Shown here piece by piece: positions 1 through 33,964 of a stretch of DNA of 33,964 nucleotides. Positions within the stretch are counted from its first letter, which is position 1; each line of letters begins with the position of its first letter. The position numbers and the translations under genes are program-made. Origin of the DNA: Salinibacter grassmerensis (lineage in GTDB: Bacteria > Bacteroidota > Rhodothermia > Rhodothermales > Salinibacteraceae). The stretch spans positions 1 through 33,964 of the forward strand of contig NZ_CAMTTF010000012.1 of the NCBI RefSeq assembly GCF_947077765.1. Reading direction: 5' to 3'. The notes under the pieces are model-generated. The model was not told where the DNA came from, searched no databases, and was given only the letters and a program-made list of their open reading frames with translations.

Positions 1-55
1 TGAGACAAATTCGTCAGTAAGACGAGCCGGTCGAGAGAGTGAAGCGAAAAGCGCC

Positions 56-3000
56 TCAGCGCACGACGGTGATCTTCCGGGTCCGGGTCTGTCCACCGGC
101 CTCCAGCCGGCCGAAGTACACCCCACTGGAGAGTTGGCTGGCCCGGAGGTCTGCTCGGTGACGCCCGGCCTCCTTCCGGCCCTGCTCCAAGGTGGCGACC
201 CGGCGCCCGAGCACGTCGTAGACCTGGAGGCTGACTTCCCCGGCCTCTGGCAGGGCGTACTCGACGGTCGCTTGCCTCCGGACCGGGTTCGGGTAGGAGG
301 TCAGGCGCACCTCCTCCGGCAGAACCTTATCCGTCTCGCTCTCGACGTAGCCGTCGGTGCCGACCGCGAGCTTGAGCTGAGCAGTCTCGCCCTCCAGGTC
401 GATCTCGATAGCTTCCTTCTGCCGAAGATCGTAGGTCTTTCCGGCCGCAGGGTGGAGGAGAATCACCGACCGGCCCTCGGCCGCGCCGAGGTGCTCGGCG
501 CCAAGTGTGATCGGGCCGCCAGCCTGGCTCGACAGGCGCAAGGCAAAGGTCTCCCCACCGCCCTCCACCGGCCGGCGCTCGGCCATGAGGGTACGGGTGC
601 GCTTCGACTCAGCCTCGCTTGAAGCTTTCTCAGATGCCTTTATCCGCAGGCTCGTTTTCGCAAAGCGGCTTGGCGGGGCGATCAGGTCCTCCGGACCAAT
701 GCCAGGCCTCGCGCCCTCACGGAGCCCTACCTGAATGGTCGAGCCGGCTGCGCCTTCCGCGCGGACCGGCGTCGCCGTGAGGGCTAGCATTGCTGGCTCC
801 CCCTCCTTCTCCTTCGACATCTCGGATGAGGCCGCGCTTCCCGGCGCGCCGGGGTAGGGAATCACCAGCGAGTCCCGCCCGCTCTTGCCGTTGAAGAAGT
901 AGTAGGCCTCGCCGGTAGCCGCCGACGCGAACGTATCCGTCGAGTCGAACGTCCCGCCAAACGACCAGATCGGCTGCAGGTCCCCGCTGGTCGCATTTTC
1001 GACGGCGGCCCAGTCTACGTCTTCGCCGAAGGGATTAGACACAACGTTCCACCCTTCTCGCAGCCCGATCGCCGTAGCGGAGTCTCCCCGCAGGTTCACC
1101 GCCGAGATCGGCTCCTCGAAGGTCCACTCGCTGGTGGCGGTTAGCCAAAAACCGTTGCCCTTCCGGAAGTCGAACGTCTCCGACCTGTCGAACTCCACGA
1201 AGTAATCGCTCTCGGAGCCATCGTCGTAATAGGCCTGCCACTGGCTGCCGGCCTCTCCGCTCACGACGTCGGCCAAGGAGCGATCAGGTTGCCCCGGAAG
1301 GGCCACCAGCCGGTAGCTGGTCGAGTCGGTGGCCCCGCCAAACGTGCGGCTGGCGGAGGCAGTGACCTCTTGCGGGTAGAGGAAGACGCTGGCCACGCCG
1401 GAAAGACCGCTCTGATTGCCGGCCGTGTCCACAGCCGTGACCCCGTAGCGGTACGTGCGGTTTTCGGTGGCGGTGGTGTCGGTGAAGCTAGTGGCCGAGA
1501 CCGGGCCTTCCGTGAGCCCCGCGCCGCTTGTGTCCGGCGCCTGGCCTACGGAGCGGTACAGGCGGTAGCCGGCTAGGTCATCCGATGCCGATGCGCTCCA
1601 GGAGAGGAGGACGTGCTGGCCCTCCACATTGGCTGTCAGCCCGCTCGGCGCTGATGGCGTTGCCCGTTCAGTGAGACCTCCGTCATTGATCGTCCAGCCC
1701 TCTTCCTCGATGATCGACTGGCGTGCTGATTCCGCGCTGGAGGTATACTGGCTCTGGCCGGCGTCAAATGTCAGGTCGTCGGTTAGGTCCAGCTGGGCCC
1801 ATCTGGTCAAAAGTGCGTCGTAGTTCTCTGAAGACAGTTTTGCCCCGCCTGCCAGGAAACTCTCGAAGGAGTCGTCAAAGTCCTTAGAATCGTCTACGCT
1901 GGAGATATCCCACGAGCTGATATCCCTATCGAAGTCAGTGGCGCCCCTGAACATAGCAGCCATGTTAGTCACATTGGAGACATCCCATGAGCCGATGTGC
2001 CTATTGAAGCTTATGGCTCCATCGAACATTCCGCGCATGTTGGTCACCCTAGAGACGTCCCATCCGCTTACGTCTCCGTTGAAGCTTACGGCGCCGCCGA
2101 ACATGAACCTCATATCAGTCACGCTGGAGACGTCCCAAGAGCCGATGTCTCTGTCAAATCTTATGGCATCTTTGAACATGTACCTCATTTTGGTGACGTT
2201 GGAGACACTCCAAGAGCCAATGTCCCGGTCGAAGCTTTTGGCGTCCTCGAACATATTGCTCATTCCTCCCACGCTGGAGACATTCCACGAACTGATGTCC
2301 CCGTTGAAGCTATCGGCGTTGCTGAACATGGACCCCATGCTTCTTACGGCAGAGACGTCCCATTCACCGATGTCCTGATTGAAGCTGGTGGCGACAGCAA
2401 ACATGAAGGACATGGTAGTCACGTTGGAGACATCCCAGGAGCCGATGTCTCTGTTGAAGCTTTCAGCATTATTGAACATAGACCCCATGTCTCGTGCGGC
2501 GGAGACGTCCCACTTCTCGATGTCCCCATTGAAGCTGGTAGCTTCATTGAACATGAAGCCCATGTCCGTGACAGCGGAGACGTCCCACTCGCCGATGTCT
2601 TGATTGAAGCTGGTTGCGCCTCTAAACATGGCAGTCATGTTGTTCACGTTGGAGACATTCCATCTCTCGATGTCCCCATTAAAGCTGGCGGCGCCATCGA
2701 ACATAAAACTCATGTCAGTCACACCCGACAGGTTCGGCATGTCGACTGCGTTGTAGGTCATGTTTTCTGCTCCCGCGAAGGCAAATGCCATACTTTCCCA
2801 CCGTATGTCTCCCCACTGCTCGATTGTCTGGAGCCGCCGGGCGTTGGCTTGATCTCCACCGCCAAAGCGGCCCGCATTCAGGTAGATCCGCGGGAAAGTG
2901 CCGCTGATCTTGACCGTGTAGGTCCCGGCCTCTTTGTAAGAATGGTTCGGGTCTGGGTCCAGTCCAGAATAGGTCTCGGTCGTCCCATCGCCCCAATCGA

Positions 3001-3181
3001 CCTGGAAGTCGTAGCCGGAGATGTCTTCGGACTCGGTCGGAATCGTAATCGATAGGTCTGGGGAGGTCGTCTCCCAGGTAGTGATAAATGCGTCCTGGGC
3101 CTGAGTAGAAGACGGGCTGAATGCAACCCCAAGCAGAAGTGCGGTAGAAAGAGGAGCGCAGAGGCGCAAAAGACGCGTCAT
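56..3181 (-). CDS. BspA-like surface protein with DUF285 repeats and T9SS sorting domain
   Basis: Predicted secreted or cell-surface protein of 1041 residues. I chose the internal ATG at 3181 because it starts a clean signal peptide (MTRLLRLCAPLSTALLLGV, cut after TQA); the frame is open 46 codons further upstream. After the signal comes a PKD-like domain (VDWGDGTTETY, then the YTVKISG strand). Eleven 25-residue BspA/DUF285 repeats follow (1889-2713, pattern MxxMFxxAxSFNxDIxxWDVSxV). The usual repeat-closing segment comes next (LSSENYDALLTRWA to GWTINDGG), then an FN3 domain, a long linker, and a C-terminal type A sorting domain (YPNPVRRQATVEY, YDVLGRRVATL, SGVYFGRLEA). In Bacteroidota such C-termini direct export by the type IX system. 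The repeats are leucine-rich-like and often adhesive, so binding to cells or surfaces is an inference. No substrate can be named. Confidence 0.85.
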   Translation of the reverse strand: MTRLLRLCAPLSTALLLGVAFSPSSTQAQDAFITTWETTSPDLSITIPTESEDISGYDFQVDWGDGTTETYSGLDPDPNHSYKEAGTYTVKISGTFPRIYLNAGRFGGGDQANARRLQTIEQWGDIRWESMAFAFAGAENMTYNAVDMPNLSGVTDMSFMFDGAASFNGDIERWNVSNVNNMTAMFRGATSFNQDIGEWDVSAVTDMGFMFNEATSFNGDIEKWDVSAARDMGSMFNNAESFNRDIGSWDVSNVTTMSFMFAVATSFNQDIGEWDVSAVRSMGSMFSNADSFNGDISSWNVSSVGGMSNMFEDAKSFDRDIGSWSVSNVTKMRYMFKDAIRFDRDIGSWDVSSVTDMRFMFGGAVSFNGDVSGWDVSRVTNMRGMFDGAISFNRHIGSWDVSNVTNMAAMFRGATDFDRDISSWDISSVDDSKDFDDSFESFLAGGAKLSSENYDALLTRWAQLDLTDDLTFDAGQSQYTSSAESARQSIIEEEGWTINDGGLTERATPSAPSGLTANVEGQHVLLSWSASASDDLAGYRLYRSVGQAPDTSGAGLTEGPVSATSFTDTTATENRTYRYGVTAVDTAGNQSGLSGVASVFLYPQEVTASASRTFGGATDSTSYRLVALPGQPDRSLADVVSGEAGSQWQAYYDDGSESDYFVEFDRSETFDFRKGNGFWLTATSEWTFEEPISAVNLRGDSATAIGLREGWNVVSNPFGEDVDWAAVENATSGDLQPIWSFGGTFDSTDTFASAATGEAYYFFNGKSGRDSLVIPYPGAPGSAASSEMSKEKEGEPAMLALTATPVRAEGAAGSTIQVGLREGARPGIGPEDLIAPPSRFAKTSLRIKASEKASSEAESKRTRTLMAERRPVEGGGETFALRLSSQAGGPITLGAEHLGAAEGRSVILLHPAAGKTYDLRQKEAIEIDLEGETAQLKLAVGTDGYVESETDKVLPEEVRLTSYPNPVRRQATVEYALPEAGEVSLQVYDVLGRRVATLEQGRKEAGRHRADLRASQLSSGVYFGRLEAGGQTRTRKITVVR

Positions 3182-3631
3182 GTATGCTGAACCTGTGTAG
3201 TCAAAGCTACGCGAAGCAAATGGTGGCAGTAAGGCCACCCTGACCGACATTCGTGGAAGACCTGCACTCCACGTAGCTCTCAGTGCCGCTTTCTTCACGG
3301 CAGGTGATTGCCTCAGCACAGGCTGAGTTGAAGAGTTTTATTTGGGCCTTACATTATAGAAAGAATATGGGCGAACGAAAAGTGCTCCGGCATCCTCGAA
3401 GATAGACACCCGCCATCGGGCGCCCTCCCGGAGGGTTTTTATCCATTGGAGGGAACCCGAGACTCAACCACGGAAGTGGACTACCTCGGAGCACAGGCCA
3501 CGGAGTCAGAGCATGAGCCTTTGATCTTCCCTGTGCGCCCATCACAGGCAACCCTTTTCGCTTTTCAGTGCCTTTCCCAGGTCTCTGAAGCGGGCTCGTG
3601 GCCCGGTGAGGCTGGTCTTACGACCAAACCG
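3182..3631. other. Intergenic stretch without a convincing gene
   Basis: This separates two minus-strand genes. It should contain the promoter of the BspA-like gene, but I cannot point to one. The only structure seen is a small terminator-like hairpin at 3423-3440. Confidence 0.4.
3423..3440 (+). terminator. Possible Rho-independent terminator
   Basis: A CCCTC/GAGGG stem with a 3-base loop is followed at once by TTTTT, reading on the plus strand. No plus-strand gene precedes it, so it may block readthrough from the neighbouring replicon side or be fortuitous. Confidence 0.3.
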
Positions 3632-4132
3632 CTAGCTTCCTCTCAGGCCGACCACAACGCCTATCCCCACGCCTGTCCCGACTGCATTGAAGACCATGTC
3701 CGCTCTGCTGAACCGATTGCCGATCTTCGAGCGGTCGTACAGCTCCTTCAAAAGCCCCGCCGCAAGAGCACTCCCGCCAGCCGCCATGAGGGACGTGCGG
3801 TGCGGCCAGCCGACAACTTCTCTGCTCCCGTAGTAGGCACCGATAACAATGCCCATGCTGACAAGCGCATGCAGGGTCTTGTCCCCGGTCCCCGCCTGCC
3901 GAGGTGGTGGCAGCCTGGCGCCTGGACTGCCGTGGCGGAGCTCAAACGCGATGCCGCGGGCAGTCAGGGAAGGACCCACTGGAGAAGAGTTCTCCAGAGA
4001 GGGGCTCGTCAGATAGGGATTCGCCAGAAAGCTTCTTTGAGCGACTGCTGGTGATGCGGCCGAAAGAAATACGGCCGAAAGAAACGCTCCGATGAGCAGA
4101 CGTGGAGCGTTCAAGTGTAGAAGGCTGTGCAT
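3632..4132 (-). CDS. DUF2279/YfiM-like exported or membrane protein
   Basis: A 166-residue protein counted from the ATG at 4132, which starts a signal peptide (MHSLLHLNAPRLLIGAFL, cut near AVAQ). The open frame reaches back to 4264 but the extra part looks noncoding. The C-terminal half has DKTLHALVSMGIVIGAYYG, then AGLLKELYD and FSRADMVFNAVGTGVG. This D-K-x-L-H, K-E-x-x-D, S-x-x-D-x-x-x-N-x-x-G order is that of DUF2279/YfiM-type envelope proteins, whose biochemical role is unknown. Two hydrophobic stretches suggest membrane insertion. It lies in the same direction as the Rep gene but separately spaced. The family match is by motif order only. Confidence 0.6.
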   Translation of the reverse strand: MHSLLHLNAPRLLIGAFLSAVFLSAASPAVAQRSFLANPYLTSPSLENSSPVGPSLTARGIAFELRHGSPGARLPPPRQAGTGDKTLHALVSMGIVIGAYYGSREVVGWPHRTSLMAAGGSALAAGLLKELYDRSKIGNRFSRADMVFNAVGTGVGIGVVVGLRGS

Positions 4133-4351
4133 GGCTGATGCTGTTTTGCTTTTCAAGCCAAGGGACGTGCCCCGTTCGGGCAAACCGCTTGCCCTCGTGA
4201 GGGTAAGCCAATCAGTTGGGTCCCGCTCCGAGCGCCCAAGACATATCCAGGTCGGATCCTTCACGGCAAACCGGGGCTGAAGTCTTCTTCTGCGTCTCTC
4301 CTTTAAACCGGCGTTTCAGGTCTGGTGGCAGGCTCACGGTTCCGCCGAGCC

Positions 4352-4618
4352 TCAGGTCACCATCGAAACGATCAGGTAGGCAAGGTAGAGGTTCATCGCG
4401 GCCAGAAAAAGCCAGAGGAGACGGCCTAGCCTCGATCCCCACCACTTCCTCTGAAGCCCAGCTTTGAGCTCCTCCTTGCTCAGATCTTTCTCGCTCGGAT
4501 CGACGGGGTGCCCGCTGGCGCGCTGATTGGCGGGCGCGTCGTCTCTGGAATCGGGAGCGTCGCTCTTGGAATTAGAAGGATTGCCAGAGTTGGAAGGATT
4601 GCCAGCAGTCGTGGACAT
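4352..4618 (-). CDS. Small protein with C-terminal membrane segment, unknown function
   Basis: An 88-residue protein. The first half is low-complexity and polar, with the five-residue unit GNPSN repeated and S/D/A-rich sequence. The middle is charged (EKDLSKEELKAGL). The end is a single predicted transmembrane helix (LGRLLWLFLAAMNLYLAYLIV). It lies 82 bases downstream of rep on the same strand and may share its transcript. I do not recognise a family. A tail-anchored topology is plausible because the helix is at the extreme C-terminus. Confidence 0.55.
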   Translation of the reverse strand: MSTTAGNPSNSGNPSNSKSDAPDSRDDAPANQRASGHPVDPSEKDLSKEELKAGLQRKWWGSRLGRLLWLFLAAMNLYLAYLIVSMVT

Positions 4619-4700
4619 CCGAGCGGCGCGGAAGCGGCGGTGCAGCGGCCAAGAGGGATATCAAATCGGAAGGGACAGTGGTCTGGAGGACGGCCTTATG

Positions 4701-5627
4701 CTACCTCACGCGTTCCCAGAGGGTCTTCATCCGCTGGAGGGTGACCGACTGCTTCACGGACTTCGATCGGTTTGGGACCTCTTGCTCGGCCTGCTGGACG
4801 GCCCGCTTGTGGAGCTTGCCCAACCGCTCTTGGCTCAGGGCGTCAATTTGCTCCTGAGTCAGATCCGAGAGAAAGACATCCATTACGTCAATGTTGGGCA
4901 CCTCCGTCCGGTCCTCCATCTTTGGCTTCTCGGGCCGCTCCTCCCCGCCTTGATGGATGAAGAACTTAACCCGCTTCGCCGTCCGGCCTTCCCGCTCGAC
5001 ATCGTAGGTGAAGTGGATGTCGGTCTTCTCCTGGATCTCTTCCCGGGCATTCTCGATGACGTGGGCCTTCAGCTGTGAAAAGTACTCGTAGCTGTCGGTC
5101 ACCCCAAGAATGTCTCTAAGCTCCTCAACGGTCATGCGGAGAATGGAAATGTCCTCTCGCATCTTGAGTAGCTCGTAGATCCGCATCGAGTGCTTACTCC
5201 CGAGCGGAAGGAAGTACCCAGCCTCGTACATCGTAAACCGCTTCTTGAGCTGGAGAAGAAACGGCTCCATCGAGTCGTTGAACTTTGCCCTGATGTAAGC
5301 ATCATTCTCCTTGTAGCGGCACTCGTCCATGAGGCTGACGCCTCGGTATTCCCGCTTCCCGTTTTTGTCGTACTTCTTGATCTCCAGCTTTTTTTCGAGG
5401 AGGCTCTTGCAGATGTCCTCCGCGAGACCGTATAGGTTGTTGGAGAAGACCCCGGACTGGTCCATCAGATCCTTGATGTAGAGCCGCTGGAAACTGAACT
5501 CCTTGTCGTCTCGGTCCAGCTGTGAGATGAGCATCCCGACGATCCGGTGCTCAACCCGTGATAAGGGCATCTTGGCCTGGACCAGACGGTTGGCTTTGAC
5601 GATCATTTCCCCGGAGGCGCCCTCCAT
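4701..5627 (-). CDS. rep: Plasmid replication initiator, Rep_3 (RepB/RepE-type) family
   Basis: A 308-residue initiator expected to bind the iterons just upstream (5731-5886) and open the origin. The N-terminus reads MIVKANRLVQAKMPLSRVEHRIVG..., the typical Rep_3 opening (N-x-L-x-x-A, L-x-x-x-E-x-R). The first winged-helix domain continues through FSFQRLYIKDLMDQSG. It is followed by the signature region FTMYEAGYFLPLGSKHSMRIYELL, here broken into the conserved Y-x-x-x-L and S-x-x-x-R-I-Y-E-L-L parts. A second winged helix contains MTVEELRDILGVTDSY and YFSQLKAHVIENAREEI. The C-terminal tail (E-K-P-K-M... to KTLWERVR) is charged and variable. The length is normal for the family. Starts at 5627 or 5606 are both possible. 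Iterons upstream of the start suggest autoregulation. Confidence 0.92.
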   Translation of the reverse strand: MEGASGEMIVKANRLVQAKMPLSRVEHRIVGMLISQLDRDDKEFSFQRLYIKDLMDQSGVFSNNLYGLAEDICKSLLEKKLEIKKYDKNGKREYRGVSLMDECRYKENDAYIRAKFNDSMEPFLLQLKKRFTMYEAGYFLPLGSKHSMRIYELLKMREDISILRMTVEELRDILGVTDSYEYFSQLKAHVIENAREEIQEKTDIHFTYDVEREGRTAKRVKFFIHQGGEERPEKPKMEDRTEVPNIDVMDVFLSDLTQEQIDALSQERLGKLHKRAVQQAEQEVPNRSKSVKQSVTLQRMKTLWERVR

Positions 5628-5730
5628 GGCTGAACTGTTAGAGATTTGGTATCAGACGGTGGAAAAGGGAAGAAAACATACCCTTGAGCGTCCACAGATG
5701 CCACCAGACACTGGCCTGCGAGCGGTTGCT

Positions 5731-5886
5731 ACCAATGAGCTAACAGCTTCTACCAATGCGTTAACAGTTAGAGCGCGCTGCTACCAATGAGCTAACAGTT
5801 ATTTACCAACAAGCTAATACCTCTCTACCAACGAGCTAACAGTTCTTACCAACGAGCTAACAGTTCTTACCAATGCGCTAACAACT
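5731..5886. repeat. Iteron array, probable origin of replication
   Basis: Seven direct repeats of an 18-base unit close to ACCAANGNGCTAACAGTT start at 5731, 5752, 5783, 5805, 5827, 5848 and 5869. The spacing is 21-22 bases, about two helical turns, except for one 31-base step. Copy 4 (AACAAGCTAATAC) and copy 7 (ending ACAACT) are the most diverged. Placement just upstream of rep matches iteron plasmids, in which Rep binds the repeats for initiation and copy control. Confidence 0.9.
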
Positions 5887-6705
5887 CGTATCAATAAATA
5901 TATGGCGCTCAGTGTCTTACGCGACTCTATAATGTTTTAATGTGTCTAACGAAGTAATACTGTTAATGCGCGTGAAGAGCTTTACGAGGAAAAGCACACC
6001 TGAAAACAAAGGCCAAAGCCGAGGACACTGGCTCTCTATAACCGAAAGGATGGTCTCTCATCAGCGGTAGTTGAGCTCTCATCGCACGACGAGAAGTCTG
6101 AGCAACCCGCAGGAAAAGAGGAATCTACAGCAACCTCACGTCGACAAGAGGCAGTCGTCACCAGTTCTTACTCAACGGATGTAATCAGCCGTCTCACCAC
6201 ACTAATTCCGTTTTTGCAGACGAGACTTTCCGTAGAAAAAACACCATAGGAAAGCGTCACTGACCGCTGTTCTAATCATAGAGGCTCTAATGCCTATGTA
6301 CGCGGAAAAATTCAGGCAGCACCCGGTTGGAAGAAGCACTCCTGGCGCTATCAGCCGTGAAGTGGAGGTCTAGAAGCTTCACTCCTGCGTAGAGAAATGC
6401 CCATTTTCTTTGAGTCTAGGTTGAGCATAGACTCTGGCAAAAGCGGCCATCTAGGACTGCAATAATGGAAAATGAGAGTTCTCCTGATAGAACCATGGCC
6501 CACCGTCAGCATGTCAGGACCGACTTACATTCAGATCAGGAGGTAGCTAGTGGAAGTGCGACACAGGTATAAAAGACAGCCTTTTGAAACACGCATCGTC
6601 CGCTAAAGATAGAAGAATTTTCCATTACCGCCTGCAACTAGGCGTGGGAACCGAACGCAGCGGTGGACGGCAACAGAGGAGAATCTGACATACTGTGGAT
6701 ACGCG
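5887..6705. other. Noncoding region beside the iterons; AT-rich start
   Basis: No convincing reading frame on either strand. The first ~90 bases are AT-rich (for example ATCAATAAATATATGG and TCTATAATGTTTTAATG) and could be the DNA-unwinding element next to the iterons. The rest of the stretch shows no repeat or motif I can name. Confidence 0.4.
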
Positions 6706-6818
6706 AGGGCCCTGAGCAGGGACTCGTACCACACGTTGAGCGTCTCACTTTCTCTGTAGTGAGACTGCTTGACGCTTCCCACGTGGTGCGAAGTCCTGCT
6801 GAGGGCCCTTCTTTTTTT
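6706..6818 (+). ncRNA. Long hairpin followed by a U-tract: structured RNA or large terminator
   Basis: Bases 6706-6809 fold into one long imperfect hairpin. AGGGCCCT (6706-6713) pairs with 6802-6809 and AGCAGG (6715-6720) with CCTGCT (6795-6800). ACT-CG pairs across one bulge, and TACCAC (6727-6732) pairs with GTGGTG (6783-6788). GCG pairs with CGC, and the tip TCTCACT (6743-6749) pairs perfectly with AGTGAGA (6758-6764). TTTTTTT follows at 6812-6818, so on the plus strand it would act as an intrinsic terminator or the 3' end of a small RNA. A single-strand replication or priming site is an alternative. Confidence 0.55.
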
Positions 6819-6905
6819 GCCCTCAGCTGACCCTGAGCAGGGATTTAGAGACGTTCAGCACAGGCACTCTTCAATCGGACACATACTTAGAGCGAGGAGA
6901 GATAT

Positions 6906-6941
6906 AAAAAAAAGGCCGTCCTCCCTGGCAGGAAGACGGCC
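6906..6941 (-). terminator. Rho-independent terminator, minus strand
   Basis: Stem GGCCGTC/GACGGCC (6914-6920 with 6935-6941), extended inward by TCC/GGA past one mismatch. It is flanked on the minus-strand 3' side by eight Ts (A-run 6906-6913). It forms a tandem pair with the terminator at 6955-6984. Confidence 0.75.
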
Positions 6942-6954
6942 CCTCTTAAGCCTT

Positions 6955-6984
6955 AAAAAAAAGTTCGGCAGTTCCAGCTGCCGA
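6955..6984 (-). terminator. Rho-independent terminator, minus strand
   Basis: Stem TCGGCAG/CTGCCGA (6965-6971 with 6978-6984) with a 6-base loop, followed on the minus strand by a T-run (A-run 6955-6962). It implies a minus-strand transcript starting between here and the polymerase-like gene, or inside that gene. Confidence 0.7.
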
Positions 6985-7012
6985 GCATACCCAGATAGAC
7001 TACGGAAGTCAA

Positions 7013-7061
7013 CTAGACGCCAGAAACGGCCGAAGAGACCAACCGCTAGACGCTAGAATCG
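7013..7061. repeat. Pair of 16-base direct repeats in the leader of the polymerase-like gene
   Basis: CTAGACGCCAGAAACG (7013-7028) and CTAGACGCTAGAATCG (7046-7061) match at 14 of 16 bases and lie 33 bases apart, just before the start codon at 7083. They could be operator sites. No binding protein is known. Confidence 0.5.
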
Positions 7062-7082
7062 ACTAAAGAAAGCCACCGGGTA

Positions 7083-9995
7083 ATGCACCACAATTCAACT
7101 CGCGACGACGATTGGGTTCCCCGAGACCGTGAAGCTCGAGTATCAGAGCTGGCATCACGACTCACGACGATCGTGAAGTCCTGTCCAGAGGGCGAGGACA
7201 AGAGAGCTTGGACGGAGCTCTGTCTTCTTCTTGCCGACCGCGTAGGCCCGGACGGGAGCGCGTACAAGAGCAACGCCGTGTCCGGCCGAGCAGAAGACGT
7301 AGCGTGGAAAGAGCCCAACTCTGTCCAAAGCGTTCTCACCTTCAGCGTGAATCCAGGGAAGGTGGATGGAGAGTGGAGACGAGGACAGACTGGAATCGAG
7401 GTCGGGACGGCTGTAACCGACGCGGCGAAGCTCTGCGACAACCTGGGCATCGACTATGGCACCGCGGCTAAGACGACGACCGACACGACGACTGAACAAG
7501 GATTGAGGATGAGGCTGGATGAGACCCGCCCAGGGGCCGGGACATCCGGAGGCCAGACCGCTGCGAGTCCTACGAGGCACAAACGTGGCGGGGCACTAGG
7601 GTATGGCAATAGCCCCGACGACGACGCGGAAGATTCAGGCTCAGCGTCTGCAGACGACGATTTAGGTGGGTCTGAGTCCATGTCAAAAAACCACTTTAGT
7701 GGCTCCCTTCGCTCTAAAGTGCCTGTGCCGAAACCGGTTCTGGACGCGTTCGATGAAGCCTTCGACGCGGCCGACGTGAGTGAGGAGTACCGGCCTGTTC
7801 TCCGCCACGTGTTCGCCCACGTGTACTACTGCCAGACGCGGATGCCGGATCGGTACGGCGACGGCGTGCCTCTGTCCCACGGGCTACTCAAGCAGGCCTG
7901 CCGCGAGGCCGAGGGAGTCGATGTGCCAACAAGGACGGAGGACATCTGGGAGTCCGTCGAGGGTGAGCTGCTGGCGGTGAGCGACTACATCTACCGCGAG
8001 GAAGGGGTTGGTCGGTCTCGAGAGTTCCGCCTCGTAGAGGACCTCATGCGGCGCCTGGACGGCGCTCTGGAAAACGGCTACGAGTACAAAACTCGGTACA
8101 ACCTGATCGACGGCAAGCGGCTTCGGAGCGGGTTTCAGACGGCGCTGACCTACGATGGGGAGCACTCTTGGGAGCAGCGCTCGACCTTCATCTACAAGAC
8201 GCTCAAGCGCCTGCGCGGCCAACGAGACGTTGTCAACAAGGCCGCCGCCGAAAACCACCTCGACCGCTTGGAGGCTGAGAAACAGGCCGCGCAGGAGCGC
8301 TACGACCGGCTGCAGGCGGAGCTCGATCAGCTGAAAGGCCAGATCCTGGAGGAGGGCAAAAGCCTCTCTGAATCGGAGCAGAAGCGGCTCAGCGACGCCC
8401 GCGAGACGGTCTGCAAGGCCGGGCGGGAGAAGGAGCGGGCAGAGTCGCGCTGGCGGCAGGACGCGAGGATCTGGGCGGACATCATCGCCCAGGGCCTGGA
8501 GGAGGCTGAGGACCAGCCTGAGGGCATCTGCGAGTACGAGACGGCCTACGAGGTGCAACCGGGGAGCGGGCGTTTGACCTGCATCTGCGGCCTTCAGAAC
8601 GCCTCTGAGGAGATGAAAGCCGCCGCCGCAAAAGGCACTGTTCACTACCGGAACGTCGACATCAAGTCCAGCCAGACGGAAGCGATCATCCAGGAGATGG
8701 AGATGGCGGTAAGCATGGGCGCGGACCTCAACTTGTCGGCGATCAAAGGCTACATCGAGGCCGGCGGCAAAGACGCGCTCGCCGACGAGCATGGAATCTA
8801 CCGCGACCGCTGGAAGCGGCCCGAACACTCGGTGAAGTTCGGCGCCGGCTTCAACCACGACACCTACGCGGCTGCACTGGGAGCGGCGAAGGGCAAGGTG
8901 CTCTCCGGCATAAAAGACGATGACGACGACCCTGATTTCAGCCAGCTCTACCAGTTCGAAAACGAGTCGGGAGAGGCGGCCTGGCACCGCGCTGTCTACA
9001 AAGAGCTGCCGACGATGGCGGCCGTTGCCCGCGACTGGGCTGACGACGACGAGATCGTATACGACGATCCGGAAGAGGTCTACTCCATCCTCCAGGACGC
9101 CTATGGCGAGATGGCAGAAGAGCTGGACGCCTGGAGAGATTGGCTCGTAGACGAATACTGGACAGAGGCGGGACAGCACGGCAGCCAGTTTGGCTACTTC
9201 GTGAGCAATCCCTGTTCCCTTCCGTTCAGCATTCACGACACACGTCTCGCAGACAGCAACGGCGAGGACGAAGAGATTAGCCGCTATAATCAGAAAGCGG
9301 GCTTCGCCACCAGCCGGTTGCAGGGCTCAGAGTCGGCGTTCATGCACGCCCTCGCCCTCATCCAGGACGACTTCGAGTACGAGTTTCTGCGGAACGAGCA
9401 TGATGGCGCGGTTGTGCTCGGAGAGATCCCGGAGGAGGCGGTGCAGATGGCCCGCCTCATTTCGGGTTTCCACCGCGCGGAACTGGAAGAGAAGCCCTTT
9501 GAAGGACACAACTCCAACAATACTGAGACCAACGACACTGAGACATGCGATACCACGACATCGAAGGACCCATCCGCGCAGAACCAGCTGGAGAAGCCTT
9601 CAAAGTCGCCTACGTCGCCAAACGGCGGGAAGTCCGGCGCTGGCTCTGCGAATGGGACGACGGGCCCAGGTGGAGCGAAGAGCGAGAGGACGCCATCTGG
9701 GTCCGCCCAAGTGTCGCCCGAGCAGTCCGCAACCACTTCGGGCACTACATGCGAGGGCACGGATCCATCCGACTCCTCGACCGGCCGAAGTCGGAAGGAA
9801 ACCTCAAAAACATCGTCGGGCGCGACTACTGGAGCCACATCACCTGAAGAGAAGGCTGTTCAGGCACGCCTGGAGAGGAAGCGCCGCGTCCGCGAAGGCG
9901 AGGTGCCTACAGGCATGCAGCAAGCCCTCGAGGAAGGGTTTTCGAAGGCAGAGTGGAAATGGGCCCAGCGAAACGCCGCAGCCTCTGCGGCCTGA
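7083..9995 (+). CDS. Large plasmid protein with family A-like polymerase motifs
   Basis: A 970-residue acidic protein. Residues 1-200 look weakly conserved, and a second good ATG lies at 7680. A charged coiled coil spans about 385-460. Four motifs follow in the order of a family A polymerase palm and fingers: YRNVDIKSSQTEAI (D526, like motif A D-x-S-Q-x-E), VKFGAGFN (F586-F590, like the F-G-x-x-Y of motif B), RLQGSESAFMHALALI (Q747, like the QGTAAD helix) and RNEHDGAVVLGEIP (H773-D774, like the VHDE motif C). The Q-to-HD spacing of 26 is close to the roughly 30 of Taq-type enzymes; the fingers appear to carry an insertion. Phage-type single-subunit RNA polymerases share part of this pattern and are the main alternative. 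No exonuclease or primase domain is obvious. A role in plasmid DNA synthesis is inference. The C-terminal 150 residues are S/T/G-rich where another gene overlaps (9545-9847). Confidence 0.55.
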   Translation: MHHNSTRDDDWVPRDREARVSELASRLTTIVKSCPEGEDKRAWTELCLLLADRVGPDGSAYKSNAVSGRAEDVAWKEPNSVQSVLTFSVNPGKVDGEWRRGQTGIEVGTAVTDAAKLCDNLGIDYGTAAKTTTDTTTEQGLRMRLDETRPGAGTSGGQTAASPTRHKRGGALGYGNSPDDDAEDSGSASADDDLGGSESMSKNHFSGSLRSKVPVPKPVLDAFDEAFDAADVSEEYRPVLRHVFAHVYYCQTRMPDRYGDGVPLSHGLLKQACREAEGVDVPTRTEDIWESVEGELLAVSDYIYREEGVGRSREFRLVEDLMRRLDGALENGYEYKTRYNLIDGKRLRSGFQTALTYDGEHSWEQRSTFIYKTLKRLRGQRDVVNKAAAENHLDRLEAEKQAAQERYDRLQAELDQLKGQILEEGKSLSESEQKRLSDARETVCKAGREKERAESRWRQDARIWADIIAQGLEEAEDQPEGICEYETAYEVQPGSGRLTCICGLQNASEEMKAAAAKGTVHYRNVDIKSSQTEAIIQEMEMAVSMGADLNLSAIKGYIEAGGKDALADEHGIYRDRWKRPEHSVKFGAGFNHDTYAAALGAAKGKVLSGIKDDDDDPDFSQLYQFENESGEAAWHRAVYKELPTMAAVARDWADDDEIVYDDPEEVYSILQDAYGEMAEELDAWRDWLVDEYWTEAGQHGSQFGYFVSNPCSLPFSIHDTRLADSNGEDEEISRYNQKAGFATSRLQGSESAFMHALALIQDDFEYEFLRNEHDGAVVLGEIPEEAVQMARLISGFHRAELEEKPFEGHNSNNTETNDTETCDTTTSKDPSAQNQLEKPSKSPTSPNGGKSGAGSANGTTGPGGAKSERTPSGSAQVSPEQSATTSGTTCEGTDPSDSSTGRSRKETSKTSSGATTGATSPEEKAVQARLERKRRVREGEVPTGMQQALEEGFSKAEWKWAQRNAAASAA
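9545..9847 (+). CDS. Overprinted small gene inside the 3' end of the polymerase-like gene
   Basis: A 100-residue protein in the +2 frame relative to the large gene. Its composition looks like a folded protein: MRYHDIEGPIRAEPAGEAFK, W-rich centre (RRWLCEWDDGPRWSEERED), then ARAVRNHFGHYMRGHGSI and NLKNIVGRDYWSHIT. The codons are mostly C- or G-ending (ATC, GTC, GAC, CGC), as in neighbouring genes. The large frame over the same bases gives a disordered S/T/G/P-rich tail with poorer codon usage. This is what an overlapping real gene would look like, though a frameshift remnant is possible. There is no clear ribosome binding site, but few genes here have one. Function unknown. Confidence 0.5.
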   Translation: MRYHDIEGPIRAEPAGEAFKVAYVAKRREVRRWLCEWDDGPRWSEEREDAIWVRPSVARAVRNHFGHYMRGHGSIRLLDRPKSEGNLKNIVGRDYWSHIT

Positions 9996-10015
9996 GGCAA
10001 CATTTAGTGTTGCTC

Positions 10016-10095
10016 GTGTGAAGACTGCTATACGGTCAAAACGCAAGTGTATATCGTCTGTGTAGGTGAGTGGTCAAGCAAGCAAACTCACTCAC
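10016..10095 (+). promoter_or_regulatory. Repeated leader block, copy A (operator plus hairpin), upstream of ardA
   Basis: This shares GTGTGAAGACTG, a TATACGGTC half-site, a TATATCG half-site and TGGTCAAGCAAG with the block at 10755-10837. The hairpin stem GTGAGTG (10066-10072) pairs perfectly with CACTCAC (10089-10095), exposing a loop that starts GTCAAGCAAG. The ardA ATG follows 14 bases later. Probably a promoter/operator and a 5' leader element. Confidence 0.65.
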
Positions 10096-10109
10096 ACAGA
10101 CACAACACA

Positions 10110-10631
10110 ATGGACACGATCAAGCTCTACATCGCAGACCTCCACGCCTACAACCGCGGCCAGCTCCAGGGAGAATGGATATCGGTTGGCCCTCACGACA
10201 ACGAGGGCGACATCCTCGACGCCATCGACGCGCTCCTGGCCGAGTGGAGCGTTGAGGAGTACGCCATCCACGACTACGACGGCCTTCCGGAGTCGCTCTA
10301 CAGTGAGCACATGGACCTGGGCACGGTCGCCGCCTACGCGGAGCTGCTCAACGCCTTCAACAACGATGTCGTGGAGGCATACTTTCAGCTGCCGTACTGG
10401 AAGGAGTGCTCGCCCGCTTGCTGAGAGCACGACATCAATGACCGGCTGCGCGACGTGTACACCTCCGTCGAGGAATGGGCGCACGAGCACGCCGAGATGT
10501 CCGGCTGGACGGAGGACCTGCCCCAGCAATACTTCGACGCTGAAGCCTTCGCCCACGACGCTGAGCTGAATGGCGACATCGACGTGATGGAGATTTCCTT
10601 CGGTGTCGTGGTGATCTTCAACGCCCACTAG
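10110..10631 (+). pseudogene. ardA: ArdA-type antirestriction gene interrupted by an in-frame TGA
   Basis: ArdA proteins are acidic DNA mimics that inhibit type I restriction enzymes. The frame opens MDTIKLYIADLHAYNRGQLQ then EWISVG, which matches the ArdA start (aspartate-rich, YNxGxLxGxW). EEYAIHDYDGLP is the family's E-x-A-I-H-D-Y-x motif. TGA at 10422-10424 stops translation after 104 residues. The same frame then continues for 68 more codons with sequence that looks like the ArdA C-terminus (DVYTSVEEWAHEHAEMSGW, LPQQYFDAEAFAHD, VMEISFGVVVIFNAH) to TAG at 10629-10631. The rebuilt length of about 173 matches family members of about 165. A nonsense mutation, a sequencing error or readthrough could explain it. 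It is preceded by leader block A and followed by a terminator. Confidence 0.8.
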
Positions 10632-10658
10632 AGCGCCCTCTTCCTTTCCACCCAAGCG

Positions 10659-10687
10659 GCCCGTCCTGAAGTTCAGGGCGGGCTTTT
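10659..10687 (+). terminator. Rho-independent terminator after ardA
   Basis: An 11-base-pair stem with one G-T pair, 10659-10669 (GCCCGTCCTGA) with 10673-10683 (TCAGGGCGGGC), and a 3-base loop. TTTT follows directly. Confidence 0.8.
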
Positions 10688-10708
10688 CTGTTTCGGTCAG
10701 CCTGGTGC

Positions 10709-10837
10709 TTAGTAAGGAACGGGCGCGTGCAAGAGGATACCGCCGCACAAGGAAGTGTGAAGACTGATATACGGTCGCAACACGTTCGTATATCGTACGT
10801 GTTAGTGTGTGGTCAAGCAAGGAAGCGATCTCACACA
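10709..10837 (+). promoter_or_regulatory. Repeated leader block, copy B (operator plus hairpin)
   Basis: The first part (10709-10754) resembles 11671-11725. The operator at 10755-10800 has arms ATATACG and CGTATAT, a near-perfect inverted repeat. The hairpin stem TGTGTG (10806-10811) pairs with CACACA (10832-10837), and its loop starts GTCAAGCAAG as in copy A, although the stem sequence differs. The next ATG is at 10853. Confidence 0.65.
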
Positions 10838-10852
10838 GACAGACACACTCCA

Positions 10853-11131
10853 ATGAGCTACCAAATGCACGACGCGCAAGACAACGCCCACGACGCTGTC
10901 CGAGACGGTTTTCGCGCAGCACACACCCCGATCTACAACAGCCGAGGTTGCGACTACGAAGTCGAGATAACCACCCTTCCAGACGACTCGGCCAACCAGG
11001 GCGAGTTTGGGGTAGTGGTTTACTGCTACAACAGCGAGGACGAGCTGGTGTGGGACGGAGCGACTGGCGTCAGCGAGGACATGCGGATGATAGATGCTGT
11101 CCGCGCCGCCCGCCAGACCTCGAACCTTTAA
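10853..11131 (+). CDS. Small acidic protein of unknown function
   Basis: A 92-residue protein, MSYQMHDAQDNAHDAVRDGF at the start, then CDYEVEITTLPDD, GEFGVVVYCYNSEDELVWDG and a closing helix (MRMIDAVRAARQ). The pattern of beta strands and one terminal helix suggests a small folded domain. No family was recognised. The ATG at 10853 was chosen because the leader hairpin ends 15 bases before it, although the frame is open further upstream. It shares its promoter block with ardA, so an accessory or antirestriction-type role is possible but unproven. The next gene starts 11 bases after its stop, so the two are probably an operon. Confidence 0.6.
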   Translation: MSYQMHDAQDNAHDAVRDGFRAAHTPIYNSRGCDYEVEITTLPDDSANQGEFGVVVYCYNSEDELVWDGATGVSEDMRMIDAVRAARQTSNL

Positions 11132-11142
11132 CCCCACGCCCC

Positions 11143-11520
11143 ATGCCTCGCACAAGTAAGCTCGCAGAGTTGCACGGACGCTGCACGGTGCCTCCCGCCG
11201 ACCTTTCACTGATGGCCCGAATGGACTGGGAGCCTTCTGAGGACGACGTGAGCGCCTTCATGGCCGAGCTTAGCAGGCTGATGACCTCCACCCAGGCAAG
11301 GCTCCTTCACCGGACGTGCTCCCATTTCGAGGACCACTGGGAGTGGCTGCCCTGGGCCGACGTTGACGCCGGCGGTGCGCGCTGCATCAAAGGCGACGTC
11401 GCGCCCTACATCCTCACCCGCTCGGGTGGGCGAGTGGTGGCAGCCGAGTCAGGACGCTGGTACTACGACTGGCAAACCGGCGGCTCCGTCCTTGAGCAAG
11501 TAGACCGCCTTCGCCTTTGA
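11143..11520 (+). CDS. Hypothetical protein, cotranscribed with the upstream small gene
   Basis: A 125-residue protein from the ATG at 11143. It has a helical N-terminal part (PPADLSLMARMDWEPSEDDV, AFMAELSRLMTSTQARLLHR) and a tryptophan- and tyrosine-rich C-terminal part (HWEWLPWADVDAGG, GRWYYDWQTGGSVLEQVDRL). The frame has GC-rich third positions. It starts 11 bases after the previous stop, which suggests coupled expression. I do not recognise the family. The codons before 11143 in this frame overlap the previous gene and look noncoding. Confidence 0.55.
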   Translation: MPRTSKLAELHGRCTVPPADLSLMARMDWEPSEDDVSAFMAELSRLMTSTQARLLHRTCSHFEDHWEWLPWADVDAGGARCIKGDVAPYILTRSGGRVVAAESGRWYYDWQTGGSVLEQVDRLRL

Positions 11521-11557
11521 GCACAAAAGCCCCAGGCCGTGAAGCCTAGGGCAGCGC

Positions 11558-11588
11558 GTGAGCGCTGTGGTCAAGCAAGCGACTCACA
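11558..11588 (+). promoter_or_regulatory. Orphan copy of the GTCAAGCAAG leader hairpin
   Basis: TGTG (11566-11569) pairs with CACA (11585-11588) around a loop that begins GTCAAGCAAG. An outer/alternative fold pairs GTGAG-CGCT (11558-11566) with AGCG-CTCAC (11578-11587). Only very short frames follow (8 and 23 codons), so the gene it once served may have been lost. Confidence 0.5.
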
Positions 11589-11670
11589 CGATTCATGCAA
11601 ACCCTCAAATCAGCAGACTGATCCACGCCATGAAACGATGCACTCGATATAACTCGGCGTCAGGACTGCG

Positions 11671-11768
11671 CCTTGATAAGGAATTGCGGGCGCGCATGTG
11701 AGAGGACACCACCGTTTAAGTTGATGTTAAGACCACTATACGATCGAATCACAGTCGTATAGCAATAG
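11671..11768 (+). promoter_or_regulatory. Repeated promoter block, copy C, with perfect 8-base operator arms
   Basis: This resembles 10709-10800 through CTTGATAAGGAA, GGCGCGC, GAGAGGACACC and GTTAAGAC. The operator CTATACGA (11736-11743) and TCGTATAG (11755-11762) is a perfect inverted repeat with an 11-base spacer. The GTCAAGCAAG hairpin is absent here. It precedes the gene at 11828. Confidence 0.6.
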
Positions 11769-11827
11769 TAGGACAGAGCACACTAAGCAGACACGCCCGC
11801 AAACACACACACAACTGACAACGACAT

Positions 11828-12208
11828 ATGGCTATCTCTGAGATGGACCTCATATACGATAGGTTTACTGAGTCGAAGGCACTTGCCAACGCGGTAACAG
11901 ATTACAACGACGCTGTAGAGTATCTAGAGGTGGTATTCGACAAACAGGACAGTGGCCTTCGTGAGGGCACGTCGTCCAGCTGGACGACATACCAGCTGAT
12001 CGAGATGGAGGGATTTGAAGAGTGGTTTCTCGTCGTCACGTCAGACGGGTATGAGGAGGGAGTATCTTACCTCCGTTTGGATGAGCTGCAGGATGTTGTT
12101 GATAACATCAGAGAGTCGGTTGAGCGCGCGCAGGATCATCCGCACCAGCAGGTGATTGTGCGCCGCGACGACTTAGAGGAGGCCTACTTCGATCCGATCG
12201 AGGCGTAA
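11828..12208 (+). CDS. Acidic protein of unknown function
   Basis: A 126-residue, strongly acidic protein. It opens MAISEMDLIYDRFTESKALA, has a strand-rich middle (TTYQLIEMEGFEEWFLVVTS) and a helical end (DELQDVVDNIRESVERAQ, then VIVRRDDLEEAYFDPIEA). The E/D-rich helices recall DNA-mimic proteins, but I see no family match. It has its own copy of the TATACGA operator block upstream and is followed after 32 bases by the RHH gene at 12241. AT content is a little higher than in its neighbours. Confidence 0.6.
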   Translation: MAISEMDLIYDRFTESKALANAVTDYNDAVEYLEVVFDKQDSGLREGTSSSWTTYQLIEMEGFEEWFLVVTSDGYEEGVSYLRLDELQDVVDNIRESVERAQDHPHQQVIVRRDDLEEAYFDPIEA

Positions 12209-12240
12209 CGCTCAACCACTCAACCAAAGCAATCTACACC

Positions 12241-12426
12241 ATGAAGAAAAACACGCGTCAGGTCAACATGCGTCTCAACTCCGACCTCGTCGACATCCTC
12301 GACGAGAAGGCCAAGGAGTATCGCACCGACCGCACAGCCCTCATCGAAGAAGCCATTCTCGAGCACTACGACATTGACCAGAAGGACCTCCGCCGCTACG
12401 TCGAGGAGGAAGAGGAAGAAGAATAA
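12241..12426 (+). CDS. Ribbon-helix-helix (CopG/Arc-like) DNA-binding protein
   Basis: A 61-residue protein. KKNTRQVNMRLNSDLVDILD is the RHH beta strand (alternating Q, N, R) followed by helix 1. EKAKEYRTDRTALIEEAILEHY contains the turn and helix 2, with the T-D-R-T-A-L-I-E-E-A-I pattern typical of CopG-type repressors. It ends in an acidic run of glutamates. It is expected to dimerise and bind short inverted or direct repeats in DNA. It could regulate the shared operators at 10016-11768, but that is a guess from position. No toxin gene lies next to it. Confidence 0.8.
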   Translation: MKKNTRQVNMRLNSDLVDILDEKAKEYRTDRTALIEEAILEHYDIDQKDLRRYVEEEEEEE

Positions 12427-12467
12427 CCACTCCACCCACTACCACATCACCTACCCATACGCAGCCT

Positions 12468-13130
12468 ATGCAAGCAATCACTGAAGCAAACACCGAGGCG
12501 ACCTACACCAACGACGACGGCAGCTGGAACCGCGGCGCGATCACGCAGCGAGCGCACAAGATCGCCTCGGAGATGGACGAGGGCCGGCCACACACCGATC
12601 GGCTCTCGATCGGCATGAAGAAGGCCTGGAGCGAGGCCAAGCAGGAGCGCCGCGACAACCAGGAGCAGAGCATTCAAGAGCAGCGGGCTGGCTTCGGTAC
12701 CCGGCTCGCGGAGTGGAGGGAAACGCGTAGGGAGGAGACAACCAGCAGCCTGCCCGAGGCCTTCCCGGTCGACGACCGCATCGAGGACGCAACCGGGATG
12801 GAAGGCATCGAACGGGTCTTTACAGACCGATGGGACCTCCGGCCACACAGAGGCACCAGTGGCGACCGGTGGTGCGTCAGCATCACCTCCAAGCTAGACG
12901 ACGATGCAAGCTTCGCGGTCGAATTTTCGAGCGCCACGAGGGTGCAGGCTGCGCTGGACTGGCTGCGACGGAACGCGGACAAGTACACCGCCCGCACTCG
13001 CCTCATCGCGGCCGTCGTCAGTGCTATCCAGCCAGATGAGCACCGCCACCACACCGGCGAGATTGCCCGACGCCAGGAGAGTAACCGTGGCCGGCATGAA
13101 GACCAGCAGGACCTCTTCATCTGCAACTGA
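12468..13130 (+). CDS. Protein of unknown function upstream of the second iteron array
   Basis: A 220-residue, charged protein. The N-terminal part is helical (GAITQRAHKIASEMDEGRPH, IGMKKAWSEAKQERRDNQEQ). The middle has a compact strand-rich section (RWCVSITSKLDDDASFAVEF) that could be a small DNA-binding or nuclease-like fold. VQAALDWLRRNADKYTART follows, and then a basic, histidine-rich tail. I do not recognise the family. It ends five bases before the repeats at 13135, and a Rep gene often sits next to its iterons, so an initiator or accessory DNA-binding role is worth testing. Confidence 0.55.
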   Translation: MQAITEANTEATYTNDDGSWNRGAITQRAHKIASEMDEGRPHTDRLSIGMKKAWSEAKQERRDNQEQSIQEQRAGFGTRLAEWRETRREETTSSLPEAFPVDDRIEDATGMEGIERVFTDRWDLRPHRGTSGDRWCVSITSKLDDDASFAVEFSSATRVQAALDWLRRNADKYTARTRLIAAVVSAIQPDEHRHHTGEIARRQESNRGRHEDQQDLFICN

Positions 13131-13134
13131 ACGT

Positions 13135-13323
13135 GAGTACAACAAAACCTCAGCGAGCGCGGAAGCCGGCTGTGGATAACTTTTGACCTGCCACAGACGC
13201 GTTCTGAGAGGGGTGGATGTGTTGAAGCCTGGAGCCGAGTACAACAAAACCTCAGCGAGATCGGCAGTGAGTACAACAAAACCTCAGCGAGATTGCGGCT
13301 AGCCTATGCAAAACCTCAGCGAG
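13135..13323. repeat. Second iteron-like array with a perfect DnaA box
   Basis: Three exact 23-base direct repeats (GAGTACAACAAAACC then TCAGCGAG) lie at 13135-13157, 13237-13259 and 13269-13291. A partial fourth (CAAAACCTCAGCGAG) lies at 13309-13323. TGTGGATAA at 13171-13179 is a perfect DnaA box (TTATCCACA on the minus strand). This could be a second origin or a centromere for the ParA system just downstream. Confidence 0.75.
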
Positions 13324-13402
13324 GGTGGGACGCTGAGCTGCAGATCGCCCACCTGCAGTCCGCCGTCGCGGAGAGGGCCGACGAGCTGGTTGACATTACG
13401 GA

Positions 13403-13440
13403 TGTACGATCGTACAATCTTACTGTCTTAAGATCATACG
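13403..13440. promoter_or_regulatory. Palindromic operator or parS-like site before parA
   Basis: TGTACGATCGTACA (13403-13416) is a perfect 14-base palindrome. CGTACAATCTTA (13411-13422) and its near-inverse TAAGATCATACG (13429-13440) form a second dyad. A closely related 20-base element recurs at 14325-14344, which suggests binding by the RHH partner of ParA. Confidence 0.65.
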
Positions 13441-13454
13441 ATTAAGCGACCGAC

Positions 13455-14072
13455 ATGAAATGCATCGGCGTCCTTTCTCAGAAGGGCGGCTCTGGCAAGA
13501 CGGTAATATCCACAAACATTGCTCGGGCCCTTCAGCTGCGCGGCAATGAGGTGATCCTGGTCGACACGGACAAGCAGGGCTCCGCTCGTGACTGGGCTGC
13601 AACGGGCGACATCGACCCGCCGCACACGGTCGGCGTGGACCGACCTCGCGTTCACCAGGAACTGCCCAAGGTGCGAGGCTACGACTACGCCGTTGTTGAT
13701 GGCGCCGGCAAGGTGGAGAGAATGTCGGCGTCGGTAATCAAGGCGTGTGACCTCATTCTGATTCCCGTCCAACCAGCCGGTGTAGACCTGTGGGCACTGG
13801 GCGAGCTGGTCGACCTAATCGAAGCTCGCCAAGAGGCATCAGAAGGCCTTCAGGCGGCGTTCGTTGTCAGTCGGGCGGTAGTGGGCGCCAACCTTTCCTC
13901 GGATGCTGAAGAGGCGCTGAGCGGCCTGTCGTTCCCTGTCATCGGACGCACGAACCAGCGCGTGGCCTACGCTAAGGCGGTCACAAGAGGCGCTAGCGTC
14001 CTGGACCTGACCGACAAGAAGGCGAAAGACGAAATCAACAGTCTCACGGATGAAGTACTGCAGCTGCTATGA
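13455..14072 (+). CDS. parA: ParA-type partition ATPase
   Basis: A 205-residue Walker-type ATPase of the short (type Ib) ParA class, without an N-terminal HTH. MKCIGVLSQKGGSGKT carries the deviant Walker A motif (K-G-G-S-G-K-T, residues 10-16). ILVDTDKQGSARDW is motif A', YDYAVVDGAGKV is the Walker B region, and LILIPVQPAGVDLWAL is the following conserved strand. It moves plasmid copies along the nucleoid together with a small DNA-binding partner. It overlaps the next gene by four bases (ATGA), so translation is probably coupled. Palindromes at 13403-13440 suggest autoregulation. The length fits the family (about 200-220). Confidence 0.93.
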   Translation: MKCIGVLSQKGGSGKTVISTNIARALQLRGNEVILVDTDKQGSARDWAATGDIDPPHTVGVDRPRVHQELPKVRGYDYAVVDGAGKVERMSASVIKACDLILIPVQPAGVDLWALGELVDLIEARQEASEGLQAAFVVSRAVVGANLSSDAEEALSGLSFPVIGRTNQRVAYAKAVTRGASVLDLTDKKAKDEINSLTDEVLQLL

Positions 14073-14299
14073 GTGATTTGAGCCCAGACGACGCGAGCCG
14101 CAACCGCGGCCGCACAGACAAGAGCCTAGAGGATGAGGTGCGCTCGGACGACGTGGAGGAGGCGACGGTTAGGTACACACTGGACCTCGCTAAGAGCTTG
14201 CACAAGCGCCTCAAACGGCAGGCCTTGATGGAGGAGGAGCGGTCGATGAAGGCGGTAACGACCGAGGCGATCGAGGACTACCTGCGCAAACACGAGTGA
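14069..14299 (+). CDS. RHH partner of ParA (ParB/ParG-like DNA-binding protein)
   Basis: A 76-residue protein. The first 30 residues are acidic and probably flexible. EATVRYTLDLAKSLHKRLKR then gives the RHH strand and helix 1, and KAVTTEAIEDYLRKHE gives helix 2. Small RHH proteins of this sort are the centromere-binding partners of type Ib ParA. The flexible N-terminus usually stimulates the ATPase. It overlaps parA by four bases. Its likely targets are the dyads at 13403-13440 and 14298-14344. The last 30 codons are duplicated at 14950-15042. Confidence 0.85.
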   Translation: MSDLSPDDASRNRGRTDKSLEDEVRSDDVEEATVRYTLDLAKSLHKRLKRQALMEEERSMKAVTTEAIEDYLRKHE

Positions 14300-14344
14300 T
14301 CGCACATGCGATCAGTCGCACGACCGTACGATTGTACAATCTTA
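14298..14344. promoter_or_regulatory. Second palindrome cluster of the partition locus
   Basis: GATCGCA (14298-14304) pairs with TGCGATC (14307-14313). CGTACGATTGTACAATCTTA (14325-14344) matches the 13403-13422 element at 18 of 20 bases. A binding site for the RHH protein, or a parS half, is the likeliest reading. Confidence 0.6.
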
Positions 14345-14413
14345 TGACTCAGGCTTGAATCATTCGGGCGGTCGTCGGGCTTGGTCTGCACTAAAGAATC
14401 GACACACAGAGCT

Positions 14414-14920
14414 ATGCCCACCACAACTACACCAGCACAGCACCAGAAGCGGTGGCAGGAGATTGTGGGCGACCCGCTTCTGAGCGATCTTCCATACAAG
14501 GTCGAGACCAACCACAGAGGCCAGATTGTCTTGAGCCCGCACCAGTTCTCCCACTCTCAGCTCCAGCGCACGATCCAGAAGAAGCTTGACGCCGTTCTCA
14601 CTGGAGGAGAGGTATTCCCAGAGTGCCCGATTACCACGAGGAAGGGAGTGCGCCGGGCAGATGTCACGTGGGCGAGCGAGAGCAAGATACGGGAGATGGA
14701 AAGAGCTGGCGACCCTCCGACGACCGCCCCGGAAATTTGCATCGAGGTTATGAGCGAGTCCAACGATTGGGACGAGATGGAAGAGAAGCGAAAGCTCTAC
14801 CGGGAGGCCGGCGCTGAGGAGACATGGGTTGTAGATGAGGGAGAGATCCGGTTCTTCGGGCAAGAGGAGATGGAGCAGTCAGCAGTCGCGCCCAAGTTTC
14901 CGTCTCGCGTCGCCAGTTAG
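14414..14920 (+). CDS. Uma2-family (DUF820) PD-(D/E)XK nuclease-like protein
   Basis: A 168-residue protein from the ATG at 14414; the frame is open 11 codons upstream but without a better start. Uma2 features in order are: the strand GQIVLSPHQFSHSQLQRTIQ with the conserved helix, VFPECPITTRKGVRRADVTW with the catalytic-type aspartate, TAPEICIEVMSESNDWDEME with the E-x-x-S-x-S-N motif, then KRKLYREAGAEETWVVDEGE (K-x-x-x-Y-x-x-x-G-A-x-E-x-W). These proteins have a restriction-endonuclease fold and are abundant in cyanobacteria and some Bacteroidota, but their function is poorly known. It is inserted between the partition genes and a duplicated RHH tail, which hints at recent acquisition. Confidence 0.85.
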   Translation: MPTTTTPAQHQKRWQEIVGDPLLSDLPYKVETNHRGQIVLSPHQFSHSQLQRTIQKKLDAVLTGGEVFPECPITTRKGVRRADVTWASESKIREMERAGDPPTTAPEICIEVMSESNDWDEMEEKRKLYREAGAEETWVVDEGEIRFFGQEEMEQSAVAPKFPSRVAS

Positions 14921-14922
14921 TC

Positions 14923-15042
14923 GTTGACTCCGCTGTTGCGTCAAAGAGGCTCCACAAACGGCAAGCCTTGATGGAAGAAGAGCGCAGCATGAAGGCAGTG
15001 ACGACAGAGGCGATTGAAGACTACCTCCGCAAACACGAGTGA
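14923..15042 (+). pseudogene. Duplicated 3' fragment of the RHH partition gene
   Basis: Reading from 14923, the frame gives VDSAVASKRLHKRQALMEEE and then RSMKAVTTEAIEDYLRKHE to a TGA at 15040. The last 27 residues are identical to the C-terminus of the RHH gene ending at 14299, but many codons differ at the third position. There is no start or N-terminal half. It is a diverged partial duplicate, and together the two copies bracket the Uma2 gene. Confidence 0.8.
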
Positions 15043-15076
15043 TCTTACAATCGTAATTAAGATCGCAAGATCGTAA
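15042..15076. promoter_or_regulatory. Third cluster of the CGTA/GATCTTA element
   Basis: ATCTTACAATCGTAA and TTAAGATCGCAAGATCGTAA contain inverted and direct copies of the same half-site words seen at 13403-13440. It directly precedes the gene at 15083. Confidence 0.45.
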
Positions 15077-15082
15077 AAAGCC

Positions 15083-15415
15083 ATGAGTGATAATCTGAAA
15101 GCGGCGGAGTTTTATCCTGACGTTGACCCGGATACGACTTTTTCCGGGTACACGAAGGGTGACACATGGAACGGGTGGGCGTGTCCCTACTTCGAGAAGG
15201 ACGTGGCCGAGCAAGTTGCGGAGCACTACAGCCAGGAAGATCAGTACGACCACGAGGAGGAGTACTGGGCCGAGTATATTCCCGAAGAGGATGCCTTTGC
15301 ATTTCACAATCACGAGTACGAAGAACCCAGGGAATTCGGTGCCGTGGCGTTCGACGGCCACAAACTATATCCCATCGGAGCTTACTGCTGGACGTGGGTG
15401 GAGGTGGACGAATAG
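15083..15415 (+). CDS. Small acidic protein of unknown function
   Basis: A 110-residue, very acidic protein (MSDNLKAAEFYPDVDPDTTF, then GDTWNGWACPYFEKDVAEQV, DHEEEYWAEYIPEEDAFAFH, and IGAYCWTWVEVDE at the end). The W-N-G-W-x-C-P-Y-F segment looks conserved and occurs in short plasmid and phage proteins, but I cannot name a family. The gene points towards vsr and ends only three bases before the vsr stop, so the two converge with no room for a terminator. The RHH-type sites before it may control it. Confidence 0.6.
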   Translation: MSDNLKAAEFYPDVDPDTTFSGYTKGDTWNGWACPYFEKDVAEQVAEHYSQEDQYDHEEEYWAEYIPEEDAFAFHNHEYEEPREFGAVAFDGHKLYPIGAYCWTWVEVDE

Positions 15416-15418
15416 CCT

Positions 15419-15862
15419 TCAGTCCTCCAGCTGAGAGTCCAGGTCATGCATGATGTCTTCGAGGGTGTCCACCGCGTCGTCGTTGAGCTCGCATTCCCAA
15501 ACGGTAAGCACCTGCCACCCAAGCTCTTCGAGAGCCTCTTCATTCTTTCCGTCACGTTCGACGTTGCGCTCAAACTTCTCTTTCCAGGACTGGGTGTTGC
15601 TATTCGGCATGCTCCGTCCCTTCCGGCAGTCATGGCGGTGCCAGAAGCAGCCGTGGACGAAGATCACCGTATTGTACTTGGGAAGAACGACATCCGGCGT
15701 ACCCGGAAGATCAGACACGTTTTTCCTGAATCGGTAACCGGCTTGATGTAGTATGCTCCTCGTGAGCTGCTCGGGCTCGGTCTCGGTGGAATTGATCCGA
15801 GACATGAGCTCACTTCGTTCTTCCGGGCTGAGAGGGTCCTCCCTGTTCGATTCTTGAGTCAT
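15419..15862 (-). CDS. vsr: Very short patch repair endonuclease (Vsr)
   Basis: Vsr nicks DNA 5' of T-G mismatches that arise when 5-methylcytosine deaminates at a methyltransferase site. This 147-residue copy, counted from the ATG at 15862, has the whole signature: SELMSRINSTETEPEQLTRS, AGYRFRKNVSDLPGTPDVVL with the catalytic aspartate, TVIFVHGCFWHRHDCRKG with the catalytic and zinc-binding H/C residues, WKEKFERNVERDGKN, and LGWQVLTVWECEL. The length is normal. It diverges from the cytosine methyltransferase with 14 bases between the starts, the usual genomic pairing, so the promoters must overlap. Confidence 0.95.
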   Translation of the reverse strand: MTQESNREDPLSPEERSELMSRINSTETEPEQLTRSILHQAGYRFRKNVSDLPGTPDVVLPKYNTVIFVHGCFWHRHDCRKGRSMPNSNTQSWKEKFERNVERDGKNEEALEELGWQVLTVWECELNDDAVDTLEDIMHDLDSQLED

Positions 15863-15876
15863 TAGTACTGTTGAGG

Positions 15877-18015
15877 ATGAATGAACCGGTAGCACTTATC
15901 GACTTATTTTCAGGGTGTGGAGGGTTCACCCTTGGTTTCACTCAGGTGCACACAGACGAAGGCAACCCTGTTTTCGAACCAGTATGGTCGAATGACTTCG
16001 ACGAGGATTCAGTTGCCAGCTACAACTCCAACTTTGGAGATCATTGTGTTCATGGTAACATCGTCGACCTTCTGGAGGAAGGAGTCGAGTTTCCGGACGC
16101 TGACATTGTAATCGGCGGACCGCCTTGCCAGGGCTACAGCTTGCTCAACAAGGACAAAGAAGGAGACCCGAGGAAGCAACTATGGCGGCCGTACATGGAA
16201 GTGGTCGACCGGGTGGGAGCTGAGGTCTTCGTCATGGAGAATGTCCAGCAGCTTCTAGGATCTGCCGAGCATGATGACATCAAGGCTCGAGCACGAGAGT
16301 TGGGATTCGAGGTTGAATCGGCCGACTTGGTAGCAGCCAACTACGGGGTGCCTCAGACACGGACCCGTGCCTTCATCATCGGGAGTAAGCTCGGAGATCC
16401 GGCCGAGCACTTTCCGCCGGAGCGGACTCACTTCAACCCGAAAGAGAGGCAAATGACGATCGATGACGGAGCTGAGATGCAGCCCTGGAATACGGTAAGG
16501 GATGCCATCGGGGATCTCCCACCGCCCCTTGGAACCGAGGTAAGAGACGAGCCCGGTCCTTTTGATTTGCATTTCAGCCGTAGTCCCACCGCAAAGAGTA
16601 TTCGCAGGTATATAACCGTACAGGAAGAGGGAGCTAATCGCTACGACCTTCAAGAGCGGGCTCCTGAAATAACTCCTGATTGCTGGAAGCGAAAGACATC
16701 CGGTGGTACTGACATTTTCGGTCGGCTGTGGTGGGATCGGCCAGCATTTACGATCCGAACGGAATTCTTCAAGCCGGAGAAGGGAAGATCTCTTCATCCC
16801 AGCCAGCACCGGGCAATTACCCACCGCGAAGCTGCTCGATTTCAGTCGTTTCCCGATTGGTTTGATTTTCAGGGCAGCAAAACTTCAATTGCATCTCAGA
16901 TTGGGAATGCGGTGCCACCTCGTCTCGGATTTCACGTAGCTACAAGTGCAGCGAGGCTCTTCACGGACGAGGATCTCACCCGTAGAGAAGACCCGATCGG
17001 TGTCCATTCCGGTACCAATGGTTCTATCAAATCCAACGGTGAGATGTCAAAAGAAGATATACAGAAGCTTTGCAACCGGCTTGTAGAACGAGCTGAGGAA
17101 GTTGATAGCGACCTGAGTGGAGATGAGCTGAGAGAGAGTACTCAGGCACTTGCTGACGCGAAGGAAGCCATTAAGGAGATAGGGAAATCGCTCTTCCCTG
17201 ATGCAACGTCCGGCAGGAAACGAATTCTCAAGTACCTCCTCAGCTTTCCTCGAACTCCCATTCCTGGGAAAGAGCTCGGAGCCGTTGCAGGCATCAAGGA
17301 ATACGGACGGCGTATCCGTGAACTGCGGAAAGAGCATGGTTGGCCGGTCTACAGCGGGATAACAATCCGCGAGATGATATATGAGGGTGATCTGTTCGAG
17401 CCGGATGTGCCCGATGGAGCTAAGGAAATGGCTCGTGACGACTACATTCTCCTTGACACCGAGCGGGACGAGGAGGCCGCCGAGCGGTGGAAGACCGCCA
17501 ACAAGATTCGAAACATGGATGGTTCTCTCCAAGATCGCCTGCTGAAATTCTTCCGGGAGAACGTAGGAGAGCCGGTAACTGGTGAAGAGTTGCGGTATGT
17601 GGCCAATGGTGCCCAGTCGTGGCCGCGGCGGGTTCGTGAGCTGAGAACAGAGGAAGGCTGGCCGGTTCGGACTCGTAACACCGGTAGACCCGACCTGGAG
17701 CAGGGAGAATATATTTTGGAAGAAGACAGGCAAGATGAACCCCACGATCGAGACGTCCAGGATATGGTTAGGTCGAAGGTGCTGGACCGGGATGGTCACG
17801 AATGCAGAAAGTGCGGATGGGATTACGTCAGAGGAGAGAAAAACCCTCATGGCCCGAGGACTAAGCTTGAGGTGCACCACACCCGGCCGCACGTTGAGGG
17901 TGGAGAGAATAACGCGGACAACCTCGTCACCCTCTGCAACGTGTGCCACGATGAAGTCCACCGGACCAACCGTTTAGAGGATCCTGACGAGCTGCAGGAC
18001 TGGTTGACAGTTTGA
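15877..18015 (+). CDS. Cytosine-5 DNA methyltransferase fused to winged-helix-like repeats and an HNH nuclease
   Basis: A 712-residue fusion. Residues 1 to about 360 are a C5 methyltransferase: [16 protein letters not shown] (motif I), [13 protein letters not shown] (motif IV, catalytic C84), FVMENVQ (VI), [15 protein letters not shown] (VIII) and [14 protein letters not shown] (X). After a linker come two similar segments of about 50 residues: [20 protein letters not shown] with [17 protein letters not shown], and [20 protein letters not shown] with [17 protein letters not shown]. They look like winged helices. The C-terminus is an HNH nuclease: [29 protein letters not shown] and [13 protein letters not shown] (two CxxC pairs and the H-H...N...H core). 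One chain could therefore both modify and cut. The ATG at 15877 gives motif I at the normal distance; TTG at 15871 is also possible. It overlaps the nuclease gene downstream by four bases. Confidence 0.9.
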
Positions 18016-18716
18016 ATCCTCGATACTCAGTTCTCGTGACTGTATTGGTGCCCTTTGTCCAGCGGTGTCTTGCGGCAGCTGTACTTCTTCTGTCCCTTGT
18101 TTCGTTGGAAGCCCAAGCTCAAGTCGAGCCGGGCCAAACCTTCACCGCTCGCGTCACGGAGATCACTGACGGCGACACGTATGATGTGCGCCGCTCGGCC
18201 GGAGGAGAGGTCACGATCCGCCTCCACGGCGTCGACACGCCGGAGTCCGCGCAGTCCTATGGCATGGCCGCCACGCGAGCCGCACGGCGCTACGTCGGCG
18301 GAAAAGACGTTCGCGTGACCGTTGAGGACATCGGCCGCTACGGCCGTGCTGTGGCCCGCATAACCGCCGGAGGAGGAGACCTAGGTGCCATGCTCATCCG
18401 CGATGGGTATGGGTGGTACTACGAGCAGTACGCGCCTGGAGCGACCGAGTACGCCCGCCTGCAGCGCCAGGCCAGAAGCGCCGGCCGCGGCCTATGGTCT
18501 CAGCGAAATCCGACACCGCCGTGGGAGTGGCGAGACCGCACGTCAGGTCCAGGCGAGACATCGGTGAAGGACCGCGACTGCTCGGACTTCGACACCCAGC
18601 CGGAAGCGCAGCGGTTTTTCGAGCGGCACCAGCCGGGAGACCCGCACGGCCTCGATGGAAACGGCGATGGAGAGGCGTGTGAGTCGCTTCCTGGCGGGCC
18701 GCAGTCCGTGCACTAG
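18012..18716 (+). CDS. Secreted thermonuclease (SNase) with C-terminal Excalibur domain
   Basis: A 234-residue protein if it starts at TTG 18012; later GTG starts near 18036 and 18048 are possible. It has a signal peptide ([18 protein letters not shown], cut before QV). The SNase domain holds [33 protein letters not shown] (active-site R, D and E) and [11 protein letters not shown] (second active-site R), then [20 protein letters not shown] and [10 protein letters not shown] short linker leads to an Excalibur calcium-binding module ([33 protein letters not shown]). It would degrade nucleic acids outside the cell. It overlaps the methyltransferase-HNH gene by four bases, so it may be translated with it, though the connection to restriction is unclear. 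Confidence 0.9.
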
Positions 18717-19534
18717 TAAAGCCTCCTGTCTGTGGTCCTATGACTGCATCGGTGTCGGATACTCTAGCCCGCTGCCTGACCCTGGAGCGACCGACCGAGT
18801 AGGTCATTCACTTCAGCTATCTTCCGTCCACACGGAGCGGTGCCCAAAGAGAATGCGCCGGCGTGGTCAATAACAGTAATAAAGAGCAGGTGCCCGGTGC
18901 GGTGGTTGACATCGGCCTGCGGCTGAGAGAGTAGTCTCGATCCTCTCCTGGTTGACGGCGATCTCTCAGAAGCGGATGATTCTGCAGGGCGCCCGACCGC
19001 AAGACGGCTGGCTCAGAAGCGTCGACGGGAGGCCCTTCGATGTACACGACCACGGGAGTTGTTGCTCCTACCCGGCTTGTACCTGGAAGAGTGGCCTTTC
19101 CAATCTGGACAAACATCAGATCCTCGTCTGATCTAGACGAGAGTTTCCCGTATGTGAAGCCAATCTAAAGGGAAGGCCTAGGCCCTGTGAGATTCCGCGG
19201 CGGCAGACGCTAGACCCGCACGGATCAAGGAATTCACAAAGCTGCGTTCCGGTCATACCCGGACATATCGACGCTGAGAACGGTTTTTTGCGCTGAGACA
19301 ATAACAGTAGTAAGCGGCGTCCATTTGATACTTTGGCGCCAGAAACCTACCGTGTCCACACCCGATGAGATGATCGGAGAGTTTCTGAAAAGACAAAAAT
19401 TGAGACGGAAACAGCGCAGCCTCGTCCCTGGAAGGACGAGGCTGCGAGACAAGTCATCGGCGCTGCAACGCCGACGGCGTTTCGTTTTGGAAGCTGAACA
19501 GTCCGTTTTATGTCCGCAAAGACCAAACAGACAT
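18717..19534. other. Intergenic stretch, no convincing gene
   Basis: About 800 bases with only weak frames. A 99-codon minus-strand frame (18817-19116) has no recognisable domain. The word CAATAACAGTARTAA occurs at 18868 and 19299. A perfect 12-base-pair hairpin, GCAGCCTCGTCC (19416-19427) with GGACGAGGCTGC (19434-19445), has no T-tract directly after it. Confidence 0.4.
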
Positions 19535-19675
19535 ATGTCCAGCACTGACACGGTAGAAAAAGACGATGACGACGACAGTGAAGACGAAGTGAAGATGCAC
19601 GAATGGGCCAAATCAGCCGGCCATCTTCTGACTGGTGCCGCGAAGTTCCTGCGGGCGGTTTCTAACTTCTTCTGA
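19535..19675 (+). CDS. Small protein with acidic and amphipathic halves, tentative
   Basis: A 46-residue frame from the ATG at 19535: an acidic first half (MSSTDTVEKDDDDDSEDEVK) and a helical, partly hydrophobic second half (MHEWAKSAGHLLTGAAKFLR, then AVSNFF). The frame is open upstream to 19325, but that part is arginine-rich and crosses a hairpin, so I prefer the internal start. It converges with the phosphoesterase gene, whose stop is 18 bases away. It could be a small membrane-active peptide, but the evidence is composition alone. Confidence 0.35.
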   Translation: MSSTDTVEKDDDDDSEDEVKMHEWAKSAGHLLTGAAKFLRAVSNFF

Positions 19676-19693
19676 CGTTCGAAGGGCGCCACA

Positions 19694-20902
19694 TCACGCG
19701 TGAAGTAGCCGGTCTCCACCACTGTCTCGTTCCAGTAAAACGAGCTGAATGGCCTTCCGGCTGCCGACGTAGCCCTCCTGGTCGTGATAGCCATCTAAAG
19801 GGACAGGCGAGGGCGTCTGGTAGATGACCCGGCCGGACTCGTCGACCATGTCCATGGCCTTATGGTGGAGGTGGCCTACAAACAGCGAGGTCCATTGGGT
19901 GGACCCGTACGCTTCGCGGGATTCTGAGCGCATGATCTCGCCCATTCGTCGCATCGTCTTCTTGGAGTAATCGCCGTGGGTGAGACAAAGTAGATGCCGA
20001 CCGTAGGTCGCATATTGGCGCTCCGCTAAGCCCATCGACGCGACGCTCTCGGCCGAGTGGAAACGCTGGCCGGCCGCCATGGCCGCGGCCACTCCGTTGG
20101 TGCGGTCGTGGTTTCCGAAAACTGGGACGATGGTCACTTCCAGTCCGACTTGACGGGCCATGTCCACCACCTCGACGAGAAGGTGGATGGCATGCTGAAG
20201 GGCTCGGCTGGTCGAGCAGGCCATATCCAGCTCGGTGCCGCTCGCCGTTTGTCCGCCTTTCGTGTCGGAGTGAACCAAGTCTCCACCGCCTACAACATAG
20301 ATCTGCTCCAGTTTGCGTAGACGTGCGGCGTCTTCAAGAGCCGTCTGTACGCGCCGCAAGATCGAGTCGCGGTACTCCTCAACGTCGAAGTCCTCGGCAT
20401 CTGCTGGCCGGGCGCCCAGGTGGAGGTCCTGGAGGTTCAGCACACCAGCGGCCCTCTCCTCGACCTCTTGGGACATTCGGACACGGAGCCGTGGCGGGTT
20501 GTAGTTTTCCTCTCGGAACGCTTCGGCCGCTTCATCCAGGCTGTCTTCCAATCTCCACCACTGGCGCGCGGCCTTGTCCCGCTCACGCCGCTCTTTCTTC
20601 CGCGCCTTCCGGTCGATCTCCCGCCGTTTGGACTCTTCGGTGAAGTGGTCGATGCCCTCTTCGATCGTCTTCGTCTGGTCGACGATCACGGCCTTGCCCT
20701 TCCTGAGCCCATGGGCGCGACGGAAGTGTTTGAACGACTCCAACGAAATGCCTGCCTCCTCTGCCGCTTCGGCCATGGTCAACTTCTCTACGCAGTAGCT
20801 ATCCGCCAACTGCTGCGCCTCCGCCATGGAGAGTTCGTGAGCGTACGCGGCCAGGTCCTCGTCCTGCGGGTCGAGGTGGTCCGGAAAGTGGTCGGCAATC
20901 AT
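19694..20902 (-). CDS. Calcineurin-like metallophosphoesterase with N-terminal HTH-like region
   Basis: A 402-residue protein. The first 90 residues contain a helix-turn-helix-like stretch (CVEKLTMAEAAEEAGISLES then FKHFRRAHGLRKG), and a charged K/R/E-rich helical linker follows. The rest is a two-metal phosphoesterase: VLNLQDLHLGARPA (D-x-H), YVVGGGDLVHSDTKG (G-G-D), TIVPVFGNHDRTNG (G-N-H-D), LLCLTHGDYSK (H-G-D) and TSLFVGHLHHKAM (G-H-x-H). Similar enzymes occur in phages and plasmids as nucleases or phosphatases. The HTH-like part suggests a DNA or RNA target. The neighbouring small membrane-protein gene lies upstream on the same strand, so an operon is likely. Confidence 0.85.
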   Translation of the reverse strand: MIADHFPDHLDPQDEDLAAYAHELSMAEAQQLADSYCVEKLTMAEAAEEAGISLESFKHFRRAHGLRKGKAVIVDQTKTIEEGIDHFTEESKRREIDRKARKKERRERDKAARQWWRLEDSLDEAAEAFREENYNPPRLRVRMSQEVEERAAGVLNLQDLHLGARPADAEDFDVEEYRDSILRRVQTALEDAARLRKLEQIYVVGGGDLVHSDTKGGQTASGTELDMACSTSRALQHAIHLLVEVVDMARQVGLEVTIVPVFGNHDRTNGVAAAMAAGQRFHSAESVASMGLAERQYATYGRHLLCLTHGDYSKKTMRRMGEIMRSESREAYGSTQWTSLFVGHLHHKAMDMVDESGRVIYQTPSPVPLDGYHDQEGYVGSRKAIQLVLLERDSGGDRLLHA

Positions 20903-20920
20903 ATACGTGGTTGGTCTTTG

Positions 20921-21241
20921 TTAGAGTCCAGGCGTAAGCTTGACGACGACGTAGGAGAGAAAGGCTCCAAACAGGATCGCCGCAAGGAGCCGAAGCTGGC
21001 GGCCAAGCTGCATATACCAGGGCCGCTCGATGGAGGAAGTGATTGCCTTCTCTGTCCGGTCGGTCGGCGCGCCGAACACCGTCCCTTCAAGCCCATCCCC
21101 ACGGCTAAAGAGCCGCGTTTCCTCACCCGCGGCGGGCAAGCGGAAGGTCTTTTCGACGGTGGTGGAGTCCTTCTCGACGCGGGCCGTGACCGTCTGGTCG
21201 TCAAGGTCGCTGCGGTCGATCTCCAGAAAGGACAGGTCCAC
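20921..21241 (-). CDS. Small single-pass membrane protein, unknown function
   Basis: At least 106 residues, counted from a GTG at 21241 (VDLSFLEIDRSDLDDQTVTA). It is beta-rich and polar up to a C-terminal hydrophobic helix (LRLLAAILFGAFLSYVVVKL). The frame is open for about 25 more codons upstream with protein-like sequence (EPTQVTIYEDTSQRET) but no ATG before a TAG near 21320. The true start may thus be a rare codon, or the gene may have lost its beginning. It ends 18 bases before the phosphoesterase start and is probably cotranscribed with it. No family recognised. Confidence 0.5.
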   Translation of the reverse strand: MDLSFLEIDRSDLDDQTVTARVEKDSTTVEKTFRLPAAGEETRLFSRGDGLEGTVFGAPTDRTEKAITSSIERPWYMQLGRQLRLLAAILFGAFLSYVVVKLTPGL

Positions 21242-21319
21242 CGTTTCCCGCTGGGAGGTGTCCTCGTAGATGGTGACTTGGGTTGGCTCGGTCGAGGTGC
21301 CATCGGGTGGAATGAAATC

Positions 21320-21757
21320 CTAGATTGAACCGCGAAGCTTGCAATATGACCCCAGGGGCAGTCCGCAGGTCGCACGAACGAGGCGAATACACGAGTCTCG
21401 ACGGGTAGCTGTATAGGCTGCTCGAAGAGGCTCGAAAAGGGCAGAGTGTGCCCGCATGCGGGGTTATGATAGTGCTGAAATACCCACCCCAGGGTCACCT
21501 CAAAACGAAACTTCTAACGTTTTTTCAAAGTGGCAAGTGCGCTCTAGCACAGTGCTCCTCACGCCTGAGCTCGCGGACGACGGCACTGCGATATGTGGAG
21601 TGTCAGTAGCTGCAAACTTACTTGGAACTTCCAAATGCTTTCTCTGTCTTATCTTATTCCGAATTATTGTGCTCTAAGTGAGCTCAATATTTTTGCATGT
21701 AGCCCACTAGGCACTAGGCGCTTCGAATCAATTTTAAAAAGTTTACGATAGATTGTT
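21320..21757. other. Intergenic stretch, no gene seen
   Basis: This divergent region lies between a minus-strand operon and a plus-strand gene, so it should hold both promoters. The right end is AT-rich (ATTTTAAAAAGTTTACG) just before the GTG start at 21758. No repeat or RNA structure stood out. Confidence 0.4.
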
Positions 21758-22735
21758 GTGGCAACTCAGACCACCAATAATTCTTTGTCTGGCGTATCTA
21801 CATTCAGTATACCGGATGACGCGATCGACCACCGGGTACCTGGAAGCGACAAGGAGGTCGAGATGAGCATCATTGAGATCACTCCATCGATGGCCCAAGA
21901 GTGGCTTAAAAAGAACACGAGCAACCGCAAGGTGCGGGAGGACCGCGTCGACCGCTACGCCGAGCAAATGCGGGACGGAGAATGGATGGTCAGCCCGGAC
22001 GCGATTGCCTTCGCGCACACGGGAAAATTGATCAACGGCCAGCACCGCCTGAAGGCCATCACGCAGCTAGGTAAAGGCGAGAGCGTCCAGTGCATGGTCG
22101 CGTTCAACCTCGACCCTGCCGCCTTCAAGATCGCCGATGTCGGCGTCAAACGGACTGGAGCGGACGTGCTCCGCATCGAGGGCTTCAAGCGGCCCGAGGA
22201 GCTGGCTGCAGTCTGCCGCTTGCTTGCCTTGTGGCAGCAGGATCGCTTGGAGGAGCTCAACCAGTACGAGAACGTCCGCAACTCGGTGATCGTGGACATT
22301 GCCACAGCTTGCCGCAACTACAGCGACGGGCCAAACAGCAGGCTCGTGGAAGCGATTAAGAAGGCCGGCTCGGACAAGAGCGCCTTGAAGAACAAGATGC
22401 CCAGAAGCCTGATGGCATTCGCGTACTTCGCGTACAAGCCCACCTTCCCCACGCGGGCGGAATACTTCTTCAATGGCTTCCTCGGCCGCGGAGAGTACCC
22501 GGCCGAGAGCTGGAAGAAGACCTTCGACGATGAGGACATGAAGAACCCGATCTCCGCGCTGTCGGACAAGATGCGCAACAACTACGATCAGCTGGAGCGG
22601 AAGGCGAAGCTCGCGCTTCTGATCAAGGCAATGAATAAGTACTGCCTCCACAAGCCGATGAAGCAGCTGCGGTGGAGAAGCAATGAAAGCATGCCGGAGA
22701 TGGCGGCGGAGATGGTGCCGGAGCTGAAGGGATAG
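21758..22735 (+). CDS. ParB/Srx-like protein with INGQHRL motif
   Basis: A 325-residue protein starting at a GTG. The first 100 residues match the ParB/sulfiredoxin-like fold seen in phage and plasmid proteins: NRKVREDRVDRYAEQMRDGE, then WMVSPDAIAFAHTGKLINGQ with HRLKAI after it (the G-Q-H-R-x-x-A motif). The next part is helical and includes KRTGADVLRIEGF and RNSVIVDIATACRNYS, and PTRAEYFFNGFLGRGEYPAE follows. Proteins of this class are common in phages and mobile elements and have no agreed function. It is not adjacent to parA, so a role in partition is doubtful. It stands alone, with intergenic DNA on both sides. Confidence 0.7.
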   Translation: MATQTTNNSLSGVSTFSIPDDAIDHRVPGSDKEVEMSIIEITPSMAQEWLKKNTSNRKVREDRVDRYAEQMRDGEWMVSPDAIAFAHTGKLINGQHRLKAITQLGKGESVQCMVAFNLDPAAFKIADVGVKRTGADVLRIEGFKRPEELAAVCRLLALWQQDRLEELNQYENVRNSVIVDIATACRNYSDGPNSRLVEAIKKAGSDKSALKNKMPRSLMAFAYFAYKPTFPTRAEYFFNGFLGRGEYPAESWKKTFDDEDMKNPISALSDKMRNNYDQLERKAKLALLIKAMNKYCLHKPMKQLRWRSNESMPEMAAEMVPELKG

Positions 22736-22953
22736 CGGGGTTACGGGACGGGACAGCAAATTCTCTGTCCATTCTAAATACTGGCGTGTCTTCCCTGAAG
22801 AACCTACGAGAGGTAGGCCGCCCGAGCGCGCCAACACAAGCGCTGCGCCACGTGGCCGCCTGATGCAGAAATCTGGGTGGGTGGACGGTGAGAGAGGCAC
22901 CCCCACACCCCATATCCGGAAGGAGAGCCCGGTGATTTCATCCCCGAGGAGGG

Positions 22954-23247
22954 CTAAGGAAGCGGCTGGGTGACCTCGCTGTCGCCACGGGCCTCAACGT
23001 CCACGTCAAGGTCGCTCTGTATCTCTGTCTCTTCAGGACCCTGGTACTCGGCGTGGAGCTAGCGGACATGCCGCCCTTCCTCCTCTTCCGTGCGTCGCTT
23101 CTCGTTCGAGTCTACGAGACGCTGGAGGATCATTTCTTCAGGCGATTCTGGCTCCCACCCGTACGCCTCGGCCACGGCGGCATCGAGTTCGTCGTGTGTC
23201 TCAGCCAGGACACGAAAGAGAGTCCGCCCGGCCTACGAAGCCGAAGC
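22954..23247 (-). pseudogene. C-terminal remnant of a MmeI-like (type IIL) DNA methyltransferase
   Basis: On the minus strand the frame reads ...RVLAETHDELDAAVAEAYGW, then EEMILQRLVDSNEKRRTEEE, then EGRHVR followed by TAG, and continues LHAEYQGPEET. Large class I adenine methyltransferases and type IIL enzymes end with L-D-x-A-V-x-x-A-Y-G-W, I-L-x-R-L-x-x-L-N-x-E-R-x-x-E-E and then V-R-W-L-R-P-E-Y-Q. Here the W codon has become TAG and the R-P became H-A. Everything upstream is missing, and the fragment stops 4 bases from CRISPR array 1. It is a dead restriction-modification relic. Confidence 0.7.
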
Positions 23248-23250
23248 GGG

Positions 23251-23767
23251 TAGGCTGTCCCTGCGTCTGCAGGGCATACGTGCCATCCAACTTCCTGAAC
23301 GCCTCCATATAGGGCCTATCTTCGCGTGTGCGGAGCATACTGGTACGCCGTGCCTCGCTTGTGAAAGAAGTCGGGCCTATCCCCGCGTATGCAGGGTATG
23401 TTCTTCCTCGCCGCCTCTCGGCACGTTCTGAAAGGGCCTATCCTCGCGTGTGCGGGGCATACAAGATCTCTTTGATGTTATCCGGCATATAGTAGGGTCT
23501 ATCTCCGCATATGCGGAGCATAGATGTCGGCAGTAATCTCTCGCTGAATCGCCATGGGTCTATCCCCGCGTGTGCAGGGCATGCTCACCGTTGACCTTCG
23601 TAGTCATTTGGTACCAGGGTCTATCCCCTCGTTTGTGGGGTATACTCGGCGGTGATTTCACCACCTTCATCCACGAAGGGTCCATCCCCGCGTGTGCGGG
23701 GCATACTCGAGCACGACGGAAGGCCCCAACCGCATTGGGGGTCTATCCCCGCGTGTGCGGGGCATAC
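23251..23767 (-). CRISPR. CRISPR array 1, type I-E, 9 repeats
   Basis: 29-base repeats start at 23251, 23312, 23373, 23434, 23495, 23556, 23617, 23678 and 23739, with 32-base spacers. The plus-strand form is GGGTCTATCCCCGCG followed by TGTGCGGGGCATAC. By likeness to the E. coli I-E repeat the array reads on the minus strand. Repeats decay towards the left (23251, 23312), so the leader is on the right, where CCTGCTACA (23768-23776) abuts the last repeat. It lies 34 bases downstream of the cas6e stop. Confidence 0.95.
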
Positions 23768-23801
23768 CCTGCTACAGATTGTCAGTGCAGGTGACTCGGT
23801 G

Positions 23802-24563
23802 TCATGCTGGTCGGACTAAGATCATTCCGAAACCAAACGACTTCTGTTTTCCAATTCCCGACGAGACCAGGCTCGTCCACTTGTCTTGGTCTGTGATCTC
23901 GATTTGGGCACTGATTTCAGCGACCGGAACCGTGAGGCGCTGCAGCGCGGAGCTTCCCGACGTGTGGTCACGCCTGCGTACCTGCTTCAAGTCGAAAGAC
24001 TGAAGACTGGCTAGCAGGTTGTCTTCTCCGGACTGGACGCGGGCTCCGCCCCGGATGTCGAACTGCCGGGCCAGCCAGGGCACGTACACCTCTTCCCTAC
24101 CGATGCCGGTGTCCTCCCGCTGGTACACCTCTGACAAGTACGCGTCCATCACCTGCCCTTCCCTCCAGCTGACGCGCTCTCCGTCGGCGTTGGTTCCGGT
24201 GCCGGAAGACGCTTTCTGCACCTGTGGGCAGGCGCGGGTGTGCATTTCCAGAGCGGTTCCCTCGGAAATCTCAGGCATCGGTTTCGAGCGGATGTCCACA
24301 AGCGCGTCGAACGCAAGCGGAGACGCATGCAGCTGAGCGGCCGCGCGCAGGTCTTCAGCGGGCTTGCCCGTGTACCCGAACACCGTCAGCATATCGCCGT
24401 CGTCCTGCCGGAGCCAGAAAGGCTTCGGGGCGTCGTCTCCGAAGACCTCAGTCAGGCCAACGTGCAGGCGGTACCCCGTGTCGGCCGTTGCGATGGGAAG
24501 GCGGTGATCACGAATCAGTTTAGCAAGGGTGTGAGCGTCAAGTCGAACGTCTGTTAGATACAT
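23802..24563 (-). CDS. cas6e: Cas6e (Cse3/CasE) CRISPR RNA endoribonuclease
   Basis: A 253-residue protein from the ATG at 24563 (MYLTDVRLDAHTLAKLIRDH), the usual Cas6e opening. It cuts pre-crRNA at the base of the repeat hairpin and stays bound as part of Cascade. YRLHVGLTEVFG contains the histidine in the active-site region. KPFWLRQDD follows, and the C-terminus holds the glycine-rich loop GIGKQKSFGFGMILV typical of Cas6 proteins. It is longer than the E. coli enzyme (199). It lies between two arrays, and its start codon is two bases from a degenerate repeat of array 2, so a repeat hairpin forms part of its 5' leader. The open frame further upstream (to 24644) is only the repeat region. Confidence 0.92.
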   Translation of the reverse strand: MYLTDVRLDAHTLAKLIRDHRLPIATADTGYRLHVGLTEVFGDDAPKPFWLRQDDGDMLTVFGYTGKPAEDLRAAAQLHASPLAFDALVDIRSKPMPEISEGTALEMHTRACPQVQKASSGTGTNADGERVSWREGQVMDAYLSEVYQREDTGIGREEVYVPWLARQFDIRGGARVQSGEDNLLASLQSFDLKQVRRRDHTSGSSALQRLTVPVAEISAQIEITDQDKWTSLVSSGIGKQKSFGFGMILVRPA

Positions 24564-24565
24564 GA

Positions 24566-25012
24566 AGGTTTGTTTCCGCGTGTGCGGAAGAGAGAGTAGG
24601 TCGTGAACGAAAACGAAGAGCTCACCCCCGCGTGTGCGGGACATACTTCATGTCCCCGAGGGTCTGCACCTTGACGGTGGGTCTATCCCTGCGTATGCAA
24701 GGCATACAGAAGCTGGAGAGCATCTCGCGTGTGTTCGTTAGGTCTATCCCGGCGTGTGCGGGGCATGCTTCGTCGGCACGTAGGTACAGTCGTTAACGTT
24801 GGGTCTATCCCCGCGTGTGCGGGGCATATCGCAGCGCGAACGTCGGGCGCGGAATTTCGGTGGGTCTATCCCTGCGTGTGCGGGGCATATGAGACGAGGA
24901 GAATCCGCCTATAGAACGCGTCGGGTTTATCCCCACGTACGTGGGGCATACTACTTCTTCTCGTGCTCTTTTTTAGCAAACCAGGGTCTGTCCCCGCGTA
25001 TGCGGGGCATAC
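24566..25012 (-). CRISPR. CRISPR array 2, type I-E, 8 repeats, inside the cas operon
   Basis: Repeats start at 24566 (degenerate), 24618, 24679, 24740, 24801, 24862, 24923 and 24984. Spacers are 32 bases except the leftmost, which is only 23. CCTGCTACA (25013-25021) abuts the right-hand repeat as in array 1, so it reads on the minus strand. Only 14 bases separate it from the cas5e stop, and its last repeat reaches the cas6e start. Confidence 0.95.
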
Positions 25013-25026
25013 CCTGCTACAGGTTT

Positions 25027-25749
25027 TTACCCTTCCTGATAGCCTGCCGCAGAAAGCCGGAGCTGGGCGACTCGCCGCTGGCCCGAATGGATCTGCTGGG
25101 ACCAGTCTCTCTTGTCGGTCACCGTAAACGACCGCGCTGTCGGCGCCAGTTCGGCTGGGCACCAGACGCTCGGCCGGTCGACGACCTCGCCGGAAAACGT
25201 CTCCGGGACGCGGAGGGCGCCCAGAACGTCCTCTGCCTCAACGGTTCCACGCCAGATCCGCGCGGACGGGATGCAGCACTTCCGGCCCAGGAAAAGCGGC
25301 CGCTCGGGCCGGATCATAGCCTTCCGGATGGCCTCCTCGCCTAAGAGCGTTGAGCGGACCGCAACGGTGTATGAAGCGTCCATCAGGTAGTCCTTGTACG
25401 TCTGCTCCGTCTCGGTCTTGTTGTCTCCGTCCCGGAACTCCGGCTCGCCTCTGGTCGTCCAGCCGACCGTTTTCGTTTTTGATGAGGCATACATTTTCGG
25501 CTGGCCCAGGTCCGTCGTTTGGTACTCTTGCAGCACCTCCCCGGGCTGGTCGGCCCGGGCCGCGTACGTGAGGCTCGCCTGCAGCTTCTGGTGGCGCTCC
25601 GCTTCGGACTGGTCGTAGCCCAGGCCGTTTGCGATGAGCCCACAAATCATGGATTGCGGCGGGAACCGCCGGGTGGGAATCTTGGCTCCGGTTGTCGGAG
25701 CCCCAAACCCCATCAGCGGCGCCTTGAATCGAAGGATTGAGACCGTCAT
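25027..25749 (-). CDS. cas5e: Cas5e (CasD) Cascade subunit
   Basis: A 240-residue protein from the ATG at 25749 (MTVSILRFKAPLMGFGAPTT). It binds the 5' handle of the crRNA and joins Cse1 to the Cas7 backbone. Features in order are the Cas5 start (L-R-F-x-A-P-L-x-x-F-G), TGAKIPTRRFPPQSMICGLI with the conserved P-T-x-S-x-I/M-x-G-L-x-x-x-x-G, DYLMDASYTVAV, and RPLFLGRKCCIPSARIW (R-P-x-x-x-G-R-K-x-C-x-P). The length is normal. It starts 16 bases after the cas7 stop and is followed by array 2 rather than directly by cas6e. Confidence 0.93.
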   Translation of the reverse strand: MTVSILRFKAPLMGFGAPTTGAKIPTRRFPPQSMICGLIANGLGYDQSEAERHQKLQASLTYAARADQPGEVLQEYQTTDLGQPKMYASSKTKTVGWTTRGEPEFRDGDNKTETEQTYKDYLMDASYTVAVRSTLLGEEAIRKAMIRPERPLFLGRKCCIPSARIWRGTVEAEDVLGALRVPETFSGEVVDRPSVWCPAELAPTARSFTVTDKRDWSQQIHSGQRRVAQLRLSAAGYQEG

Positions 25750-25765
25750 AGAATTGAGGCCGTCA

Positions 25766-27016
25766 CTAGGCCAGGTGAGTTGTGGTCCAGTTGGCAAGAT
25801 CAGGGATGGAGCCTACGTCTCGGGCCACGCCTTCGGCACTGAGGTCGACGCGGCTCGCGTAGGCGCGGTCTGCGGTGGCGTCCTCCCCAAGCAGGCGGTC
25901 GCAGCCTCGGACCTCGTCGACCAGTGCTTGCGAGGCGGCATGCCCGACGTCTTTCGCCTCGATGGGCGGCACGAAGGCCTCGCTCATCTGAGCGAGCTGG
26001 CGCCTATCGCCGGCCTCGACCAGCGCGAGGGTCGGAAGGGCGTACGGAGCCGTAGGGCCTCTCTTCGCGCCGATGGAGGCGTAGCAGATGGTCTTGCAAA
26101 ACGCCTCGAGCAGCGCCTTCGTGAGCCCCAGGTCCTGCTCTTTCCACTCCGAGCGGCCGCATCCTTCGAGGTTTGCGGTCAAAAGCGGGACGTCGACCGC
26201 GACGTAGAGGTAGTACAGCCCGGACGTCAGCTGCTTGGTATCGTTGTGAGACGCTCCACTTCCTCCGGCAAGCTGGTCGACGGCCGTGAAGAAGTCGTCC
26301 TCCCGCTGCTGCTTTCCGACGGTGTGGGCGTGGGCCACGTGCACCGCGGCGTTGACCCGGGCCAGCACGTCGGAGGTGACCATTCGGCCGTGCATGGCGC
26401 CGTCTAGACCGATGTCTTTGCCCATGGCCTTGAGGTTGTTTTTGACGTCTCCCTCGAGGTCTTTGAGCTTCAAGTCTTCCACGTCCTCTCGGCTTTCGTT
26501 TTCCTGGAGGACCTGCTCGGCCACGGTGGCCAGGTAACTGACCTCCTGTGGACCTACAACCTTCGGGGCATTTGTGCAGAGGACAGAGAGGGGCTCATCG
26601 TTGCTTCCAAGCGCCGAGCCGCTGACTTCCTGCGGGTCCTCTTCCATTTGCTCGAGCACGGCACTGAAGCTCTCGTCGTCGCTGTCCGGCAGGTCCCCGA
26701 GGCCATCGTCGTCGAAGACAGCGTCCTTGAGCTTCGTTGCAATGACCACGGAGAGCTCCGGGTCGTAGTCCTCCGCGAGCTCGGCGGCGAGGTGCCAGTA
26801 AAATGTCTCCCGGGAGCGGATGGACATCGGGCCTAAGTTTTGGATTGCGTCCTGGCCGTCGTAGTTGCGCCAGTGGTACTTTTGGGCTTGCGAGGACACC
26901 CGGGTGCGGGTCGTCCCTCCAAGCTGAAGCTTCTTCGGAAACCCGCGGTCGTCCCGGTTGAGAAGCGTGCCGGGATACGACGTGAGGAGGTGATACTCGA
27001 TGAAAGGTTTACTCAT
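25766..27016 (-). CDS. cas7e: Cas7e (Cse4/CasC) Cascade backbone subunit
   Basis: A 416-residue protein from the ATG at 27016 (MSKPFIEYHLLTSYPGTLLN). Six copies normally coat the crRNA. The start fits the family (F-I-E-x-H-L-L-x-S-Y-P-x-x-x-L-N-R-D-D). TRVSSQAQKYHWRNY is the conserved S-S-Q-x-x-K-x-x-W/R segment. GLDGAMHGRMVTSD and VNAAVHVAHAHTVGK are also family hallmarks. It is about 50 residues longer than the E. coli protein, with an acidic insert in the first half (DDGLGDLPDSDDE). It overlaps cse2 by 8 bases. Confidence 0.94.
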   Translation of the reverse strand: MSKPFIEYHLLTSYPGTLLNRDDRGFPKKLQLGGTTRTRVSSQAQKYHWRNYDGQDAIQNLGPMSIRSRETFYWHLAAELAEDYDPELSVVIATKLKDAVFDDDGLGDLPDSDDESFSAVLEQMEEDPQEVSGSALGSNDEPLSVLCTNAPKVVGPQEVSYLATVAEQVLQENESREDVEDLKLKDLEGDVKNNLKAMGKDIGLDGAMHGRMVTSDVLARVNAAVHVAHAHTVGKQQREDDFFTAVDQLAGGSGASHNDTKQLTSGLYYLYVAVDVPLLTANLEGCGRSEWKEQDLGLTKALLEAFCKTICYASIGAKRGPTAPYALPTLALVEAGDRRQLAQMSEAFVPPIEAKDVGHAASQALVDEVRGCDRLLGEDATADRAYASRVDLSAEGVARDVGSIPDLANWTTTHLA

Positions 27017-27479
27017 AGGTATAATAGGTTCGTGCAATGTCGATGCGTGCTCGCTCGTCGTCGTATCCCTCCTCCTCGCTTAGAAGAAGGTAGCGAGCGT
27101 CTCGCCAGTCTGCTTTTTGAGATGCGGATTCCAGGAGGCTGCCAATCCCTCTGAGCTGCTGGTCAATCTCCTTTCCCTCTGCGCTGAGTAGCCGGTCGAC
27201 GCGGTACTCGTTGACGTCCGCTTTGGCCAAGGCCCGGCCGAGCGGAACGTCCTTGTAACCGGCCTGCGCAATCAGCTGAATGATCAGCTGCCATTTCTCG
27301 TACCAGCGCGTTTTATCTTCGCGGCTGAGGCTGGGCTCCTCACGGCCGATGGCAGCAAGCATTCGCCAGAACGGCTCTTTCATCTCTCCGCGGCGGAGCG
27401 AGGCCTGCTCCCCATTTCCAAGTTTCTGGTACAACGAGTCGAGAGTTGATTCCCACGTGCTTGATTGACGTGCAGTCAT
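27009..27479 (-). CDS. cse2: Cse2 (CasB) Cascade small subunit
   Basis: A 156-residue, mostly helical protein; the E. coli homologue has 160. GNGEQASLRRGEMKEPFWRM is the family motif (G-x-x-A-x-L-R-R). A long helical stretch follows (WYEKWQLIIQLIAQAGYKDV) and then VDRLLSAEGKEIDQQLRGIG (R-x-x-R-L-L family site). Two copies stabilise the displaced strand in Cascade. It starts 15 bases after the cse1 stop and overlaps cas7 by 8 bases, in the standard I-E gene order. Confidence 0.93.
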   Translation of the reverse strand: MTARQSSTWESTLDSLYQKLGNGEQASLRRGEMKEPFWRMLAAIGREEPSLSREDKTRWYEKWQLIIQLIAQAGYKDVPLGRALAKADVNEYRVDRLLSAEGKEIDQQLRGIGSLLESASQKADWRDARYLLLSEEEGYDDERARIDIARTYYTYE

Positions 27480-27494
27480 AGCGATCAGCTTAGG

Positions 27495-29012
27495 TCAACC
27501 CAAGTGAGGAAGATGTGAGCGAAGGCCCCATTTGTATTCGTAGTCGGCTTCTCCGAGGCGCTTCCATTTCGAGGACTCCTCGCCGGCCCTGGGCATGTTT
27601 TGGCGAGAGCGCCGGTACGCCTCATCCGCGATGCCACCGACAGCGCGGCTCCAGTACTCTCGGAGCTCTTCTTCTTCGGTAGTGCCCGCCTCAAACAGCC
27701 GGTCAAAGAAGCGGTCGTCGACCTTTTCATGAAAGTAGTTCGCAGCCGGAGACTTGTTAGATTTCCCGTCACCAGTTTCTATCTCCGTCCCAAGGATATC
27801 ATCGACGGCACTGAGAAGTCCGTCCAGGTTGCGGGCGATCTCTATCCGGCGCTGAGCCTCATCCGCGACTGGTGTATTCGGGCCGAAGGGATGGCCCGTG
27901 CTCTCCGTCGAGAACGGAATGACTCGCCGGCAGAGCCGGGGAGTTTTCCCCTGGCCTCGCAGTACCGCAGTAAGCAAAACATTTCCCTCAGAAGCGTCCT
28001 TCCGAAACGAAAACGGCCGCGTGTACTCTGCCGTGAAGAGCAGTTCGTAAAGCTCGCGGTACTCGAAGTGAGATTGGTTGGGCCGCAGAGGCTCGGAGCC
28101 GTCAAGTGGAGTCCAGCAGTCGCCCGTGCGCTGATTGTCGTCTGCAGGCACAATCTTCGTCCCGCCGGTGGTGTCTCCCCAAAGCCCATGGCCGGAGAGC
28201 CATCGGTATGTCCGAGGACAGTCGAGAAAAAGTGGGTGCTGGTCTTGAACCGGCAGCCGCTCGTCTGCGCCGTGTGTCCACGTGAGAGGAGAGTCCTCGC
28301 GGCTGTACTCAAACGCGAGATTCTCGTCTAAGTCCTCGGCGCGCCCTGCGAGAAATTCCGCCTCCTCCATCACCCAACCCCAACCGGCTGACTTCCTGAG
28401 CGCCACCATCGGCCTGGGGTTGAAGCCACCTCCCGTTTTAATCGTGCCGTAGTTGCCGCCCCCCTGGTAGTTTGTGGTCATTTGGACGTTCGTCAACGAG
28501 TAGGCAAGGTGGTCGGGCCTCGGGTCGCGGTTCCGAAAGGCTTTGTTGTCGTGGCTTTTTTGAATGAAAGGAACGTCGTCTTTGAAATGGTCTTTCGATG
28601 TGCCGCTTTCGATAAACTCCTCGGTGGTTTCGTATTCGGTGGGCGGCTGCATGAAAGCTGCCTGGCCAACGTCGTCGCTGGTGAGGTCCCAGGCGCTCTC
28701 GCCGGCCTCCCCGACCGAGGAGAGGCAATCTCGCCACTCTTCAGGGCGGCTCGGAGAGCGCTTCTCCAGCACAATCGCGGCGGTCTGCATCAGGAACGTT
28801 GCCCACCCTTGCCACTGATGCGCCTGAAGGCGCGTAAAGCTCTTTAGCTCCCCGTCCTGCAGCAGGCTAAAAGCCTCCGGCAGACTGACTTTTCTCCTGC
28901 TAGCCCGGTCTCTTTCATCAGACTGGGCTCCTTTGTCAGGCTGGTCTCCTTCGCCAGACTGAACCTGGACGGCAAAAACAGGGTCGCGGAGCAAATTCAG
29001 GTGCAAGCTCAT
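27495..29012 (-). CDS. cse1: Cse1 (CasA) Cascade large subunit
   Basis: A 505-residue protein, close to the 502 of E. coli. Cse1 recognises the PAM and recruits Cas3. It starts MSLHLNLLRDPVFAVQ, the family opening (N-L-L-x-D-P). After an unusual charged insert near residue 30 (DQPDKGAQSDERDRASRRK) comes VSLPEAFSLLQDGELKSFTR (S-L-x-E-x-L). RLQAHQWQGWATFLMQ and QMTTNYQGGGNYGTIKTGGG also match the family. The C-terminal four-helix bundle runs to the end. It overlaps the cas3 stop by four bases, so the two are translationally coupled. Confidence 0.94.
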   Translation of the reverse strand: MSLHLNLLRDPVFAVQVQSGEGDQPDKGAQSDERDRASRRKVSLPEAFSLLQDGELKSFTRLQAHQWQGWATFLMQTAAIVLEKRSPSRPEEWRDCLSSVGEAGESAWDLTSDDVGQAAFMQPPTEYETTEEFIESGTSKDHFKDDVPFIQKSHDNKAFRNRDPRPDHLAYSLTNVQMTTNYQGGGNYGTIKTGGGFNPRPMVALRKSAGWGWVMEEAEFLAGRAEDLDENLAFEYSREDSPLTWTHGADERLPVQDQHPLFLDCPRTYRWLSGHGLWGDTTGGTKIVPADDNQRTGDCWTPLDGSEPLRPNQSHFEYRELYELLFTAEYTRPFSFRKDASEGNVLLTAVLRGQGKTPRLCRRVIPFSTESTGHPFGPNTPVADEAQRRIEIARNLDGLLSAVDDILGTEIETGDGKSNKSPAANYFHEKVDDRFFDRLFEAGTTEEEELREYWSRAVGGIADEAYRRSRQNMPRAGEESSKWKRLGEADYEYKWGLRSHLPHLG

Positions 29013-31534
29013 CGGTGAATGCCTTTTTGAGCGTACTTAAACCGTTTGCCATCGAATTGAAACCGAAACTCCTCCCCTCTCTGCGTGGCCTCGCTGGCCA
29101 CTGGGCTGTTGAAACTAATCTGCTCTGGATCGTCGAAGAGATACGGCGAAAGAGAGACCATCTTTGTGCTTTGTCCCAGCGGCGTAGTCACTCTGCGAGG
29201 AAGCTCGACTTCGATGGACTCCAGTCCTGTGCGGGTACGGATCCGGCGATCGGGAAATATGTTGCTGCCATTTCCTTCGTCAAAGGAATAAGACTTTTCG
29301 AAGTCGATAACGTTGTCGCCGGCGCGTTGTGTCAAAGCCCGCACCGACCTCCGGACGCTGTCTCCGTGGGCCTTCCATTTTTCATCTATCGCTTCGACTT
29401 CCTCCAGCCGCGTCGGGTGGGTGGCCTCTTCGATAAGCCGGCGGTTGTGTTCTGGAATCGTGATCGCCGAGCGGGACCGGAGCGACTGCCACGTTTTTTC
29501 GATCACCCGCAGGTCCTGGTAGACGGTCCCGAGGCCCGGGCCTGCGTAGGCCGACCCGTCCTCATCGATCCGGGCGGTAAGGTCACGCGCGCTTGGGGTG
29601 GCCACCAGGCACTGCGCTTCGCCGTAGCCGGGAGGCCGTTTCCGGTCGCGGTCGTGCTCGTGCCGGTGGAGCCGCCCAATCCGCTGCAGAAGCACGTCTA
29701 TCGGGCAGAGGTCGGTGATTAGGTAGTCTGCGTCGATATCCAGGCTCTGTTCGACCGTTTGGGTCGCCACGCAGACCCGCCCTTCAGCCGGGCGCGACTT
29801 GTTGAACACCTCTTCGATTCTGTTGTCCATGACGCGCCTGTCAGCGGCGCAGAACCTGCTGTGGTGCGGCACGGGCACGCCTCCGGCCCTGAAGCTCACG
29901 CTTTTGTCGAGGGCGTCGTACGTCTTCTGCGCCTGCTTGACGCTGTTGCGAATGACGAGCACCTTCGCTCCGCTCTCGGCGGCAGACTCGGCCCGCCGGG
30001 CAATAGCATCTGGCCGCCGGATCCATCCCTTTTCTTCGATGGAGACTTGCTTGTCGACGTCTGCCTCAAAGCTTGGTTCAGCAGGCTCGTCGGGAGAATC
30101 CGCAAGAGGCGTGATGCGCGGGTAGTCTTCCCCGACTGCCGCCTCGAAGCTTGGCTCCTCCTCGCCTGTGTACCGGGCCCGCGCGGCCGAGCCGAGCGTC
30201 GCAGACATCAGGACGGCGTGGCCTCCGGCCTCGAGGTGCGCCTCCAGCACCTGGCCGAGAAGCTCGGTCATGTAGGCATCGGAGGCATGGACCTCGTCTA
30301 CGACCAACAGGCTTCTTGAGAGCCCGGCCCTGCGCATATGAGCATGGCGGTTTTTGAGCACGGCCAGCAGGGCCTGGTCGACCGTGCCGACCGCCACTGC
30401 AGACGAGGTGTACAGCTTCGACCGCTCAGAGGCCCACCCCTCCGCGCCGATGTCCTCCGCCCAGTCGACCTTCCAGCGCCCGCTGGACTCCCCTTCGATA
30501 TCGTCTATTCGGAGGTGGCCCGGCGCCGCCAAGCTCACTCGAGGCGGGTCCTCAAACGTCCGCTCTACAATGCGTACCAAGCGGTCCTGAAGCTCTTTTG
30601 AGGCGGAGCGAGTTGGCACCGCAAAGTACAAGCTGTCTACGAGCCCCTTGCTGAGCAGCTGGGCAAACCGGGCGTACTGGCCTTCCGTTTTGCCCGACCC
30701 GGTTGGGCTCTCCAACACAAGAAGCGAGCCTTCCTCCTCGGCAGAGAACTTTTTCATCGCGCTCTGCACGCCGTAGGGGCCGTAGTCCCCCTCGAGGATG
30801 TCTTCGAACGAGGTCGACACGTCGCTGGATGAAAAGAGCCCCACTTCCTCAAGGGCGTGCTCGGCCCGCTCGCGGGCCACCTCACGGGCCAGAGAAGGCA
30901 CGGTCAGGTCCCGAGGCGTCTCCCAAGGATGCCAACTCCTAAACGGAAAGAACCGCTCGTCCGACGCGATCCAGTCGGCAAGCGTGAGAATCCCGATGAA
31001 CAAATGCTGCGCCCTCTTGCCGGAGATGGGATCGGCATCGCCTTCGGCCTTAGGGTACCAGCCGCTGGCCCACCCGGCAACCTCGCGCACCTTCTCTTTG
31101 CTGGAAGGCGTCCACTTGCCTGCAATTCCCGTCGGGTCGTCCGGAGTGGGCTCTCCGTGGTGCCCCCAAGTGGCCAACGTCCACTCCCAATCGTTTTCAA
31201 ACCACTGGTGGATCGTCTGCCCGTACCGCAGGTGTTCGGCTAATTCCCCGGCAGACTGCACCATCACGGCTTGGTGGCCGTCTTCGCGGCGCTGGAACCC
31301 CGGGTAGGCTTTTCCGGCGTCGTGGTATACGGCAAGAGCGCAGAGCCGGTGCAACGCGGCCCCCGACAGGTCTCTGCCGAGCAGTAGCCCCAGGCGCTGG
31401 CCAAGCTGCGTCCTTCTTAGAAGCAACTCAAATACGGCCGCAACGTCCGCCGAGTGGGCAACCAGCGGATGCCAGGACTCGCGGTCGTCGCCAATCTTGG
31501 CCCAGAAGTGCTGACTCGGGTCGTAACCGGTCAT
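29009..31534 (-). CDS. cas3: Cas3 nuclease-helicase (type I-E)
   Basis: An 841-residue protein; the E. coli enzyme has 888. It has an N-terminal HD nuclease domain with WHPLVAHSADVAAVFELL (H27) and LCALAVYHDAGKAYPGF (H71-D72). The superfamily 2 helicase follows: VLESPTGSGKTEGQYARF (Walker A), LYFAVPTRSASKELQDR (Ia), RSLLVVDEVHASDAYM (DEVH box), GHAVLMSATLGSAAR (III), CVATQTVEQSLDID (V) and LLQRIGRLHRHEHDRD (VI). It degrades DNA that Cascade has bound. It is the first gene of the cas operon, and the operon promoter should lie in 31535-31856, shared with divergent array 3. Confidence 0.96.
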   Translation of the reverse strand: MTGYDPSQHFWAKIGDDRESWHPLVAHSADVAAVFELLLRRTQLGQRLGLLLGRDLSGAALHRLCALAVYHDAGKAYPGFQRREDGHQAVMVQSAGELAEHLRYGQTIHQWFENDWEWTLATWGHHGEPTPDDPTGIAGKWTPSSKEKVREVAGWASGWYPKAEGDADPISGKRAQHLFIGILTLADWIASDERFFPFRSWHPWETPRDLTVPSLAREVARERAEHALEEVGLFSSSDVSTSFEDILEGDYGPYGVQSAMKKFSAEEEGSLLVLESPTGSGKTEGQYARFAQLLSKGLVDSLYFAVPTRSASKELQDRLVRIVERTFEDPPRVSLAAPGHLRIDDIEGESSGRWKVDWAEDIGAEGWASERSKLYTSSAVAVGTVDQALLAVLKNRHAHMRRAGLSRSLLVVDEVHASDAYMTELLGQVLEAHLEAGGHAVLMSATLGSAARARYTGEEEPSFEAAVGEDYPRITPLADSPDEPAEPSFEADVDKQVSIEEKGWIRRPDAIARRAESAAESGAKVLVIRNSVKQAQKTYDALDKSVSFRAGGVPVPHHSRFCAADRRVMDNRIEEVFNKSRPAEGRVCVATQTVEQSLDIDADYLITDLCPIDVLLQRIGRLHRHEHDRDRKRPPGYGEAQCLVATPSARDLTARIDEDGSAYAGPGLGTVYQDLRVIEKTWQSLRSRSAITIPEHNRRLIEEATHPTRLEEVEAIDEKWKAHGDSVRRSVRALTQRAGDNVIDFEKSYSFDEGNGSNIFPDRRIRTRTGLESIEVELPRRVTTPLGQSTKMVSLSPYLFDDPEQISFNSPVASEATQRGEEFRFQFDGKRFKYAQKGIHR

Positions 31535-31856
31535 GCAGGATCAGCCGTGCAGGATCAAGCGGACGGTTCAGGAAATGCAAGCTAACCGCCCGCCTGCTTG
31601 TTTTCATCTCCCCCGACTCCGGATCTCTTTGTTTTGACATATCTTTGTTTTGAGAAGTGTCAAACAGCGTTCCCGCCGCGGACCTGTCGCGGATGGCCCT
31701 CCTGGGAATGACCTCTTGCCTCCCATCTCTGGGAGGACAGGCGCGTGACTGGGTAGCATCCCGAGGAGATTTGCTTGTGGTTTTCGCCCTTGCCCGTCAC
31801 TTTGCGGGCTGGATCTGCCCCGCATGATAATTTCCCGCATGATAATTTGTAGCAGG
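31535..31856. promoter_or_regulatory. Divergent leader between cas3 and CRISPR array 3
   Basis: A gene-free stretch that should hold the cas operon promoter (minus) and the array 3 leader (plus). CTTTGTTTTGA occurs at 31627-31637 and 31643-31653. CCCGCATGATAATTT is repeated exactly in tandem at 31819-31833 and 31834-31848. TGTAGCAGG (31848-31856) abuts the first repeat, the same 9 bases (inverted) as at arrays 1 and 2. Confidence 0.65.
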
Positions 31857-32312
31857 GTATGCTCCGCACACGCGAAGATAGACCCTATCTCACGCAGATG
31901 GGCGACCCTGTCGAGAGGTATGCTCTGCACACGCGGGGATAGACCTCACGCTTGCTGCGCCTGTGGGCTCATGGACGAGTATGCTCCGCACACGCGGGGA
32001 TAGACCCTACGCGGACATCCACCGAGGCTACCCGACCAAGTATGCCCCGCATACGTGGGGATAGACCTTTGACAAACCTATGGAATGAAATCGAGACAGA
32101 GCATGCCCTGCACACGCAGGAATAGACCCACATTTTACCCGACCGACGGGCAAAGCAATCCGTGTGCCCCGCACACGCGGGAATAGGCCTGATTGAGCTT
32201 CTGCTTGGCACCTCACTGGTATATATACCCCGCAAACGCGGGGATAAACATTTCCCAGCAGCGCAAGCGGCTCCAACGTTAGCGTATTCCTCCTGTGCGT
32301 GAGGGTCTCAAA
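31857..32312 (+). CRISPR. CRISPR array 3, type I-E, 7 repeats plus a decayed eighth
   Basis: 29-base repeats start at 31857, 31918, 31979, 32040, 32101, 32162 and 32223 in the form GTATGCCCCGCACAC then GCGGGGATAGACCC, with 32- or 33-base spacers. A strongly decayed copy fits the 61-base register at 32284-32312. The orientation is opposite to arrays 1 and 2, so it is transcribed away from cas3. Decay is greatest at the right end, which agrees with a leader on the left. Confidence 0.93.
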
Positions 32313-32851
32313 AACGCTGCGCATTCTGTTCCAGAGGTGAAAACCTATGATCGAAAAGACAAGGGCACGAGTCCACAGTGCTCTTCCATTACGCCAATTG
32401 GCTTTTCATCGAAAACACGGGTTGGTAAAGAAAGGGCCGGGTTCACCAGACAGGTCACGCTCTTCCCTCTGACCACGACCTCACACCTCAACGATTTGAG
32501 ACGACGCACATCCGCTATGAAACGATGATACTGGCGGAATAACCCGTTCCCTACTACGATAGCCTCAACCTATCAAATCTCATTGTTCAAGTCCTAAGGG
32601 AGCGCAAACCGCCAGAGTAGCGTGGTAGACCACCTCGAAAAATTGCACGCATCGGACTGGGAAAGCTCTGCTGGAGAAAGCAAGAGACGAAGCGAATTCG
32701 TGAATGCGTTACGCAATTCCACTATTTGTTAGAAGTGACGCTTGAGGCCGCGCATGCGTTACGCAAAGAGAGAGAAGCGTAACAATCGGGCCTGGCAAGA
32801 GTTTTCGGGCAACACCTGTCTCTGACCCGTTTCTACTCCCCTTCTGGACCG
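32313..32851. other. Gene-free stretch between array 3 and the recombinase
   Basis: Weak frames only. The main features are the two palindromic words at 32704-32766. The rest shows nothing I can name. Confidence 0.4.
32704..32766. repeat. Two copies of a palindromic 13-base site upstream of the recombinase
   Basis: ATGCGTTACGCAA occurs exactly at 32704-32716 and 32754-32766, 50 bases apart. The core TGCGT-T-ACGCA is a dyad. A diverged half-site AGCGTAAC follows at about 32777. They may be crossover, accessory or operator sites for the recombinase that starts at 32852. Confidence 0.6.
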
Positions 32852-33442
32852 ATGGCTCGCCCCGACAAGCTTCCGAAGATCCTCACTGAGGCCGAGACGT
32901 CCTCGCTCTTAGGTCAGCCCAACCAGCGCTACTTTGGCCCCTGTCGAGATTACCTCTACATGCGCCTCATGCTCAAGGCCGGCCTGCGTGCGTCGGAAGC
33001 GACGGCACTGCGGCCCGAGCATATTGATCTCATGAGCGGGAAACTGACGGTCCGGGAAGGCAAAGGCGCGAAGGACCGGACGCTCTGGGTTGGGGAGGAC
33101 CTCCTGGAGGAGCTCCAAGAATGGACGGAGCGGCGCGCAGACGAAGCCAAAGAAGCAGGCGCTGAGGGCTCAGGGTTTCTCCTCCCGACCCGCAAGGGCA
33201 CGGAAGTGGCCACATCCCATCTTCGCCGCTCAGTGAAACGGTATGCCCGCAAGGCCGAGATCGAAGAGGTCGGGCGCGTGTCTCCGCATACCTTGAGGCA
33301 TACCTTTGCCACGCGGCTCTACCGGGAAACTGGAAACATCCGGCTCGTGCAGAAGGCACTCGGGCACTCCGACTTGTCTACGACGATGATCTACACCCAC
33401 GTCGTCGACGAGGAACTAGAGGGCGCGATGAAGGGCCTGTAG
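32852..33442 (+). CDS. Minimal tyrosine recombinase (XerC/D-like catalytic domain only)
   Basis: A 196-residue protein that corresponds to the catalytic domain alone; usual Xer-type proteins have about 300 residues and an N-terminal SAM-like DNA-binding domain, absent here. Catalytic residues in order are: R in KAGLRASEATALRPEHID, K in REGKGAKDRTLWV, H-x-x-R in RVSPHTLRHTFATRLY, H in VQKALGHSDLSTTMI and the nucleophile Y in YTHVVDEELEGAM. It could resolve plasmid multimers or integrate the element. Palindromic repeats 90-150 bases upstream may be its sites. The ATG at 32852 follows a gene-free stretch, so truncation of a longer ancestor is unlikely to be recent. Confidence 0.92.
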   Translation: MARPDKLPKILTEAETSSLLGQPNQRYFGPCRDYLYMRLMLKAGLRASEATALRPEHIDLMSGKLTVREGKGAKDRTLWVGEDLLEELQEWTERRADEAKEAGAEGSGFLLPTRKGTEVATSHLRRSVKRYARKAEIEEVGRVSPHTLRHTFATRLYRETGNIRLVQKALGHSDLSTTMIYTHVVDEELEGAMKGL

Positions 33443-33503
33443 CGAGTGTCTGGGTTGCTGTCTGCCCTCACCTTGGACTTGGTGCTCCCGCAGAGCAGGA
33501 GCC

Positions 33504-33953
33504 TCACGGCCGACTAGGCGGCTCGGAGAAGGGCGTCTTCTCGACCTCATCGGACGGGCTGCTCTCGGCGGTTTCCTCGCCCTCTTCGGCGACGGCGGTC
33601 ACGACGTAGTAGTACGTCGTCCCGTTTTCGGCGCTATCGTCGGTGTACTCCGCTGAGCCGATGCCGGTGTCAAGCGGGCTGCCAGAGGCGTCTACCCCGG
33701 AGGAGGTGGCCCGGTAGACGCGGTAGGTATCTGCTTCATCGGCTGCATTCCAGCCCAAGCCGACCGCTCCGTCCTGGGATGTAGCGCTCAGTCCCGACGG
33801 CGTAGCGGGAGGCGCTGGCCCATTCCCGCCATTGGAGCCGCCTCCGCTGCAGGCGGGAAGCGTTAAGGCAAGGATCACCGTAAGGAGAAGTACGGGAAGA
33901 CGACCTGCATCAGTCCTGCTCTCAAGAAGCAACCAGCCGGATGGTGAAGTCAT
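33504..33953 (-). CDS. Lipoprotein with a fibronectin type III domain
   Basis: A 149-residue protein. A long polar start leads into the signal helix RLPVLLLTVILALTLPACSG with the lipobox L-P-A-C. After a glycine- and proline-rich linker there is one FN3 domain: PATPSGLSATSQDGAVGLGW, EADTYRVYRATSSG, YTDDSAENGTTYYYVVTAVA. The tail is acidic. It would be anchored in a membrane facing outwards. The FN3 domain resembles that of the BspA-like protein at 56-3181, which lies in the same direction just across the window junction if the molecule is circular. The N-terminal part before the signal is unusually long, so a later non-ATG start is possible. Confidence 0.8.
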   Translation of the reverse strand: MTSPSGWLLLESRTDAGRLPVLLLTVILALTLPACSGGGSNGGNGPAPPATPSGLSATSQDGAVGLGWNAADEADTYRVYRATSSGVDASGSPLDTGIGSAEYTDDSAENGTTYYYVVTAVAEEGEETAESSPSDEVEKTPFSEPPSRP

Positions 33954-33964
33954 AGTCTGTGAGA

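Follow-up and report, generated by a model that had tools for sequence, protein, structure and literature searches.

A protein of 970 residues, encoded on a plasmid-like element of a salt-loving bacterium, a contig analysed here in its entirety (33,964 bp, hereafter the window), is a family A polymerase by its predicted fold and conserved motifs, shows no exonuclease in its modelled part and lies alongside plasmid initiators. It belongs to a group without a name whose other members are known from further plasmids, cyanobacteria and giant phages. We regard it as a probable TV-Pol-type enzyme carried by a Rep_3/iteron/ParA element, where it would most likely prime DNA at the origin or carry out the early synthesis there.

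The open reading frame

To assess the coding potential of the segment we compared its open frame with those in 200 mononucleotide shuffles, which never exceeded 322 codons. GC content by codon position in the plus-strand frame is 0.636/0.473/0.748. Long frames, of up to 450 aa, also occur antisense to this ORF. Searches of Pfam, PHROGs, NCBIfam and PDB sequences returned no relevant match: the protein has no Pfam match at E ≤ 1, none at the curated cut-off of DNA_pol_A, and no nuclease domain by Pfam, PHROG or NCBIfam models, while a MutS2 model (E 0.58) matched the coiled coil only. Coordinates of the gene, its domains and the neighbouring features are collected in Table 1.

Table 1. Features of the polymerase gene and of the surrounding element (window coordinates)
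Feature	Position	Strand	Basis or remark
Rep_3 initiator	4701..5627	-	Pfam Rep3_N 4.6e-31, Rep3_C 3.9e-15
Seven TACCAA-type iterons	5730..5881	+	21-31 bp start to start
Rod-like hairpin followed by T-run	6705..6819	+	Candidate ncRNA or terminator; -69.6 kcal/mol, z -7.87
Palindrome CGGCAG-TTCCAG-CTGCCG upstream of polymerase gene	6966..6983	.	Common to G004; both arms changed in G010
TV-Pol-like family A polymerase gene, 970 aa	7083..9995	+	ORF from ATG, fold, profile comparison
N-terminal module, residues about 20-150	7140..7532	+	blastp between modules, ORFs
Helix-helix-strand-helix-strand-strand domain, winged-helix-like, residues 201-346	7683..8120	+	Model pLDDT 85.4, pTM 0.82
Thumb, two long helices, 386-422 and 430-469	8238..8489	+	Model secondary structure
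Template-contacting hairpin Arg, TGR motif, S495-G496-R497	8565..8573	+	Aligned to TGRLSS of PolA
Motif A, D526-I-K-S-S-Q531	8658..8675	+	D526, first catalytic Asp; Q531, Pol I E710 position
Fingers O-helix, R574xxxK578xxxH582xxxF586G587	8802..8843	+	hhalign with PolA O-helix
QG helix, Q747-G748-S749-E750	9321..9332	+	G 22/22, E 22/22, Q 17/22
Motif C, H773-D774-G775	9399..9407	+	Second catalytic Asp; Gly where HDE has Glu; each 22/22
C-terminal tail module, residues 903-962	9789..9968	+	40% identity to a stretch elsewhere in its own genome
ParA partition ATPase	13455..14072	+	CbiA 5.5e-15, PHROG 164 ParA-like 1.8e-35

Fold and active site

An AlphaFold2 model, which leaves out residues 1-200 and 841-970, matches family A DNA polymerases, with a confidently predicted palm and less confident fingers (model residues 389-460 score mostly below 50, and the O-helix only about 66-80). 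The VIA-align comparison gave Pol theta (9au8, Z 19.3 over 329 residues at 4.4 Å), T7 DNA polymerase (1tk8, Z 17.7) and Klenow (1kfs, Z 17.1), and every one of the 50 matches listed is a family A DNA polymerase. At E ≤ 1e-3 Foldseek returned 126 PDB matches, led by Pol I and including T7 and mitochondrial RNA polymerases near 1e-5; among the 50 matches listed, query TM-scores are just 0.31-0.37 and the rmsd is at least 9.4 Å. The family profile scored 44.2 against the DNA polymerase I profile (E 1.4e-4, probability 53%) versus at most 19.7 for column-shuffled controls (n = 20), and the alignment pairs the catalytic Asp, RxxxK, YG, QG and HD. The profile did not match T7 RNA polymerase, as PolA likewise did not in the same set-up. 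The initial annotation had proposed a divergent family A-like polymerase, and the predicted fold, the conserved motifs and the alignment of the catalytic motifs with Pol I all bear this out.

The motifs on which that proposal was built are found at the residues it cited (DIKSSQTE from 526, FGAGFN at 586, QGSES at 747 and, within HDG, HD at 773), and the coiled coil that it placed ahead of them corresponds to the two long thumb helices of the model. Its reading of motif B holds only in part: FGAGFN does start at 586, but F586-G587 form the 'YG' end of the O-helix, and it is K578, the last residue of R574xxxK578, that serves as the catalytic Lys. An assignment of F586 to the Pol I F762 position, with H582 at that of the catalytic Lys, was excluded by hhalign and by the family alignments. 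A further element, absent from the initial list, is a TGR-like hairpin (S495-G496-R497 ... L504-Q505-N506) that hhalign pairs with TGRLSS..LQN of Pol I and whose strands span 482-486, 488-491 and 498-502 in the model.

Outside the core, the domain at residues 201-346 resembles a winged helix in the model; its structural matches are below noise (best Foldseek E 0.26, VIA-align Z 5.7), none of those listed being significant. The N-terminal module is part of the polymerase in the window protein, G003 and G004, whereas in G006 and G010 an ORF of its own, placed upstream of the core, encodes it. By blastp, the window module is 40% identical to that of G004 and 35% to that of G010 (each over 137 residues) and matches that of G003 at 4e-8; the separate G006 module matches G003 at 3e-27 and the window at only 0.006. 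Taken as a whole, the tail of the window protein is similar to the G004 tail (8e-12).

Conservation among relatives

The alignment of relatives comprises 22 rows, with identities to the window protein down to 15%. D526, K578, G748, E750, H773, D774 and G775 are invariant; the two aspartates, whose loss in homologues would have spoken against the initial proposal, are thus present in all rows. The R497 column holds Arg in 20 rows, and the remaining two, from Vibrio phages, carry Arg two columns on. Other positions vary more: Arg occupies the R574 column in just four rows, and Asp the D564 column of the fingers in four, where the alignment is uncertain. The position of Pol I E710 is Gln in 20 rows and His in two, and that of F762, His (H582) in the window protein, is neither Phe nor Tyr in 13.

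Several sequences were dropped from this count: Synechocystis B12 (frame-shifted); L026 and L043 (in-frame stop); L024, L044 and L045 (either identical in protein to L033 or on the contigs of L025 and L029); L042 (the phage of L051 again, judging by record length); L046 (YDG instead of HDG, degenerate motif B); Calothrix NIES-4105 (runs across the start of its record); pH8NP1; gp030 of phage Ma-LMM01; and the SAHL-type proteins of G004, G010 and others. Further Alexandravirus-type loci were also dropped, namely L047 (99% identical to the SNUABM_32 query), L049 and L052-L059.

Distribution

Scans of genome contigs and viral contigs with the window protein as single query gave no match, nor did viral contig scans with pW9NP1 or the Vibrio phage pair as query; the relatives were recovered by alignment-based scans. 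They come from Salinibacteraceae contigs, Polaromonas and cyanobacterial plasmids, cyanobacterial genomes, IMG/VR contigs and 43 phage records, and the smaller ones, for instance from cyanobacteria, have about 500 aa. PHROG models of function unknown match some relatives weakly (best 1.6e-7) and do not match the window protein. The ORF in L072 has a start that resembles exonuclease-bearing PolA. Within the genus, just 3 of the 13 genomes gave a core match, so the gene is accessory there.

Five of the 43 phage records, all jumbo phages, were examined for other replication proteins. Each encodes a canonical PolA besides the family member, and each has a Toprim_2 protein over the cut-off (DNAG_N, 0 of 5), so the family is neither the sole polymerase nor the sole primase candidate in these phages. 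The idea that the phages have no other primase was accordingly rejected.

Genetic context

The window carries a Rep_3 initiator, identified by Pfam, and a set of iterons, in agreement with the iteron element described in the initial annotation. The structured leader that it had placed upstream of the gene is present as a strongly folded stretch; none of 200 shuffles folds as well, and Rfam gave no match to it. The two ends of the contig share no exact overlap of at least 16 bp. Initiators also accompany the polymerase elsewhere: on Polaromonas pW9NP1 the relative lies 10 bp upstream of repA (RepA_C 4.5e-32), with ParA behind, and in G006 and G010 RPA initiators lie about 2 kb from the polymerase gene. 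The subset of window ORFs that was scanned gave no recognisable SF3/D5 helicase.

Proposed role and alternative explanations

Iteron plasmids with Rep_3 initiators normally rely on the host polymerase. The host genome has a PolA, and the plasmid therefore needs no gene of its own for elongation. We propose that the polymerase, which is very probably catalytically active, would form part of the replication gene set of the Rep_3/iteron element; a role in the element's own replication is probable. From the N-terminus onwards, the enzyme would consist of an accessory module, a domain resembling a winged helix, a thumb of two helices and a palm/fingers core, which would keep the two-metal active site (D526, D774), the template Arg R497 and the fingers Lys K578 and would have no recognisable 3'-5' exonuclease. 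Rep_3 would open the iteron origin, the DNA-binding and accessory domains may bring the polymerase there, and the polymerase would lay down or extend the first strand, from which the host replisome would take over. That this involves priming, and not elongation alone, falls slightly short of an even call. Our preference for priming or early synthesis comes from TV-Pol, the closest group described so far: its biochemically studied member CcPol is described as priming when bound to its partner MP. Against a priming role stand the PolA and Toprim-domain proteins that the five jumbo phages encode as well.

Those phage proteins would leave the family an accessory role, and the enzyme could be a primer-dependent DNA polymerase that fills gaps, repairs or replaces host Pol I in early leading-strand synthesis, and does not prime. 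The best structural matches are indeed primer-dependent DNA polymerases, Pol theta foremost, and CcPol without MP is described as extending primers only. We nevertheless consider this unlikely: the host and the phages each have a PolA already, and a plain DNA polymerase would be odd because the motif C Glu and the motif A steric-gate Glu are missing in all 22 rows. The same substitutions, together with the frequent loss of Phe or Tyr at the F762 position, would fit a DNA-dependent RNA polymerase or RNA primase that evolved within family A separately from T7 RNA polymerase. The RNA polymerases among the Foldseek matches and an annotated ribonuclease HI gene next downstream in two Vibrio phages also point this way. 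However, the VIA-align matches listed are all DNA polymerases, the profile does not match T7 RNA polymerase (although PolA fails too in that set-up) and a promoter-recognition domain was not identified, which leaves this reading quite improbable.

Recombinases near some relatives suggest that the gene may be a passenger, belonging to a TV-Pol mobile element (integrase/resolvase plus polymerase) that is lodged in the plasmid and serves its own replication, not that of the plasmid. A tyrosine recombinase gene adjoins the polymerase operon in G010, an ORF of similar length (no Pfam match) neighbours it in G004, recombinase genes occur on pW9NP1, pH8NP1 and the Calothrix plasmid, and transposases adjoin gp030. 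In the window, by contrast, the sole integrase among the ORFs scanned (32852-33442) lies 23 kb off along the contig, or ~7.6 kb if it is circular, and the pW9NP1 gene is just 10 bp from repA; we therefore hold the passenger reading to be improbable. The search for boundaries of an inserted element covered 5600-7083. Finally, the deviating motifs A and C, and YDG in the distant relative L046, could mark a catalytically dead protein whose fold is retained as a DNA-binding initiator. This is highly improbable, given that both Asp and the Lys persist in all 22 rows, even at the lowest identity, as does the hairpin Arg if the two-column shift is allowed for.

For the favoured role in priming or early synthesis, the chemistry of the primer is a separate matter. 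Pol I residues that reject ribonucleotides (E710, F762) are changed, so RNA or mixed primers are possible; a relaxed choice of sugar is conceivable, though it leans towards the unlikely. It is distinctly unlikely that the plasmid- and phage-borne branch primes origins with RNA or mixed RNA-DNA, a reading that draws on the loss of these residues and of the third carboxylate (HDG). If true, the Pol I fold would have given rise to a kind of primase distinct from DnaG, AEP and the dNTP-using CcPol-MP. The retention of a family A enzyme beside Rep/ParA on unrelated plasmids, and its presence in jumbo phages as an additional polymerase, would suggest that some replicons have a starter enzyme of their own, and the family gives an exact residue-level prediction on sugar selectivity.

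Comparison with known systems

DNA polymerase I (DNA_pol_A) shares its fold and motif order with the window protein. It has HDE and the motif A Glu, whereas the family has HDG and Gln or His, and the window protein lacks a recognised Exo domain as well as a Pfam match. Like the divPolA1 and divPolA2 enzymes, which phages with a regular polymerase carry as a second, divergent one of family A (Yutin 2024, PMC11348598), the family occurs beside a regular polymerase in jumbo phages. Its profile matched neither divPolA2 AUR84708 (score 21.3, single-sequence comparison) nor the immuto divPolA1 candidate (22.5), and the latter is recognised by PF00476 while the family is not.

CcPol, a TV-Pol-type enzyme with published biochemistry (the SCCmec primase CcPol-MP), primes DNA de novo with dNTPs when bound to MP and is inactivated by active-site Asp mutations, as described by Bebel 2020 (eLife, PMC7581432). 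PolA-SSB primases have an adjacent OB-fold SSB partner (Rice 2023, PMC10061031). Both resemble the window protein as family A polymerases of mobile elements with a proposed role in replication initiation. By its description CcPol keeps the Pol I E710 and F762, whereas the window protein has Q531 and H582 and no recognised MP partner.

TV-Pols, as characterised by Iyer, Abhiman and Aravind (2008, PMC2579912), have a two-helix coiled-coil thumb, a beta-hairpin with an absolutely conserved Arg, RxxxK and a conserved Asp in the fingers, no fused nuclease, and an N-terminal module fused or encoded adjacently; a subset has a D5-like helicase fused or nearby, and one element is integrated in phage Ma-LMM01. 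The family profile strongly matches Ma-LMM01 gp030 (E 3.6e-14, probability 98%; E 7.4e-18 in the whole record), which adjoins two transposase genes and, judging from these neighbours, is probably that TV-Pol. The Gln or His at the E710 position and HDG set the family's 22 rows apart from Pol I, and gp030, the probable TV-Pol compared, has His and HDG as well. The family sits with Rep_3, RPA or RepA_C plasmid initiators, and no D5-like helicase was recognised among the window ORFs that were scanned. Measured against that description, the window protein has the family A core, the two-helix thumb, the hairpin Arg, the two Asp, and the fingers Lys within an RxxxK; it has no recognisable exonuclease, its family is carried by mobile elements, and the N-terminal module is fused or adjacent here too. 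We regard kinship to TV-Pol as very likely.

Sequence and structure

The window, which is the entire contig C12 of the genome (G000:C12), carries an ORF encoding 970 aa (see table) whose translation holds the four motifs listed in the initial annotation at the residues given there. Pfam, PHROGs and NCBIfam provided no name, their matches (E 0.041 or worse) being mostly to coiled coil. A phmmer search of PDB sequences returned nothing relevant (best 0.0084, a glyoxalase-type protein, residues 276-346), and the single site matched by the DNA_pol_A model in this genome is the host PolA, on a different contig.

We aligned 22 rows of the family, which are partly non-independent because two row pairs are >75% identical. 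Q505, D526, K578, G748, E750, H773, D774 and G775 are invariant, including the two aspartates (D526 and D774, 22 of 22) previously proposed to lie in a polymerase palm. Position 531 is Q in 20 of 22 rows and H in the other 2. At position 582, 9 of the 22 rows have Y and the remaining 13 have H, L, M, I or C. The proposed relationship to DNA Pol I is supported by hhalign, which aligned the family to eight PolA sequences (host PolA, T7 gp5 and phage PolAs) with a score of 44.2 (E 1.4e-4, probability only 53%), against at most 19.7 in 20 column-shuffled controls. In this alignment SGRL..LQN falls opposite TGRL..LQN, D526 opposite the motif A Asp, R574xxxK578 opposite RxxxK, F586-G587 opposite YG, Q747-G748 opposite QG and H773-D774 opposite HD. 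Because F586-G587 pairs with YG and K578 with RxxxK, the motif B originally reported is correctly positioned but starts beyond the catalytic Lys.

A structural model of residues 201-840, built from a 15-row alignment, has a mean pLDDT of 74.4 and a pTM of 0.65. Confidence averages 91 in the blocks holding motifs A and C and is 66-80 in the O-helix; a large part of the fingers insert (model residues 389-460) is <50. Foldseek retrieved 126 PDB chains at E<=1e-3, with Pol I enzymes at the top and TM-scores to the query of 0.31-0.37 among the best 50 of the 126. In VIA-align, the model matched the family A DNA polymerases Pol theta (Z 19.3, 329 residues, 4.4 Å), T7 DNA polymerase (Z 17.7) and Klenow (Z 17.1), as expected of the proposed fold. 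All three values exceed the chance level reported by the tool, at which the best Z is typically 7-8, or 14 when the model is mostly helical. Residues 201-346, confidently modeled, may form a winged helix, judging by the order of secondary-structure elements; this region gave no significant structural match.

Distribution of relatives

With the whole protein as query, 5 of 13 genomes of the genus give a match of some kind. The core is matched in three (the genome itself, G003 at 64%, and G006), and matches in G004 and G010 are restricted to the N-terminal module. The closest relative, G003, is Salinivenus lutea (Salinibacteraceae, Rhodothermota). Across 395 genomes sampled from the phylum, the core profile was found in five, counting the genome itself. 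Other relatives are on Calothrix NIES-4105 plasmid6, a Synechocystis B12 plasmid (frame-shifted) and Polaromonas pW9NP1, in Calothrix brevissima, Nostoc JL34 and Calothrix FI2-JRJ7, and on IMG/VR contigs. Using one IMG/VR relative (L031) as the tblastn query, we matched 43 of 50,697 phage records (Erwinia 32, Dickeya 8, Vibrio 2, Yersinia 1); no phage record was matched when the query was the window protein. All 40 listed of the 43 are annotated 'hypothetical protein'.

Two members are altered. On a 195-kb IMG/VR contig (L046:5806-7596), YDG replaces HDG and motif B is degraded, and this member is perhaps inactive. On a 190-kb contig (L043/L026), the gene is broken by a single TGA; because the remaining frame stays open, decay, error or recoding are all possible.

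Probable kinship to TV-Pol

An element integrated in Microcystis phage Ma-LMM01 is reported to carry a TV-Pol (Iyer et al. 2008, PMC2579912). The family profile matched gp030 in the Ma-LMM01 record (E 7.4e-18; profile comparison E 3.6e-14, probability 98%). Two transposase genes adjoin gp030, which we infer to be the TV-Pol gene meant by those authors. In our tree gp030 falls within the family as neighbour of the pW9NP1 relative; both are long branches, and their joining may be false. A protein on plasmid pH8NP1 (L085:6095-7600) also resembles gp030 (tblastn 2e-4); its annotation as a Clp N-terminal-domain protein is doubtful because the Clp_N score (19.9) is under the Pfam cut-off (20.7).

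A second type, in G004 and G010, has motif A DLKSAHL, motif C LHDG, an N-terminal module of the same kind and, in G004, a similar tail (profile against the family: probability 87%, E 4.3e-6). More PolA-like ORFs occur in the genus genomes and in the genome itself (L100, L101, L103; L099; L013:723-2996); those in the genus have motifs such as DMSSAH/DMSSAQ..QHDG, DLSSAQ..YDG or DLTKAH..SDG. Contig C4 of the S. grassmerensis genome has a 548-aa ORF with HDG, in which a motif A pattern search was negative.

TV-Pol, CcPol and divPolA have been treated in published work (Iyer 2008; Rice 2023, PMC10061031; Yutin 2024, PMC11348598). The literature we found, to which supplements and subscription papers may add, describes neither a Rep-linked plasmid branch nor the E710-to-Q/H feature. 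A survey published in 2026 (PMC12926913), on bacterial DNA polymerases, lists PolA1, PolA2, PolA3 and PolA1-like, and its main text does not use the word 'plasmid'. We regard the window enzyme as a variant of TV-Pol-type family A polymerases.

Replicon context

The Rep_3 gene and iterons noted initially are present, the iterons numbering seven, as is a ParA gene. On pW9NP1, classed as RepA_C (PMC6015842), the relative ends 10 bp ahead of a RepA_C initiator; that paper uses 'DNA polymerase' three times, never for this gene. RPA initiators lie ~2 kb off in G006 and G010, and in two Vibrio phages the next downstream gene is annotated ribonuclease HI.

An RNA hairpin, lying in the stretch from the iterons to the polymerase gene, matched nothing in Rfam; a regulatory RNA of the plasmid is a possible reading. 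Both arms of the palindrome are altered together in G010 (CGGCTG..CAGCCG), with the loop retained; no copy of the palindrome was seen in the stretches of G003 and G006 inspected. The CRISPR-Cas genes look like type I-E.

Features of the window, with palindrome copies at related loci
Feature	Position	Strand	Remarks
Large DUF285-repeat protein	56-3319	-	Por secretion tail
Rod-like RNA hairpin, ~105 nt, then T-run	6705-6819	+	-69.6 kcal/mol, z -7.87
Palindrome CGGCAG-TTCCAG-CTGCCG	6966-6983; L012:1158; L013 about 10251		precedes the N-module gene in the window and in the G004 and G010 elements
Family A-like polymerase	7083-9995	+
ArdA antirestriction protein	10047-10424	+	immediately 3' of polymerase
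C5 cytosine methyltransferase + HNH domain	15871-18015	+	single fused ORF
CRISPR-Cas genes	23802-31534	-	Pfam: CRISPR_assoc (Cas6e-like), CT1975 (Cas7e-like), Cas3

Possible role

The role we rank first is that the enzyme would act in priming or early synthesis, because of the TV-Pol prediction, CcPol priming and the E710/F762 comparison below. Against priming stand the five jumbo phages examined: all five have a canonical PolA and a Toprim_2 protein over cut-off (DNAG_N matched in none), which makes the family enzyme the third in these phages and an accessory. The primase-less group 1 jumbo phages of a review (PMC7824862) use PolB, a different set-up that is no evidence for this family.

In favour of priming or early synthesis, TV-Pols were predicted from context to be primase-polymerases (Iyer et al. 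2008, PMC2579912). CcPol is listed among the TV-Pols; it needs its partner MP to prime, uses dNTPs, and retains E710 and F762 of Pol I, the residues that discriminate against ribonucleotides (PMC7581432). In contrast to CcPol, no row of the family keeps E710, and 13 of the 22 have neither Phe nor Tyr at the F762 position.
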